Below are positions 1 to 64,000 of a stretch of DNA of 64,000 nucleotides, in pieces. The position numbers and the translations under genes were made by a program. The notes under the pieces were generated by a model. That model was given only the letters and a program-made list of their open reading frames with translations, searched no databases and was not told where the DNA came from. Source of the stretch: Prochlorococcus sp. AG-436-J02 (lineage in GTDB: Bacteria; Cyanobacteriota; Cyanobacteriia; PCC-6307; Cyanobiaceae); the NCBI GenBank assembly GCA_003212625.1, contig QCPI01000001.1, forward strand, positions 62,001 to 126,000, read 5' to 3'. The stretch's first letter is position 1. Every line of letters begins with the position of its first letter.

Positions 1-11
1 TTGGCAAAAAA

Positions 12-524
12 ATGACTTCTTTAATTTTCGCTTCCGAAGGCTTTGGCCTCAATTTAAATATTTTTGAGACCAATATTATCAACTTAGCTGTTGTTGTTTT
101 TGGCCTCTACAAGTTCTTGCCTGGTTTTTTAGGAAAAATTCTTGAAAAACGAAGAACCACAATACTTTCTGACTTGAAAGAAGCAGAAGAGCGTTTAGCT
201 CAAGCAAAAGATTCTCTTTCACAAGCAAAAGATGAGCTTGCCTCAGCTAAGCAAAAAGCAGACAAAATCAGAAATGATTGCAAAGCAAGAGCAGAGGCAA
301 TTCGTCTTGAAAGTGAAAAAAGGACTGTTGAGGAAATGGCAAGAATTAAACAAGGTGCTGCATCTGACTTAAATGCTGAGGCTGCAAGAGTGACTTCACA
401 ATTAAGAAAAGAGGCTGCAGAACTTGCCATTGCAAAAGCATTAGCAATACTTCCTAAAAGGCTAGATTCAAATACTCAAGATAATTTTCTTAAACAGTCA
501 ATTAAAAATATTGGAGACAATTAA
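12..524 (+). CDS. atpF: ATP synthase F0 subunit b
   Basis: Subunit b of the F0 stator of the thylakoid ATP synthase, linking the membrane ring to F1. The 170-residue product begins with a short N-terminal stretch, a hydrophobic membrane segment at about residues 18-40 (NIINLAVVVFGLYKFLPGFL), then a long charged, alanine-rich coiled coil, which is the standard b architecture and length. The stop codon overlaps the start of the next gene (TAATG at 522-526), so translation with atpH is probably coupled. The gene lies at the window edge and the upstream F0 genes (a, c, b-prime) are expected just outside. Family assignment is secure from architecture and from the atpH-atpA-atpG neighbours. Confidence 0.96.
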   Translation: MTSLIFASEGFGLNLNIFETNIINLAVVVFGLYKFLPGFLGKILEKRRTTILSDLKEAEERLAQAKDSLSQAKDELASAKQKADKIRNDCKARAEAIRLESEKRTVEEMARIKQGAASDLNAEAARVTSQLRKEAAELAIAKALAILPKRLDSNTQDNFLKQSIKNIGDN

Positions 525-1072
525 TGCCACTACTTAATACTATTACTACTCCATACGCTGAGGCGTTCCTTCAAGTCGCGGAGAGCCGCAATGAGGTGGA
601 AGAAGTGGTAACTCAATCTAAATCTATTTTAGAACTTTGGAATACTTGCCCTGAATTTAGTGATGCGATGTCATCGCCAGTTTTAGAAGTTAATCAGAAG
701 AAAGCAGCTTTAGAAAAGCTTTTTTCAAGTCAGGTCACTCCCTCTTTCTTAAACCTTCTAAAACTTTTGGCAGATCGACAGAGAATTGGATTGTTGAATT
801 CTGTTCTTGAAAGATTATTGGAAATCTATCGAGAACAAAGAAATATTGCTTTAGCAACAATTACTTCTGCTTCAGCTTTAAATGAAGAACAACAATCTGA
901 GCTACTCAAGAAAGTACAATCCATAGCTGGTACAGATAATTTGGAAATCGATCTCAAAGTCGACTCTGAATTGCTAGGTGGCTTTGTGGTCAATGTTGGA
1001 TCAAAGGTCATTGATGCCAGCATCGCAGGGCAAGTTAGGCGACTTGGCCTTGCTCTGGCCAAGGTCAGCTAA
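524..1072 (+). CDS. atpH: ATP synthase F1 subunit delta
   Basis: Delta subunit (OSCP homologue) that caps F1 and joins it to the b stalk. The product is 182 residues, the normal size. The N-terminal six-helix domain opens with TPYAEAFLQVAE, and the C-terminal part has the conserved pattern LLGGFVVNVGSKVIDASIAG typical of delta/OSCP. The start overlaps the atpF stop codon by one base. After the stop there is a 58-base spacer with a pyrimidine-rich run containing eight consecutive C residues near 1095-1102, then atpA. Placement between atpF and atpA is the usual cyanobacterial order. Confidence 0.96.
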   Translation: MPLLNTITTPYAEAFLQVAESRNEVEEVVTQSKSILELWNTCPEFSDAMSSPVLEVNQKKAALEKLFSSQVTPSFLNLLKLLADRQRIGLLNSVLERLLEIYREQRNIALATITSASALNEEQQSELLKKVQSIAGTDNLEIDLKVDSELLGGFVVNVGSKVIDASIAGQVRRLGLALAKVS

Positions 1073-1121
1073 CCTTTCCTGACTTTTCTCCTTCCCCCCC
1101 CCTTCATCTTCCCCAACTTAA

Positions 1122-2645
<1,524 letters not shown>

Positions 2646-2677
2646 ATTTAAAGGCTATCTAAGAGAGACAATTACCT

Positions 2678-3628
2678 ATGGCTAACCTCAAGGACATAAG
2701 AGACAGAATTGTATCTGTCAAAAACACTAGGAAAATCACAGAAGCGATGAGACTCGTTGCTGCTGCGAAAGTTCGGAGAGCACAGGATCAGGTCCTAAGA
2801 AGTAGACCTTTCGCTGATCGATTGGCAAGGGTTTTAGAAAATATACAATCAAGAATGCAGTTTGAAGCTGCTGACTCTCCTCTGCTAAATAGACGTGAAG
2901 TTAAGACAATTACTCTCTTAGCTGTTACAGGTGATAGAGGATTATGTGGAGGTTATAATGCAAATATTATTAAACGAACAGAGAAACGCTATGCCGAATT
3001 AAAAGGTCAAGGATATACTCCCGACCTAGTATTGATTGGTAAGAAAGCAATAGGTTATTTTGAGAATAGATCTAGTCTTTACAACATAAGAGCTACTTTT
3101 AAAGAATTAGAACAAGTTCCGACTTCTGAGGATGCTGGCTCTATTACGAGTGAAGTTTTAGCGGAATTTCTCTCTGAAAGTACTGATAGAGTAGAGGTCA
3201 TTTTTACTAAGTTTGTAAGCCTGGTGAGTTGTAATCCAACAATACAAACTCTTTTACCTTTAGATCCTCAAGGGATAGCAGATTCAGAAGATGAAATTTT
3301 TAGATTAACTACAAAGGATAGCCAACTAATTATTGAAAAAGATGCCGCTCCTTCTAATGAAGAGCCAAAATTACCATCGGATATTGTTTTTGAACAAAGT
3401 CCTGATCAGCTTTTGAATGCTCTTTTACCTCTTTATTTACAGAATCAATTACTACGTGCATTACAGGAGTCTGCTGCTTCAGAGTTGGCGAGTAGAATGA
3501 CTGCAATGAATAACGCTAGTGATAATGCTAAGGAATTGGCTAAAAACCTTACGATTGATTATAACAAGGCAAGACAGGCAGCAATTACGCAAGAAATTTT
3601 AGAAGTTGTGGGTGGCGCTGCAGCGTAG
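2678..3628 (+). CDS. atpG: ATP synthase F1 subunit gamma
   Basis: Gamma subunit, the rotating central shaft of F1. The 316-residue product starts with [20 protein letters not shown], the conserved N-terminal helix, and ends with the conserved C-terminal helix ([20 protein letters not shown]). It is about 30 residues longer than proteobacterial gamma. The extra acidic segment at about residues 200-240 corresponds to the insertion known in cyanobacterial and chloroplast gamma. I see no cysteine pair there, as expected for the cyanobacterial rather than the thiol-regulated plant form. The gene lies 32 bases after atpA and ends the operon run. Confidence 0.97.
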
Positions 3629-3680
3629 TTTCTTATTTATCTTTAACTTTCGAATTCGCAAAGTATAAGTATTTAATAAA

Positions 3681-3908
3681 GTGAATCTTAAATTTATAGA
3701 ATTAGATCTTGATTGGCCTACCGAATTAAGTCTATTTGACTTGAGAAATTACATTATATCTAAGCTAATGGAATATGGTGAACCACTTAGGTGGGCGATT
3801 ACTTCAGTAACTACCTATTCTGAAAAAAAAATTCAGGTAATATCAGTCGAAGTTGTGTTGATTATTAATCAGGAGAAGGGGAAAGGCATTAATCCCGAAT
3901 TGAATTGA
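3681..3908 (+). CDS. conserved cyanobacterial protein of unknown function
   Basis: A 75-residue soluble protein read from a GTG start. It has an acidic/aromatic motif near the N-terminus (ELDLDWPTELSLFDLR) and a central EPLRWAIT. I recall similar short proteins following atpG in marine picocyanobacteria, but I know no function. There are no membrane segments or cysteines. It sits 52 bases downstream of atpG and 7 bases before the DUF3326 gene, so it may be co-transcribed with both. The start is uncertain because no strong ribosome-binding site precedes the GTG. Confidence 0.7.
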   Translation: MNLKFIELDLDWPTELSLFDLRNYIISKLMEYGEPLRWAITSVTTYSEKKIQVISVEVVLIINQEKGKGINPELN

Positions 3909-3915
3909 TTTCTTT

Positions 3916-5028
3916 ATGACAAATACTGATCCTTTGCCAACATTATTGATTATTCCTACTGGTATAGGGTGCAGTGTCGGTGGATATGCAGGAGATGCAA
4001 TCCCTGCTGCAAGATTATTGGCTTCTGCTAGTGACTGTTTAATAACTCATCCCAATGTTATGAATGGTGGATCTTTATATTGGCCAGATACTTGTATCCA
4101 ATATGTAGAAGGGTATAGTTTAAATCTTTTTGCCGCTGGAGAAGTGTTTCTTAAACCAGTAAGACAACAAAAAGTAGGTTTGCTCTTAGATGCTGGCTTA
4201 GAGTCTGATTTGAAAATGAGACATTTACAAGTTGCTGATGGCTGTATCGCAAGTTTGGGGCTAGATATTGGCCCTGTGATTACTACTGAAAGAGCTATAA
4301 GAATTAATTTAAAAAAAGGTTTAAGTGGCTCAAGTTGGGGGGATATCGAAGAACCAGACGTTCTTTTAAGAGCTGCAGAAAAACTTAAGAAAGCTGGTGC
4401 AACAGCAATTGCTGTTGTAACGCGTTTTCCTGATGAGAATAATGAATTAGAAACCAAACTTTATCGACAAGGTAATGGTGTAGATGTTATTGCGGGGGTC
4501 GAAGCTGTAATCAGTCATTTTCTTGTAAAACATTTATTGATTCCATGTGCACATGCACCGGGGTTAGCCCCGTTAGCAATTGATTATGATCTAGATCCTC
4601 GAACCGCGGGAGAGGAGATAGGGCATACATTTTTGCAAAGTGTTTTAGTTGGTCTTAGTCGTGCGCCCGATCTGATCTGTAAGTCAGCCATAAATAGTAA
4701 AGAAAATGCTTTTTTACAGGTGAAAACTTTATTAAGGGATAGGGATTTAGGTGCCGTTGTTGTGCCACAGGGTGCATTAGGTGGCGAAGCAGTTTTGTCT
4801 TGTATCGAAAGATTTATTCCTTTGATAGTCGTTTCCAATGAAGGACTATTAAATGTAAGCTCCACAAAGATGAGACTAGATTGCCTCAGTAGTGATAAAG
4901 ATAAGAAAATCTTGTATGCTGAGAATTATTTAGAGGCTGCGGGATTAATAACAGCTTTACGTCATGGAATTAATATTAAGTCTCTGCGAAGACCAATTGG
5001 TGGCTTGAAGGAATTGAATGAAGAATAG
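3916..5028 (+). CDS. DUF3326 family protein
   Basis: A 370-residue protein that I recognise as the DUF3326 family, conserved in cyanobacteria and plastid-bearing eukaryotes but without an assigned reaction. Family-like features are the N-terminal PTLLIIPTGIGCSVGGYAGD, then PNVMNGGSLYWP, and a later CAHAPGLAPLA segment. The glycine-rich N-terminus suggests a nucleotide- or cofactor-type fold, but this is inference. It begins 7 bases after the preceding small gene and converges with nadE, whose stop lies 16 bases beyond. No signal peptide or membrane segment is visible. Confidence 0.8.
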   Translation: MTNTDPLPTLLIIPTGIGCSVGGYAGDAIPAARLLASASDCLITHPNVMNGGSLYWPDTCIQYVEGYSLNLFAAGEVFLKPVRQQKVGLLLDAGLESDLKMRHLQVADGCIASLGLDIGPVITTERAIRINLKKGLSGSSWGDIEEPDVLLRAAEKLKKAGATAIAVVTRFPDENNELETKLYRQGNGVDVIAGVEAVISHFLVKHLLIPCAHAPGLAPLAIDYDLDPRTAGEEIGHTFLQSVLVGLSRAPDLICKSAINSKENAFLQVKTLLRDRDLGAVVVPQGALGGEAVLSCIERFIPLIVVSNEGLLNVSSTKMRLDCLSSDKDKKILYAENYLEAAGLITALRHGINIKSLRRPIGGLKELNEE

Positions 5029-5044
5029 ACGTCAATTAAAGGAT

Positions 5045-6745
5045 TTATCTTGAGGCTATTGGTTTTTTCCAGCCGCTTCCAAAAGCTTGATTACTGATTT
5101 TTAATAGAGGAGGTGCTTGATAACGTTTGAATTCAGCGCTCTTTAACAAGTTGGCTACTTTATTAACAATTTTCTTATCAAATCCTTTTTCTATTAAATC
5201 TTCAGTAGGTAAATGGTCTTCGATAAAGCCTTTCAGTATTGGATCAAGAATGGAATAGTCCGGTAAAGAGTCGCTATCTAATTGCTCTGGTCGTAGTTCA
5301 GCACTGGGAGGCTTGTTTCTTATTTCAGAGCTGATTATTTCTCCTTTTTCAGGGAGAAAAAAATCATTTCTGCAACTTGATGACGACTCACTATCTATCC
5401 AATCACATAATTCAAATACGCATGTTTTATAAAGATCTCCAATTACAGATAAGCCTCCATTCATGTCTCCGTAAAGAGTGCAATATCCAACAGCTAGTTC
5501 TGATTTGTTTCCTGTAGATAGAAGTAAATGGTTTTTTTGATTTGCTAGAGCCATTAATATTGTCCCTCTGATACGAGATTGTAGATTTTCAGCTGTGGTT
5601 CCAGTTGGTGTTCCCAAGGTTGTAGTTGATAAAACATCATTAAAACTATTCATTAGATCTGAAATAGGAATCTTTTGATGATCTATTCCAAGTCGATTGG
5701 CTAATGTCGTTGCATCTTTAACAGAACCTAAGGAACTCCAGGGAGATGGCATTAAAATTGCATGAACTTTTGAGGTCCCTAAAGCGGCTACTGCAATAGT
5801 TGCAACTAGGGCTGAGTCGATCCCGCCACTTAATCCAATGATTGCACTATTGAAATTACATTTTTTAGCATAGTCTTTAACTCCAAGAACTAAAGCTCTG
5901 AATAGGACTTCTTGTGATGTTGGGTATGGACTTGGAATAGATTTTGGTTCATTGAGCGAAGTAGTTTCACAGAGAATAACTGACTCTTTGAAGGCAGGAA
6001 GTTCTTGTTGCAACTTTCCTTTGTTATCAAGAGTAAAACTAGAGCCATCAAAAATTAGTTCATCATTACCTCCTACTTGATTGACATAGATTACAGGGCA
6101 TGAAAGACGAATAGCTGCTTTAGCTGCTATTTGTTGGCGTAATAAATTTTTTGATTGAATAAATGGAGAGGCTGAAAGATTGATAAGCAAATCTAATTTT
6201 TTATTTTCTAGAGATTTTATAGGATCTTTCCCTAGAATTTTTTCACCTTGTAGGCATTGATCCACCCATATGTCTTCACAAATAGTTATTCCGATCCTAC
6301 AAATTTTCTCTTCATAATATAAATTTAAAATACTACTTTCTTCTGCAGAACGGAAATAACGTTTTTCATCAAAAACATCGTAAGTGGGTAGTAGTTGCTT
6401 CCTTGCCACGATTCTCCAAGTCCCTTTCTCTAGAAGGGCTACTGAATTATAGAGTTTAGGAATTTGTATATCTGATGTTGGTTCAGCAATACCAATTAAT
6501 ATAGATAAGTTCTGACTAAGATCGCTTAACCTTTTGCTTAATTTGTTAAGAACATCTTTTTCCTTTTTAAAAAGTCGTGGATTAAATAATAAATCTTTTG
6601 GAGGGTATCCTATAAGAGAAAGCTCTGGTGTTATTACTAAATCAACATTCTTATTTTGGATGTTTTTGCAAACTTCAAATATTTTTTCTCCATTACCGTC
6701 TAGATCTCCAATTATTGGATTGAGTTGGGCTAGTGCTAATTTCAT
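5045..6745 (-). CDS. nadE: glutamine-dependent NAD+ synthetase
   Basis: Final step of NAD synthesis: amidation of nicotinic acid adenine dinucleotide using glutamine. The 566-residue two-domain form has an N-terminal nitrilase-type glutaminase (Glu in PELSLIGYPP, Lys in ARKQLLPTYD, nucleophile Cys in ITICEDIW) and a C-terminal synthetase with the ATP PP-loop SGGIDSALV near residue 305. All catalytic residues I look for are present. Its ATG overlaps the nadD stop codon (ATGA), so the two NAD-pathway enzymes appear translationally coupled in the order nadD-nadE. Confidence 0.97.
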   Translation of the reverse strand: MKLALAQLNPIIGDLDGNGEKIFEVCKNIQNKNVDLVITPELSLIGYPPKDLLFNPRLFKKEKDVLNKLSKRLSDLSQNLSILIGIAEPTSDIQIPKLYNSVALLEKGTWRIVARKQLLPTYDVFDEKRYFRSAEESSILNLYYEEKICRIGITICEDIWVDQCLQGEKILGKDPIKSLENKKLDLLINLSASPFIQSKNLLRQQIAAKAAIRLSCPVIYVNQVGGNDELIFDGSSFTLDNKGKLQQELPAFKESVILCETTSLNEPKSIPSPYPTSQEVLFRALVLGVKDYAKKCNFNSAIIGLSGGIDSALVATIAVAALGTSKVHAILMPSPWSSLGSVKDATTLANRLGIDHQKIPISDLMNSFNDVLSTTTLGTPTGTTAENLQSRIRGTILMALANQKNHLLLSTGNKSELAVGYCTLYGDMNGGLSVIGDLYKTCVFELCDWIDSESSSSCRNDFFLPEKGEIISSEIRNKPPSAELRPEQLDSDSLPDYSILDPILKGFIEDHLPTEDLIEKGFDKKIVNKVANLLKSAEFKRYQAPPLLKISNQAFGSGWKKPIASR

Positions 6746-7329
6746 TTTCTGTTTTCGGCAAGACCGTATAGGTTTTCTTTCAGGAGTTTTGGAACAAGTG
6801 CTGAGGGAACAAGTCCTTCTTGAGGTTTTTCTCTGAATTTTGAACTTGATGAAGGGGGTATATAAAAAGGCAATAACTCAATTTCCCCTCCAAGTTTTTT
6901 AATCTCTTTTATTTGATTATGGCTAATGGGCCACCCATCTCTAATAGCTATAGCTATTTTTGCTTTATTTAGAATAGATTTAGCATGAAGCCACTTTGGA
7001 ATTTGAACAGCTAAATCACTGCCAATTACAAAACTAAAACGTGCTTCAGGCCATAGTTGTAAAGCTTTCTTTAGAGTATGAATAGTTCTAGGGCTACTGA
7101 GTTCCTGAACTAGTTCTAATTTAGGATGTGAGATTTTGTTTACCAGAATGTTTAAAAGCTCAGTTCTTTTTTGAAGTGGAATATGATGTTTTTTATCAGG
7201 GTTATCACTTGCCCAAGTGATAACTTTTGGGAAAATTTTGATTAATTCACTCAACAAAGCCTGGTGACCCAAAGTTGGTGGATCAGCACTTGTCCCAAAT
7301 AAGGCTATAGAATTGATTTTGGATTTCAT
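6742..7329 (-). CDS. nadD: nicotinate-nucleotide adenylyltransferase
   Basis: Transfers AMP from ATP to nicotinate mononucleotide, making the substrate of the adjacent NadE. The 195-residue product has the nucleotidyltransferase motif near the N-terminus in the form GTSADPPTLGH, where the usual sequence is GGxFDPxHxGH, and a second conserved segment FVIGSDLAVQIPKW. The first HxGH histidine is replaced by Thr (PTLGH), a variant I believe occurs in cyanobacterial members. It overlaps the upstream GTPase gene and nadE by 4 bases each. Confidence 0.9.
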   Translation of the reverse strand: MKSKINSIALFGTSADPPTLGHQALLSELIKIFPKVITWASDNPDKKHHIPLQKRTELLNILVNKISHPKLELVQELSSPRTIHTLKKALQLWPEARFSFVIGSDLAVQIPKWLHAKSILNKAKIAIAIRDGWPISHNQIKEIKKLGGEIELLPFYIPPSSSSKFREKPQEGLVPSALVPKLLKENLYGLAENRK

Positions 7330-8648
7330 GGTAATAAGAAGTTTTTATTTTTATCCGTACTTGATGCAAGAAATCTAAAATCACCGAGCATGACTCTTAA
7401 GTCTGTATTTTTTTTGAGAAGATATTTCAGCATTAACTGAGGTCGTCCATCATTCCTATTTGTTCCAATTAGAAATTTATAAGCTGCTAGACGACCTATG
7501 AGTTTTGTCGTATGAATAGCAAGAGCTACTTGCACAATAGCTATAGGTGCAGCAGGAGCAAGGCTTAAGCCTCCAGTAAGAGGTGCAGCAAGGATTAGTA
7601 TTTGCTTGAAAATATTGAAACTAATTTGGATACCTATTTGTGCGCCCCCGAGTAAAGAGTTTTGTAAACTAAGCTTTTTTACTAATTGTCTAGCGGAAGG
7701 ACCACCTACTTCTAAACCGTATAATTTACTTAATTGAATAACAAGGGCACTATCAAAAGCAAGACCAGTGACAAGATCAATCATTAAAAAAGGATTAATT
7801 GCCACTCCGGAGGCTTTTAAAGCAGCATATTTACCGATCAAGGTTTGTGCTGCTTCTTTCTTTTTAAGTAGTCGATTCTCTTTCAGTGATTTGTATAATT
7901 GGTCGGCAATTCTCAGGCTATTTATACAAAGAAGTAATTCACCACTTTTATCAATAATATCTTTAAGTTCACTTTTGAGAATATCTACTTTAGGCATTTT
8001 TTGTTCACTTCTAACAGTTCCGTCTGGTTTTATTTTTGCTTCCCTTGGAGATGAAGCAGCTAGAGCAATTTTAATTTTTTGTTCGTAAAATGATAACTTA
8101 TTGTGGATACTTTTGAGGATTAATTTTGTTTCTTTTTCATTCCATTGATCACAACGATTTAAGACTATGAGTATAGGCTTATTATATCTCAAAAGTTCTT
8201 CGATGGAGTTCAAATCGATTCGTGTTAAATCACTATCAATTACAAACAGAATTAACTCGGAATCTAATAAATAATGAAAATTTATTCTTTCTTTGTTCGT
8301 ATTATTTATTTCGTCTATGCCTGGTGAGTCTATTAGTTCAACCTTGTTTAAGTTTTTGAATTTTTTGCACCATTGATAAGACTTAATTGTCTTTGTATTT
8401 CCATTAACTACATCAGTTGGGAAAACTTGTTTTTCAATTAATGCATTTAACAGGCTTGATTTCCCAACTCCAACTCTGCCATATACTGATATCTGTAATT
8501 CTTTCTTTTCTAACTTTTGTATTTGAAAATCTAGTTGGTTTAAGACGTCTTCAAATTTAGTTCTCTCATAATTAGTCAGATTTAAATTTTCCTCCCAGTT
8601 TCTAAGTAGCGACATGCATTTTTTTTGTATATTTCTTTTGTTAATCAT
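7326..8648 (-). CDS. Era-like GTPase with C-terminal DUF697
   Basis: A 440-residue GTP-binding protein. The G1 loop is GRVGVGKSSLLNAL, G3 is in LIDSPGIDEI, and G4 is NRCDQW (NxxD). The C-terminal third is hydrophobic and alanine/glycine rich (GVAINPFLMIDLVTGLAFDS), matching DUF697, which follows such GTPase domains in membrane-associated proteins. Function is unknown. Membrane association through the C-terminal region is inferred. It is the second gene in a run of four with 4-base overlaps: CNNM protein, this gene, nadD, nadE. Confidence 0.85.
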   Translation of the reverse strand: MINKRNIQKKCMSLLRNWEENLNLTNYERTKFEDVLNQLDFQIQKLEKKELQISVYGRVGVGKSSLLNALIEKQVFPTDVVNGNTKTIKSYQWCKKFKNLNKVELIDSPGIDEINNTNKERINFHYLLDSELILFVIDSDLTRIDLNSIEELLRYNKPILIVLNRCDQWNEKETKLILKSIHNKLSFYEQKIKIALAASSPREAKIKPDGTVRSEQKMPKVDILKSELKDIIDKSGELLLCINSLRIADQLYKSLKENRLLKKKEAAQTLIGKYAALKASGVAINPFLMIDLVTGLAFDSALVIQLSKLYGLEVGGPSARQLVKKLSLQNSLLGGAQIGIQISFNIFKQILILAAPLTGGLSLAPAAPIAIVQVALAIHTTKLIGRLAAYKFLIGTNRNDGRPQLMLKYLLKKNTDLRVMLGDFRFLASSTDKNKNFLLP

Positions 8649-9637
8649 TTGTTAGATTTCCTCCACCAACCAGCTAAAACTGCTAAGACAGCCTCTGCTC
8701 CTATTAGACCTACAAAACCACCAAATTCATCTACGACAACTCTGACCCCGTTTTTGTCTTCATTAAAACCAAGAAGCAGTCTGTCTACTCGAATCATTTC
8801 TGGTACAAACTCTACATTCTCGCTTAGGTCATAAGGAGTTAAATGAGAGTTCCCTTGAACTAAAGAGGCTAATAGTTTTTCACGGTTGGCAACTCCAACA
8901 ACCTTGTCTACTTCCTCACCTAATACTACCCACCATGTTGCATTATTCTCTAACAAGCTTGACTTGACAGATTGCAAAGAAACTCTACCTGGGAGTGTTG
9001 GAGCAGCAACTCGTGGAGTCATGAGATCTTTAGCAGTTAGATCATTTAACTGGAAAACTTTGGATATCATTGCAGCTTCGTCAGCTTCTATTTGGCCTAT
9101 TTGAGATCCAAGTCTAGCCATCTGTCTTATTTCTTCTTCATCTGTTGTTAGTTCGCTTTTAGCAGTAATGATTGGTAGTAGACGTTCAAGAACTATTAGC
9201 AATGGTCTCATAACTATACTCAAGAAATCAAGAACAGGAGCACTAGCTAAACTGATTTGCAGTGCAAGCCTTGTGCCTAGAGCTTTGGGTACAATTTCTC
9301 CAAGAAGTAAAACAAGAATGGTAAGACCAATAAAAAATATTGGCTTTACATTCTCAATACTATTTTGAAAGATGCGACTTGCGTAGCTACCCACCATCAA
9401 ACTTCCAAAAATATTGAAACTGTTATTAGCAATTGTTACTACAGTTAAAGTTCTTCCGATCCTGTGGCGTAATTTCTCTAATCTTCTAGCTCCTAGTACT
9501 TTTGGTTTTCTTTGAGCGAGCTCATGCACGCGTAATGGATTGACAGCTAATAATGCTGCTTCTATCCCTGAGCACATTGCAGAACCCATTAAAATAACCG
9601 CAATAAGAGCAGTTAAGAGCAGAATGTCTTGGCTCAT
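8645..9637 (-). CDS. CNNM/CorC-type membrane protein with CBS domains
   Basis: A 330-residue protein with a DUF21/CNNM transmembrane domain (about residues 1-170, three to four membrane helices, including CSGIEAALLAVN and GEIVPKALGTRLA) followed by a CBS-pair region starting near KDLMTPRVAAPTL. Members of the family are implicated in magnesium or other divalent-cation efflux or homeostasis. The C-terminal CorC/HlyC domain of longer homologues is absent, and the protein ends after the CBS region with a short basic tail. It is the first gene of the overlapping minus-strand run. Confidence 0.88.
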   Translation of the reverse strand: MSQDILLLTALIAVILMGSAMCSGIEAALLAVNPLRVHELAQRKPKVLGARRLEKLRHRIGRTLTVVTIANNSFNIFGSLMVGSYASRIFQNSIENVKPIFFIGLTILVLLLGEIVPKALGTRLALQISLASAPVLDFLSIVMRPLLIVLERLLPIITAKSELTTDEEEIRQMARLGSQIGQIEADEAAMISKVFQLNDLTAKDLMTPRVAAPTLPGRVSLQSVKSSLLENNATWWVVLGEEVDKVVGVANREKLLASLVQGNSHLTPYDLSENVEFVPEMIRVDRLLLGFNEDKNGVRVVVDEFGGFVGLIGAEAVLAVLAGWWRKSNK

Positions 9638-9733
9638 CTCTTAGAGATTTTTTAAAGAGTAAGGATCTTTTGCTTTTATTTTTCCACTAAGTTACTTCTC
9701 TTGCCATCCTTAATAGTAAATAGGATTATTTCT

Positions 9734-11053
9734 GTGGCTGATTCAAGTATTTTTCGTGGCCGAAGAGACATGTTTTTGTCACATTTGGGTTCCTATGCTG
9801 CCATTATTCCTGCGGCAGAATTAGTTACTCATCATGCAGACTGTGAGTATCCGTTCAGACAAAATAGTGACTTCTGGTATTTAACTGGTTTTGACGAGCC
9901 AAATGCAGTGGCTTTGTTTTTGCCTCATAAACCCAAGGGAGAACAATACGTATTATTTGTCTTACCTAAAGAGTCTGCGGCAGAAGTTTGGACTGGCTTT
10001 AGATGGGGAACAAAAGGAGTCTTAGATAATTTTGAAGTTGATATATCTCATTCTTTGAATGAGTTACCCAACCTTTTATCTAATTATTTGGAAGGAGCTG
10101 AGGGAATTGCTTTTCGAGTTGGGAAACATTCACATTTGGAACCTTTGGTGTTAAGAACGTGGTCGGAACATCTTCAAAAACTTCCAAGAAGTGGCGTTGC
10201 TCCATTCTCAATGATTGCGCCTTGCCCCATACTTCATGATATGAGGCTTCGTAAGGATGATTTTGAAATAGAAAGGATGCGTATTGCATCAAAAATTTCA
10301 GCAGAAGCTCATGAATTAGTTAGAGAATTTGCTCGCCCAGGGATGAATGAGAGAGATTTACAAGCTCAAATAGAAAAATACTTTCTTGAGAAGGGAACTC
10401 GAGGACCTGCTTATGGCTCAATAGTTGCTTCAGGAGATAATGCATGTGTTCTTCATTACACGGAAAATAATTCACAAATAAGAAATGGAGAGCTTGTTTT
10501 GATAGATGCAGGTTGCTCTTTAGATGATTATTACAATGGTGATATAACAAGAACCTTTCCTGTTAATGGCAGATTTTCTGGAGAACAAAAAGCTTTATAT
10601 GAAATTGTTCTTATAGCTCAAAAAGCCTCACTGAGATGTGTTCGTCCAGGTAACAACGCCGAGACTGTACATATGACTGCCTTGAAACACCTTGTTGAGG
10701 GTTTAGTTGATATTGGCTTACTTGTTGGCGATGTGGATTCGATTATTGAACAAGAAAGTTACTCTCATTTATATATGCATCGAACAGGGCATTGGTTAGG
10801 TCTTGATGTGCATGATGTAGGAGCATATAGGTTGGGTGATTTTCATAAAAATCTTGAACCTGGAATGGTTTTAACCGTTGAGCCAGGTATTTATATTAGT
10901 GATCGATTGGCTGTACCAAAGGGACAGCCTGAGATAGACGAAAAATGGAAAGGTATTGGGATTCGTATCGAAGATGATGTTCTCGTAACACAAGATTCTG
11001 CGGATGTATTGAGTAGTGGTGCCGCTAAAAATTTGATTGATTTGGAAAATTAA
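9734..11053 (+). CDS. pepP: Xaa-Pro aminopeptidase (aminopeptidase P)
   Basis: Metallopeptidase that removes N-terminal residues preceding proline. The pita-bread catalytic domain shows all five metal ligands: two Asp in LIDAGCSLDDYYNGDITRTF, His in HRTGHWLGLDVHDVG, Glu in LTVEPGIY and Glu in GIRIEDDV. The N-terminal domain (residues 1-160) is the AMP_N type. The frame opens at a TTG at 9701, but I prefer the GTG at 9734, which gives VADSSIFRGRRDMFL, close to the usual family start. An ATG at 9770 would cut into the conserved region. Confidence 0.93.
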   Translation: MADSSIFRGRRDMFLSHLGSYAAIIPAAELVTHHADCEYPFRQNSDFWYLTGFDEPNAVALFLPHKPKGEQYVLFVLPKESAAEVWTGFRWGTKGVLDNFEVDISHSLNELPNLLSNYLEGAEGIAFRVGKHSHLEPLVLRTWSEHLQKLPRSGVAPFSMIAPCPILHDMRLRKDDFEIERMRIASKISAEAHELVREFARPGMNERDLQAQIEKYFLEKGTRGPAYGSIVASGDNACVLHYTENNSQIRNGELVLIDAGCSLDDYYNGDITRTFPVNGRFSGEQKALYEIVLIAQKASLRCVRPGNNAETVHMTALKHLVEGLVDIGLLVGDVDSIIEQESYSHLYMHRTGHWLGLDVHDVGAYRLGDFHKNLEPGMVLTVEPGIYISDRLAVPKGQPEIDEKWKGIGIRIEDDVLVTQDSADVLSSGAAKNLIDLEN

Positions 11054-11236
11054 TTGAATTTATTTGAGTGATTACTAATAAAATCCATCAATGTAAAGCA
11101 TTGAAAGTTAATGAATTTATTTAAATATTGTTCTATTTGAATTATTTCATCATTATCAAATAGTAGAAAACCTTTTGGATTCCCACTCTCGTCATTCAAA
11201 TAGGTCCTGGTTCCTGTTAAGTTAGGTCTTTGTTAG

Positions 11237-11755
<519 letters not shown>

Positions 11756-11806
11756 AATATTTTAGAACGAAAAATATCGATCAAGAAAAAAGAAATATTA
11801 AAAATT

Positions 11807-12214
11807 TTATTCCGATTTTGATGCTTGAAACCAAGCTTTTGCTTTATTCAATGTTTCTTGAGCTTTAATTTTTTCAGGAGAAGACTTTTTGTCCTGTGTT
11901 TGACTTAATTGGTTTTTAGCTTGTTCTAAGTCAGCCTCAGCTTTAACTGAATCAATATTTTTCCCCATCTCAGCTTTATTTACTAAAACTGTAACTTCAT
12001 TAGATTCAACTTCTGCAAAACCTCCAGTTAAGGCAATTGAGTCCCAATTGCCGTTTCTTAAAACCCTTAACACACCAAAATCAATAGCTGTAACCATTGA
12101 GATGTGACCAGGTAATACTCCCAAGAGACCAGTAGTACTTGGAAGTATTATTTCATCAGCAGTATCGTCAAATACGCTCTGATCAGGAGCAAGCACTCGG
12201 AGAGTTAAAGACAT
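11807..12214 (-). CDS. atpC: ATP synthase F1 subunit epsilon
   Basis: Epsilon subunit, the regulatory component bound to gamma at the F1 foot. The 135-residue product has the N-terminal beta-sandwich pattern LTLRVLAPDQSVFDD and PSTTGLLGVLPGHISMVTAI, followed by the helical C-terminal hairpin rich in Ala, Lys and Glu. It lies 57 bases downstream of atpD on the same strand, forming the usual cyanobacterial atpD-atpC operon, separate from the atpF-atpG run. Confidence 0.96.
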   Translation of the reverse strand: MSLTLRVLAPDQSVFDDTADEIILPSTTGLLGVLPGHISMVTAIDFGVLRVLRNGNWDSIALTGGFAEVESNEVTVLVNKAEMGKNIDSVKAEADLEQAKNQLSQTQDKKSSPEKIKAQETLNKAKAWFQASKSE

Positions 12215-12271
12215 TTCTTGATGATTTTAGAAAAACGAATAAGAGAAGTTAATTGAAAAGAATCAAATACT

Positions 12272-13783
<1,512 letters not shown>

Positions 13784-13828
13784 TTATCAGCGGCTAAGAC
13801 TACCACTCCACAGGCATTTTTTTGCAGT

Positions 13829-13844
13829 GTTCGGTCAACCGCAC
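13829..13844 (+). promoter_or_regulatory. K-box upstream of groESL
   Basis: The sequence GTTCGGTCAACCGCAC matches the cyanobacterial K-box consensus GTTCGG-NNAN-CCNNAC at every fixed position. The K-box was described upstream of cyanobacterial groESL operons as a positive element for light or heat induction. Here it lies just upstream of a good -35/-10 pair reading toward groES. I see no convincing CIRCE (TTAGCACTC-N9-GAGTGCTAA) in this region, so HrcA control is not supported by this sequence. Confidence 0.8.
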
Positions 13845-13859
13845 AGAATAAATGTGGTC

Positions 13860-13888
13860 TTGAGCGTACTTAGATGCATAAATTAATA
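13860..13888 (+). promoter_or_regulatory. putative sigma70-type promoter of groESL
   Basis: A TTGAGC hexamer at 13860-13865 and a TTAATA hexamer at 13883-13888 are separated by 17 bases, a good fit to the vegetative-type promoter spacing. The pair lies 15 bases after the K-box and about 75 bases before the groES ATG. The transcription start is not known from sequence. Confidence 0.55.
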
Positions 13889-13920
13889 CCGTTGGTAATG
13901 AGTAATACTCTTTATCGAGC

Positions 13921-13943
13921 GGCGCTAAGCGCCTTTGTTTTTT
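13921..13943 (+). promoter_or_regulatory. hairpin with T-run in the groES leader
   Basis: GGCGCTAAGCGCC is a near-perfect inverted repeat (stem GGCG/CGCC, extendable to six pairs) followed by a T-rich run interrupted by one G. It resembles an intrinsic terminator, yet lies in the groES leader, about 28 bases before the ATG and after the predicted promoter. It could be an attenuator or a 5-prime stabilising hairpin. A related direct repeat without the full stem (ATACTCTTTATC followed by an AGCGG-like element) occurs at 13777-13798 near the atpD start. Confidence 0.4.
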
Positions 13944-13960
13944 TGCTCCTGCATTAATTT

Positions 13961-14272
13961 ATGGCAGCTGTATCACTCAGCGTCTCCACTGTTAAGCCAC
14001 TTGGAGATCGTGTATTTGTAAAAGTTTCTGAATCAGAAGAGAAGACTGCGGGGGGCATATTGCTTCCTGACACAGCCAAAGAAAAGCCTCAAGTCGGTGA
14101 AGTTGCTCAGGTTGGTCCTGGCAAGCGCAACGAGGATGGTTCACGTCAATCTCCTGAAGTAAGTGTAGGAGACAAGGTTCTCTACAGTAAGTACGCAGGT
14201 ACTGATATCAAACTTGGCAGTGATGAATACGTTCTTTTATCTGAGAAAGACATTCTGGCTGTCGTCAATTAA
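13961..14272 (+). CDS. groES: co-chaperonin GroES
   Basis: Ten-kilodalton co-chaperonin that caps the GroEL ring. The 103-residue product has [19 protein letters not shown], the mobile-loop region [15 protein letters not shown], and the C-terminal [15 protein letters not shown]. The start ATG lies after the K-box-controlled leader. groEL follows after 66 bases on the same strand with no terminator between, so the two form a groESL operon. Confidence 0.98.
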
Positions 14273-14323
14273 AACTCAGCTTCTTTAGCTGCAGTCCAAT
14301 CCAAAAAAACTTTTCGAAATTAA

Positions 14324-15976
<1,653 letters not shown>

Positions 15977-16035
15977 AGGCTGACTTTGATTATTGCGTTC
16001 TATACTCAATAATCGCAATCTTTAATTAAAATGAG

Positions 16036-16065
16036 GGATAGGGTTTATGCCTTATCCTTTTTTTT
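16036..16065 (+). terminator. intrinsic terminator after groEL
   Basis: GGATAGGG at 16036-16043 pairs with CCTTATCC at 16050-16057 (eight pairs including one G-U) around a 6-base loop, followed by eight T residues. This is a classic intrinsic terminator. An additional perfect 8-base inverted repeat (GATTATTG and CAATAATC, 15988-16014) precedes it, without a T-run. Confidence 0.85.
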
Positions 16066-16191
16066 ATTAAATTGAAAAATTAAATATTAATTTATATTGT
16101 TTGTTCTAAAAGTATCTCTAGGAATTAATAAATTTATTTCTTAAAATAGATAATAAGTTTTTAAAAGGTATGAAAGTTAATAATCTTTTTT

Positions 16192-16422
16192 CTATTTTAA
16201 CCATCCTGCACTAAGAATAACAGCAAGGGTTAAAAATAAGATAAGACATGACCATGTTGCCCTGTTTAGAGTGGACTCAGCACTACTAGCGCTTGTGAAC
16301 ATAGAGCTTCCACTCGATGCTAATCCGCCCATCCCATCTCCTTTTGGGCTATGAAGAAGAACTAATAAGATTAGAAAAAGTCCTGAAATTGCCCATGCCC
16401 AAGATAAAAGTGGAATGATCAT
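16192..16422 (-). CDS. secG: preprotein translocase subunit SecG
   Basis: Small auxiliary subunit of the SecYEG channel in the thylakoid and plasma membranes. The 76-residue product has two membrane segments (about residues 3-22 and 55-74) separated by the conserved loop HSPKGDGMGGLASSGSSMF. It starts 12 bases after the gpmI stop on the same strand, a pairing I know from other cyanobacteria, so co-transcription from gpmI is likely. Confidence 0.93.
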   Translation of the reverse strand: MIIPLLSWAWAISGLFLILLVLLHSPKGDGMGGLASSGSSMFTSASSAESTLNRATWSCLILFLTLAVILSAGWLK

Positions 16423-16434
16423 TTTTGCTCTTAA

Positions 16435-18060
16435 TTATGCTGGTTGAGGAATGAAATTTGTTTTTTTGGGTAACTGAATTGGTTCAATAAGTGTTGAACC
16501 AGTCATTGCTTTTGGCTTTGGTAAATTTAAAAGGTGTAAAATAGTAGGAGCTAAATCAGATAATCCACCTCCAGACTCTCTAAGTTTTATATCATTTCCA
16601 TATCCTTTTAATTTACGTTTTTCCCCTTCGATAAGTATAACTGGAACAGGATTTGTTGTATGCGCGGTCCATGGTTGTCCATCTGGCCCTATCATCATTT
16701 CAGAATTACCATGATCGGCTGTTATTAGAAGAGATCCACCTAATTTGCCTATTGCATTTAATAATTTTCCAACACAGCTATCAACTTTTTCATTAGCTTT
16801 TATTGCAGCTGACATTATCCCAGAATGCCCAACCATATCTGGATTCGCAAAATTGATTACTACTAAAGAGTAAATGCCAAGATCAATTGCTTTGATGCAA
16901 CTATCAGTAAGCTCATCTGCCGACATCTCAGGCTGAAGATCATATGTTGCCACTCTTGGTGAAGGAACAAGATGTCTTACTTCTCCTTTTAATGGTTTTT
17001 CAATACCACCATTCATAAAATACGTTACGTGTGGATATTTTTCTGTTTCAGCTGTCCTGTATTGATTTAAACCGTGGTCAGAGACCACTTGACCTAATAA
17101 ATCATTTAGAGGTTCAGGAGGAAAAGCAACTGAGACTGGTAGACCTGATTCATATTGAGTAAAGGTCAGTATGTCGATATCTATTTTATTTTTTCTCTCA
17201 AAGCCATCAAAATCTTTTAATTTGAGTGCCTTTACCAATTGCCTAGCTCTATCAGGGCGGAAATTAAAAAAAATTACGCCATCTCCATCTTTTAAGGAGG
17301 AGGAGGAGAGTCTTATTGGTTCAATGAATTCATCTGTAATTCCTTCTTCATAGCTTTTGTTGATACTTTCTTCTGGTGACAGATTGCTAATGAGAAAGTC
17401 TGGATCGGTCAGTAATTCATAAGCCTTTAAAGTCCTTTCCCATCGATTATCTCGATCCATAGCCCAATATCTCCCACAAATTGACGAGATCTCTCCTACT
17501 CCAGTTGATTTGATGGTATTTTTTATTGTCTTTACATATTGTGGAGCACTCTTTGCAGAGGTATCTCTACCATCAGTAAATAAGTGCAATGAAACCTTCG
17601 TGAGTCCCTTTTCAGCAGCCCATTGAATTAATCCGCATAAATGATTTATGTGACTATGAACTCCTCCATCAGAGCAAAGTCCCATAATATGGAGAGTTCC
17701 TCCATTTGTTTTCATAGTTGTAGAAAATTCATTTAAAGCAGGATTTGCATTTAATCTATTTTCTTTAACCGTATTAGATATTCGAACTAATTCTTGCTGA
17801 ATTATCCTTCCCGCTCCGATTGTTAGATGACCAACTTCAGAGTTACCCATTTGTGCATCTGGGAGCCCTACATCTGCACCACTAGCCTCTATAAGTGTAT
17901 GAGGATAAGCATGCCATAAAGAATCCATTATAGGAGTAGATGCTTGCTTTATTGCATTGTTTTCACTTTCTTCTCTATGACCCCAACCATCAAGTATCGC
18001 CAGTACGACTGGCGATACTTTTCCTTTTTTTATTGAAACAGCGGTTTTACTGTTTGACAT
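16435..18060 (-). CDS. gpmI: 2,3-bisphosphoglycerate-independent phosphoglycerate mutase
   Basis: Interconverts 3- and 2-phosphoglycerate without a cofactor, using two manganese ions. The 541-residue product has the N-terminal metal motif [12 protein letters not shown], the catalytic Ser in [19 protein letters not shown] at about residue 155, and the C-terminal metal ligands in [10 protein letters not shown] and [12 protein letters not shown]. Length and motifs are normal. It is divergent from pyrR with a 162-base spacer and is followed by secG. Confidence 0.97.
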
Positions 18061-18182
18061 TCAAAGAAATTTGTTCCTTTTGATGGTTTTCTTTCGTATT
18101 AAATTACTTCCTAATAGGTAAAGAGGCTAATACTTTGATGTTTAGTTAGCTTTTCCCTATTAGATTAAAAAAGTATTTCAGT

Positions 18183-18215
18183 AGTTCCTAACAAAAATTG
18201 TAATTTTTAGGAACT
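18183..18215 (+). promoter_or_regulatory. leader hairpin covering the pyrR ribosome-binding site
   Basis: AGTTCCTAA (18183-18191) and TTAGGAACT (18207-18215) are perfect 9-base inverted arms, and the inner AAAAATT and AATTTTT can extend the pairing. The 3-prime arm contains AGGA, the best ribosome-binding site candidate, about 10 bases before the pyrR ATG at 18223. Folding would hide it. The sequence does not resemble the known Bacillus PyrR-binding RNA consensus, so any role in autoregulation is inference. Confidence 0.5.
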
Positions 18216-18222
18216 TAAATAT

Positions 18223-18774
18223 ATGTCAGATCAAATCATACCCAAAGAACTAGAGATTCTCTCTAAAAAAGAACTTAATAGAACTATTAAAAGATTGGCA
18301 TCTCAAATTTCGGAAAAGGTTCCAGATACTAGTTCTTTATTGCTTGTTGGTATTCCAACTAGAGGAGTTCATTTGTCTAGATTATTAGCAATTTATTTAG
18401 AGGAATTATCTGGGCAAAAAGTTGAAAATGGTTGTTTAGACCCTACTTTTCATAGAGATGACCTTTCAAAACTCGGTACTCGAATAGCTCCAGCAACTGA
18501 ATTACCCTCTACTGTTGATAATAGAGAGGTTGTTTTAATTGATGATGTAATTTATACCGGCAGGACTATAAAAGCAGCCCTAGAGGCCCTGCATTCATGG
18601 GGTAGGGCTAAAAGAATCATGCTTGTTGTGATGGTAGATCGTGGACACAGAGAAGTTCCCATTCAGCCAGATTTCTGTGGCCGTGTAGTTCCTACTAGTA
18701 AAGACGAGACGATTGATCTTAGATTGATGGAGATTGATGGAGAAGAGGGCATATTTTTAAGTAAAAAACTATGA
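18223..18774 (+). CDS. pyrR: PyrR-type uracil phosphoribosyltransferase / regulator
   Basis: Phosphoribosyltransferase-fold protein of the PyrR family: uracil phosphoribosyltransferase and, in Firmicutes, an RNA-binding attenuator of pyr operons. The 183-residue product carries the PRPP-binding signature VVLIDDVIYTGRTIKAALEA and the family segments LLLVGIPTRGVHLSRLL and TFHRDDLSKLG. Whether it binds RNA in this organism is unknown. It follows a hairpin that can occlude its own ribosome-binding site and converges with the Hsp70-like gene. Confidence 0.92.
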   Translation: MSDQIIPKELEILSKKELNRTIKRLASQISEKVPDTSSLLLVGIPTRGVHLSRLLAIYLEELSGQKVENGCLDPTFHRDDLSKLGTRIAPATELPSTVDNREVVLIDDVIYTGRTIKAALEALHSWGRAKRIMLVVMVDRGHREVPIQPDFCGRVVPTSKDETIDLRLMEIDGEEGIFLSKKL

Positions 18775-18799
18775 AATAGTAATTTAACCAATCAGATAG

Positions 18800-20428
18800 T
18801 TATCTAATTGCACCAAGATTATGAGTTGTTATTGAATTATTATTTCTTAAATCGATACCTTTAATTTCAAGTTGACATTTTTTATTTATATTAAAATTTA
18901 ATTTAATACAATCTTGACCAATCTCACCTGGGGGATCAAGAGGAATTGAAATTATAGTATTATTTAATCTTTTGATTTTATCCTTAGATTTTAACTTTTT
19001 TAAAGTAGGCAATCCATCAATATAAATAATCTCATTTGATCCTTCTGCCTCCGGTTCTCCAATTATTAAATCTATACTTAATTGATTATTTATACTTGCG
19101 GCTAAAATTATTGATAGGGGTTTAATTGTTGGCCATGGTTGACCTGCTAGAAAAAGAGGGTGCCATATATGTTTTTCATTTTTTTTATTCCAACACTTAA
19201 GACTTACGCCTTTATTTAAAACATCTTTTACCTCCACTCCTGGAGTGAGATTTAATGCTCCCAAAGCAATTGCTTCAATAGGTGGCGGAGTTAAAAAAGG
19301 GACTGAATTGCAAAGAGTACTTAAATAATTTTTAATCAAAGGTATTTGTGATCCACCTCCAACTAAAACAACACTATCAAGATCTTCTAATTTAAATGAA
19401 TTTCGTTTTGCAATATTAATTGTTTGAGTGAAAAGTATTTTAATACTTTCTAATAGTCCTTTATTAATAAGTAATTCTTCAAGTCCTTTTTTTGATAGCT
19501 TTAAAAATTTTTCTTCTTGTTTATTAGTTGTTACTTTTTTGGTAATAAGTAATGTTTCCTTTATATCTATTTTGCTTAAATCACATTTTAGTTCCTCCGC
19601 TATGTTCAAGATTGAATTTGTTGGTTTTTCATCGGGTAATAAATGATCAGCTATCCATCTATCAATATCTTTTCCCCCTATGCGAATTCCTGCTTTGCCT
19701 AGGACTTTTGCTGTGCGAAGCACTTGAGTACTTTTCCCTTCGAGATTATTACCATCAAATCTTACAAGTTGAGCTATCGGTGAAGCTTTTCCTTCACCTC
19801 CTTCTAAAGCAACAATTGACATATCAATTGTGCTTCCTCCAAAATCCAAAACAAGCAATGTTGAACCTGGGGCCATTCCAGCGCCCATCGCAGCAGCTGT
19901 AGGCTCATCAACTAATGCAATTTCTTTTACTTTTAAGGAATTACATACGTTGACTATCCATGTTCTATATTCTCTATATGTATCTACTGGAGCTGTTAAT
20001 ACAAGCCTTTTGATGTTGACCTTTTCTGATACCTTTTCCCAAATGTTATGAATTAAAATCTCCCCCGCCTTGTCTGGTGAGATTTTTGAATCATATATAG
20101 GATCTATTTCTGGAGCTCCTATCCATCTTTTGAAATCTTGACTTAAATTATTTTCTTTTTTGTCACTAATCAGGTTTAAATCGATAATTTGTTGCCCTAT
20201 TAAATAATTTTGCGCTTCTTCAGATGATTTCCAAATTAAGCTTGGTATTTCACCTGGAGAACGGCTAATGGGAGGTAAATCTAACAGTTCAGGAGATTGA
20301 CCATTCTCTTTTTGAAATACAACTACTGTCGTTGAGCTACCTAAATCAATGGCTAATGTCCCAAAATCATTTTCATTGTTTTGATTTTCTTGAATGTTTT
20401 TTAATCGATCTATTTTATTGTTCTCCAT
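18800..20428 (-). CDS. divergent Hsp70 (DnaK-like) protein
   Basis: Actin-fold ATPase of the Hsp70 family. The phosphate-1 motif is LAIDLGSSTTVVVF, the connect motif is VDEPTAAAMGAG (DnaK has NEPTAAALAYG), phosphate-2 is LVLDFGGSTIDMSIV and the adenosine motif is VVLVGGGSQIPLI. At 542 residues it is about 100 shorter than DnaK: the ATPase domain is followed by a reduced beta-rich segment without the alpha-helical lid or the EEVD-like tail. It is therefore a specialised relative, not the housekeeping DnaK. Client and partner are unknown. No dnaJ or grpE is adjacent. Confidence 0.85.
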   Translation of the reverse strand: MENNKIDRLKNIQENQNNENDFGTLAIDLGSSTTVVVFQKENGQSPELLDLPPISRSPGEIPSLIWKSSEEAQNYLIGQQIIDLNLISDKKENNLSQDFKRWIGAPEIDPIYDSKISPDKAGEILIHNIWEKVSEKVNIKRLVLTAPVDTYREYRTWIVNVCNSLKVKEIALVDEPTAAAMGAGMAPGSTLLVLDFGGSTIDMSIVALEGGEGKASPIAQLVRFDGNNLEGKSTQVLRTAKVLGKAGIRIGGKDIDRWIADHLLPDEKPTNSILNIAEELKCDLSKIDIKETLLITKKVTTNKQEEKFLKLSKKGLEELLINKGLLESIKILFTQTINIAKRNSFKLEDLDSVVLVGGGSQIPLIKNYLSTLCNSVPFLTPPPIEAIALGALNLTPGVEVKDVLNKGVSLKCWNKKNEKHIWHPLFLAGQPWPTIKPLSIILAASINNQLSIDLIIGEPEAEGSNEIIYIDGLPTLKKLKSKDKIKRLNNTIISIPLDPPGEIGQDCIKLNFNINKKCQLEIKGIDLRNNNSITTHNLGAIR

Positions 20429-20574
20429 GTTTCTTAGTAATTGTTTGGCTGGAGCATCAAGAATTAAACAATATCAAGCGAGTCAAGAAAAATTAAAACC
20501 ACTGTGATTATTTAGCGAAAAACATGGAAATGAACGATTCTCTCCTAGAATAAATTAACAATAAAGTTTTTAGT

Positions 20575-20808
20575 GTGATTAAGTCAGGTTCAGGGGTTAA
20601 TTCCAAGGATTTAGCAAAAAGAGGAGAGAGTCTTATAAGGCACTCAACTAATCGCTACTTAACTACTGTGCGTATTGCTTTTAGAGCAAAGCAAAGAAGA
20701 TTTGATGATTTTGATGGACTTTTAGAAGAATCAGCAGTCAAGCCAGTACAAAGAGCTATAATCGAACTAAGTGATGAACAGGATCAGCCTGATCTTTTAC
20801 CTGGGTAG
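20575..20808 (+). CDS. rpoZ: RNA polymerase omega subunit
   Basis: Omega subunit of RNA polymerase, assisting assembly around beta-prime. The 77-residue product reads from GTG, and the omega core is [20 protein letters not shown], then [13 protein letters not shown], as in other cyanobacterial omegas. Its TAG stop is directly followed by the GTG start of the DUF1818 gene with no spacer, so the two are probably co-translated. Confidence 0.9.
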
Positions 20809-21189
20809 GTGATAAAACAAGAAGGTCAGGGTTGGAGAATAATTAGAGATGCATCAAGAGGTGATTTTTCTACACTTATAGGTGGTCAATCTTGGGCAAT
20901 AGAGTTGAATCAGTTTGAGTGGGAAACACTAGTTAATGTAGTAATTGATTTGTCTGATCAATATAAAAATATTAAAGAAGAATTAATGGGTGAGGAGGAT
21001 ATAACCCTTGAAATGGAATCAAATCCTTGGCTAGCGATTTTGCAAGGTGATCAATATGGATGGAACCTCAAATTGATCTTAGAGTCTAGTGATTCATTAA
21101 ATCGAGGTGCAGAGGTCTTTTGGCCTAGAGATGTGACTTTTAATCTTGTTAAGGCAATGAGAATAATGTGGGATTCAGACTATTTGTGA
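20809..21189 (+). CDS. DUF1818 family protein
   Basis: A 126-residue soluble protein that I recognise as the cyanobacterial DUF1818 family, from QGWRIIRDASRGDFSTLIGG, the mid segment ELNQFEWETLVNVVIDLS and the C-terminal EVFWPRDVTFNLVKAMRI. Function is unknown. Being contiguous with rpoZ suggests shared expression but not necessarily shared function. It reads from GTG immediately after the rpoZ stop. Confidence 0.83.
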   Translation: MIKQEGQGWRIIRDASRGDFSTLIGGQSWAIELNQFEWETLVNVVIDLSDQYKNIKEELMGEEDITLEMESNPWLAILQGDQYGWNLKLILESSDSLNRGAEVFWPRDVTFNLVKAMRIMWDSDYL

Positions 21190-21250
21190 AAGAACTTAAT
21201 TAAAAGTTTTTCAATTCTTTCCTCAAAAGGAACTGGATATAAACCACATC

Positions 21251-21303
21251 TTTTCCACAGGATTAACATTATTAATCAACTTATCACTATTGGTTGTGGA
21301 AAA
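21251..21303. promoter_or_regulatory. pair of inverted DnaA-box-like sites
   Basis: TTTTCCACA at 21251-21259 on the plus strand and the same nonamer on the minus strand (TGTGGAAAA, 21295-21303) flank an AT-rich 35-base stretch within the 305-base intergenic region between DUF1818 and DUF2811. TTTTCCACA is the DnaA-box consensus reported for Synechococcus oriC. Two boxes and no dnaA/dnaN neighbours do not make an origin. A DnaA-responsive promoter or titration site is possible. The rest of the gap shows only a T-rich tract near 21431-21450. Confidence 0.4.
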
Positions 21304-21494
21304 CAGTTGCTCTCGATAATTTAAACCTGACTATTAAAGAACTCTTATATTTAAGATAAGGATTAATTATGTATTTTTTCGAGAAGGCTGTTGTGAGCTT
21401 GATCTGAGAATGAGACGACTAGAGAAAGTGTTTTTTAATTTTTTTTTTAGGGAGTAATTTGCAAACGGATTTAATTTTTCTAAAAGCCTTTTAA

Positions 21495-21758
21495 ATGATA
21501 AATATTGATCTTACTGAAGAAAGCAGGTCTATCCAAAAAACTGAGGTTTTGGACTCAGAAGACATAATTAGTTTTCAAACAGAAATACCTCAGCCTATTC
21601 AACAAGCAATGAAGGTTTTTATTGAGAAACATCCAAATTGGGATCAATATAGGCTTTTGCAAGCTGCACTCGCAGGTTTTTTGATTCAAAACGGTATAAA
21701 TTCTAGAGTAATAACACGGATGTATATTGGGAATATGTTTGGATCTCATTCTTTCTGA
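21495..21758 (+). CDS. DUF2811 family protein
   Basis: An 87-residue protein that I recognise as DUF2811, conserved in cyanobacteria. The core is FQTEIPQPIQQAMKVFIEKH, PNWDQYRLLQAALAGFLIQN and a C-terminal RVITRMYIGNMF. The first 30 residues are acidic and variable. No function is known. It converges with the EVE-domain gene, the two stops being 2 bases apart. Confidence 0.82.
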   Translation: MINIDLTEESRSIQKTEVLDSEDIISFQTEIPQPIQQAMKVFIEKHPNWDQYRLLQAALAGFLIQNGINSRVITRMYIGNMFGSHSF

Positions 21759-21759
21759 A

Positions 21760-22233
21760 TTAATTTTTCTTGAGCTTTTTGAGCAGCTCAATAGCGATAT
21801 TTTTTTTAATTGGCATTATTGATAGCCTATTTCCTTTGCGAACTAGAGTGAGTTCTGCAGACGTATAAGTTTCAGATAGCTCCTTTAAAGTAATCATATC
21901 CTTAAATTCACAGATATATTTAGTTTTCACACAATCCCAACGAGGATTGTCTTTATTTGATTTCTTATCATAGTACTTTGAAGTTTCATCAAACTGGTAT
22001 GGGTCGATTAAGTTTGTCTCAATAATTTCCATTAGACCGACTATTCCAGGTGGCTTAGTATTTGAATGATAAAAAAAGGCCTGATCACCAATTTTCATTG
22101 ATCTCATAAAGTTTCTAGCCTGATAGTTGCGAATTCCATCCCATAAAGTTTCTTTTTCATTTTTTAAATCTTTAATACTGTAAGCGTCTGGTTCACTCTT
22201 CATTAGCCAGTAGTTAGTCTCCTTTGGAGCCAT
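21760..22233 (-). CDS. EVE-domain (PUA-like) protein
   Basis: A 157-residue single EVE domain, the PUA-like fold of human THYN1. It starts ETNYWLMKSEPDAYSIKDL and continues LWDGIRNYQARNFMRSMKIG, DQAFFYHSNTKPPGIVGLME and ending LVRKGNRLSIMPI. EVE domains bind modified bases in DNA or RNA and often occur with modification-dependent restriction. Here there is no nuclease neighbour. The first 10-15 codons and the DNA upstream recur five more times over the next 12.5 kb, always in the same orientation, suggesting that this gene start is a recombination target. Confidence 0.92.
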   Translation of the reverse strand: MAPKETNYWLMKSEPDAYSIKDLKNEKETLWDGIRNYQARNFMRSMKIGDQAFFYHSNTKPPGIVGLMEIIETNLIDPYQFDETSKYYDKKSNKDNPRWDCVKTKYICEFKDMITLKELSETYTSAELTLVRKGNRLSIMPIKKNIAIELLKKLKKN

Positions 22234-22343
22234 GGGATCTTAGCGATATTGCGATGTGTGGATGGTGTGTGGATGGCTTAACATTCTCACCCCTATTTCT
22301 TTATTCTATTTCAATCAGGTTTCTATTACTAATAGCTAACAGA
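22187..22343 (-). repeat. EVE-start repeat, copy 1 (at the intact gene)
   Basis: About 157 bases: the first 15 or so codons of the EVE gene (minus strand) and its 5-prime flank. It contains the 16-base core CATTAGCCAGTAGTTA (plus strand, 22201-22216) and two perfect tandem 11-mers TGTGTGGATGG (22255-22276). It also contains an AT-rich stretch that probably holds the EVE promoter. Homology with the other copies stops at the same codon of the EVE gene on one side and near 22343 on the other. It is the only copy joined to a full EVE gene. Confidence 0.85.
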
Positions 22344-22368
22344 TCGCAACTGACAAAAAATAGCTTGT

Positions 22369-24072
22369 TCAAGATCCGCTCGACTTGTATATGTAATCCA
22401 TGAGATTATTTGATTCGAGCTCGGCAATTGCTGGCTTAAGCATATTTCGATATTTTTCCCATCCATTTAGTGATTTTGAATTAATAGGAGACCTAACTTG
22501 GACAACGCTAGCTGTCTTTATATTCCGATTGACATTCTGAGGTGAAAGATAAATTTGATTCCATTCCCAATTCAACCATTCAATTAACTTTTTAATCTCA
22601 ATAGCCGGTTCAGTAACTAATGAATCATAGTTTATAGAGTATATATTTGAAGGAAATCTTTTTTGATATTCTTTTATTATTTCTATGTGATTAATATATA
22701 CTCGAGCACAATCTTTTAGGGATGAGGCAAATCTAATTCCTTCTCCAAAATTAGCTTTGTATATAGAGAGAATATTATCCAGTGGATTCCTAAAACAATG
22801 TATTATTTTTGCATAAGGAAGACTATTTAGAATATAGCCTAAATAAATATAGTTATGTAAGTATTTATCAGTACTTATAAATTCAGGTTTCACAAATTTA
22901 CTCCTTTCGGATAAGTATAATTTATCTAAAGTGTTATTCTCTTTAGATTCTTTGTTTGAGGATAATATCTTTTTAAGTGATATTTCAATGAAAGGTCTTT
23001 CTCCCATTCCTATAGCATTTGTGTTGGCATTTAAAATTGTTTCTATTAATGTTGAGCCACTTCTTGGCATTCCTACAATAAATATACATTCCGGATTTTT
23101 TTTAACTGCACCTTCTCTATTTTTTTCTAAATCCATTTGCTTGATAAGATGATCTTTTGATACTTTAATTAATTGGCTAGCAGTTGAATTATAAATAGTT
23201 AGCTTTAAATCATTTGCTTTAGTTAAGAAAACTGCACTCTCTTCATATTGTTTTTTTCTATGCAAGATATTGGATTGTGCAAAAAGAATATTAATTTTAT
23301 CTTCGGTCGAATTTATTTTTTGTAAATTTAAATGAGAAAGTTTATTTACAAGGTTTAAATCTTTTTCACAATTAGGAAATCTAGAGAGAGAATGATATGC
23401 TAATGCAAATTTAGGATCTAATTCAATAGTTTTATAAAGTGAATCCTTTGCTTTAGATAGCTTTCCAGAGTCTGAATATACTTGGTGGAGCATAAAATGA
23501 GATTTTGCTATTTTGGGAGATTTATTAATTACTTTTTTAATTACATTTTCTGCTTCCATATAATCTTCTTTTTCCATAAGAATTTTTGCAAGAATATAAT
23601 ATGCTTCTATCATATTTGGCTCTAAATCAATAGCATGTCGAATCTCTTTCTCTGCTTTATTGAATTCAAATTTTTTAGAAAGTATTTCGCCCAGATTTAA
23701 AAAAGATTTTGCAATTATTGGGTTTATTTTTATTGCTTCTCTTATATGCTTTTCAGCCTGATCATAATTTCCTTTCTTACAGAAAAGTACTGCTAGATTT
23801 GAATGACTAGGAGCGTATTGTGGGCTAATAGCTATTGACTTTAAATTATATTTTATTGCTTTTTCTATTTCTGACTTTTGAAGAGAAATAAAACCAAGTG
23901 CTGAATAGACTCTTGGATCTTCTATGCCAGATCTGATGATTTGATTGTAATAAATAAGTGCTTGCTTGATATTTCCTTTGGCATGAATTGCTAGTGCATA
24001 GTCGACTTTCTTCATTAAAGAGTCATTAGATTTCCTTGCTTTATTGCTTAACTCTTTCCCAAAGCCTTTCAC
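22369..24072 (-). CDS. TPR-repeat sulfotransferase
   Basis: A 567-residue fusion. Residues about 20-270 are TPR repeats (for example YNQIIRSGIEDPRVYSALGF and AEKEIRHAIDLEPNMIEAYY), and residues about 320-560 form a sulfotransferase domain. The PAPS 5-prime-phosphosulfate loop is IFIVGMPRSGSTLIETILNA, and the 3-prime-phosphate region is IIHCFRNPLDNILSIYK. Relatives in this architecture include tyrosylprotein sulfotransferase-like enzymes. The acceptor is unknown. There is no signal peptide, so action is likely cytoplasmic. It is the only gene between EVE-start repeats 1 and 2. Confidence 0.88.
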   Translation of the reverse strand: MKGFGKELSNKARKSNDSLMKKVDYALAIHAKGNIKQALIYYNQIIRSGIEDPRVYSALGFISLQKSEIEKAIKYNLKSIAISPQYAPSHSNLAVLFCKKGNYDQAEKHIREAIKINPIIAKSFLNLGEILSKKFEFNKAEKEIRHAIDLEPNMIEAYYILAKILMEKEDYMEAENVIKKVINKSPKIAKSHFMLHQVYSDSGKLSKAKDSLYKTIELDPKFALAYHSLSRFPNCEKDLNLVNKLSHLNLQKINSTEDKINILFAQSNILHRKKQYEESAVFLTKANDLKLTIYNSTASQLIKVSKDHLIKQMDLEKNREGAVKKNPECIFIVGMPRSGSTLIETILNANTNAIGMGERPFIEISLKKILSSNKESKENNTLDKLYLSERSKFVKPEFISTDKYLHNYIYLGYILNSLPYAKIIHCFRNPLDNILSIYKANFGEGIRFASSLKDCARVYINHIEIIKEYQKRFPSNIYSINYDSLVTEPAIEIKKLIEWLNWEWNQIYLSPQNVNRNIKTASVVQVRSPINSKSLNGWEKYRNMLKPAIAELESNNLMDYIYKSSGS

Positions 24073-24226
24073 GATTGAATTGAATTGAATAATTTCATTC
24101 TATGGCTTATTCAATCAATTCAGTCTAGCAGCTTGATTTTGTTGGATAAGTGGTCTTTAGATGCAAATTCTTTATTAGCTTAAATCAGAAGCTATGAATG
24201 GATTTGTCTATTTTATACCATTGATA

Positions 24227-24383
24227 TCTGGATCACTCTTCATTAGCCAGTAGTTAATCTCCTTTGATGCCATGGGATCTCAGCGATATTGCGATGTGTG
24301 GATGGTGTGTGGATGGCTTAACATTCTCACCCCTATTTCTTTATTCTATTTCAAACAGGTTTCTATTACTAATAGCTAATAGA
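24227..24383 (-). repeat. EVE-start repeat, copy 2
   Basis: By hand alignment about 7 mismatches to copy 1 over roughly 157 bases. It keeps the core, both tandem 11-mers and the start codon: the minus strand reads MASKEINYWLMKSDP, then leaves homology and meets a stop after about 21 codons. Homology with copy 3 continues beyond 24383 through the 64-residue gene to about 24673. The gap 24073-24226 between this repeat and the sulfotransferase gene holds nothing I recognise. Confidence 0.85.
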
Positions 24384-24478
24384 CTTTTCCATACAGAATC
24401 TTTTTGGCTTGAAGTGAGTTCTCTCCGCGTGCTTTCTACTTGAATCAGAGATAAAATTGATTTATATAGGGAGTCTTT

Positions 24479-24673
24479 ATGTCTTCTCGAGAAGGTCAAG
24501 CTATGAAGTCACTTGAGGTAGCTTTAGACCATGCGCTTACTCGACTGAACCAATTAGAGGGGAAAGATAGACTTGCCTTCGCTAGTGAGTACAAGGAGTG
24601 GCTTGCCGATGATGAGTTGAAAGAAAGGGTTTGGTTTTCTGTGCCACTGAAGAAGAGATTAGATAGTCATTGA
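24479..24673 (+). CDS. small duplicated protein of unknown function (copy A)
   Basis: A 64-residue soluble, charged, helical protein starting MSSREGQAMKSLEVALDHAL, with LAFASEYKEWLADDELKE in the middle. GGAG lies 6 bases before the ATG. A near-identical paralogue (copy B) is at 28880-29074. The duplication includes the 95-base leader and the EVE-start repeat in front of it, so gene and repeat moved as one unit. I recognise no family. Confidence 0.75.
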   Translation: MSSREGQAMKSLEVALDHALTRLNQLEGKDRLAFASEYKEWLADDELKERVWFSVPLKKRLDSH

Positions 24674-24782
24674 TCTTGGCTAGAGATATATGTCGATCAA
24701 CAGGTAGGGGTATGGGATTATCTATGTACTATTATTGCGTTGAACAGTTTTCTGCTTGACGAGTCTAGATCGCAGGCTTGAT

Positions 24783-24941
24783 TTACTCTTGCTGTTCGAA
24801 GCCTGTTTTCTTTGCCTCACAGATAGGGCAAACCCAGTTGACTGGCAAATCTTCAAACTTGGTTCCAGGTGAGATTCCGTTGTCAGGATCACCTTCTTCT
24901 TCGTTGTATACGTAAGGACAATCGGGACATTGATATTCCAT
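24783..24941 (-). CDS. rubredoxin
   Basis: A 52-residue one-iron electron carrier, [20 protein letters not shown] with a second cysteine pair in [15 protein letters not shown], giving the full CxxC-CxxC iron site. The reading frame continues open upstream to 25067, but the true start is the ATG at 24941. It has GAGG 9-12 bases before it and gives the normal rubredoxin length, and the upstream DNA encodes another gene in a different frame. The start lies 4 bases after the stop of the CP12-like gene, so the two form an operon. Confidence 0.93.
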
Positions 24942-24945
24942 TGAT

Positions 24946-25110
24946 TTATTCCTCGTAAGTTTTACAAGTAGAAGCAGTTGGATGTTCAGCACACTCATTT
25001 TCCCAAAACTCATCATGGGTTTCAGCGGGAAGTTTGTATGAGAAGTCATGCATTCGACGTATATCACTGATCACATTTTTAAGAACAGTGAAGGGACTTG
25101 ATAATTTCAT
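24946..25110 (-). CDS. short CP12-like protein
   Basis: A 54-residue gene with AGGAGG four bases before its ATG. Its C-terminus reads [16 protein letters not shown]. This matches the C-terminal motif of the Calvin-cycle regulator CP12 (C-x3-P-x4-C-[RK]-x-Y-[DE]-[DE]) in cysteine spacing, proline position and tail. In CP12 this end forms a disulfide hairpin that inserts into the GAPDH active site. The N-terminal cysteine pair and the AWD-VEEL core that contacts phosphoribulokinase are absent. It is therefore either a GAPDH-only CP12 variant or a convergent peptide. The rubredoxin gene follows after 4 bases, linking a thiol-switch peptide to an electron carrier. Confidence 0.78.
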
Positions 25111-25193
25111 AAACCTCCTGCTCGGATATGCTTTTTCTAATTGATCTTTCTTTGGGATTACACCTCGGGTTTCACGAAAGTATTAGTACTATG

Positions 25194-25331
25194 TATGTCT
25201 TAAACTTTGCTTTTGACTCTATTGTAGATACATTTAATACGGAAAATACACTATTTAAATGCGGCTATTCCATCTTTAAGTACAAAGAACAAGTGTCTAT
25301 AAAGAATATAATTATTGGATTACAAAAATGA
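25194..25331 (+). CDS. small hypothetical protein
   Basis: A 46-residue product from the ATG at 25194 (MYVLNFAFDSIVDTFNTENT and onward, ending in KNIIIGLQK). The frame is open from an ATG at 25128, but that would start only 17 bases from the divergent CP12-like gene, so the internal ATG is preferred. No clear ribosome-binding site is visible. Its stop overlaps the start of the next gene (ATGA), which supports it being translated. No family recognised. Confidence 0.45.
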   Translation, partial: YVLNFAFDSIVDTFNTENTLFKCGYSIFKYKEQVSIKNIIIGLQK

Positions 25332-25534
25332 CAAGATTAGCCACGAAATCGTTTCTAAGTCAAATCACTCATATTGAATCTATAGTTCGTTTGATTAAAG
25401 ATGACTTTCTCCGAGAACGATTAATAACTGATTTTAACAACATTGATTTAGCTATATCTGAACTAGAATCTCTGCATGAATTTGTGTTTAATCAAGAAAC
25501 AGGATGTAATTATAAAGAAAGGAAGATTGACTAG
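25328..25534 (+). CDS. small hypothetical helical protein
   Basis: A 68-residue product, MTRLATKSFLSQITHIESIV continuing with a predicted helical, charged body and a C-terminal basic tail. It contains one cysteine (ETGCNYKERK). It overlaps the preceding small gene by 4 bases, a typical coupling arrangement. No membrane segment and no recognised family. Confidence 0.55.
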   Translation: MTRLATKSFLSQITHIESIVRLIKDDFLRERLITDFNNIDLAISELESLHEFVFNQETGCNYKERKID

Positions 25535-25865
25535 TCTCTAATTCTTTTCAAAATAATATCTAGTTATTTTCGATCAGTTTTCTGGCTGTAAAGAATTTTA
25601 TTCTAACTAAAACCTGAATAAATCATTAAATTATTCTTGCTATGAATAGGTGATTACAGCTATTCTGATTAAGGAAGAAATCTTTTTAGATTTTTTATTT
25701 TCTTGAAAGACATATATAGACTGCATTTTATTAGTCGCTATTTTAAGAATTTAAATGGTTTAGAATTTAAGAATAGTTTAGGTAAATACTCTTAGGTACT
25801 TTATATTTAACATGAAGAATAAATATTCCATGTTAATAGTGTTGCCCTTCTAAAGAGGAGAAATC
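25535..25865. other. 331-base AT-rich gap
   Basis: No gene is seen. The only structure noticed is an imperfect inverted repeat at 25809-25834 (AACATG and CATGTT outer arms, GAAT and ATTC inner arms), 32 bases before the small twin-cysteine gene. It may lie in that gene's leader. Confidence 0.4.
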
Positions 25866-26027
25866 ATGTCTAGTAATGAAGAGAGAAAAGTACTATCTAA
25901 TCCCAAGCCATTGAATCCAAGAGATTTGTATTACAATTGTATTACTGCATGCTCATTGAATGATGATGGTATTGAATGCTTAACTGAATGTGTCACCACG
26001 TATTATCAAGATGTGTTAGAAAAATGA
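25866..26027 (+). CDS. small protein with twin CX3C motif
   Basis: A 53-residue gene with AGGAG seven bases before the ATG. Four cysteines occur as two CX3C pairs (C25/C29 in YYNCITACSLNDD and C38/C42 in GIECLTECVTTYY), separated by eight residues. That is the spacing of helical-hairpin, disulfide-bridged proteins with twin CX3C motifs. There is no signal peptide, so oxidation in the cytoplasm, metal binding or folding elsewhere are all open. The ribosome-binding site and the coherent codon pattern argue for a real gene. I recognise no family. Confidence 0.65.
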   Translation: MSSNEERKVLSNPKPLNPRDLYYNCITACSLNDDGIECLTECVTTYYQDVLEK

Positions 26028-26181
26028 TAAAAATCACACCTATTTATAGCATTTAAAAGAGAGTGTTATATTTTTAAATATTAGAAATCTTTTGAATTGT
26101 TGAACCCTTTTAGGCACTATAAATAAGTTTTGATTATCCGAGAAGTCCTGGCTTTACTTGATTCTGAGGTTTAGCTCGTCC

Positions 26182-26330
26182 TTCATTAGCCAGTAGTTAA
26201 TGTCAGTCATAGTCTGTAATCTTAGTGATTCTTGATGGTTGGAATGGAGTTGGAATGAAACTTCATTCTTCCATCTCTTTTCTTTACTTTATCTAATCAG
26301 TATTGGAAGAGAATAGGAATTTTGTAAACC
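26182..26330 (-). repeat. EVE-start repeat, divergent copy
   Basis: The 16-base core is perfect (CATTAGCCAGTAGTTA at 26184-26199), but the remainder has diverged strongly. The minus strand still reads MTDINYWLMKDEL. In place of the tandem 11-mers there are two copies of GTTGGAATG, at 26238 and 26249, also 11 bases apart and at the same distance (54 versus 55 bases) from the core. The AT-rich distal part is recognisably related. This is either the oldest copy or a different allele of the site. Confidence 0.7.
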
Positions 26331-26336
26331 TATTAT

Positions 26337-27428
26337 CTAATTGGTTGAATCTATTGCGATTTGATAAAGGTCTGGAGGTGCAAGATTGCTAATTAGATCT
26401 CCTCGATTATCCAAATTTTTTAGACTTGGATATTTTCCATAAATGGAATGAGATAATTGATCGCCTATTAAAATAGATGTTGAAGCACTCCCATGATCTG
26501 TTCCTCCAGAGCCATTTTGGGCAAGTCGTCTACCAAATTCACTAGTAATTAAAATGGTTACTGCTGACCTGCTTGGGAAAGCCTTTAGACCCTTATGGAA
26601 AGCAACTAAACTGGCAGTAAGTTGCCTTAAAAGTATTCCGTGTCTTTGTTTTTGATTGATATGAGTGTCATAACCACTATGTTCCATTTGAATGAAGGGA
26701 GGTGGGTTAGGACTTCCAACTAATTGAAGAGCAAGTGCGAACTGATTCCCTAAAGAATTGTTTGGTAAATCATGGTTTTTGGGTAATTGAGCTAACTCTT
26801 TCTTGATCTGATTTAACGCTTCTAAGCTTCTCTTTTCTAGAGAAAGAAGTTTTTGTAGCAAAGGTCTTTGATGAAAAAGATCATCAATCTCTTTAAAAGA
26901 AGAAGTATTCTTTTTAAGGTCAGCTTTGCTGAGTTGCAGAGTAATAGAATTTCCTCCATCCATTGCGCTGCTTCCAGTGGGACCTAATCCAATTAATGGA
27001 TAATTTAGATTGTGGCTGTCCATTGTTTTTGCTAACCAACCAATACCTTCTCCACTCTGACTAGCGGTTGCCCATTGATCTGTTGCTTTGAAATGACTCC
27101 GATTAGGCTCTGGCCAGCCAACTCCTAATGCTAAAGAGAGTTGCTTTGCTTCCCATAGTGGTAGTAATCCAGACAAAGCTGGATGAAAAGCTAGTTCATT
27201 ACTGATTGGGATCCCATCTTCAATTCTTAGAGTTGGTCTAAGAAGTTTATAGGCTTCATCTTTATAGGGGATAACTGTATTTAGTCCATCGTTACCTCCT
27301 CGTAACTCAAGCCAAATCAACGTTCCTTTTCTTTTGTTTGCCCTAGAGTTATTCGGCCATCCAAAGCTAACACTTGCACCTGTTAATAAAGCAAGCTCAA
27401 GGAATTGACGTCTTTGCAGTTTTATCAT
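26337..27428 (-). CDS. DUF1501 family protein
   Basis: A protein of about 363 residues in the DUF1501 family, with LIWLELRGGNDGLNTVIPYK at the N-terminal end, SLALGVGWPEPNRSHFKATD and TSEFGRRLAQNGSGGTDHGS with the conserved metal-ligand-like His residues. The frame is open to 27470, but the ATG at 27428 puts MIKLQRRQFLELALLTGASV at the start, a twin-arginine-like export signal (RRQFL). The longer start would run into the preceding gene. Relatives are exported, alkaline-phosphatase-fold proteins encoded next to DUF1800. The stop of that partner is 11 bases upstream. Reaction unknown. Confidence 0.85.
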   Translation of the reverse strand: MIKLQRRQFLELALLTGASVSFGWPNNSRANKRKGTLIWLELRGGNDGLNTVIPYKDEAYKLLRPTLRIEDGIPISNELAFHPALSGLLPLWEAKQLSLALGVGWPEPNRSHFKATDQWATASQSGEGIGWLAKTMDSHNLNYPLIGLGPTGSSAMDGGNSITLQLSKADLKKNTSSFKEIDDLFHQRPLLQKLLSLEKRSLEALNQIKKELAQLPKNHDLPNNSLGNQFALALQLVGSPNPPPFIQMEHSGYDTHINQKQRHGILLRQLTASLVAFHKGLKAFPSRSAVTILITSEFGRRLAQNGSGGTDHGSASTSILIGDQLSHSIYGKYPSLKNLDNRGDLISNLAPPDLYQIAIDSTN

Positions 27429-27439
27429 TTTTGTTCTAA

Positions 27440-28555
27440 TTAAATTTTGATGGGACCAGCGAATTGCCAACTGGGGTCAGAAAAAAGTAACGCAATATTT
27501 TCCCTGCTGGGTTTTGCAGGTAGTTTTAAGTTGATGGGAGGGAAAGGAACTAAATTGTTCTTCAGTTCAAGAGGTAAAGAGCGACTATCCCAAACTTCTT
27601 CATCTGCTAAGAGACGTAATAGCCCACGTTTTCGAGCGGCCATCCATCTGCTCGTGAGCCATTGTTCACCGTAAGGCCATCCTTTGATAGATGGAGGTGC
27701 AAATGGTGGCTGTCCCATTAAGGATTGGATAGAGAATGCTAGTTGAAAGGCGCTTGGGTGTTGGCTTCCGAGTAATTTTAGACTTTTAGATACAACATTT
27801 ATTGGGTCCAGTAAACGAAGACCTAACTCAGCACATTCAATTGCTTCAGGTTGTTTTGAGAGATTTCTATATAACCAGGGTAGGGATAGATCATTCATAT
27901 ACCAATGCCTTGCAAATTCATTTACTCTCTCTTGAGATGGATCAATTCCTATCCACCTTCTCCAAACCCTTTTACTTATATACGTCGCGGTAGATGATTG
28001 ATTCCCTAACCAGTTAGCTAGGCGAACGACATCAAAGTTAGCTGTCTTTCCAAGAATTGTGTGAGGACCTGGATCATTTCTTCTAGGAATGATTACAACC
28101 TCGTTGTTCTTATTGAGCCTAAATCCCGTTAGTGCCAAAGCTACTTGCTTAACATCCTTTTCTGAGTAATTCCCTTCTCCTATTGAGAAAAGCTCAAGAA
28201 CTTCTCTGCCAAGGTTTTCGTTAGGGTTATTACGATGATTTTGAAATCCATTGAGATAGTGCAAAATTGCAGGCTCTTTTAAAATATTGCTTAATAGTTC
28301 TGGGTAGGTGCCAAATTGAAATTTTTCAATAGTTTCAATTTGGCGATTTAACCAGGAAGGATTCGGAAGTTGGCGCCAATTAACAGCAAAGATACTGAGC
28401 CACATTTGAACTAATTCTGCATTATTTTTTTTAGGGCCAAAAGCAAGTCTTTTTATCCAGTTTTCACAAAGCTCTCGACCTGCATTTTGCTTGCAACGTG
28501 TACGCTCCAAGCGATTTTGAATACTGCGACAATCTATATTTGAGACTAAATTCAT
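27440..28555 (-). CDS. DUF1800 family protein
   Basis: A 371-residue DUF1800 protein. Conserved features seen are NENLGREVLELFSIGEGNYS, ALALTGF and, near the C-terminus, GWPYGEQWLTSRWM. DUF1800 and DUF1501 are usually adjacent and are thought to act together at the cell surface. No biochemical role is established to my knowledge. The product begins directly in the conserved region and is shorter than many homologues at the N-terminus, with no signal peptide. It precedes the DUF1501 gene by 11 bases. The pair lies alone between the divergent repeat and repeat copy 3. Confidence 0.85.
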   Translation of the reverse strand: MNLVSNIDCRSIQNRLERTRCKQNAGRELCENWIKRLAFGPKKNNAELVQMWLSIFAVNWRQLPNPSWLNRQIETIEKFQFGTYPELLSNILKEPAILHYLNGFQNHRNNPNENLGREVLELFSIGEGNYSEKDVKQVALALTGFRLNKNNEVVIIPRRNDPGPHTILGKTANFDVVRLANWLGNQSSTATYISKRVWRRWIGIDPSQERVNEFARHWYMNDLSLPWLYRNLSKQPEAIECAELGLRLLDPINVVSKSLKLLGSQHPSAFQLAFSIQSLMGQPPFAPPSIKGWPYGEQWLTSRWMAARKRGLLRLLADEEVWDSRSLPLELKNNLVPFPPINLKLPAKPSRENIALLFSDPSWQFAGPIKI

Positions 28556-28630
28556 CTAAGATTGATACCGTTAACCAAAGACTGTGCGAATTCATTCCCT
28601 AGATGCTTTCTCATCCCTTCTATATTTATA

Positions 28631-28784
28631 GGTTCACACTTCATTAGCCAGTAGTTAATTTCTTGTGATGCCATGGGATCTCAGTGATATTGCGATGTGT
28701 GGATGATGTGTGGATGGCTTAACATTCTCACCCTTATTTCTTTATTCTATTTCAATCAGGTTTCTATTACTAATAACTAACAGA
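28631..28784 (-). repeat. EVE-start repeat, copy 3
   Basis: It keeps the core CATTAGCCAGTAGTTA and the 11-base tandem pair (TGTGTGGATGA then TGTGTGGATGG). The minus strand reads MASQEINYWLMKCEP and stays open for about 40 codons into unrelated sequence. Together with the following leader and 64-residue gene it forms a duplication of about 440 bases with copy 2 (28638-29074 against 24238-24673). Confidence 0.85.
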
Positions 28785-28879
28785 CTTTTCAATGCAGAAT
28801 CTTTTTGGCTTTAAGTGAGTTCTCTTCACGTGCTTTCTACCTCAATCAGAGATAAAATTGATTTAGCTAGGGAGTCTTT

Positions 28880-29074
28880 ATGTCTTCTCGAGAAGGTCAG
28901 GCTATGAAGTCACTTGAGGTAGCTTTAGACCATGCGTTTGCTCGACTTAACCAATTAAAGGGGAAAGACAGACTTGCCTTTGCTAGTGAGTACAAGGAGT
29001 GGCTTGCAGATGATGAGTTGAAAGAAAGTGTTTGGTTTTCTGTGCTACTGAAGAAGAGAGCAGATAGTCATTAA
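28880..29074 (+). CDS. small duplicated protein of unknown function (copy B)
   Basis: A 64-residue paralogue of the gene at 24479-24673, starting MSSREGQAMKSLEVALDHAF, and differing at only seven positions by eye (for example EGKD to KGKD and VPLKK to VLLKK). It has the same GGAG ribosome-binding site and spacing. It is followed after 31 bases by the autotransporter-like gene on the same strand, whereas copy A is followed by the convergent rubredoxin operon. No family recognised. Confidence 0.75.
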   Translation: MSSREGQAMKSLEVALDHAFARLNQLKGKDRLAFASEYKEWLADDELKESVWFSVLLKKRADSH

Positions 29075-29105
29075 TCATGACTAGAGATGTATCTATAATT
29101 TTTAG

Positions 29106-31550
29106 ATGTATAAAAAAAAATCACTACTCCTAATCTGCCTGTGCTCAGAGTTGCTTCTCGGCTCAGGCCAAGGCATAGCGGGAGATTGCACAGATGCATC
29201 AGGTAATACTGTTACTATCTCAATAGATTGTAGAGGTCTAGATTTTTCAGGAGATGTTATTGATTTTATTATTAATTCAGGAGTTACGATTGATCAGGCT
29301 GGTAAAGGAGCAGTTGACATTAATAATAATACGGTCACTAATTTTACTAATAATGGAACAATTGAAGCTTCGAAACATTTTGGCTTACGTCATAATGGCT
29401 CAGGAGAAATTAGCACACTTACGAACACTGGTACTATTACTGCGGATGAACGCTATGGCTTAAACGTTACTTCTTCAGATATAACAAATCTAATAAATTC
29501 AGGAACAATTTCTGCTGGTACTCATACTGGATTACGAAACCGTGGTGGAACAATTAAAACCATTGATAATACAGGAACGATATCTGCAACTCATCATGAT
29601 GCTTTAAATAATTCTAATTATGGAACAATTGAAACCATCAATAATTCAGGAACAATTTCTGCGGGCACTGATAGAGGGTTGAAAAACGTTAGTGGAACAA
29701 TTGAAACCATCAATAATACAGGAACGATATCTGCCGCTGAAGATTATGGTTTAAGAAATGAAGCAACAATTGGAATATTAGATAACTCCGGCACGATTTC
29801 TGCTAATGACAATTCTGGTGTATGGAATGGTGGCACAATCACTACATTGATGAATAGCGGGAATATTCAAGCCATAACGGCTGAGTTTGGATTGAAAAAT
29901 GTTAATGGGACAATCGGGACTTTAACTAATTCAAGCATGATATCCGCTGGGGATAGATATGGAATTTATAACAATGGCACGGCGATTATTACCACCTTGA
30001 CCAATTCCGGAACGATTTCTGCAGATCGTTCTGGAATATGGAATGATGCCACAATCACTACACTGACGAATAGCGGGAATATAAAAGCCTTGACGGGTGA
30101 TTTTGGTTTAAAGAATGTGAGAGGCACTATAGGCACATTGACTAATTCAGGAACGATATCTGCCGGGGATGATTGGGGAATTTATAATGATAGCTCAGCC
30201 ACAATTACTACACTTACAAATACGGGGACGATTTCCGCTTCAGGAAATAATATTGGTATTTTTAATGATACTGATAGTACTATAACTACACTAAATAATT
30301 CACAAGGTGCCTCTAGCTCTGCCTTGACGTACGATGGAAAGCTACCAACTACCTACAATATTATTGTCAACAGCACCTCTGATTTTGGTAAAATAACGTT
30401 TAGTAGTGTCTCTGGTACAACAAACTTCGGCGTTGATTCATCTTCAACTTTGGTAGCAGACACAACCTATAGCTCTGTCATTAGTGGATTGAGTAGTAGT
30501 GAAATAGCGAGCGGTACTTCTGGGAGTCATGTTGCTGGGTCTTTAAGATTCGATTGGACACTCATAAATAGCTCTGGCAGTATTTGGGATTTAGTCGTTG
30601 CGGCTAATCAAGATATAGCTCCTGATACGAATACCTCAGTAAACACTACTCTTAAGCCAAATGTCGTTCTTGGTATGAACAATATGACCTCAGTCACTGA
30701 AGTTAATTTTGCTAATATGAACACCTATGACTGTGATTTATTTGATGAAAACAATATATGTCTCTCTTTAGGTAGTAGATATACCTCTATTAATACTCCT
30801 AAAACAGAAGCCAATAGTGGCGTGATGGTTGCTGGTTATAAGTTTTCAGACACTCTCAGAATTGCAGGTTTTTACCATAGCAACTTAAGTCATAAAACAC
30901 CTGCGAATTTTCAGCTTTCAGACAAGACGCCGTTGACCGGTGGGCTGGTTGTATGGAACCAGAATTCAAACCATGTAGGTTTTCAATTAAAGCTCGCCAA
31001 TGCACAACAACAAAAACATGCCACGTTCACTCGTGAGGTAGTAGGAACTTCAGAGGAAGGCAAGGGACAGACAGTGATAGAGGCAAAGAGCTATGTCGCT
31101 GAACTGCAGTATGGCTATCAATATAGTGATAACACTGTGCTGCGTCCTTATTTAGCTGCTCGCTCGGCAGTCATCACACAAGAGGCTTATACAGAGACAG
31201 GTAATAGTTCACCACTGAGCTTTAATGAAATAGAAGACAAGTCAATGACGGTTTTACTGGGGCTTAAGTCTAAAACCGAGTTAAATCAAAAGCTATCATT
31301 AAAAGGCAGTGTCGGAATAGAGTATGACATTGAGCACTCGGTTGATAAGTTGGAGCCTACTGGGATGTCAGGATTGACTACAGTTAGCCTAACGGATGAC
31401 TTTAATAGAACGAGACCCGTTGTTTCACTAGGGTTTGAATATGCATTACGACCCAATCAAAGGATCGCAGGTACTCTCCAATATCAAGAGCTGCCTTATT
31501 TGTCGAAAACAGAGACTAATGCCTATTTACACTACACAATTGGTATTTAG
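29106..31550 (+). CDS. autotransporter-like surface protein
   Basis: An 814-residue protein. It has a signal peptide at residues 1-26 (basic MYKKK, then a leucine-rich core ending GQGIAG). A passenger of about 500 residues is built from repeats of roughly 20-25 residues of the form TLTNSGTISAGDDWGIYN, as in right-handed beta-helix adhesins. A C-terminal region from about residue 540 has the alternating pattern of an outer-membrane beta barrel, ending TNAYLHYTIGI. This suggests type V secretion and a surface-exposed repeat domain, perhaps for adhesion or phage/grazer interaction. A run of nine A residues follows the start codon (29112-29120), a possible slippage site. Confidence 0.82.
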   Translation: MYKKKSLLLICLCSELLLGSGQGIAGDCTDASGNTVTISIDCRGLDFSGDVIDFIINSGVTIDQAGKGAVDINNNTVTNFTNNGTIEASKHFGLRHNGSGEISTLTNTGTITADERYGLNVTSSDITNLINSGTISAGTHTGLRNRGGTIKTIDNTGTISATHHDALNNSNYGTIETINNSGTISAGTDRGLKNVSGTIETINNTGTISAAEDYGLRNEATIGILDNSGTISANDNSGVWNGGTITTLMNSGNIQAITAEFGLKNVNGTIGTLTNSSMISAGDRYGIYNNGTAIITTLTNSGTISADRSGIWNDATITTLTNSGNIKALTGDFGLKNVRGTIGTLTNSGTISAGDDWGIYNDSSATITTLTNTGTISASGNNIGIFNDTDSTITTLNNSQGASSSALTYDGKLPTTYNIIVNSTSDFGKITFSSVSGTTNFGVDSSSTLVADTTYSSVISGLSSSEIASGTSGSHVAGSLRFDWTLINSSGSIWDLVVAANQDIAPDTNTSVNTTLKPNVVLGMNNMTSVTEVNFANMNTYDCDLFDENNICLSLGSRYTSINTPKTEANSGVMVAGYKFSDTLRIAGFYHSNLSHKTPANFQLSDKTPLTGGLVVWNQNSNHVGFQLKLANAQQQKHATFTREVVGTSEEGKGQTVIEAKSYVAELQYGYQYSDNTVLRPYLAARSAVITQEAYTETGNSSPLSFNEIEDKSMTVLLGLKSKTELNQKLSLKGSVGIEYDIEHSVDKLEPTGMSGLTTVSLTDDFNRTRPVVSLGFEYALRPNQRIAGTLQYQELPYLSKTETNAYLHYTIGI

Positions 31551-31637
31551 CACTTCACATATAACATTACTGATTAGAGTTAAGAGAAACATATTAAAAA
31601 TAGATCATATCCTTGCTATGATTGGAAGTTACTTCTA

Positions 31638-31789
31638 GCTCACACTTCATTAGCCAGTAGTTAATCTCCTTTGGTGCCATGGGATCTCAGCGATATTATA
31701 ATATGTGGATGTGTGTGGATGGCTTAACATTCTCACCCTCATTTCTTTATTCTATTTCAATCAGGTTTCTATTAATAAGAGCCAACAGA
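31638..31789 (-). repeat. EVE-start repeat, copy 4
   Basis: It keeps the core CATTAGCCAGTAGTTA. The minus strand reads MAPKEINYWLMKCEL and then diverges to a stop at about 28 codons. The tandem element is present but has a 10-base instead of 11-base period (GTGGATGTGT then GTGGATGG). The AT-rich distal part aligns with copies 1-3 to about 31789. Confidence 0.83.
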
Positions 31790-31808
31790 TAGTAACGGAA
31801 ACTTCTCC

Positions 31809-32408
31809 ATGCTAAAGAAGAAAATATTCAAATTTGCTATTTATTGCATACCAGCTGGTTTGATTTCATGCACAGTTTCCCCTTTAATTAGAAACCCCCA
31901 TCCCCATCCGCCAAATGGATTTCTTGGTTTTCATACAACGACTAACGGGATGCGCTATTGGGAACTTGTTAAGCCGCAAATAAAGAATGTAGAACGACCT
32001 GATTTTTGCAAAAAGAAAATGTTTGCAATGGATGCAGGAATTTTTAATTTGTATTGCTATCAACGTAAAGCAATACCAAATCAGAATCTTTATTCGATTA
32101 CAAGTTGTTTTTATTCTCCAGATTTTAGTAATAGAACTTCTGAGCAGAAAGAACCTAGCTTTACATGCACTGTCAAGCAAGAAGAAGAAAAATATTCTGA
32201 TGAAGAAAGAGATAGGGCGATAAGATTTTTTGGAGATAGTGTACCTTCAAACTTTGAATACGCAATTATTGTTCTTAAACAATTGTTAGCATTCATTGGG
32301 TTTCTGCTTATTGTTTTTGTTGGTCCTGGTTTGTTATTTATTTGGCTACTGATAAGCATTCTTCAAGTAAGTTTTAATTTGATTAATAAATGGATTTCTA
32401 AGCCATAA
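31809..32408 (+). CDS. putative membrane lipoprotein of unknown function
   Basis: A 199-residue protein with a lipoprotein-type signal (MLKKKIFKFAIYCIPAGLIS followed by Cys21), a central domain with six further cysteines (for example DFCKKKMF, LYCYQR, TSCFYS and FTCTVK), and a C-terminal membrane segment at about residues 160-185. I recognise no family. It is the first gene after repeat copy 4. The cysteine-rich middle suggests an exported, disulfide-bonded domain. Confidence 0.55.
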   Translation: MLKKKIFKFAIYCIPAGLISCTVSPLIRNPHPHPPNGFLGFHTTTNGMRYWELVKPQIKNVERPDFCKKKMFAMDAGIFNLYCYQRKAIPNQNLYSITSCFYSPDFSNRTSEQKEPSFTCTVKQEEEKYSDEERDRAIRFFGDSVPSNFEYAIIVLKQLLAFIGFLLIVFVGPGLLFIWLLISILQVSFNLINKWISKP

Positions 32409-32550
32409 GACTAGGTACTGATGAAAAATGACAAAGTCTTGAAATCGAGTGTCAATCAAAAACAAGTTTGAATAAAGATTGAGGAAACCTTTTCCTTTTG
32501 CGTTATCTTTTTCATTATGCATTTTATATAATATTACCTATAATTTATAG

Positions 32551-32715
32551 GTGAATATAAAATTTTCTCTACTATTTCTTTTTCTATGCTCAGAGATTGT
32601 TCTCTGCACAAAGCAAAGTTTGGCAAATCCCTGTAGTGATGTTGATGGAACTACTGAAATCATTACAGCAGACTGTAAGAACTTAAGAATTAAAGGTGCA
32701 AACTCTAATGACTAG
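32551..32715 (+). pseudogene. truncated paralogue of the autotransporter N-terminus
   Basis: A 54-codon GTG-started frame reading VNIKFSLLFLFLCSEIVLCT and continuing through NPCSDVDGTTEIITADCKNL. This aligns with the first 50 residues of the autotransporter at 29106 (KKSLLLICLCSELLLGSGQG and DCTDASGNTVTISIDCRGL). Homology ends abruptly and the frame stops inside the start of the following deoxyribosyltransferase gene. It is best read as the remnant of a second autotransporter gene cut off by insertion or deletion. A secreted 54-residue product is possible but less likely. Confidence 0.7.
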
Positions 32716-33172
32716 AAAAATTATTTACTTAGCTTCACCATATGGATTTTCTATTCAATGGCGTCAGAAGCTTCTTCCTGAGTTTATTTCTGTTCTTGAA
32801 GGATTAGGTTGTGAAGTTTGGGAGCCCTTCCAAAGAAATAGTCAAATCAACTTAGCTCAGAGAGGTTGGGCTCATAAGGTTGCTGTTGCTGATCTTGAAG
32901 ATGTGAAAAAATCTGATTGTATTTTTGCAATAGTGAATGGAACGCCACCAGATGAAGGAGTCATGATTGAACTTGGAGCCGCGATAGCATTGCGTAAACC
33001 AACTTTTTTGTTTCGTGATGATTTTCGCCGCTGTACAGATTCAGAAGATTATCCACTAAATTTGATGCTTTTTGCAGGATTACCTGCCTCTGATTGGCAT
33101 AAATATTTTTACACTTCTATAGAGGAAATTAGCGACCCTAATAAAGCTTTATTGCGATGGATTAATGCATGA
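32708..33172 (+). CDS. nucleoside 2-deoxyribosyltransferase-like protein
   Basis: A 154-residue protein of the nucleoside 2-deoxyribosyltransferase / DRTGG-like fold. It has an N-terminal IIYLASPYGFS and the motif PPDEGVMIELGAAIALRKPT, carrying the catalytic Glu of the family (D-x-G-x3-E-x-G). Such enzymes exchange bases on deoxynucleosides or hydrolyse modified nucleotides. The substrate here is unknown. The ATG at 32708 is chosen over the GTG at 32696 because it begins at the conserved strand. The start overlaps the stop of the autotransporter remnant. Confidence 0.82.
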   Translation: MTRKIIYLASPYGFSIQWRQKLLPEFISVLEGLGCEVWEPFQRNSQINLAQRGWAHKVAVADLEDVKKSDCIFAIVNGTPPDEGVMIELGAAIALRKPTFLFRDDFRRCTDSEDYPLNLMLFAGLPASDWHKYFYTSIEEISDPNKALLRWINA

Positions 33173-33397
33173 TTCTGAATTAAGTAACTATCTCTTATCA
33201 ATGCAGTCTCAATCTGACTAAAACGGAATGTTTATGAGGGGAAGAGTACCTCCAGTATTTATTGTTAGTCCTCTTCTCAAATTCTGCTTTGAAATGCATG
33301 CTTTGATTTAATTGTTGAATTTATACAAAGGTTGAAGCAAACTTTTTTTGTAGAAGTTAAATTTAATGAGAATTAAATTTTAGGCTAAAAGTATCTG

Positions 33398-34726
33398 ATG
33401 AGAAATTTGTTTGATGTTTTTGGAGATGAGAAAATAAATAGCCTTTTAAAAAAGTTAATTCTTTTATTCTCTATATCAGGAACAGCTCTTCTGACAGGAT
33501 GTTCATTAACTGTTCCGCTTGTGGTCTTTTCTGGCAATGGAGATGAAGTTTTAAAAGGTACAGCAACTGGATATCTAGATGGAAGTGGAAAGATTCAGTT
33601 CTCAGGAACAACTATTGATGTTCAATGCCAAGGAGACTTTCAGTATCAAAGGACTGGTTACAAGGGCTGGGGGACTGGATCAGTTGAATGCACGGATGGA
33701 ACAACGGCTAATTTTAAATTTGATTCAGCAACTAGTTCAAAAGGATCTGGTTACGGAGATGATAGTAAAGGAAGGTTTTTCTTCTTTGCATATGGATACA
33801 AAGATTCAGTAGCTCGAATTTTATTCGAAAAAGCTGCCGGTCATAGGATTCAAAAAAAAGGACCTGAGCTAATCCCACCAAAAATAACCTTAAAGAGAAG
33901 CTTTTCAATTGAGGAAACTAATAAAACTCAAGATGTTATTTCGAGAGTTAGTCCGCATACGGTTAGGATTCAGACTGAAAAAAATGAAGGAACCGGGTTC
34001 TTTATTGATGGGAAGGAATTGATTTTGACAAATAGCCATGTGGTTGGTCTAGCAGAAACTGTCCAGATTAATTATCAAGACAATAGTTCAACAACTGCTT
34101 CAGTAATAGGCAGAGCTAAAGATATAGATATTGCGCTTCTCAAGGCATATCAACCCAAAGATTTATCTAATCCTATCGCCTTTTGTTATGGCGGCTACCC
34201 AGAAGTAGGTGAAGATGTTATTGCTATTGGTAATCCAATAGGCTTAGGAACAACAATTACGAAAGGTATTGTAAGTGGATTAAGAGGAAGTGGAATAACA
34301 AAGCAAATACAAACAGATACATCAGTAAACCCGGGGAATAGTGGGGGACCATTGATAAATTACAGAGGTGAAATTATTGGGGTCGTAACTTCTAAAATAG
34401 GAGGAATTGGTATTGAGAATATTGCATTTGCTATCCCGACCGAACAAGCTATTGACTCTCTTGGAATAGACGTAGAATCAACAAATGCTGAGCAAAATCT
34501 TACCAAATGTGGGAATCAGATCCTTGAAGATAAAAGTTCAAAAAACGCTTTTCAAAATTTTCTGAGTTTTTCTGATGAGAATCAAGTGTCAAATAAAACA
34601 TTAGAGAATAGTAATTCCAAAAATAATTCAGGCTTTTTAGAAAATGAATCTTTTTATAAGCTTTTATCTTTTGTCTTAGGGATTTGCCTTGTACTTACTT
34701 TTATGACCTCTAGGTTTAAGAAATAG
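33398..34726 (+). CDS. trypsin-like (Deg-type) serine protease, membrane lipoprotein
   Basis: A 442-residue protein. A lipoprotein signal ends LLTGCS near residue 35. Residues about 45-155 are a separate Gly/Thr-rich beta domain of unknown type. A trypsin-like domain spans about 185-365 with the full triad: His in TNSHVVGLA, Asp in AKDIDIALLK and Ser in NPGNSGGPL. A C-terminal membrane segment spans about 415-438 and ends RFKK. The PDZ domains of canonical Deg/HtrA proteases are absent. It is probably anchored at both ends on the periplasmic side. Target unknown. Confidence 0.88.
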   Translation: MRNLFDVFGDEKINSLLKKLILLFSISGTALLTGCSLTVPLVVFSGNGDEVLKGTATGYLDGSGKIQFSGTTIDVQCQGDFQYQRTGYKGWGTGSVECTDGTTANFKFDSATSSKGSGYGDDSKGRFFFFAYGYKDSVARILFEKAAGHRIQKKGPELIPPKITLKRSFSIEETNKTQDVISRVSPHTVRIQTEKNEGTGFFIDGKELILTNSHVVGLAETVQINYQDNSSTTASVIGRAKDIDIALLKAYQPKDLSNPIAFCYGGYPEVGEDVIAIGNPIGLGTTITKGIVSGLRGSGITKQIQTDTSVNPGNSGGPLINYRGEIIGVVTSKIGGIGIENIAFAIPTEQAIDSLGIDVESTNAEQNLTKCGNQILEDKSSKNAFQNFLSFSDENQVSNKTLENSNSKNNSGFLENESFYKLLSFVLGICLVLTFMTSRFKK

Positions 34727-34799
34727 GAGTTTGGATAAAGTTTGGATAGAAATTACAAATTTCCTGAGAATACTTGCTATCACTCAAGGACCGCTTTTT

Positions 34800-34847
34800 A
34801 TTAGCCAGTAGTTAATCTCCTTTGGTGCCGGTGACTTAGTTATATTC
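34800..34847 (-). repeat. EVE-start repeat, truncated copy 5
   Basis: Only the core-proximal 30-48 bases are clear: ATTAGCCAGTAGTTAATCTC continuing to TTTGGTGCC, then weaker similarity up to about 34847. The start codon is lost (GCC-GGT instead of GCCAT). The minus strand reads KEINYWLIKSGP and then stops. No regular 11-mer pair is evident. This is the last copy found and marks the far end of the array. Confidence 0.65.
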
Positions 34848-34951
34848 CCAGTAGGGATGAACTGTAGATGGGATGTTAATCAAGCGGTTCGTAAGCATTA
34901 TCGATTTGGAGATTAAATTCTCATACCCATTGCTGAATACAATTCAAGATT

Positions 34952-35080
34952 TTAATGGTTAATAAACTGATGCACTATCAAAGAGATTAAAACACCTGTC
35001 CATATCCCTTTGAATAGCGTTGGATAATTAGATTGGTTTATATGATTCTCAATTGTCATTTGACTTAAATCTTTATTCAT
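34952..35080 (-). CDS. small hypothetical protein with C-terminal membrane segment
   Basis: A 42-residue frame, MNKDLSQMTIENHINQSNYP then a hydrophobic segment (GIWTGVLISLIVHQF). There is no obvious ribosome-binding site, but the composition (soluble head, single C-terminal helix) resembles other tiny Prochlorococcus membrane proteins. Not a recognised family. Confidence 0.4.
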   Translation of the reverse strand: MNKDLSQMTIENHINQSNYPTLFKGIWTGVLISLIVHQFINH

Positions 35081-35402
35081 ATTGAGAAAAAAAGTTCATC
35101 TTATTATTTATTCAATTTACTCTCTTTTTTAATAAATACATACTATTAATAAGTACATAGCTTGGTCTCAATTTATACTTGTTAGAAAAATCAAAATTAA
35201 CTTCTTTTAATAGTCAATGTAAATAAAAGGTGTGATAAGTTGACCTGAAATTTTATCTACAAATGAGAGTTGTTTGTGTGCCTATTGTTTTGATGAGGTT
35301 ACACGCTGATGAGTATTCCATTACTTTCAATAGCAATATTTGTTATGACAGCATTTTAAAAAAAAAGTTATGAATAAATAACTTCGAACCCTAAGTGATC
35401 AA
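35081..35402. other. 322-base AT-rich gap
   Basis: No gene longer than 20 codons with a start signal is seen, and no stable hairpin or repeat was found. It presumably holds the promoters of the flanking small genes. Confidence 0.4.
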
Positions 35403-35669
35403 ATGAGCACTTTTAATGATTTTAAAAAAATGATGAATAATTTGAATGAAGAAAATCTATCTGAACTTTGCGAGGAATTCCTTACTAATCATGAAGCTGC
35501 GATGAATATATTATCTAACTATTGTAGTGATTTTGGATTACTATTTAATAGTCAAGAGATTAAAGATAATATGAGTATTATGCATAAAAATGGAGACTTT
35601 GATAATGTTGTATGCTTTGGAATTGAATTATCGGAAAATCAATTATACAAGAAATTTCATCCTTCTTAA
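35403..35669 (+). CDS. hypothetical protein
   Basis: An 88-residue acidic, helical, soluble protein, MSTFNDFKKMMNNLNEENLS followed by three cysteines (ELCEEF, NYCSDF and VVCFGIEL). There is no membrane segment and no family I recognise. It lies in an AT-rich region with poor ribosome-binding signals, so gene status rests on length and composition. Confidence 0.5.
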   Translation: MSTFNDFKKMMNNLNEENLSELCEEFLTNHEAAMNILSNYCSDFGLLFNSQEIKDNMSIMHKNGDFDNVVCFGIELSENQLYKKFHPS

Positions 35670-35784
35670 ATGGTTGTTTATGATTCATTTTCAATCTATC
35701 GAAATTTCTGACTGATATCATTTATTCTACTAAGATAAATATATTCCTTGGCACTACATTTATCTTCAAAATTTTTAATTTTAA

Positions 35785-36123
35785 CTAAGGAGAATTGTAT
35801 TTCTTAATTTGAATCAATTTTTTTGAGATCAAGATTTTAGTTATTAATCCAATAATATTTGCGCTAAGTCTTCCCATGGGATTAGAAATTAAAAATGATC
35901 TCTCCAATTTCCTAATTAGATATAATTTTTCCTGCTTCAATATTTTTTCCCCTCTCTGAATTAATAGACTCTCAATTATCTGGTGTATTTGTTGATGCGT
36001 ATAATTAGAGCTGTTATTGCTCAAATATTGATCTAAAGCATGTAATTTACTAGTGCTGAAAAATTCTGCATTGCTATAAAAGAATTCTGCATTTTTTGGA
36101 GATAAGAACATATATCTTTGCAA
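35785..36123 (-). CDS. hypothetical protein
   Basis: A 112-residue basic protein. The first third contains a small duplication (NAEFFYSNAEFFST), and the rest is predicted helical with LERSFLISNPMGRLSANIIG and a Lys-rich C-terminus. No family recognised. It could be a remnant. The 190 bases upstream, to 36313, hold nothing I can identify. Confidence 0.4.
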   Translation of the reverse strand: MQRYMFLSPKNAEFFYSNAEFFSTSKLHALDQYLSNNSSNYTHQQIHQIIESLLIQRGEKILKQEKLYLIRKLERSFLISNPMGRLSANIIGLITKILISKKLIQIKKYNSP

Positions 36124-36469
36124 GATTAGTAAACCCAGTTTTTATATTCGTTCTTGTTACGCTAAACCGTCTAGTAAAAATGAAACAAATTGATGCTTAT
36201 AAATTACATTTACCTTGATCAATTATCTGATTCTTAACGAGCTATTTTGGCGGTTAGCTTAATTTTTCTCTGATCTATTTATAAACAAACTACCCTTACC
36301 CTTTGACAGTTTTATGTCGTTTGCGGATACTCAGTTTCTGGTGATTTCTATTATGCCTTATGGGGCTTACTTAGAATTGGCATATGGTTGCCCGAGAGAG
36401 ACCTTCGTTTTTGTGTTGGCGATGATTGTGCTCTCCCAAACTTTGATCTCTTACCCAAACTCTCTTGAA

Positions 36470-36840
36470 CTTCCAACAGTCACAATTCAAAGCTGCTATT
36501 ACTGAGATACAGTACAGCAACAGAGGGTGAAAAGATAAGACTTGCTTGTATTGATACTGTTGAATTGAGAGGTGAAAAAGCGGATTGAAGCACGGTGAAA
36601 GTATCAAGGAATAATCTCAATGATTTAGTTGCTCGCTCAACAGTAACCATTAAGTGCATCACTGAAGATATATACGGAAGAGCAGTCGCTGAATTATTCA
36701 AAGGTCCTATGAATTTTCAAGAACATCTAGTTGCAAAATACTTTACTCACATCTATGAAAGGTATTCAAGTCAGTGTGATTGGAGCAAGACGTCAACATG
36801 AAACCGCGCAATACTGCAATTTCTATTGGGGTTGGTACTG
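36470..36840 (+). pseudogene. decayed thermonuclease (SNase-family) gene
   Basis: Three reading frames together spell a staphylococcal-nuclease-like domain: PTVTIQSCYY, stop, DTV (where DGDT is expected), then in a second frame EKIRLACIDTVELRGEKAD and stop, then in a third frame ARSTVTIKCITEDIYGRAVA, ELFKGPMN and YERYSSQCDW. A further frame has ARRQH and NFYWGW, matching the usual C-terminal AxxQxxNFW. Arg in IRLACID, Glu in VELRG and Arg in YGRAVAE correspond to catalytic positions. At least two frameshifts and two stops make it non-functional. An open frame at 36314-36505 covers its 5-prime region but looks like an artefact. Confidence 0.72.
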
Positions 36841-37415
36841 CGATAGCGGTAAGTCTGTATTTGTTAACAGTCAATAAAGATTATGTGATTGGATTAATTG
36901 TAGTTGTGGTAAGTGTATGGTTGATAGTTGCTTTAAGACAGAAGAGTGATCTAATTACAAAAACTAGAGATTATGAATATTTCTTTAATAGAGCACAAGA
37001 TAAATTCGAGGTTGCTAATTATGAAGAGGCGATACTCGACTACAACAAAGCATTAGAACTTTCACCTACTCAGATTTGTCTTGTTTATTCGATGCGCGGC
37101 AATGCTAAACGTAATATGGGTGATTTTGATGGAGCAATTTCTGATCAAAATAAAGCATTAGATTTTGATCCTTTATATGCGGATGGATATTTCAATAGAA
37201 GTATTGTTAAATTCAATATGGGAGATTTTACTGGTGCAATTGAGGACTATACGCAAGTCATAAAAATCAACCCAACTGACTCGGATGCATTTTTTAATCG
37301 TGCAAATGTAAAAAAAGAAATTGGAGATATGAAAGGTGCGTGTGAAGACTGGAAAAAGGCAGCAGATCTAGGAGATGAGGAGGCAGAAAAATTAAATGAC
37401 GAGAATTGTGAGTGA
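36798..37415 (+). CDS. membrane-anchored TPR protein
   Basis: A 205-residue protein with two N-terminal membrane segments (about residues 7-25 and 32-50) followed by three to four TPR repeats (for example YEEAILDYNKALELSPTQ, GDFTGAIEDYTQVIKINPTD and GDMKGACEDWKKAADLG). It is probably a scaffold at the membrane with the TPR part on one face. The TTG at 36780 is open in frame, but the ATG at 36798 is preferred. The start overlaps the 3-prime end of the decayed thermonuclease, so the promoter may derive from it. Confidence 0.72.
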   Translation: MKPRNTAISIGVGTAIAVSLYLLTVNKDYVIGLIVVVVSVWLIVALRQKSDLITKTRDYEYFFNRAQDKFEVANYEEAILDYNKALELSPTQICLVYSMRGNAKRNMGDFDGAISDQNKALDFDPLYADGYFNRSIVKFNMGDFTGAIEDYTQVIKINPTDSDAFFNRANVKKEIGDMKGACEDWKKAADLGDEEAEKLNDENCE

Positions 37416-37538
37416 AATATCTATCTCTTAACTATAAAGACTCAATCTGAATGCAAATAAAAATCCAATAAAGTGCCATCTAGATCATTATGGCTTTCGC
37501 TAGTGCTCAGTAATGACAGGCTATAGATTGATTGGCCT

Positions 37539-38054
37539 TTAAAAAATTATTTGCGATTGCACTGGAAAGGGCAGTAAATCTTTCGCATTTAGATAACTTA
37601 ATTCAGCAACTACTGATAGTCCTTTTATCTCTTTGCCTGCCTCCTTTATCATATCTGAAACACAAGTCACCGTTCCACCCGTCGCTAATAAGTCATCGAC
37701 AATTACGAAAGATTGATAATTCTCTATTGCGCTTTTCTGAATAGATAGTGAGTTAATACCATATTCAAGTTCATATGATTTTGTTATCAACTCACCTGGC
37801 AATTTACCTGGCTTTCTTGCAACTATCATCGGTTTAGATAACTTTATTGCTATTGCTGTACCAAAAATAAAACCTCTTGCATCAATAGAGAGAATTGCAT
37901 CTGAATTTTTAAATATTTCACTACTAGACATATTGTTAATGAGACTAGTAAAGACATCTGGATATTGAAGAAGAGGCAAAACATCTTTGAATGCAATTCC
38001 TTCTTGAGGGAAGTCTTTATGTTCAGTTATTAGTTTGTGCAGATTATTGGTCAT
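37539..38054 (-). CDS. apt: adenine phosphoribosyltransferase
   Basis: Salvages adenine to AMP with PRPP. The 171-residue product has the family start HKDFPQEGIAFKDVLPLL, the IDARGFIFGTAIA segment, and the PRPP-binding loop FVIVDDLLATGGT. It is divergent from the MTA/SAH nucleosidase gene, which releases adenine. The two starts are 67 bases apart and probably share a control region, forming a small adenine-recycling locus. Confidence 0.93.
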   Translation of the reverse strand: MTNNLHKLITEHKDFPQEGIAFKDVLPLLQYPDVFTSLINNMSSSEIFKNSDAILSIDARGFIFGTAIAIKLSKPMIVARKPGKLPGELITKSYELEYGINSLSIQKSAIENYQSFVIVDDLLATGGTVTCVSDMIKEAGKEIKGLSVVAELSYLNAKDLLPFPVQSQIIF

Positions 38055-38121
38055 AAGTGATTTATTTTAAAAAGGAATATCTCCTTTCAATATATTGCCT
38101 ATTTCTTCTCCAGTCAGTCCT

Positions 38122-38901
38122 ATGCATATTGGACTTTTATGCGCAATGCCTGAAGAAATCGGTTCTACAATAGGAAATTTGCAGAATCTTTCTGAAACGA
38201 ATTGGGGAGATTTGAAAATTATCTCAGGAGAATGGTATGAGTCCGGAGCAAAATCTCCGTCTGTTTATATTTCCGCTGCATGGAGCGGTTGGGGGAAAGT
38301 TAGTGCTGCTAGAGCGGCAACAAGACTGTTAGGTCAATCTTGTAGAGGGAGAGAGATAGATCTCCTTCTTTTTACGGGTGTTGCAGGTGCAGCAAAGCCA
38401 GACCTTAAACAATGGGATATTGTCCTACCAACCGAATTGGTGCAGCATGATATGGATGCAAGGCCACTTTTTCAGAAATATGTCATACCGGCCCTTAAGA
38501 AAGAAAAAATAGCTTTAATGGATCAATGGGTTGAATGGGCTACTGCTTCATTGCAAGATTCAATTGCTAAAAATTTAATCGAGCATTTTGGCAAGGTTGA
38601 GACTGGTTTAATCGCTACTGGAGATAAATTTATAGCAGATAAATCTGTGCTTGAAAACCTTTCTAGAGAGCTACCTGGATTATGTGCAGTTGAAATGGAG
38701 GGAGCAGCTGTTGCTCAAGTTGCTTTTCAGGAAAAAGTTCCATGTTTAATAGTACGCGTAATATCTGATGGAGCTGATAATTCTGCTGCTCAAGTTTTTA
38801 ATGATTTTTTAAAAGACTATGAAAAATCTTCTTGGAATTTAATAGAGACTCTTCTTAATAATCATAAAGAAGCCCCATGGAATACAAAACCTAATGATTA
38901 A
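38122..38901 (+). CDS. mtn: 5-prime-methylthioadenosine / S-adenosylhomocysteine nucleosidase
   Basis: Cleaves MTA and SAH to adenine and a thioribose. The protein has the family N-terminus MHIGLLCAMPEEIGSTIGNL, the FTGVAGAAKPDLKQWDIV segment, AVEMEGAAVAQVAFQ with the ribose-binding Glu, and VISDGADNSA with the catalytic Asp. The frame opens at a TTG at 38095, but the ATG at 38122 starts exactly at the family beginning. The 259-residue length is slightly above the bacterial norm because of an inserted segment near residues 110-150. Divergent from apt. Confidence 0.9.
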   Translation: MHIGLLCAMPEEIGSTIGNLQNLSETNWGDLKIISGEWYESGAKSPSVYISAAWSGWGKVSAARAATRLLGQSCRGREIDLLLFTGVAGAAKPDLKQWDIVLPTELVQHDMDARPLFQKYVIPALKKEKIALMDQWVEWATASLQDSIAKNLIEHFGKVETGLIATGDKFIADKSVLENLSRELPGLCAVEMEGAAVAQVAFQEKVPCLIVRVISDGADNSAAQVFNDFLKDYEKSSWNLIETLLNNHKEAPWNTKPND

Positions 38902-38980
38902 ACTAATAAAAAGTAGTTGATTCAAAATTCAAACTAATTAATTAAAAGAAGGATTAATTTATTCATATGAAATAGGCTTG

Positions 38981-38997
38981 GTATATTACTAATATAC
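38981..38997. promoter_or_regulatory. 17-base palindrome before the glycan cluster
   Basis: GTATATTA-C-TAATATAC is a perfect inverted repeat with a 1-base centre, lying about 110 bases before the first gene of the surface-carbohydrate cluster. It could be an operator for a dimeric regulator, but AT-rich chance palindromes are common here. Confidence 0.3.
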
Positions 38998-39104
38998 TTG
39001 GACAGCTAAAACTATGTTTTAATTTCAAATTGTCTCAAATCGCACATTTCTTTGGCATAGTATAAACTTCAAAATATAATACAATATATCAAAAGAAATT
39101 ATAT

Positions 39105-39773
39105 TTGAGAAAGAAAGTGAGAGTTTTATTCCTTGCATCTGGAGGTGGAAGTACAGCAAAGAAGCTTTATGATTTATCTCAAATCAGTAAATATGATGTC
39201 TTTAAAAATATAGAGATTCAAATATTAGCAGATAGGGATTGTGGAGCTTCTCAATGGGCTGAAGAAAAATCTCTTCCACACTTAACAATAGGCAAAAAAG
39301 ATTTTGAGTCAAAGTCAATAGATTGGATCATAAAAAGAAAACCTGATATTGTAGTAACCACAATATATAAGATTTTAAGTAAAGAATTTATTGAGGCTGT
39401 TTCTAGTAACTTAATCAATTTGCATTACTCTTTATTACCAGCATTTAATGGAGGTATTGGTGAGAAGGTCGTAGATGATGCAATTCAATATGGCTCAAGG
39501 ATTTTTGGAGCAACTTGCCATCAGGTTACTGAATTAGTAGATCTAGGAAAACCAATAACTCAGGCTGCATTTATTCCCACTAAACTTAATAGAAATCATA
39601 TTTTAGAAATATCATTTAGATGTGGATGTATTGCTTTATTCTCGGCAATCAATAATATTCATTTTATGGATAATAAGAAAATAAGAACTGGCCAGATAAT
39701 ACTTAAAGATGAATTAATAATTTATAGTGGCGAAGATAAATATATATCTCAATTGAAAGAAGATTTTTGGTAA
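39105..39773 (+). CDS. PurN-like formyltransferase
   Basis: A 222-residue formyltransferase-fold protein. An N-terminal VRVLFLASGGGSTAKKL is followed by the catalytic region NLHYSLLPAFNGG, where Asn and His correspond to the PurN catalytic residues, and QVTELVDLGKPITQA with the catalytic Asp. The folate-dependent chemistry is therefore intact. It is shorter and diverged from purine GAR transformylase, and its place at the head of a carbohydrate cluster suggests N-formylation of an amino sugar. The start is TTG at 39105 or GTG at 39117. It is separated from the next gene by 75 bases. Confidence 0.75.
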   Translation: MRKKVRVLFLASGGGSTAKKLYDLSQISKYDVFKNIEIQILADRDCGASQWAEEKSLPHLTIGKKDFESKSIDWIIKRKPDIVVTTIYKILSKEFIEAVSSNLINLHYSLLPAFNGGIGEKVVDDAIQYGSRIFGATCHQVTELVDLGKPITQAAFIPTKLNRNHILEISFRCGCIALFSAINNIHFMDNKKIRTGQIILKDELIIYSGEDKYISQLKEDFW

Positions 39774-39848
39774 AATATGATGTTATTTGTATTTTAATTA
39801 GAGTAATTTTCAAAGTAAATTCCTAACAAATTTTTAATTCTATTAACA

Positions 39849-40283
39849 ATGAATGACCTAAAAACAAATAATTTTCGAAGAAATTATTACATAATTTATG
39901 ATGGTGAATGCGTAGTATGCAGTCGATTTATTGGATTTTTAGATAGAAAATCTAGTAAAACAAGGTATAATATTTATGTTATGCCTGAAGCCAATCTTTT
40001 ACCTTGCAAGGATATAGATCTTCAGCTGATTAAGACTCTAAGTTCTCAAAGTATAATTTTAGTTGATGATAAAGGTAACATGTCTATCCGTTCTAATGCA
40101 ATAATAAATATATTTAAGATTACTGGTGACAAATTCTTAGGAAAAATTTCCATATTAATGTCATTGTTTCCTCGCATATTTTCTGATATAATTTATATTA
40201 TTTTCTCTAAAGTAAGAAGAAAGTTATTTATTCGAAACTCATGTAAATTGGCAAGACTTCAGAATATATATATCTTAAGCTAA
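39849..40283 (+). CDS. DCC-family (DUF393) thiol-disulfide protein
   Basis: A 144-residue protein with the defining DCC motif near the N-terminus, YYIIYDGECVVCSRFIGFLD (D-G-x-C-x2-C), and a downstream SIILVDDKGNMSIRSNAIIN as in the thioredoxin-like fold of this family. A hydrophobic stretch near residues 100-120 may associate with membrane. DCC proteins are often encoded beside HTTM-domain membrane proteins, and a candidate HTTM-like protein lies two genes downstream (41503). Confidence 0.8.
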   Translation: MNDLKTNNFRRNYYIIYDGECVVCSRFIGFLDRKSSKTRYNIYVMPEANLLPCKDIDLQLIKTLSSQSIILVDDKGNMSIRSNAIINIFKITGDKFLGKISILMSLFPRIFSDIIYIIFSKVRRKLFIRNSCKLARLQNIYILS

Positions 40284-40404
40284 ATATTAAAAATCTACTT
40301 AGACCTTGTAAAAAGTGAACCAGAAATCAAACTGAATTGATATCAATAGCAAACTAAAAATTATATGCTAAATTAACCCAAAATAAAGAAGCCTACACAA
40401 ATTA

Positions 40405-41469
40405 ATGAACTCCCAAGAGTTGTTGACTCATAGAGATGCAAGTGCATTCCCTCTGATGGTAGTGGTTTCTATTGTTTATCCATGTAATTTTGGGTGTCCA
40501 AATTGTCCTTATACAGATGAAAATAGTGATTTAAGAAAGTTTTATAAAGCCAATAAAGCAGATAGACTTCCGCGAATACTTTGGGACAAAATAGCTGATG
40601 AATGTGCAAAATATGGAAGCTATATAAGGTGTACTGGAGGAGGAGAACCATTACTGCATCCTGAATTGCCAGATATGATATCCAGTGCAAAAAGTAAAGG
40701 TGCAAAAGTTTGGCTTAACACCAATGGCTCTATGTTTGGACCGGATGCTGCGGGACGGAGGAGGCTTCAGCAAATAATTGATTCTGGTGTTGATATGATT
40801 GAATTTTCTATGGATGCTGCAGATGCTTACACCTATAGCAAGCTTAGACCTCCAATATCAGGGAAGGATCCCAGAAGTATTGATAAAAGATGGGAAGATC
40901 AAGTTAACAATATTCGTGAAGCGCTAAAGGTGAGAAGTCAGAAGAAAGCTAGTGATACAAATATAGTTGTGTCAATGATCAGGCAGAAAGCATTAGGAGA
41001 TGTTGAGACAGCAGAAAGATTTTGGAGAAATGAAGTTAAGGTTGATAATGTAATTACTAGAAAATTTTTAAGTTGGGATGATAATACTAATATAAATCTA
41101 GATAACTCTATAGATAACAATTTATACGGTGATTATCAGAATGATGTAGAAGACCTTTCTAATCTAAGTCCTTGTGTTTGGTTGTTTGAGAGATTAAATA
41201 TCGATACACTTGGTCAATTTGCATTGTGTGGGCAAGATATTAGCTTTACTACTGCACATAAGTTCCCTACACTTTATGATTCGAGTATAGAAGAAGTATG
41301 GCAAAATAATATATTTAAAAGTTATAGGCAGGCTCATATAAATGGGAAAGCAGGTGAGTTGTCACCATGTAAAAATTGTTCAGCTTGGAAAGCGGGGATT
41401 AGAGATTGGAACTATGGATGGCTAAATGTTATCAAGAATGCAAAACCACAAGTTACTGCAGCTTCCTAG
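40405..41469 (+). CDS. radical SAM protein with SPASM-type C-terminus
   Basis: A 354-residue enzyme. The cluster motif is VYPCNFGCPNCPYTDE (CxxxCxxC), followed by CTGGGEPLLHPELPD, the glycine-rich SAM-binding GGEP. The C-terminal region has further cysteines in NLSPCVWLF, FALCGQDI and SPCKNCSAWKAG, consistent with a SPASM domain binding an additional Fe-S cluster. SPASM enzymes modify peptides or sugars, including dehydrogenation and epimerisation. Given the neighbours, a sugar or cell-surface substrate is likelier than a peptide, and no precursor peptide is evident. Substrate unknown. Confidence 0.87.
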   Translation: MNSQELLTHRDASAFPLMVVVSIVYPCNFGCPNCPYTDENSDLRKFYKANKADRLPRILWDKIADECAKYGSYIRCTGGGEPLLHPELPDMISSAKSKGAKVWLNTNGSMFGPDAAGRRRLQQIIDSGVDMIEFSMDAADAYTYSKLRPPISGKDPRSIDKRWEDQVNNIREALKVRSQKKASDTNIVVSMIRQKALGDVETAERFWRNEVKVDNVITRKFLSWDDNTNINLDNSIDNNLYGDYQNDVEDLSNLSPCVWLFERLNIDTLGQFALCGQDISFTTAHKFPTLYDSSIEEVWQNNIFKSYRQAHINGKAGELSPCKNCSAWKAGIRDWNYGWLNVIKNAKPQVTAAS

Positions 41470-41502
41470 TTAAATAGCAATTAATATTCAATCAATTATG
41501 TT

Positions 41503-42864
41503 ATGCTTATTCCTTCAGATTTAAAGCCTTTTATTGAAATTTTTCTTTTTTTAATCTCTCTACATCCACTTATATATATATGCTTTAATAAAATATACCA
41601 ATCAAGTAATACGAGAAACAGTTATTACATTGATAGTGATTGGATCTCTAGATTTGGAACTAATAGTTTCACAATAATTTTTAGTATAATATTAAGTTGC
41701 TTTGTTTTTTTTGTTCACTCTTGGCTACTACTTGTACCTTTACTTTTAACTACATGGATATGTTTTATTAGAGATAGATTTAAGGCTCTTTCTCGTGGTT
41801 TAGGGGCTCCAGGTTATTTCACATTTCTTTTTACATTAACTTTGACAAGTCATTATTTACTTAATACAAAATATATTCTATTGAATCAATCTCATTTGCT
41901 GCTCTTAAATTGGATAATTGGATTTATTTACTCTGTAATATATGTTGAGTTCGGATTTATATTTATTTCAGCAGGCTTATTTAAAATTTTGGACACTAAC
42001 AAAGTGCCACTATCTTTTGCTTTAGGCCTGTTAAACCCAATGTGGTCTAAAGTTTATTTATATATTAAATTTATAGAATTTAATCGATTAATCTTAAACT
42101 GGCTAGGACCATTATTACAATTAATTGCTGGTTTGCTTATTGTATCTGCAAACACGAAATTCGCTTTTGTTGGATTTCTTTTGATTGCATTAATGTTTTT
42201 GAGTATTACACCTTTCACAAGACTTTCTTGGCTTTGTCCGTCAATTGCTTCATTATCTATATACCATTTACTTATTTTAAATGATATCAACTCTATCAAT
42301 ATAAATTTAATTTTCCTTGCTGTATTTATTCGTGCTTTGGTTTATATATTTATCATAAAACAATACTTTGGAATTTTACCTATTACTTATAAAAGATTAA
42401 TGGAGAAAATAGTTTATATATATAGAAAATTAATGGGAGTTATAGTATGGAAAGTTTTTACATTTGATATAGTAAGAAATGTTGCACTTACTAAAGGAAT
42501 GAGTGAGATTGTGGAATCTTCAGAATCTACAATAGGATTAAAAGAGAAAGAATCTTTTATTAAATTATCAAGTTATACTAATGTTTATGACTCTATTACA
42601 GTCTCCGCTTTACTTTCCTCCGAAGATTATTTGGAACCAGATTTATTTCAAGATAGGATAAATCATTTTTGTATGGTAATGGGTATTGAAAGGCTAATAT
42701 CTCTTAGAGTAAGTCCCAAGGTCGCTTCAGAAAAATATGAAAACAAAGGACCTTTTATGAGAGGAGAAATGAGGATCTTTCCTATTACTGAAAAGCCAGC
42801 TACTAATCGTAAACTCAATTATAATTTTGATAATTATAATTCAAGAGAAAAGTTTGATGATTGA
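41503..42864 (+). CDS. polytopic membrane protein, possibly HTTM-like
   Basis: A 453-residue protein with about eight hydrophobic segments between residues 8 and 290, and a soluble C-terminal part from about residue 320. Segments such as RDRFKALSRGLGAPGYFTFL and EFGFIFISAGLFKILD, plus its nearness to a DUF393 protein, recall HTTM (gamma-carboxylase-like) membrane proteins. I could not confirm the family. The soluble tail (residues 355-430) includes an acidic segment SSEDYLEPDLFQDRINHFC. It starts 33 bases after the radical SAM gene. Confidence 0.55.
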   Translation: MLIPSDLKPFIEIFLFLISLHPLIYICFNKIYQSSNTRNSYYIDSDWISRFGTNSFTIIFSIILSCFVFFVHSWLLLVPLLLTTWICFIRDRFKALSRGLGAPGYFTFLFTLTLTSHYLLNTKYILLNQSHLLLLNWIIGFIYSVIYVEFGFIFISAGLFKILDTNKVPLSFALGLLNPMWSKVYLYIKFIEFNRLILNWLGPLLQLIAGLLIVSANTKFAFVGFLLIALMFLSITPFTRLSWLCPSIASLSIYHLLILNDINSININLIFLAVFIRALVYIFIIKQYFGILPITYKRLMEKIVYIYRKLMGVIVWKVFTFDIVRNVALTKGMSEIVESSESTIGLKEKESFIKLSSYTNVYDSITVSALLSSEDYLEPDLFQDRINHFCMVMGIERLISLRVSPKVASEKYENKGPFMRGEMRIFPITEKPATNRKLNYNFDNYNSREKFDD

Positions 42865-42900
42865 TGTTTCTATACAAAAATTGATAACTAGTATTTAATT

Positions 42901-44727
42901 ATGTGCGGAATATTCGGCTCTTTTGGGACATCTTTATCTGTGGAGACCCTAAGAAAGGTTCGTGAAAAAATCCAGCATCGTGGCCCGGACGATTTTCATG
43001 AAATCTCATTTGACAATAAATTTATATTTACTTGCGCAGCTGTAAGATTAGCATTCCAGGATGAAATTAATGGTAGGCAGCCTTTTGCATCAAATGAAGA
43101 TTTAGATCTTGTAGTTAGTTTAAATGGTGAGATTTTTAACTATAAGGAATTAAAAGAAAAGTTTTATAATACAGTTTATAGCTTAGGAACTCATTGTGAT
43201 ACAGAACTTCTTATACCTCTTTATATGGATGAAGGCATTGATTCAATCAGGAAGATCAATGGTATGTATGCATTATCTATAGTAGATAGAACAAATTCTA
43301 GCGCATATCTAGCAACAGATTTTTTAGGGCAAAAACCTATTTTTTATTATTTTTCTAATAATATTCTTTTTTATGCTTCAGAAATAGAGCCTTTATTAGA
43401 ATTAATTAAAAGCACTCTAGGAGAAGATAGCCTTCCAAAAATAAATGAAAAAGCTTTAACTAATATTGTTCTTTATAAGTCAACAGTTGATGGAGAAACA
43501 GTATATGAAGGTATTAAAAGATTGAAGCCTGGTGAAATTATAAAATATGATTTTGCTAAAGGATCTTTAACTTCTTCTTTTTATGATAATTTTGAAAGAA
43601 AATATTCAATTTCTTCAGTACAAAGTGAGGAGAAAGTGATTAGCAATATAAATGAATTGCTTAGGGAGGCAGTCCGTAGAAGGATAGATTCAAGCAAGCC
43701 TCAATCGGTTTATTTAAGCGGTGGATTAGACTCTTCATTAATTACTTCTATCATCCGTGACCTATATCCAAAATTAGAAATTCATAGCTTTACTCTTGCT
43801 TATAAAGGAATAAAAGAAGCGAAAGGTAAGTCATTAGATTTGAAACTTGCGAAGGAAGTCTCTTCCAGAAATTCTTTAGTGCATCACATAATAAATATAG
43901 ATCCAGCTGATCTCGATAGCTTTATGCCAACTATACTCAAAGGTTTTGGCGAGCCTTTTGCATCAGTTCCATCTATGTGGTTTGTAGCTAATGAAATTAA
44001 AAAGTATTCTAAATATACTCTTTCAGGTGATGGTGCTGACGAATTATTTGGTAGCTATTTTACTCATAGAGAGGCAACTAAATCGAATGTATTCTCTACA
44101 AAAAATGCTCAAGATCTTCATGCTGAATATATGCTGTCGTTCTTACCAAGTCATATGCAGAACAATATGAAATTTAAAAATTTAAAGAATAAGACTCTAA
44201 AAGTTGAGAAGCTAATTGAAAAAATTAATACTACAATGGAGAAAAGAAATCCAATCTTTAATCAATTAATATTTGAATCTAGAATGTTATTTCCTTATGG
44301 TGTATTAACTTATATAGATAGACTTTCTATGTCACATAGTATTGAACCGAGGTCACCTTTCCTTGATAAGGATTTATGGGAATATGTATATACTTTAGAT
44401 GATAATTATCGAATTAGAAACAATCAAACTAAATATGCATTGAAAAAAGTAGCTGAAAGCTATTTACCTTTTGAACTTATATATAGAAAGAAAGAAGGTT
44501 TTGTTTTTCCACTTTATCCATACTTAATAAAATCAAAAGTTGAAATTATTTCTAGGATTTTACGCCTTAATGATATATTTAAAGATTTTGAAGATGGATG
44601 GTTAAATATAGAGTGGTTAGAAGCGGCTTTTAGCGAAATTGAGAGAAGTAAGGGCTTAGCATTTAAAACTTCTCAAATTATTCATTCTCTTAATTCTATA
44701 GCTATATGGGCAAAAAATAGAAAATGA
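42901..44727 (+). CDS. asnB: asparagine synthetase-like glutamine amidotransferase
   Basis: A 608-residue class II amidotransferase. Cys2 of MCGIFGSFG is the glutaminase nucleophile and RGPDDFHE is the conserved loop. The synthetase half has the PP-loop SVYLSGGLDSSLITSI near residue 278 and the LSGDGADELFG motif near residue 382. Paralogues of AsnB in surface-polysaccharide clusters amidate sugar acids or link amino acids to sugars, so asparagine synthesis is not assumed. Its stop overlaps the start of the WbqC gene by 4 bases (ATGA). Confidence 0.9.
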   Translation: MCGIFGSFGTSLSVETLRKVREKIQHRGPDDFHEISFDNKFIFTCAAVRLAFQDEINGRQPFASNEDLDLVVSLNGEIFNYKELKEKFYNTVYSLGTHCDTELLIPLYMDEGIDSIRKINGMYALSIVDRTNSSAYLATDFLGQKPIFYYFSNNILFYASEIEPLLELIKSTLGEDSLPKINEKALTNIVLYKSTVDGETVYEGIKRLKPGEIIKYDFAKGSLTSSFYDNFERKYSISSVQSEEKVISNINELLREAVRRRIDSSKPQSVYLSGGLDSSLITSIIRDLYPKLEIHSFTLAYKGIKEAKGKSLDLKLAKEVSSRNSLVHHIINIDPADLDSFMPTILKGFGEPFASVPSMWFVANEIKKYSKYTLSGDGADELFGSYFTHREATKSNVFSTKNAQDLHAEYMLSFLPSHMQNNMKFKNLKNKTLKVEKLIEKINTTMEKRNPIFNQLIFESRMLFPYGVLTYIDRLSMSHSIEPRSPFLDKDLWEYVYTLDDNYRIRNNQTKYALKKVAESYLPFELIYRKKEGFVFPLYPYLIKSKVEIISRILRLNDIFKDFEDGWLNIEWLEAAFSEIERSKGLAFKTSQIIHSLNSIAIWAKNRK

Positions 44728-45425
44728 AAGTAGCAGTTATACAACCTTCTTATATTCCTTGGCTTGGTTATTTTCATATGGTCAAATGGGCAGACACTTT
44801 TATTTTTTATGATGACGTTCAATATGATAATAATGGCTGGCGAAATAGGAATAAGATTTTAGTCAACGAGCAAGTGAAATGGCTTACTCTCTCTATTGAT
44901 AGAAAATCTTTATCAAATAATTTAAATGAGCGAATCTTGAATAGAGTTAAATTATCAAATTTAGAACAATTCTCTAATCATAAAAGATTATTAAAACTGT
45001 ATTATAAACATTCTAAGTATCTTTCAGAGTTAGAAGATATATATTCTGACCAACTCAATAAAATTGATTTTCTTTCGGAAGCCGTGATTTCTCATACAGC
45101 GAACATTTGTGAAATTCTAAATATAAAAACTAAATTAATTAGATCTAGTGATATCAATTACTCAAGTTCTAAATATAGTTTGATGACTGATGCCCGTCAA
45201 CGAAGAAATCTTCGCTTACTAGCTTTATTAAAGGAAGTTGGATGTACAGAATACATGTCAGGTGTTTCAGCTGGAAATTATTTAGATTTAGATTTGTATA
45301 AATCAGAGTCTATTAATGTGTATTGGAATAATTACAAAGAAAACAATTCAGATATTAAACTGTCAATAATCCATTACTTGCTGATACATGGCCGACAACA
45401 AGTGATAGAATATTTAAACAAGTAA
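44724..45425 (+). CDS. WbqC family protein
   Basis: A 233-residue WbqC-family protein. The opening VAVIQPSYIPWLGYFHMVKW, then FYDDVQYDNNGWRNRNKI, GVSAGNYLD and the C-terminal HYLLIHGRQQVIEYL are the conserved segments. WbqC proteins occur in O-antigen clusters and are associated with attaching amino acids such as glycine to amino sugars. The mechanism is poorly defined. Its coupling to the AsnB-like gene (4-base overlap) supports a joint amidation or aminoacylation step. Confidence 0.87.
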   Translation: MKVAVIQPSYIPWLGYFHMVKWADTFIFYDDVQYDNNGWRNRNKILVNEQVKWLTLSIDRKSLSNNLNERILNRVKLSNLEQFSNHKRLLKLYYKHSKYLSELEDIYSDQLNKIDFLSEAVISHTANICEILNIKTKLIRSSDINYSSSKYSLMTDARQRRNLRLLALLKEVGCTEYMSGVSAGNYLDLDLYKSESINVYWNNYKENNSDIKLSIIHYLLIHGRQQVIEYLNK

Positions 45426-45436
45426 AAGATTACTAG

Positions 45437-46459
45437 ATGAGAGTACTGGTTACAGGAGGAGCAGGTTTTATAGGTTCAAATCTTGTTAGAAAGTTGGTTA
45501 GCAACCCAATTGTCGAAAAAGTTATTGTCGTTGATTTACTTACATATGCAGGTCACTTACCTAATCTTAGAGATATTAGTAAAAACAAATTGAAATTGAT
45601 AATTGGTGATGTAGCTAATGGTCAGCTAATGGATAATATAATTTGCGATGTAGATTTTGTTTTTCATTTAGCCGCAGAAACACATGTGACCAGATCAATA
45701 TATGATAATTATCAGTTTTTTCATACCGATGTAATGGGTACACAGTCGGTATCTAACTGTGTCTTAAGGCAATCTAGTAAAAGAAAAATTAGCATTCCTC
45801 TTATTCATTTATCAACGTCAGAAGTTTATGGTACTGCTGAAACAGAGAATATGGATGAAACTCATCCATTGAATCCTTGCAGTCCTTATGCTGCTGCGAA
45901 GGCAGGCGCAGATAGGCTTGTATATTCTTATGCTAAAACTTATGGATTAAATTCACTTATCATTAGACCATTTAATCAGTTTGGTCCTTACCAGCATCCG
46001 GAGAAAGCTATTCCTCGTTTTATAACAAGTGCTATTAATGGTGAGTTATTACCTGTCCATGGTGATGGTTTGGCGGAGAGAGATTGGACACATGTCCTTG
46101 ATACGACTAACTTTTTGGCATCCTTAATTGATAAAAATTTATCTTCGTATAAGGGCGATGTATTTAATATCGGCTCAGATAATTCGATATCTATTAAGAA
46201 GATAGCAGAATTGGTAGCCGATGAATTTTCTAATGCAAAAATTAATTTTATTGATGAGAGACCCGGGCAGGTCGTTAGGCATACGTGTGATTCGTCAAAA
46301 GCAAAAAAAATGCTTGGTTGGAAAATTACGCAAAGTCTAAAAAGTTCTTTGTCTGAATTAGTTGAATGGTATAGAAACAATCAAGATATTTGGTTACCTC
46401 ATATGCTTGTGAAAGATATTGAACTTGAAATAATTCCAGGCTGCAAGATAAAACATTGA
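45437..46459 (+). CDS. NAD-dependent nucleotide-sugar 4,6-dehydratase/epimerase
   Basis: A 340-residue extended SDR enzyme. The NAD-binding loop is VTGGAGFIGSNLVRKL, and the catalytic region is LSTSEVYGTA with the Tyr/Lys pair in SPYAAAKAGADRLV. The C-terminal RPGQVVRHTCDSSKAKKMLG is typical of nucleotide-sugar dehydratases. The STSEVYGTA form resembles LegB-type dehydratases more than RmlB, which has TDEVYG. The aminotransferase that normally follows LegB is next (1 base after the stop), supporting formation of a 4-keto-6-deoxy sugar that is then aminated. Confidence 0.85.
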   Translation: MRVLVTGGAGFIGSNLVRKLVSNPIVEKVIVVDLLTYAGHLPNLRDISKNKLKLIIGDVANGQLMDNIICDVDFVFHLAAETHVTRSIYDNYQFFHTDVMGTQSVSNCVLRQSSKRKISIPLIHLSTSEVYGTAETENMDETHPLNPCSPYAAAKAGADRLVYSYAKTYGLNSLIIRPFNQFGPYQHPEKAIPRFITSAINGELLPVHGDGLAERDWTHVLDTTNFLASLIDKNLSSYKGDVFNIGSDNSISIKKIAELVADEFSNAKINFIDERPGQVVRHTCDSSKAKKMLGWKITQSLKSSLSELVEWYRNNQDIWLPHMLVKDIELEIIPGCKIKH

Positions 46460-46460
46460 A

Positions 46461-47612
46461 TTGTCAAAAAATAATCAAGTGAAAATCCCATTTTATAAAC
46501 ATCAATTAGGAGCAAGTGAAATAGGCGCATTTAGTTCAGCTGTAAAAGCTGAAATACTTACTACTGGAAATCAGGTATTTGACTTTGAGGCTGAATTTGC
46601 AAGCTTTTTAAATACTAGGTATTGTGTCGCTGTTCAAAGTTGTACTGCTGGACTTCAACTTTGCTTAGAGGCATATGAGTTTGAAGCTGACTCAGAAGTT
46701 ATTACTACTCCTTTGACATATATCGCTACTGCGTTATCTATTCTTCAGGCACGATTAAAGCCAGTTTTTTGCGATGTAGATCCAAACACAGGTAATATAG
46801 ATATTAGAAAGATCAAGAACTATATAACCTCAAGAACAGTAGCTATAATGCCTGTTCATTTATACGGTCAAATGGTCGATATGGTTGCTTTATCTCAACT
46901 GGCAAAAGAGAATAATTTAGTATGTATTGAAGATGCTGCGCATTGTATAGAAGGAACCAGAGAAAATTATGGTCCAGCATCACTATCTGATGCGGCTTGT
47001 TTTTCTTTTTATGCAACCAAAAACGTCACCTGTGGTGAAGGTGGTTGCATAGCAACAAATTCATTAGAAATGGCTAATAAGCTTAGAAGTCTTAGATCTC
47101 ATGGCGTCTCAAAGATGGCTTTTGACAGGCATAAGGAAGGTTACTCTCACTGGGATTTAAAGACTTTAGGCTGGAAATATAATTTGGATAATTTACATGC
47201 ATCTATATTGAGACCTCAATTGCCATTAATTAAAAATAAACTTAAACAAAGAGAAAATGCGGCTCATTATTATCAAAAATTGTTGAAAGATATTCAAGAG
47301 GTAAATCTGATTGCTATTGATGAAAATGTTATCCATGCAAGACATTTATTCCCCATTAGAGTATCAAGTAATTATCGTGACAAACTCATAAAGTATCTTG
47401 AAAAATCTAATATTGGCACTGTAGTCAATTATAGATCATTAAATAATTATTCTATTCTAATGAAGAAATCTGGATATGATGCAGAATCATTTAAGAATGC
47501 ATCGGAAATTGGTGATGAAGTTCTGTCTCTACCTATGTACCCTCAGATCAGAAATGAAGAGATTGATTTTATCGTCAATGCTATATCAAACTTCTTCAAA
47601 GAAGTAAATTAA
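46461..47612 (+). CDS. DegT/DnrJ/EryC1-family sugar aminotransferase
   Basis: A 383-residue PLP enzyme that transfers an amino group to a keto-sugar. Family features are IPFYKHQLGASEIGAFSSAV, TGNQVFDFEAEFASFL, VIEDAAH-like VCIEDAAHCIEGTR, and FYATKNVTCGEGGCIATN containing the PLP-binding Lys. It has a TTG start 1 base after the preceding stop; a GTG 18 bases later is also possible. Together with the upstream dehydratase it should make a 4-amino-4,6-dideoxy (or similar) nucleotide sugar, a plausible substrate for the formyltransferase at 39105. Confidence 0.88.
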   Translation: MSKNNQVKIPFYKHQLGASEIGAFSSAVKAEILTTGNQVFDFEAEFASFLNTRYCVAVQSCTAGLQLCLEAYEFEADSEVITTPLTYIATALSILQARLKPVFCDVDPNTGNIDIRKIKNYITSRTVAIMPVHLYGQMVDMVALSQLAKENNLVCIEDAAHCIEGTRENYGPASLSDAACFSFYATKNVTCGEGGCIATNSLEMANKLRSLRSHGVSKMAFDRHKEGYSHWDLKTLGWKYNLDNLHASILRPQLPLIKNKLKQRENAAHYYQKLLKDIQEVNLIAIDENVIHARHLFPIRVSSNYRDKLIKYLEKSNIGTVVNYRSLNNYSILMKKSGYDAESFKNASEIGDEVLSLPMYPQIRNEEIDFIVNAISNFFKEVN

Positions 47613-47619
47613 TTATTTA

Positions 47620-48852
47620 GTGGTATCAATTGGCAAAAAAAAAACAATAGATAGAAAAAAGATACTTCTTCTTAGTGATATTGAGGTAGGTGGGTTGCCT
47701 TCTAGAATGGCAAATTACATTACTAAACGGGGATATTCAGTTTTCTATGTATATGTTAAGACGAATAAATCTAATGATGAAGAATATAAGCATGATACTG
47801 GTAGTTTTCATGATGATGGATCAGATGAATCAGAACAATTCCAAAAAATCTCATTGCGTTATAGGGGGGTAATATATAATTTACTTGTTAACAGCTTAAT
47901 AGTTTTTGTTATATGGATTCGAATTGGAAGACCTAAAGTTTATTCTTATGGTGCTTATTTTATAAGCTTATTTGTGCCTATAAAATCTAATTATACCTAT
48001 GGAGAAGAATTAAATAGAATTTTCTCACCTCTTACCTTTGTTTTCAATTTGGTAAAGCTAAATAAACCCAAAAAAATTATAAATAGTTTGTATACGAATA
48101 TTTTTGCGCCTATTTTACATTTTTGGTGTTTCTGGAAAGCAAAATATATATACATAGATCCTAATTTTCAACGAATGATCAAGCAAGATCATTGGATCTT
48201 ACATATTTTTAATAATAAATTTGTTAATTTTCCACACTTGCCAGTATTGGAGTTTTGTATGATTAAGGAAAATATAGAATCAACTTTTAATAACAATATC
48301 AAAACAATAAAATTACTAATACCATCAACATTTCATTATTCAAGTAATACTGTAGCCAAAGTAGATAATAAAGGAGTATCTACTGCTTTAAGGCAACTTA
48401 AAAATTTATACAAGCTCTATCCTTTGAATTTTGAACTAACAATGATTATTAAAGGCTCTTATTATCATTCTGAGCAACGTTTAAATAGACTTTTACTCGA
48501 GTATCCTTTTGTAAAATTAGTAGAACAGTTGCCAAGAAAGAGATATTTAGAAGAGATTCTATATTATCACGACATCGTTATAGATAACTTAAGCAGTCCA
48601 ATCTTAAATCTTTGTTCAATTGAGTCATTACTAAATACCACTCCTGTTGTTTCTTTTGGCGATCCTAAACTTTATGATTATTTATTGTACCCTCCAATTA
48701 ATAATGTAAATAGTGAAAGAGGATTTTACAATGTAATTGAAAAGTTCATCAAATCTCCTGAAGAAATAGAGTTAAGTCTATCTAAAATTAGATCATGGAA
48801 GGAACGACTTTGTAATCTTCCAAATAATCAATTTGATTATTTTATAAATTAA
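47620..48852 (+). CDS. putative GT-B glycosyltransferase
   Basis: A 410-residue protein with an N-terminal Rossmann-like opening (KILLLSDIEVGGLPSRMANY) and a C-terminal half whose pattern suits GT-B glycosyltransferases: a strand with a charged loop (MIIKGSYYHSEQRLNRLL), YYHDIVIDNL, then a nucleotide-sugar-like SIESLLNTTPVVSFGDPKLY. Similarity is weak and the assignment is by fold pattern and cluster context. It reads from GTG 7 bases after the aminotransferase and is the last gene of the cluster. Confidence 0.55.
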   Translation: MVSIGKKKTIDRKKILLLSDIEVGGLPSRMANYITKRGYSVFYVYVKTNKSNDEEYKHDTGSFHDDGSDESEQFQKISLRYRGVIYNLLVNSLIVFVIWIRIGRPKVYSYGAYFISLFVPIKSNYTYGEELNRIFSPLTFVFNLVKLNKPKKIINSLYTNIFAPILHFWCFWKAKYIYIDPNFQRMIKQDHWILHIFNNKFVNFPHLPVLEFCMIKENIESTFNNNIKTIKLLIPSTFHYSSNTVAKVDNKGVSTALRQLKNLYKLYPLNFELTMIIKGSYYHSEQRLNRLLLEYPFVKLVEQLPRKRYLEEILYYHDIVIDNLSSPILNLCSIESLLNTTPVVSFGDPKLYDYLLYPPINNVNSERGFYNVIEKFIKSPEEIELSLSKIRSWKERLCNLPNNQFDYFIN

Positions 48853-49097
48853 AATCTTTAGATACTATTGTTTAGCTATGGGAAAATGGAGAAATTAAAA
48901 GAATAAAAGATTCATTATTTTTGAAGATTGCGAAACTAAAATTCAATTGTAATGAAAATAGATTAACTTATTAAATATTTCTAAAAAGTATTTAACTTAG
49001 ATGTTATTCCAATCAATAAAATAAACAATTTAGTTGAACTTACCAATCTTCAATACACTATCTAAATTTTACTTGATTTATATTAAATAGATAGATC
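48853..49097. other. AT-rich gap after the glycan cluster
   Basis: 245 bases with no supported gene and no T-run terminator directly after the glycosyltransferase. Base composition is extremely AT-rich. Confidence 0.4.
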
Positions 49098-49271
49098 ATG
49101 TATTATCAAATGCCTTTCAGCATGAATAGACAAATTAGTATTATTAGTCATGGTTTTCAATCAATAAGAGCATTCCCAAAAGATTTTGTATGCATTACAG
49201 ATGCTAGAAATATTTCTAGCATTGAAATTTATGATTATTTACATAATAGTGGTATCACTGAAATACATTAG
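49098..49271 (+). CDS. possible small protein
   Basis: A 57-codon frame starting MYYQMPFSMNRQISIISHGF and ending in NSGITEIH. There is no ribosome-binding site of note. The internal pattern (SIISHGFQSIRAFPKDFVCI) looks protein-like. It is followed by a strong hairpin. Could be a remnant. Confidence 0.35.
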   Translation: MYYQMPFSMNRQISIISHGFQSIRAFPKDFVCITDARNISSIEIYDYLHNSGITEIH

Positions 49272-49287
49272 AAGTTGATATGTTTTT

Positions 49288-49311
49288 GTTGCAAGTAGTT
49301 GTACTTGCAAC
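49288..49311. terminator. 10-base-pair hairpin
   Basis: GTTGCAAGTA and TACTTGCAAC form a perfect 10-base stem with a GTTG loop, followed on the plus strand by ACGTTGTC and a short T-run. It is 17 bases after the stop of the possible small gene and is a fair candidate for an intrinsic terminator. Confidence 0.5.
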
Positions 49312-49473
49312 ACGTTGTCTTTTTATAAATCATCTATATTTTTCGGTGAAAAATAAGATTCACTACTATTAATTTACCTTTGCTTGTGGGTGGCTTTGTG
49401 ATTTTTTTGTTGTATAACTGGACTAACAAAAATAGGTTTTGATGATGAACCAATTACATTCCTAGGAAAAAAA

Positions 49474-49638
49474 GTGAAGATAATCTTTTTGATTGCTATC
49501 CTTTGTGGCCTTACATTCCCTAGTGTTCGTATAACTATTGCAGTTTTATTAGAAGAAGCCTCTGATTATCTATATGATTCAGCAAAGAAGGAAAAGACTT
49601 TCCTCCCATATTGGCTTAAGAAAGTTAGAGATGACTAA
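49474..49638 (+). CDS. possible small membrane protein
   Basis: A 54-codon frame from GTG, with AGGA eight bases before it. It begins VKIIFLIAILCGLTFPSVRI, a membrane segment, and continues LEEASDYLYDSAKKEKTFLP with a charged tail. The frame is open for about 27 codons further upstream without an ATG. Not a recognised family. Confidence 0.45.
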   Translation: MKIIFLIAILCGLTFPSVRITIAVLLEEASDYLYDSAKKEKTFLPYWLKKVRDD

Positions 49639-49703
49639 TCTTTTTAGTGCCTTGGTATCTCAGAACAAATGTAAGATGTTAATAAACTACTCTAGTATTC
49701 TTC

Positions 49704-50723
49704 TTACATCTTTAAAACCTTCTTTAATGAGGTAGTCATATCTTTTAAGGTTGTTTTAAAAGGAATTGGCTCCCAATCAAAAATTGACATTGTTTCTCTT
49801 ATGTCTGCTCCATAGCAACCTCTTTTAATCAAAGAGGAAGTACTTTTCATATCCCTATTGAATATTGCTAAACAATTTATCACTTCAGTAGGTATTAAAC
49901 CTTTTGGAGCTTTATTAAATCCAAGTTCTCTTAAAATTTCTGATATTTGCAAGAATGGAATACCTTTTTGAGACGTTGCAATTATTCTTTTATTATCACT
50001 TTGCTTATTCGTTAATGATTGTAAATGTAAGTTCGCCACATCTCTAACATCAACAACAGTAAAATAGATATCTGGTAAAGCCGGAAATTTCCCAGTAATC
50101 ATTTTTGTAATCAAATTTGCTGACATTCCTTCTATTTTATTACTAAGTAATGGCCCAAAGACCATTCCAGGATGAATAGTAGTCAATGAAAATGATACAT
50201 CTGATTGATTGTTAACAAAATCCCAAGCTGCTTTTTCGGCTATTGTTTTACTTTTTATATAAGCCCCTACATTCTTTGTGGTATCAGTCCAATCATTGGG
50301 ATTACAGTAGCTCTTGTTATGACCGTAAGCTATTGAGCCTATTGATGAAGTTAGGACTACTTTCTTGACTTTAGATTTATGCGCAGCTGTCAATGCCCTT
50401 AATGTTCCTTCTAATGCAGGGGCAATAAGGTCCTTTTCATTTTTTGGTTCTTCGATACAACATGGAGAAGCAATATGAAAAAGATAATCACAATCAGAGG
50501 CAGCATCTTCCCAACCTTCATCATTGAGTAGATTTAATGTACAAAATTCAAGTTTTTCATTGTTAAATTCTGTACCTAATGATTTTCTTACTTCATCTTC
50601 GCGATTCGAATTTCTTAGTGAACCTTTTACATTATATCCTTTCTTTAATAATTGTAGGATAGAATGCAGGGCTATATAACCTGACGCACCAGTTACTAGA
50701 ACCTTTTCTTGATTACTTTTCAT
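49704..50723 (-). CDS. SDR-family reductase (dihydroflavonol-reductase-like)
   Basis: A 339-residue extended SDR enzyme. The NAD(P) loop is KVLVTGASGYIALHSILQLL, followed by ASPCCIEEPKNEKDLI and a YIKSKTIAEKAAWDF segment with the catalytic Tyr-x3-Lys. The overall pattern matches dihydroflavonol-4-reductase / aldehyde-reductase-like SDRs. The substrate cannot be read from sequence. The frame is open to 50750, but the ATG at 50723 starts right at the Rossmann strand. Confidence 0.82.
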   Translation of the reverse strand: MKSNQEKVLVTGASGYIALHSILQLLKKGYNVKGSLRNSNREDEVRKSLGTEFNNEKLEFCTLNLLNDEGWEDAASDCDYLFHIASPCCIEEPKNEKDLIAPALEGTLRALTAAHKSKVKKVVLTSSIGSIAYGHNKSYCNPNDWTDTTKNVGAYIKSKTIAEKAAWDFVNNQSDVSFSLTTIHPGMVFGPLLSNKIEGMSANLITKMITGKFPALPDIYFTVVDVRDVANLHLQSLTNKQSDNKRIIATSQKGIPFLQISEILRELGFNKAPKGLIPTEVINCLAIFNRDMKSTSSLIKRGCYGADIRETMSIFDWEPIPFKTTLKDMTTSLKKVLKM

Positions 50724-50750
50724 TAGGTATATTGTCAGTAAAATAATCAA

Positions 50751-51020
50751 CCGAATCTTTTACTGAATTTAAAGATGAATTTTATCAAATAATTATACTA
50801 TTTAGATCAAGATTTAATTGATTTCTGATTTACCTATATATCTAGTCTATCTTAGATCTTGACTATTCCTTTCTTACTAAGATTCTGTATTATTAGTTAG
50901 TCAATTTCTTTAAATAACTTTTGAAGTTAATGGTGTATGAATAAATGTATAGCTGAAAGCAAGTATAAAAAATAATGCAGCTAATTGTACTGTGAATAGT
51001 ATAATTAGCTACTAGCTCAA
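50751..51020. other. intergenic region upstream of the SDR gene
   Basis: About 270 bases of AT-rich DNA with no gene seen. It should contain the promoter of the minus-strand SDR gene. Confidence 0.4.
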
Positions 51021-51053
51021 TTAACTTGTAAGCCTTGTCAGCATACAAGTTAA
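51021..51053. terminator. hairpin directly after the SGNH-like gene
   Basis: TTAACTTGTA (51021-51030) and TACAAGTTAA (51044-51053) are perfect 10-base arms around a 13-base loop. The repeat abuts the stop codon of the minus-strand gene at 51054. There is no T-run, so it may act as an RNA 3-prime stabiliser or a weak terminator. Confidence 0.45.
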
Positions 51054-52226
51054 TCATGAATTATCTTCTAGGCATTGATCAAAGTTTTTTGCTATAAATT
51101 CCGCTAGGAATTTATAGCCTTGATAATTAAAATGTTTATGGTCATTAATTCCATGAAGATATTGACTTTTTGCCTTAGTAGTTAAATGAGAAGTTGAGTC
51201 AATCATTGAAATATCTATCTTTCTTAAATTGTTCATTATTAAGGTTCGAATATAATTGGAATTAGCAGTATTTACACTTGTATAAACCATTCCACTTTGA
51301 TTTAATGGACCATGATTATAGCGTTTATAATATATCTTTTTTGGAGAGTATATCGTCGCGGGAGAAGGTATATAAACTAGACAAATGCGGGCATTATACT
51401 TATCTTTAAAAGTTTTAATATGTGAGACTGTGAAATTTATTGCTTCCTTAACTTGTGCATTTGTAAGTTGCGGAGATGCAGATTGCATATTTGGAACTCG
51501 TAGACAATTGTTTTTTATGCAAATATTATTTGATTGTTTTATCGTATAATTATTTTTTAAAGTATCATCCTCATCTTTAACCTTTGACTTGAATAAAGGT
51601 ATTTTATTGAATGAAATAATTAAATTATTCACATGCTTTTTAATATTATAATGATAAAAATTAGCTAATATCTCACCTGTTGGAAAGTATCTTTGTATGA
51701 TCGATTTGTGATGGTTTTTCCCATTAATCCAGCTTTTTCTCTTTTTATCCCTGAAATAATCTTCCAAGTCATTACCTTCATAAAAAGTTAAAATTAATCT
51801 CGGCTTTTTGCCTAAGTTAACTTGGTGACTTACTGATGGTGCATATTCACCTTCTATAGAGTTGTTTAGGAGAAATAGTTGTCGAGCTAGGAATGATCCT
51901 CCATTAGCATTTAATGAATAAGAATATGGCGTTATTAAATTTAAATGATGCGCAAAGGAATAGTTATAATCACCTTTAACAAAGGAATCTCCGTATCCTT
52001 CTGCGTAACTATCTCCAACTATCATTACCCTTTTATCTAGATACTTCTTATAGATATCCGGGTATTTCCATCTATTTAATGCAGGTATATACTTAAGTGA
52101 TTGTCTAGGGAAACCCGAACGTTGGTCAACAGAATTCAGCCAGGTGAATGTGTAAATATTTACAATAGTTAAACCTATTATTGTTGACCCTGTTAATAGG
52201 AAGAGATTTTGTAGAAGATTATACAT
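51054..52226 (-). CDS. membrane-anchored SGNH/GDSL-like protein
   Basis: A 390-residue protein. Residues about 5-28 form an N-terminal membrane anchor. The SGNH block I motif is VMIVGDSYAEGYGDSF near residue 68 and the C-terminal block V is GINDHKHFNYQGYKFLAEFI (Asp-x2-His), so the Ser/Asp/His residues of an esterase or O-acyltransferase helper are present. Similar anchored SGNH proteins act on polysaccharide acylation. That fits the nearby glycan cluster but is inference. It has its own hairpin downstream. Confidence 0.72.
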   Translation of the reverse strand: MYNLLQNLFLLTGSTIIGLTIVNIYTFTWLNSVDQRSGFPRQSLKYIPALNRWKYPDIYKKYLDKRVMIVGDSYAEGYGDSFVKGDYNYSFAHHLNLITPYSYSLNANGGSFLARQLFLLNNSIEGEYAPSVSHQVNLGKKPRLILTFYEGNDLEDYFRDKKRKSWINGKNHHKSIIQRYFPTGEILANFYHYNIKKHVNNLIISFNKIPLFKSKVKDEDDTLKNNYTIKQSNNICIKNNCLRVPNMQSASPQLTNAQVKEAINFTVSHIKTFKDKYNARICLVYIPSPATIYSPKKIYYKRYNHGPLNQSGMVYTSVNTANSNYIRTLIMNNLRKIDISMIDSTSHLTTKAKSQYLHGINDHKHFNYQGYKFLAEFIAKNFDQCLEDNS

Positions 52227-52541
52227 TGAATTAAACTTTATATTATAGTTTAATGTTATTTTGACCGTTCTTATTTATATAGAACAGAATTAAATACGTG
52301 ATTTTGCTCTATACAAATAAGAATTGAATGTTTTAAGAAATTATCTCGCTTAAGGAGCTTCTGACAGATCATAGCAGGTGACGCTTTTTGATTTTATTAA
52401 TTCTAAGTAATTCTCAGTTTTTTTCAAAAAGACTTGATAATTTAATCCATACTAAGGTGAAACTCTATTGTTTTTTCAATTCAAAAGCTTCATTGACTTA
52501 TTATAACTAGTTCTTGCTTTGATTAATTTAATATTTTTGTT
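52227..52541. other. 315-base AT-rich gap
   Basis: No gene, repeat or stable hairpin was identified. It probably holds the promoter of the SGNH-like gene (minus strand). Confidence 0.4.
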
Positions 52542-53234
52542 TTACCAAGATCTATAAATAGTTCTTCCTAAGATTTCACGTAAAGCTCTCGAACTTTTAT
52601 ACAGACTTTGAGAATTAGGTATCCATTGATAAGGGCTTTGCCATGGTGAAGATTTTGAAGTTATAAAGTCAACTGGGAAAGGATGCACTAATAAGCCTTG
52701 GCGCTCAAATAGCTTCTTTGCTCGTTTCATATGGAAAGCACTAGTTACAAGAAGAATTTGGGAGGGAGATTTTTGTTGATTGAGCAGTCTTCTTATTTCA
52801 ATAGCTTCTTGTGCGGTATTGATTACTTTACTTGTAGTCGTTATTGCATGCGAAGGGATACCAAGGCTTATCGCTTTTCTCTTGTATAAAGTCCCCTCAT
52901 CCTTTGATTGGATCTCATACGGAGTTGTTCCACCTGTGAAAAATAGCTTTGGAGCTTTTCCTTTTCGAAACAAGGATATTCCAGCAAAGAATCTGTCTGG
53001 ATCTCTCCATTCATGAATGTTTGACTCTCCTGGTACTTTGTGCCTACCTCCACTACTTAAGACAACTATTGCATCGGCAACTGGAGCATTACTTTCATCA
53101 ATTCGTTGCCATGGATATTCCACGAACTTCCAAAGCAAATCTGCTACGAAACCAATGCTGAAAGTCCATAGAAAAAGAATCAGACATAATATTTTCTTCT
53201 TCGTGGGCTTCTTTAAAATGAAAAATAGGGACAA
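52542..53234 (-). CDS. YdcF/ElyC-like DUF218 protein
   Basis: A DUF218 protein, with ADAIVVLSSGGRHKVPGES, FFAGISLFRKGKAPKLFFTG, TTSKVINTAQEAIEIRRLL and LLVTSAFHMKRAKKLFERQ, an N-terminal membrane segment, and the domain facing the periplasm or lumen. Relatives (ElyC) act in envelope polymer biogenesis. The first recognised start is TTG at 53234 (230 residues). However, the frame continues upstream with a family-like N-terminus (FLSKLLPLFILPLGFSLLSL) as far as a stop at 53313-53315, with no ATG, GTG or TTG. A non-standard start such as ATT, or loss of the start codon, is possible. Confidence 0.8.
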   Translation of the reverse strand: MSLFFILKKPTKKKILCLILFLWTFSIGFVADLLWKFVEYPWQRIDESNAPVADAIVVLSSGGRHKVPGESNIHEWRDPDRFFAGISLFRKGKAPKLFFTGGTTPYEIQSKDEGTLYKRKAISLGIPSHAITTTSKVINTAQEAIEIRRLLNQQKSPSQILLVTSAFHMKRAKKLFERQGLLVHPFPVDFITSKSSPWQSPYQWIPNSQSLYKSSRALREILGRTIYRSW

Positions 53235-53390
53235 TAGGCTAAATCCTAGTGGCAGAATAAATAGCGGTAATAGTTTACTGAGGAAGTACGTCGCGATAAT
53301 AGGGAGCTGTTTTTAGTTTAATTATTCAAAGTTTTAAAAGTTTTTTATGAATTTAAATGTTATTTGTATTTATTGTTTTTAATTGGTTTT

Positions 53391-54143
53391 TTAGGAGTGC
53401 TTATCAAGCTGATTCAGAAATTTTCTACTTCTTTCATGTCTTGCATTAGAAAAGAAAATATCTGGAGTAGATTTTTCTATTACTTTACCTGAATCCATAA
53501 ATAAAACTTGATCACTTACGTCTTTTGCAAAACCAACTTCATGTGTTACGACAACCATTGTCATTCCTTGTTCAGCAAGTCTTCTTATTGCATCTAGAAC
53601 CTCGTTGATTCTTTCTGGATCTAGAGCACTAGTGGGTTCATCGAATAATAGTAGTTCAGGCTTTAAGGCTAGAGCTCTCGCTATGGCTACTCGTTGCTGC
53701 TCACCCCCACTAAGTTGGCTTGGGTATTTGTTAGCATGTGAATCTATTCCCATTTGATTCAAGAGATACATGGCATATTCTTCAGCGTCAATTTGACGAC
53801 GTTTTTGTACGTTTATTGGAGCGAGTGTGATGTTTTCCAAGATTGATAGATGAGGGAATAAATTGAATTGTTGAAAAACCATTCCTACCCTTCTTCTTAT
53901 TCTTTGTATTTGTCGTTCATCATGAGTGGAATCAATTTTTATTCCCAAAACATTTAGTTCTCCTCTATCAAAAGTTTCAAGGCCATTAAAAGTACGAATC
54001 AGCGTACTTTTCCCTGATCCTGAAGGACCCATCACTACTAGGACTTTACCCTGATTGACTGTAAGGGAAACATTGTCAAGAGCTCGCAATCCTTTCGTAT
54101 ACGACTTGGTGAGATTTTTAGCAATAACAATAGGTTGTTTCAT
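53391..54143 (-). CDS. amino-acid ABC transporter ATPase
   Basis: A 250-residue ATPase of the polar-amino-acid (GlnQ/AapP) type. Walker A is GPSGSGKSTLIR, the Q-loop is in GMVFQQFNLFPHL, the signature is LSGGEQQRVAIARAL, Walker B is ELLLFDEPTSALDPE and the switch His is in VVVTHEVGFA. It is the last gene of the four-gene operon, starting 6 bases after the second permease. Confidence 0.95.
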   Translation of the reverse strand: MKQPIVIAKNLTKSYTKGLRALDNVSLTVNQGKVLVVMGPSGSGKSTLIRTFNGLETFDRGELNVLGIKIDSTHDERQIQRIRRRVGMVFQQFNLFPHLSILENITLAPINVQKRRQIDAEEYAMYLLNQMGIDSHANKYPSQLSGGEQQRVAIARALALKPELLLFDEPTSALDPERINEVLDAIRRLAEQGMTMVVVTHEVGFAKDVSDQVLFMDSGKVIEKSTPDIFFSNARHERSRKFLNQLDKHS

Positions 54144-54149
54144 GAAATA

Positions 54150-55178
54150 TCAGAAATTTGCCTGATTAATAGTCATTCTTTTTTCAAGATATCTTGCAAG
54201 AACAGCCATGATTGTACAAACCGACCAATAGACACATGCTAGCCAAACATAAACTTCAATATATTCACCAATGAATTCTGGATTAGCCAGGATACTTCTA
54301 CCTACCCCAAGTAATTCCACTAATCCTAAGATAGCCATTAAAGATGTATTTTGAAATAGTCCGATTGATTGATTAGTCAGAGCTGGTAATGCAATGCGTA
54401 AGGCTTGAGGAATTAATATAAGTTGAATTATTTGATATTGATTAAGTCCAAGACTATTTGCTGCTTCTATTTGAGTATTAGGTATTGATTGTAATCCGCC
54501 ACGAATATCTTCAGCTATGTAGGCAGAGACAAATAGAGTGAATGCAAAGATAGCTCTCCAAACACGATCAATTTCTATTCCTACAGGAAGGAATAAAGGT
54601 ATTAATAGTTGACCAAAAAAAAGCACTGCAATAAGAGGAATTGCTCTCATCACATCTATGTAGATTGAACTTAACTTCTGAATTAACGGTATTGAACTCT
54701 GGCGGCAAAGTGCCAAAATTATCCCTAACGGTAATGATAAAATTGAGCTACAAACGGTCAGTAGAATAGTTAGAGTTAACCCCCCCCAATGTCTACTCAT
54801 TATAGGGGATAAACCAATACCACCATAAAGTAAATAAAGACCTAAAGGGATCGTACTTGCCCATGCAATAAGTAGATTTTTATGTAGCCATTTCCACTTG
54901 GGACCAAAGAGAGTGACGAGACTTAGTACTAGAAGACTAATAAGCCAAGCAGCAGGTCTCCACCGCTCATCAGCTGGAAAGCTACCAAATGCGTATAAAG
55001 GTAGATTCGACGTTATAACTTCCCAATTAGCGTTATATATAAGCCATTTAAAAGTATTTAAACAAAATAAATAAGTTATTACTATAAGTAATAAGCTGAT
55101 AATAGTATTGAATGAATTCGAAAACAAAGTCTTCCTTAGTTTTTTAAAGAAAATTTTAATTAAAGTAAAATTCAGCAT
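54150..55178 (-). CDS. amino-acid ABC transporter permease (AapM/NatH-like)
   Basis: A 342-residue inner-membrane permease of the His/Glu/Gln/Arg type. It has an extended N-terminal region with membrane helices and then the conserved permease domain, with the EAA-like loop QIEAANSLGLNQYQIIQLIL contacting the ATPase. It starts 3 bases after the preceding permease stop. The pair of long permeases with a separate large binding protein matches the AapJQMP/NatFGH-BgtA family, general acidic and neutral amino-acid uptake. Confidence 0.9.
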   Translation of the reverse strand: MLNFTLIKIFFKKLRKTLFSNSFNTIISLLLIVITYLFCLNTFKWLIYNANWEVITSNLPLYAFGSFPADERWRPAAWLISLLVLSLVTLFGPKWKWLHKNLLIAWASTIPLGLYLLYGGIGLSPIMSRHWGGLTLTILLTVCSSILSLPLGIILALCRQSSIPLIQKLSSIYIDVMRAIPLIAVLFFGQLLIPLFLPVGIEIDRVWRAIFAFTLFVSAYIAEDIRGGLQSIPNTQIEAANSLGLNQYQIIQLILIPQALRIALPALTNQSIGLFQNTSLMAILGLVELLGVGRSILANPEFIGEYIEVYVWLACVYWSVCTIMAVLARYLEKRMTINQANF

Positions 55179-55181
55179 GAA

Positions 55182-56081
55182 TTAATTATATTTTCTTGAG
55201 TTAATAATTATCTTATTGATAGTTTCCATGCTATTACTTATTAATAGGTTTAATAATAAAAAACTAGTTAATAATATAAGAAAACACTCGATTGCTCTTC
55301 CTGTTTGGTTTATAATAGTATCATTTATTGCATAAATATCTGAGTATCCAACTGCTATTGCTAGAGTGCTATTTTTTGCAAGATTGAGATATTGACTAGT
55401 TAAACCTGGAATGATTGCTGGTAATGCTTGTGGAATTATGATTTTTAACAGACCTTTTCTCTCTGAGAGTCCTAAGCTCCTAAAAGCTTCCCATTGTCCA
55501 CGAGAGACGGAAAGGATACCTCCACGAATTACTTCTGCTATATAAGCACTGGTGAATATACTTAGACCAAATAATAATGCTGAAAACTCTGATGATAGAG
55601 TTAATCCTAAAAATTCTATTCCTTGATTTGAAATTTTAAATATATTTTTAATATGGAAAAACATATTATTTTTTAGACCTAAGAACCCAACAAAATACCA
55701 AAACATCAGTTGAAGCAAAAGAGGGGTCTGACGGATAATTGTTATATAACCAGCTGAAAATAGACCTAGTAATGAGTTTTTGCCTGTTCTTGCAAAACCT
55801 ATTAGTGTCCCCAAGCAAGTAGCTAAAAGTAATGATGAGATTATTACTTTTAGACTATTGAGCCAACCTATAAATAATGCCCAAGCATAGCTATCTGAAG
55901 ATGAATAGGGTAAGACATGTTCAGCTAAAGCAAAACTTGCTGGTTTAAAGATCCAACTAAAATTAAAACCAAGACCGGTTCTTATTAAATTTATTGTTAG
56001 ATTATTAATTAAAATGCCAATTACACTAATACAGATAATACAAATTCCAAATTGTGAAAATATTTTTTGATTTCTATTCAT
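55182..56081 (-). CDS. amino-acid ABC transporter permease (AapQ/NatG-like)
   Basis: A 299-residue permease with an N-terminal membrane helix, a long periplasmic insertion (about residues 30-65), and the transport domain with QWEAFRSLGLSERKGLLKII as the ATPase-coupling loop. It forms a heterodimer with the next gene product by analogy to AapQM. It lies 19 bases after the binding-protein gene. Confidence 0.9.
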   Translation of the reverse strand: MNRNQKIFSQFGICIICISVIGILINNLTINLIRTGLGFNFSWIFKPASFALAEHVLPYSSSDSYAWALFIGWLNSLKVIISSLLLATCLGTLIGFARTGKNSLLGLFSAGYITIIRQTPLLLQLMFWYFVGFLGLKNNMFFHIKNIFKISNQGIEFLGLTLSSEFSALLFGLSIFTSAYIAEVIRGGILSVSRGQWEAFRSLGLSERKGLLKIIIPQALPAIIPGLTSQYLNLAKNSTLAIAVGYSDIYAINDTIINQTGRAIECFLILLTSFLLLNLLISNSMETINKIIINSRKYN

Positions 56082-56100
56082 TCTATCAATAATTTATTTT

Positions 56101-57147
56101 TTAGTTGAAGGGTGGTGCAATATGTATACCTCCCTTGTTATGCAGTTCATTTAATCCTCTGGGAATAGGTACGTCGCTATTTGCTCCCAAATGTCTTTGA
56201 TAAATCTCTCCATAATTACCGGTTGTGCTAATTACCTTAACCACAAAGTCATTACTAAGACCAATTTTTTCTCCTAGTCCTCCGTCAATACCAAGAAATC
56301 TTCTTAATGGTTTTAATTGAGGATTGTTTTTTGCAAGTTGCACTTTTTCGTCAATGTTTAATTTTGTTATTCCTTGCTCTTCTGCAGATATAAGAGCAAA
56401 AATGACCCACCTCATCGCATCAGCTAATTTTTGGTCTTGACCATCAGAGGCTGGGGCAAGTGGCTCCTTACTTAGCACATTGTCTAAAATAATATGATTT
56501 TTTGGATTTTTAAAACCCGATCTAGCAGCTGCTAACTGTGAACGATCAGAAGTCATAGCGGAACAACGACCCTGTAAATATCCTGCAACTACTTGATTAA
56601 GATCTTGATATTTGATTGGTGTATAAGGAAGTGACGCACTTTCAAACGCATCATTAATATTTTGCTCAGTAGTTGTTCCTGAACCTAAGCAAATGGATTT
56701 ATTTGCAAGGTTTTCAAGAACATTAATGCCACTCCCTTTTTTGACCATTAATCCCTGACCATCATGAAAAACAACTGGTGCAAAAGCTAGTCCATTGCCT
56801 TCAGAGGCATCTCGACTCAGAGTAAAAGTGGTGTTTCTTGATAACAGATCAATTTCACCAGTTTTAATAGCTGTGAATCTTTCTGCCGCAGTAAGAGGTC
56901 TGTATTGGATTTTTTCTGAATCACCTATTATCGCAGCAGCAAATGCTTTGCAAATATCTACATCTAATCCCTGATAATTACCATCACTATCAAGAAAACT
57001 AAATCCAGGTATTTTTCCACTTACTCCACAAATCAATTCATTGCGCTGTTTTATTAAATCCAGTCTAGAACTATTTTTTTGACTTGAGGCGGCGCAGCCA
57101 GCCAATAGCATTGTTAAACCAACTATTCCTGAAACCAATCGACGCAT
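56101..57147 (-). CDS. amino-acid ABC transporter substrate-binding lipoprotein (AapJ/NatF-like)
   Basis: A 348-residue periplasmic-binding-protein-3 family member. From the ATG at 57147 it has a lipoprotein signal MRRLVSGIVGLTMLLAGC, then KQRNELICGVSGKIPGFSFL, GLDVDICKAFAAAIIG and the ligand-binding RNTTFTLSRDASEGNGLAFA, all typical of AapJ/BztA. The frame is open to 57201, but that start would bury the lipoprotein signal. It heads the transporter operon. The ligand is probably L-amino acids, specificity unresolved. Confidence 0.92.
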   Translation of the reverse strand: MRRLVSGIVGLTMLLAGCAASSQKNSSRLDLIKQRNELICGVSGKIPGFSFLDSDGNYQGLDVDICKAFAAAIIGDSEKIQYRPLTAAERFTAIKTGEIDLLSRNTTFTLSRDASEGNGLAFAPVVFHDGQGLMVKKGSGINVLENLANKSICLGSGTTTEQNINDAFESASLPYTPIKYQDLNQVVAGYLQGRCSAMTSDRSQLAAARSGFKNPKNHIILDNVLSKEPLAPASDGQDQKLADAMRWVIFALISAEEQGITKLNIDEKVQLAKNNPQLKPLRRFLGIDGGLGEKIGLSNDFVVKVISTTGNYGEIYQRHLGANSDVPIPRGLNELHNKGGIHIAPPFN

Positions 57148-57512
57148 AATTTTTAAATCATTTGGATTGATCTTCGCCACATTTTTCTGTTTTCTATCCA
57201 ATTAAAGAAAATCTTTTAATTTTCCTTAATTGAAAGTTGTGATCGCGAGAAAACGTCAACATTTAAGAAATGGGGATATTTAATGTAAAAGTAATATTTA
57301 TTAATTATTAATGAATTTTATTTTTGAATTTTTACAAATTAGTAAAATTGGATCAGACTTATAATTGATATATATCATCAAGACCGTTTCTTATTCATAG
57401 CATTTATATGTTCTTTTTTATTCAAACTCTTAACCTATTAGAAAATGTTGTATAATCTCTGAAATACATACAAAATTAAAAATACTCTTGATCTTTATTT
57501 ATTCGATTAGAT
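57148..57512. other. 365-base divergent control region
   Basis: Lies between the divergent transporter operon and the sterol-desaturase-family gene. Very AT-rich, with no gene. I see no convincing NtcA site (GTA-N8-TAC), which would have been informative for an amino-acid transporter. Confidence 0.4.
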
Positions 57513-58622
57513 ATGAATAGTGATCTCTCTAAGACAGAAAAATTCTTGGTCTTCAGGGATAAAGAAGAATTAAGAAAAAGTATTTGGGCCGCTATTTTAT
57601 TTATACCTTTTTTTCTTGTTGGCCTTAGGGCCGCAGGAGATGTATCCCCTATTTCATCATTTTCAGTTAATGGAATTATACAATTTTTTGGTTTTTCAAG
57701 GGAAGGCTTGAATGGATTTAGTTTAATGGCAGTTATAAAAATGTTATTTATCATTATACCATTAGTTTTTGTCACACTTTTTGAGATATTTATAAACAAG
57801 TCTGACGGATTGAAAGGTTTTAAAAAATCGAGTCTTTCTAGAATGAGTTTATCAGAAGGATATAAATATGCAGATATTTGGTACTTTTTTGGAGCTTTGA
57901 TAATTGCTCAATTCTCTTTTGTTGTAACTTTCTTGACATTAGGGATGTCAACTTTTAATGATGGTTTAAGTAAGTGGTTCCATGGTATTTTTGTAAGTTT
58001 AGTACCAAAATTATCAGGATCAAATGCTGTTTTGATATTTATAATTGCGGTGTTATTAACTGATTTTGTGAGTTATTGGCAACACAGATTAGAACATATC
58101 ATTCCTTGGGTATGGGATCTGCATGAATTTCATCATTCCGCCACAGAAATGACAATTTTCAGCAAAGATAGAAGCTCTCCGCTTTCTGGAATAGTTCCTT
58201 TTTTCATTCTTACCCCTATTGCAGCCTTGAATGGTCTTATTATTAATGAATATTTAACCCAAGGAATTTTTCTCCCATTTATGATTTTTGGAATTTATAA
58301 ATCTATTGATTTTTTTTCGGCAATACTGGGCCATAGCTCTCTTAAAATTATATATCCTAAACCCATTTCATATGTTTTAATGAGCCCTGCACTTCATTGG
58401 TTGCATCATTCTGATAATCCAAAGCACTATGATTCTAATTTCTCGATGAACTTCACATTCTGGGATAAAATGTTTGGTACTTATCTTGATGAAAGTCACC
58501 TTAAAGATATTAAAGGCTATGGAGTAAAAGGTAGTAATTACAATGACTTCCACCCCCTATATGTTTTTACTATTCTACCTATTAATAAATTAATAAAAAG
58601 GGTTAAATCAATTATTTCTTAA
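57513..58622 (+). CDS. sterol desaturase / fatty-acid hydroxylase family protein
   Basis: A 369-residue membrane di-iron enzyme. Histidine boxes are visible: WQHRLEHIIPWVWDLHEFHH (HxxxH and HxxHH) and a C-terminal ALHWLHHSDNPKHYDSN, between several membrane segments (about residues 23-45, 62-90, 117-145 and 170-190). The family hydroxylates or desaturates lipids, sterols or carotenoids. The substrate is not determinable here. The following small membrane gene begins 15 bases after the stop. Confidence 0.88.
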   Translation: MNSDLSKTEKFLVFRDKEELRKSIWAAILFIPFFLVGLRAAGDVSPISSFSVNGIIQFFGFSREGLNGFSLMAVIKMLFIIIPLVFVTLFEIFINKSDGLKGFKKSSLSRMSLSEGYKYADIWYFFGALIIAQFSFVVTFLTLGMSTFNDGLSKWFHGIFVSLVPKLSGSNAVLIFIIAVLLTDFVSYWQHRLEHIIPWVWDLHEFHHSATEMTIFSKDRSSPLSGIVPFFILTPIAALNGLIINEYLTQGIFLPFMIFGIYKSIDFFSAILGHSSLKIIYPKPISYVLMSPALHWLHHSDNPKHYDSNFSMNFTFWDKMFGTYLDESHLKDIKGYGVKGSNYNDFHPLYVFTILPINKLIKRVKSIIS

Positions 58623-58637
58623 AATAAAAATTTGTAT

Positions 58638-58928
58638 ATGAAACCTTTAAATACAAAGAAAATTTTCCGACTATTAGTCGTTGTTGCTTTTCTTATTTTC
58701 TCTTTATTGATTGGTCTCATAATTAGTATTAATTTTATAGTTGACCCTATTATTTATTGGCTTGCTTCGACGGAAGCTGCTAGAATATTTTTAGCTTGTA
58801 TTTTGTCTTGGTTAGGGGTATCTATATTGTTTGATTTGTTTTATAAGGATTATATACGTAGAAGAAAAATTGAACGGTTCAATGCGCTTAAGGTCCCCTA
58901 CCCACGAACTTTTAGAGGAAGGAAATGA
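58638..58928 (+). CDS. small membrane protein of unknown function
   Basis: A 96-residue protein with two membrane segments (about residues 10-33 and 45-65) and a strongly basic C-terminus (KDYIRRRKIERFNALK). The ATG at 58638 is preferred over an in-frame TTG at 58632. It follows the desaturase-family gene closely and may be co-transcribed. No family recognised. The 253 bases that follow, to 59181, hold no feature I can support. Confidence 0.6.
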   Translation: MKPLNTKKIFRLLVVVAFLIFSLLIGLIISINFIVDPIIYWLASTEAARIFLACILSWLGVSILFDLFYKDYIRRRKIERFNALKVPYPRTFRGRK

Positions 58929-59181
58929 ATAAAATGCTATCAGCTTCCATGTAGTAGAATTTTGTATTGGAGTATATAATTAATAGAGGATATACATTAG
59001 TGTATAAATTGTTTTAATTTTCTTGTTTTGCGTTGAAATAAGGTTCATTAAAGAATATTTTACCTTGAAAATAGTTTTATAAAGATGTGATTGTTTCGTA
59101 TGGCAATTCCATTTTGATTGTATTTATAGATGAAAAACTAGATGGATCAAATGAATATGACCAAGCAATCCAAAAGAATGA

Positions 59182-59556
59182 TTAGATTTCGCTTTCTTTT
59201 TCGTCGGAGGGCTGTGAAAACAAGTAAAGGTTATAGAATGGAATAAATGAGCAAAATGTCCACAAAACAAGGTTCTCTTTACCTATATCTCTAAGTCTTC
59301 TTATTAATAAAGCTAAAAATACAAAAAAAGAGGAAATACTATATAAATAGCTCCAGTCATAGCCTTCAACTAGTGTATAGAAATTATTTGGATCATTAGC
59401 TAGCGCACTCTTAGAAAATACTGAAACCAAAGTCCCAATCAAGCCGTCTAAGATGAAAAAGTGCCAAAAAGGAGTTCTGCTTGTCTTATCTTTGTAATTA
59501 AAAATCTGACTCCAAGCTAGAAGGTAATTAGTAATAACTCTCTCAAGAAAATTCAT
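59182..59556 (-). CDS. DUF805 family membrane protein
   Basis: A 124-residue protein recognisable as DUF805. It opens with a helix, then KTSRTPFWHFFILDGLIGTL, membrane segments, and the family signature LIRRLRDIGKENLVLW followed by IPFYNLYLF. Function unknown. The C-terminus is acidic (SDEKESEI). Isolated on the minus strand. Confidence 0.82.
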   Translation of the reverse strand: MNFLERVITNYLLAWSQIFNYKDKTSRTPFWHFFILDGLIGTLVSVFSKSALANDPNNFYTLVEGYDWSYLYSISSFFVFLALLIRRLRDIGKENLVLWTFCSFIPFYNLYLFSQPSDEKESEI

Positions 59557-60009
59557 CCTTATTCCAATTAGTATTAATAATTATTGAAGATCCTACTAAA
59601 AAAATTCTACAAGGTTAATTTTCCTAATAAAAAATAATAATGAGCCGCATTTTTCTTATAGCTATATTTTCTTGGCTTATATTTCCTAGAATTGTTAATT
59701 CTGATGAGCAAATTTATCAATGAAGAATATTAGTGACTGTTCTTTTGATTCGAAAATTAATAGCTTTTTACTAGTCGCTTATTCACTTTAAAAGTTCTAG
59801 ATAAAATATCTCAAGAGTATAGGAGAACAGAATGTTTTTAGACAATTTCTTTACTTATTTTTTTATATGCCTAATTGGGAAGAACTAAAAAAATACACTT
59901 GACGTAAAGAGGTATTCTCAATTTCATGATCAAGAGTTGCAAAAGATATAGAGGACAAAGGGTTATTATTTATGAGGTAGCTTTAGTTATAGATGTGAGG
60001 ATTTAAGTT
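59557..60009. other. 453-base AT-rich gap
   Basis: No supported gene. A 27-codon frame at about 59640 (MSRIFLIAIFSWLIFPRI) could encode a tiny membrane peptide but has no ribosome-binding site. The ABC-F promoter presumably lies here. Confidence 0.35.
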
Positions 60010-61935
60010 GTGTTGATTAGTCTTGTGAATGCTTCAAAAGACTTTGGGATAAGAAATCTTTTTAAAAATCTAGATCTTCATATTAATAAAAGAGAGAGAC
60101 TTGGTTTGATTGGTCCAAATGGATCTGGCAAGTCAACACTTTTAAGAGTTCTTGCAGGAGTAGAACCCTTAATGGGAGGTAACAGGAGATGTTTATCATC
60201 TTTACGAATATCTTTAGTGGGGCAAGAAACAAGTTTTGACAGTGAAAAAAGTATTTTGGAAGAAGTTCTTGAAGGGTGCGGAGAGCAAAGGAAATTGTTA
60301 TTCAATTTCAGTAATCTAAGCAGAAAAATAGCTCAAAATCCACAAGATGAAAGCCTTTTAAAAAAGCTTGGTCAAGCAAGTGAGCTTATGGATGCGGCCG
60401 GTGCATGGAATTTAGAACAACAATGCCAAGATGTTTTAAGAAGATTAGGCATCAGAGATTTAGATAAGTCAGTAAAAGATCTTTCAGGTGGTTATAGAAA
60501 AAGAGTTGGACTTGCTGCTGCTCTTGTCTCTAAACCAGATGTTTTACTTCTTGATGAACCTACTAATCACTTAGATGCGTCTGCAGTGGAATGGCTTCAA
60601 AACTGGTTAGACCATTTTCAAGGAGCTATTGTATTGATTACACACGATAGATATTTTCTTGATCGTATAACGACTCGGATGATCGAAATTAATAATGGAG
60701 AAGCTCGTAAGTATTCAGGCAATTATCGTGAATTTCTTCAACAGAAAGTTGAAGAAGAGCAATCAGAAGCTTCGACTAAGAAAAAATTTCAGGGTGTTTT
60801 AAGAAAGGAATTAGCTTGGTTGAGACAAGGTCCTAAAGCAAGAAGTACAAAACAAAAAGCACGTATTCAAAGGATTGCTGAAATGCAAGCGAAACCCAAA
60901 ACTCAAGTCAAAGCTAGATTAGAAATGAATTCATTAAGTCGAAGAATTGGTAAAATAGCGATTGAGGCTGAGGCTGTAGGACTTTCTATAAATGATAAAG
61001 AGAATAATTTGGATCTTTTAGATGATTTCACTTATAGCTTTAGTCCAGAAGATAGAGTAGGTATTATTGGCCCAAATGGAAGTGGTAAATCGACTCTTTT
61101 AGATCTAATTGCGGGAAAAAGATTACCTACAAGTGGGGCAATAACTATTGGAGAAACAGTTCATATTGGTTATCTCGATCAACATACAAATGATTTAAAT
61201 CTTGGAAGTGGTCTAAACCGTAAAGTTATTGAATTTGTGGAGGAGGTAGCATTTCGGATTGATCAAGGAGGCAAACAAATTACAGCATCACAATTGTTAG
61301 AGAAATTTTTGTTTCCACCAAGTCAGCAACATAGTCCTCTATCCAAGCTTTCAGGCGGAGAGAAAAGAAGACTAGCCCTTTGTAAAATGCTGATTCAGGC
61401 TCCCAACGTTTTACTACTTGATGAGCCTACCAATGATTTAGATATACAAACACTAAGCGTGCTTGAAGATTTTCTTGATGACTTTGAAGGTTGTGTAGTA
61501 GTCGTATCACATGATCGATATTTTCTTGATAGAACTATTGATCGAATTTTTAATTTCGAAAATGGTAACTTGAGAAGATATGAAGGCAATTACTCCAGAT
61601 TTCTTGAACAAAAAATATTAGAGGAGCGAAATAATGAAAAACAAGGACGCGAGGAGATCGTTCATCATTCAGAAACAAAGATTGAATCAGAAAAAAAGTT
61701 AAAGCTTAAAAATAATAAGAAGCGATTGAGTTTTAAAGAAGCTAGAGAACTAAAAGAATTAGATCTTAAACTACCTTTGTTAGAGGAACAGAAAATATAT
61801 TTAGAAAAAAAGATAACCGATAGTAGTGGTGATATTAGAAAGATTAGCCATCAATTAGCAGAACTTATTGAATCTATTAAAGAGTATGAGGATAGATGGA
61901 TTGAACTAAGTGAATTATCTGAAGCAGCCAAGTAA
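60010..61935 (+). CDS. ABC-F family ATPase (Uup-like)
   Basis: A 641-residue soluble protein with two ABC domains in tandem and no membrane segments. Both Walker A loops read GPNGSGKSTLL, the signatures are LSGGYRKRVGLAAAL and LSGGEKRRLALCKML, and Walker B ends DEPTNHLD and DEPTNDLD, as in ABC-F translation factors. A basic linker (about residues 240-310) and a C-terminal charged coiled coil (about 540-640) match Uup, which binds DNA or ribosomes. It starts at GTG and stands alone. Confidence 0.93.
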   Translation: MLISLVNASKDFGIRNLFKNLDLHINKRERLGLIGPNGSGKSTLLRVLAGVEPLMGGNRRCLSSLRISLVGQETSFDSEKSILEEVLEGCGEQRKLLFNFSNLSRKIAQNPQDESLLKKLGQASELMDAAGAWNLEQQCQDVLRRLGIRDLDKSVKDLSGGYRKRVGLAAALVSKPDVLLLDEPTNHLDASAVEWLQNWLDHFQGAIVLITHDRYFLDRITTRMIEINNGEARKYSGNYREFLQQKVEEEQSEASTKKKFQGVLRKELAWLRQGPKARSTKQKARIQRIAEMQAKPKTQVKARLEMNSLSRRIGKIAIEAEAVGLSINDKENNLDLLDDFTYSFSPEDRVGIIGPNGSGKSTLLDLIAGKRLPTSGAITIGETVHIGYLDQHTNDLNLGSGLNRKVIEFVEEVAFRIDQGGKQITASQLLEKFLFPPSQQHSPLSKLSGGEKRRLALCKMLIQAPNVLLLDEPTNDLDIQTLSVLEDFLDDFEGCVVVVSHDRYFLDRTIDRIFNFENGNLRRYEGNYSRFLEQKILEERNNEKQGREEIVHHSETKIESEKKLKLKNNKKRLSFKEARELKELDLKLPLLEEQKIYLEKKITDSSGDIRKISHQLAELIESIKEYEDRWIELSELSEAAK

Positions 61936-62144
61936 AATGTAATTCTTCTTTTGGCGTGGGAAAGTACATGGTTTCGGAATTATCATATTGACTACTTTTT
62001 GTAGTTATTTATATAGGGTCAATAAAATTAGAAAGATTATTTTAAGTGATCAAGGGACTATTTTTGATTATTCCAAGCATTTTTAATTACTATGATTGAC
62101 TTTTATTACGCTAGAAAAAATTGTCATTTAATAATTTTAACTAT

Positions 62145-62170
62145 AATAAATGTATGTATATACATTTATT
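62145..62170. promoter_or_regulatory. perfect 22-base inverted repeat
   Basis: AATAAATGTAT and ATACATTTATT form 11-base arms around a GTAT loop. The first in-frame ATG of the following small gene lies inside the left arm, and a GTG codon follows the right arm immediately. It could be an operator, a leader hairpin, or a marker that the real start is the GTG at 62171. Confidence 0.5.
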
Positions 62171-62338
62171 GTGAAATTGATTCAATGGCATAAATCATTT
62201 ATTGAGCGTGCTCAAAAAGAAATGGGGATATCAAATTATGCTTTGTATTGGTTCGGTTTCCTCGAAGGCGCTTTAATAATGTGGCTAATTATGAAAGTCA
62301 TTTCTGTATTGAAGATGAAATCGGAGTTTCCCTTTTAA
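62171..62338 (+). CDS. small membrane protein of unknown function
   Basis: A 55-residue product from GTG (62 residues if the ATG at 62150 is used): VKLIQWHKSFIERAQKEMGI then SNYALYWFGFLEGALIMWLI, a single membrane helix and a basic tail. The amphipathic head and helix resemble small conserved proteins in picocyanobacteria, but I cannot name the family. The start is ambiguous because the upstream ATG is inside a perfect inverted repeat. Confidence 0.6.
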   Translation: MKLIQWHKSFIERAQKEMGISNYALYWFGFLEGALIMWLIMKVISVLKMKSEFPF

Positions 62339-62469
62339 TGAAGCTGTTCTAGCAATCTTTGCTTAAGAATATATTTATGACCATATTTCATACTTTAATA
62401 TCAAAAAACTGCTTGTTTTCCTTCTAAACAGATTTATTGTATTTATGGATAGAATATCTTTGGATTTAA

Positions 62470-62676
62470 ATGGCTATTGATCCTGTAGTAATTTCACCCT
62501 CTAGTGCAAAAGAGAGTAGAGCAGGTAGATTTTTTCCTAAATGGGCAATTTTCAGTGCAGCCATGCTTGGCGTGGTTGTCCTTGTTGGGTTAATTAAAAC
62601 TCTTCTCCCTGCAATTGGAATGGCTTTTTTATTAGCGTTTATTTGGTCGAAATCAATTACAACTCGAAGATACTGA
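62470..62676 (+). CDS. small membrane protein of unknown function
   Basis: A 68-residue protein with a soluble N-terminus (MAIDPVVISPSSAKESRAGR), two closely spaced hydrophobic stretches (WAIFSAAMLGVVVLVGLI and ALL-rich LPAIGMAFLLAFIW) and a basic end (TTRRY). Likely a thylakoid or plasma-membrane protein. No family recognised. Confidence 0.65.
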   Translation: MAIDPVVISPSSAKESRAGRFFPKWAIFSAAMLGVVVLVGLIKTLLPAIGMAFLLAFIWSKSITTRRY

Positions 62677-62726
62677 GAAAGTTGTTCTCCAAGCCTTAAG
62701 GCTCTCTTTAGAGATCTTTTTATTCA

Positions 62727-62879
62727 TTACCTTCCGATAATGAAATGGTGAACGGAGGGGACTGTTCTATAAAGAATGTAAATAATAATGACCAATAAAT
62801 TACCTCCAACAACTGCTGCACCTGCAGCGAAATTTCCTTCTTTAGTGGTGTAATCCCACTTTGGCTCGTTATCTGTCAT
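62727..62879 (-). CDS. small single-helix membrane protein
   Basis: A 50-residue frame: MTDNEPKWDYTTKEGNFAAG, then a membrane segment (AVVGGNLLVIIIYILYR) and a short polar end (VPSVHHFIIGR). The clear soluble-helix-tail architecture with no wasted codons supports a real gene, although no strong ribosome-binding site is visible. It converges with the preceding gene. Confidence 0.6.
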   Translation of the reverse strand: MTDNEPKWDYTTKEGNFAAGAAVVGGNLLVIIIYILYRTVPSVHHFIIGR

Positions 62880-62955
62880 GGTTGGATTATTAGTAACTTT
62901 ATTATTGCCATTTATCGACCGTGATCAACAAATATAACTAATATAAGAAAAAAAC

Positions 62956-63016
62956 AAGATCTAAATTTCTGTGAAATCACAGATCTAACCTCTTTCTTCT
63001 AAAAGAGAAAAGAGGT
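62956..63016 (-). terminator. two inverted repeats downstream of the 63087-63410 gene
   Basis: Reading on the minus strand, an imperfect 13-base inverted repeat (ACCTCTTTTCTCT and its partner, 62988-63016) is followed by TCTGTG-ATTT-CACAGA (62968-62983) and, a few bases on, a T-run. They may together end transcription of the membrane-protein gene. Confidence 0.4.
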
Positions 63017-63086
63017 CAATATCCATTGACTAAAAGTGTGAAATCCTTAAGTTCTATTGCTATAACTGGCTTTCTGATTTATAAAT

Positions 63087-63410
63087 TTAGGCTTCCTTCT
63101 TGGAAATGACTTCGGCATCCACAATATCTTGTGTATCAACATATTCATTGCTTTTTCGATCAATCCAATTAGTTATACCAAAGACAAGAGGCTTTGATCC
63201 TCGATATATAACAAATGCAGTGGGCAGAACACTTATTATCCCAACTGCAGGATTTTTGAAAATGAGTCGCCCTGCTTTTATATTAAAAAGAATAATTAAT
63301 AGAGAAGGAATTAAAATACTCAAAATAGTCTTGAGAGCTTCAGACCATCCGACACGATAAACCCACCAAATTGCAGCTATAACGGCAATATATAGAACAA
63401 AATATGTCAT
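63087..63410 (-). CDS. membrane protein of unknown function
   Basis: A 107-residue protein with three hydrophobic segments (about residues 2-18, 26-45 and 53-70) and a soluble acidic C-terminus (YVDTQDIVDAEVISKKEA). No family recognised. The ATG is followed at once by the first membrane segment. Isolated on the minus strand. Confidence 0.65.
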   Translation of the reverse strand: MTYFVLYIAVIAAIWWVYRVGWSEALKTILSILIPSLLIILFNIKAGRLIFKNPAVGIISVLPTAFVIYRGSKPLVFGITNWIDRKSNEYVDTQDIVDAEVISKKEA

Positions 63411-63824
63411 AGCATATTACCTAGCTTGGATGTAATCGTTGTGGTCTAACTATCTTATGAACTTCTTTTCTTTTTGCGTGGCTTCCTTCAATTATCTAAA
63501 CGCTATCAATAAATTATTCAAAAGCGAAGCTGCTAATCACCTTAATTGACTTGGTTGGACTTATGCTAAATCACTTTATCACCAGGTTAATCAGATCAAG
63601 CACAGGCAAATACCACTATTGTTGATTGGATTGAAAACCATGTAAGTCTTTTAATTGCTTTTATATGAAAAGCTGATACTTTAAATTCCCAGATGCTGTA
63701 AATAACTATTTAGTTGTTTTTAAGTAATAGGTGTATTTTTTGTAATCCTTTAGAAATAATAATTACTCATAGCAAAGTCTTTAATTATTAGTCATCTTTA
63801 AATTGAATTCATTTCGAGGATGGA
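63411..63824. other. 414-base gap
   Basis: No supported gene. A short plus-strand frame near 63600-63670 reads QAQANTTIVDWIENHVS in one frame without a convincing start. No terminator or repeat was found. Confidence 0.35.
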
Positions 63825-63914
63825 ATGTCGAAAGTTTTGAATTGGGTTTTATTTCAGTTTGCTATAAGTTATTACGGAGATTCATTGAAAGAGTTTCAGG
63901 TTGAAAATGATTAG
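63825..63914 (+). CDS. possible very small protein
   Basis: A 29-codon frame, MSKVLNWVLFQFAISYYGDS followed by LKEFQVEND, with GAGG six bases before the ATG. The ribosome-binding site is good, but the length makes it tentative. Possibly a leader or remnant. Confidence 0.3.
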   Translation: MSKVLNWVLFQFAISYYGDSLKEFQVEND

Positions 63915-64000
63915 ATATTTTTAAGCTTTGAAATATTTTATGAATCTTTAAAATTTTCATGAAATTATTAATTCATGATACCTAAGCAAAGTATGCTTAA

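Follow-up and report, generated by a model that had tools for sequence, protein, structure and literature searches.

Results

The window, a 64,000-nucleotide stretch of the Prochlorococcus sp. AG-436-J02 genome, carries a block of nine genes that we lean slightly towards reading as a cassette gained by horizontal transfer that makes an amino sugar for the cell surface, operating by the reaction scheme set out below. As the earlier note had described, all nine open reading frames lie co-directionally on the forward strand at 39105-48852, with intergenic gaps of -4 to 121 bp. Downstream of the block, on the same strand, an 11-pair hairpin at 49287..49312 resembles an intrinsic terminator by consensus match only. 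Pfam searches of the nine frames revealed no nucleotidyltransferase, flippase or polymerase, functions that may be encoded elsewhere in this genome, which is 54% complete.

The evidence that the genes belong together comes from other bacteria. No ortholog of the radical SAM enzyme was present in ∼680 sampled relatives from the family and phylum of the window, and five genomes of other groups hold homologues at 53-57% identity. The cassette recurs in Planctomycetes, in Acidobacteria and in one Melainabacteria-labelled genome, each time with the radical SAM gene and a vitamin-K-carboxylase-like membrane protein. In all five loci, homologues of the membrane protein, of AsnB and of a GNAT acetyltransferase lie within 10 kb, and WbqC, DegT and the sugar dehydratase are found in the same stretch or just past its edge. 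Since these loci were found by radical SAM homology alone, the association is not a matter of chance. Conservation elsewhere was the main check that the earlier note had proposed, and the genes do co-occur in these five genomes; the tie that it drew between the radical SAM and DCC/HTTM-like set and amino-sugar genes is likewise seen across phyla. The GNAT gene is present in 5/5 of these loci, and in its place the window has a formyltransferase.

The linkage extends beyond the closest homologues. WbqC was found in 17 of 18 radical SAM-positive genomes, the sole exception having merely a partial radical SAM gene, and in these genomes it adjoins an RmlB-like dehydratase (56-67% identity to that of locus L009), often followed by DegT. 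This adjacency of WbqC and dehydratase persists even in genomes whose radical SAM gene sits elsewhere. Distant radical SAM homologues (38-40% identity) are again linked to AsnB, WbqC and the dehydratase: one adjoins AsnB and a formyltransferase (L038), another carries a fused formyltransferase domain (L042), and a third lies in the run AsnB-radical SAM-WbqC-dehydratase (L043). The block of the genome G630 has DUF115-type genes and a flagellar-cap-like gene in its neighbourhood, and in the phylum of G630 the radical SAM gene also occurs without other cassette genes nearby. Several genomes carry the gene at 50-54% identity outside the cassette, so that the enzyme may act on something other than the cassette sugar.

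The nine-gene block was apparently acquired horizontally from distant bacteria. In the radical SAM tree the window falls on a long branch beside other cassette members, and since that branch lacks starred support we name no donor. Upstream nucleosidase and TPR-like genes are common to the window and the genome G086, and synteny is lost downstream, as expected for a variable island; the synteny comparison found no empty insertion site. A phage origin was rejected, given that viral contigs contained no radical SAM homologue save a 26% partial match, and no homologue of AsnB or of the formyltransferase, which is ∼30% identical to cyanophage PurN.

The first gene (39105..39773, forward strand) encodes a formyltransferase of 222 amino acids and has a TTG start of its own along with a promoter-like sequence. 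It matches Formyl_trans_N (PF00551, 8e-21) and retains N105/H107/D146, confirming the PurN-like enzyme with an intact Asn/His/Asp set that had been proposed. Its closest PDB entry is PurN 3da8 (2e-13), nearer than any structurally solved sugar N-formyltransferase, and the cyanophage PurN family phrog_9240 matches it at 2.9e-22. Against the NCBIfam PurN model TIGR00639 it scores 76.6 bits, short of the 150.1-bit cut-off. A gap of 75 bp leads to the DCC1-like thiol-disulfide oxidoreductase gene (39849..40283, forward strand), also as previously proposed (PF04134, 2e-10; CVVC at 21-24), and a further 121 bp to the radical SAM gene. In loci L009 and L010, too, a DCC gene adjoins the HTTM-like gene.

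The product of 40405..41469 (forward strand) matches Pfam Radical_SAM (1e-10) and SPASM (5e-5). Its CxxxCxxC motif (C27/C31/C34) and four auxiliary cysteines (C257/C275/C322/C325) are invariant in six homologues (alignment A1), and BtrN (4m7t) aligns to the twitch region at 1.5e-4 with 4/4 auxiliary cysteines matched. Of the radical SAM/SPASM assignment made earlier, the radical SAM part thus stands; at the C-terminus lies a BtrN-like twitch domain with four cysteines and no full SPASM. The best family-level match is a tungsten-cofactor maturase, far under the cut-off of that family. We infer a BtrN-like twitch dehydrogenase that would oxidise an amino-cyclitol or a sugar by two electrons. With BtrN of butirosin biosynthesis, a twitch radical SAM dehydrogenase, it shares CxxxCxxC and the fully aligned auxiliary cysteines (compared with PMC6231123 and PMC9012708), whereas the similarity is weak overall, confined to the auxiliary region, and the genomic contexts are not alike.

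The membrane protein at 41503..42864 (forward strand) is a divergent HTTM protein of the vitamin-K-carboxylase superfamily. Profile-profile comparison matches it to HTTM proteins with a probability of 97.2% (E 3.9e-11), against at most 0.3% for membrane controls, and aligns the conserved AGxxK lysine, here K161; a six-sequence alignment (A2) also underlies the assignment. The Pfam model PF05090 matched neither this protein nor four relatives, and the AlphaFold model has a pLDDT of 44; the homology therefore rests on profiles. The protein has in common with the HTTM family this profile-level homology and the lysine, but it differs in lying under Pfam detection, in its unusual C-terminal region and in having no evident carboxylation substrate.

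Next come an AsnB-like glutamine amidotransferase/synthetase (42901..44727) and a WbqC family protein (44724..45425), both on the forward strand. The former matches Pfam Asn_synthase (2e-57) and GATase_7, exceeds the TIGR01536 cut-off (334 against 267.1 bits) and keeps Cys2 and SGGLDS; the latter scores 142.6 bits against PF08889 (cut-off 21.3; 2e-41). The two frames overlap by 4 bp. The window WbqC lacks the C-terminal HPxYxQ motif, present in 21 of the 22 other rows compared, with L008 included by virtue of its HPTYQQ tail and the remaining row showing a PxYxQ form. Loss of key catalytic residues had been named as a ground for abandoning the pathway; residues are intact in most of the enzymes, and WbqC is without this one conserved motif. 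Near the top of the Foldseek list for the WbqC AlphaFold model (pLDDT 74) stand several PanC, tRNA-synthetase and ATP-sulfurylase entries. An assignment of WbqC as a pantothenate-synthetase-like ligase was rejected: the best Foldseek E was 0.04 (probability 0.63), none fell below 0.001, and PanC reached 0.2% in profile-profile comparison.

The dehydratase (45437..46459, forward strand) had been taken for LegB-like. It reaches 187.8 bits against LegB TIGR04180 (cut-off 475) and fits RmlB TIGR01181 better, at 300.7 bits and under the cut-off of 365. We thus describe it as an RmlB-like NDP-sugar 4,6-dehydratase; it matches Pfam GDP_Man_Dehyd/Epimerase (3e-61) and TDP-glucose-4,6-dehydratase 1r66 (2e-65), contains GGAGFIG, STSEVYG and YAAAK, and is 48-50% identical to the dehydratases of L008, L009 and L012. 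The DegT-family sugar aminotransferase that had been predicted (46461..47612, forward strand) is borne out by PF01041 (5e-101), the PLP lysine of ATKN, and matches to QdtB 3frk (4.5e-53) and ArnB 1mdo (1e-51). The last product (47620..48852, forward strand), previously called a glycosyltransferase, has no match in Pfam, NCBIfam, PHROGs, PDB or plasmid records, and that label is unsupported; it is possibly a GT-B-like transferase, a reading that is unproven. Pfam thus leaves both products singled out earlier for family assignment unmatched, that at 41503 being placed by profile-profile comparison and that at 47620 by nothing.

Discussion

The amino-sugar reading is upheld in part. A 4-amino-6-deoxy-sugar route agrees with a dTDP-glucose dehydratase-like enzyme, a sugar aminotransferase and an N-acylation gene, with PDB matches that are dTDP-sugar enzymes, and the linkage holds across phyla; the LegB identity, the glycosyltransferase and the aminoacylation step that the earlier note suggested are unsupported or unproven. 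What the data show is the gene content, its conserved linkage in several bacterial groups, the swap of acyltransferases, the HTTM homology and the conserved residues; from these we infer each reaction, the sequence of steps and the glycan that results. The RmlB-like enzyme would convert an NDP-glucose, probably dTDP-glucose, to a 4-keto-6-deoxy sugar, which the DegT enzyme would turn into a 4-amino-4,6-dideoxy sugar. The PurN-type enzyme would then N-formylate the amine, the place taken in relatives by the GNAT acetyltransferase, and the product is probably an unusual N-formylated amino sugar. AsnB and WbqC may add an amide or aminoacyl group to the sugar, the twitch enzyme may perform a BtrN-like two-electron oxidation at a ring or side-chain C-H of the same building block, and the DCC/HTTM pair may serve as a membrane redox partner acting on a lipid-linked or exported product. 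A bolder proposal, which we advance tentatively and would not yet bet on, is an undescribed route of sugar modification in which the twitch enzyme, a membrane redox pair of HTTM and DCC, and the AsnB/WbqC couple jointly attach a novel oxidised or amidated moiety to the 4-amino-6-deoxy sugar; transfer would have carried the route from one bacterial group to another, and lineages would have swapped formyl and acetyl caps.

Counted against the cassette explanation are a formyltransferase nearest PurN, the WbqC motif loss, radical SAM genes away from the cassette, the absence of nucleotidyltransferase, flippase and polymerase, a family-less last gene and the 54% completeness of the genome. It is unlikely, but deserves some weight, that PurN or a paralogue lies upstream by chance and the cassette sugar is not formylated: the best matches are PurN proteins and phrog_9240, and the spacing, TTG start and promoter-like sequence would suit such a gene. 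However, the score is far under the PurN cut-off, identity to cyanophage PurN is low, all the other cassettes include a gene for an acyltransferase, and L038 and L042 tie formyltransferases to the radical SAM enzyme. Somewhat less probable still are two independent units brought together by mobile islands, namely an ordinary AsnB-WbqC-RmlB-DegT cluster and an unrelated radical SAM/DCC/HTTM unit for cofactor making or repair or protein modification. The solitary radical SAM genes in the phylum of G630, WbqC-dehydratase pairs on other contigs and the tungsten-cofactor maturase match speak for it, but the adjacency is repeated in three groups, AsnB and the radical SAM gene adjoin in distant homologues as well, and WbqC is missing only where the radical SAM gene is partial. 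That the product is a diffusible amino-sugar natural product seems improbable; aminosugar antibiotic pathways do contain AsnB-like and twitch radical SAM enzymes, such as BtrN and BlsE (PMC9012708), yet the block is without carrier-protein, polyketide or transporter genes, that of G630 lies beside flagellar and DUF115-type genes, and polysaccharide clusters hold WbqC with DegT (PMC5532660).

Among known systems, the Francisella wbt O-antigen cluster makes Qui4NFm by WbtM-WbtI-WbtJ and likewise joins an RmlB-like dehydratase, a sugar aminotransferase and an N-formyltransferase (PMC10924466). The window differs in its PurN-type formyltransferase with a putative sugar substrate, in lacking flippase and polymerase, and in its radical SAM, DCC and HTTM genes and AsnB-WbqC coupling, which the part of that source available to us does not describe for wbt. 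Pseudomonas stutzeri EPS273 and rhizobial plasmids also have WbqC in one locus with DegT (PMC5532660), whereas no twitch radical SAM ortholog, HTTM or DCC set is reported there. The literature searched contained no report of a radical SAM enzyme joined with WbqC, and seems to offer no account of the radical SAM/HTTM/AsnB/WbqC module.

Three poorly understood families, WbqC, the non-carboxylase HTTM/DCC proteins and the twitch radical SAM enzymes, are here joined in one conserved context, and one sugar nucleotide could therefore serve to assign substrates to all three. Our results suggest that a marine picocyanobacterium may display a glycan chemistry that came from distant bacteria, with possible consequences for recognition by phages or grazers.

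Results

The block at 39105-48852 of the window comprises nine ORFs, all on the + strand and spaced by -4 to 121 bp, in a source genome of 1.05 Mb that is 54% complete. Searches of Pfam, NCBIfam and PDB assigned them, in order, as a PurN-type formyltransferase, a DCC thiol-disulfide protein, a radical SAM enzyme (rSAM, 40405..41469), a membrane protein without a family match (41503..42864), an AsnB-like protein, WbqC, an RmlB-like dehydratase and a DegT aminotransferase. The ninth ORF (47620..48852) matched no family in these databases, PHROGs or plasmid records, so that the glycosyltransferase proposed in an earlier note is only putative. The note's LegB-like dehydratase is not upheld: dTDP-glucose 4,6-dehydratase fits better (TIGR01181, 300.7 bits; PDB 1r66 at 2e-65) than LegB (187.8 bits), with both bit scores below cut-off. 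A promoter-like match (11/12) lies at 39052, at the upstream end, such matches being no commoner in the region than in shuffles, and a terminator-like hairpin of 11 pairs lies downstream at 49287.

Adjoining the block, a protein at 51054-52226 (-) with a sub-threshold GDSL/SGNH match (PF00657, 0.0011) could be an enzyme O-acyl-modifying a glycan. The products of four genes at 53391-57201 (-) look like the binding protein, the two permeases and the ATPase of an ABC transporter for amino acids. Translation alone suggests a repetitive, autotransporter/adhesin-like 814-aa protein with a C-terminal barrel-like region at 29106-31550, and a trypsin-like (HtrA/Deg-type) serine protease region after an odd lipoprotein-like N-terminus at 33398-34726.

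Only weak rSAM paralogues (28-32% identity) occurred in 299 other genomes of the family, and the overlapping sample of 385 others from the phylum gave zero matches at 1e-25. Scanning 84,980 species genomes yielded five nearly full-length homologues, 53-57% identical, in Pirellulales (L008), Acidobacteria (L009, L012), a Melainabacteria-labelled genome (L010) and Planctomycetaceae (L011); mean column identity in the alignment was 74%, a high residue conservation. In the phylum of G630, a genome with the block near DUF115-type and flagellar-cap-like genes, rSAM is present in 12 of 149 genomes, mostly apart from the cassette. At L033, L034, L035, L036, L037, L039 and L041, rSAM homologues share 50-54% identity with that of the window but have no cassette genes close by.

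The five loci, found by rSAM homology alone, carry similar gene sets in other bacterial groups, and the conservation elsewhere that the earlier note wished to see checked is thereby borne out. L008 reads rSAM-GNAT-HTTM-like-AsnB-WbqC-dehydratase-DegT-glycosyltransferase; L009, DegT-rSAM-GNAT-DCC-HTTM-like-AsnB-(flippase-like)-WbqC-dehydratase; L012, DegT-rSAM-HTTM-like-AsnB-WbqC-dehydratase, with GNAT on the opposite strand; and L011, a CDP-glucose-dehydratase-like gene, then rSAM-GNAT-HTTM-like-AsnB-WbqC-DegT. L010, with L079, has GNAT-AsnB, and DCC-HTTM-like-rSAM amid DUF115-type genes; WbqC-dehydratase-DegT lies close by, and farther on comes an ORF that resembles a flagellar cap gene. The acyltransferase is exchanged: the window block has the formyltransferase, whereas the GNAT acetyltransferase of the five cassettes is absent from it. 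Single loci could mislead through MAG binning, but five independent genomes agree.

The membrane protein is homologous to HTTM proteins (vitamin-K-carboxylase superfamily). A profile of the six cassette membrane proteins matched HTTM proteins encoded by those same genomes with a probability of 97.2% and an E-value of 3.9e-11, against 0.3% or less for three control membrane proteins, and the AGxxK lysine was aligned between them. No HTTM-like homologue was found in 7.3 Gb of plasmids. The DCC gene adjoins the HTTM-like gene in L009 and L010 and is one gene off in the window.

WbqC, which in the window scores over the Pfam cut-off, occurs in 17 of 18 rSAM-positive genomes (the count being taken in these only), usually directly adjoining an RmlB-like dehydratase and often DegT too. 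The HPxYxQ-type motif is absent from the window's WbqC and present in 21 of 22 other rows, the remaining one having a PxYxQ form; some rows hold the same gene twice, and those of L008 were counted by the tail HPTYQQ, an upstream HKIYDQ also matching the pattern. A pantothenate-synthetase-like fold, hinted at structurally, gained no support from profile comparison. At L073:9783-15145 a WbqC-dehydratase pair precedes a branched-chain-aminotransferase-type-looking gene and an 856-aa ORF; Solidesulfovibrio carbinolicus plasmid pDCAR1 (L120:9710-13549) carries DegT-radical SAM (27%)-methyltransferase-WbqC, with asnB upstream.

Distant rSAM homologues (38-40%) stand in formyltransferase-rSAM2-rSAM-AsnB (L038), a formyltransferase-rSAM fusion (L042:2471-4591) and rSAM2-AsnB-rSAM-WbqC-dehydratase (L043). 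The formyltransferase domain of L042 lacks the catalytic N and H and therefore may serve in binding. The second radical SAM proteins (L038:10542-11504 and L043:5139-6032) are 42% identical to each other, adjoining the first in L038 and AsnB in L043.

Discussion

The radical SAM/HTTM/AsnB/WbqC module appears undescribed in the open-access papers searched, which makes that status provisional.

Most of the enzymes keep their catalytic residues, and C27/C31/C34 and C257/C275/C322/C325 are common to the six rSAM homologues. The C-terminal stretch can be aligned with BtrN, all four auxiliary Cys being matched; in BtrN four Cys fully ligate the auxiliary cluster, and the enzyme performs a two-electron oxidation of an amino-cyclitol (PMC6231123, PMC9012708). 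By this analogy rSAM might be an oxidising enzyme, which we offer as a hypothesis since in BtrN's group sequence is a poor guide to fold and function (PMC6231123).

From the gene families we infer that the dehydratase would give a 4-keto-6-deoxy sugar, which DegT would convert to a 4-amino sugar whose amine would then be formylated; WbtM-WbtI-WbtJ (PMC10924466) offers a comparison for these steps. More speculatively, AsnB and WbqC might form an amide, rSAM might carry out a radical oxidation, and the DCC and HTTM-like proteins might act at the membrane.
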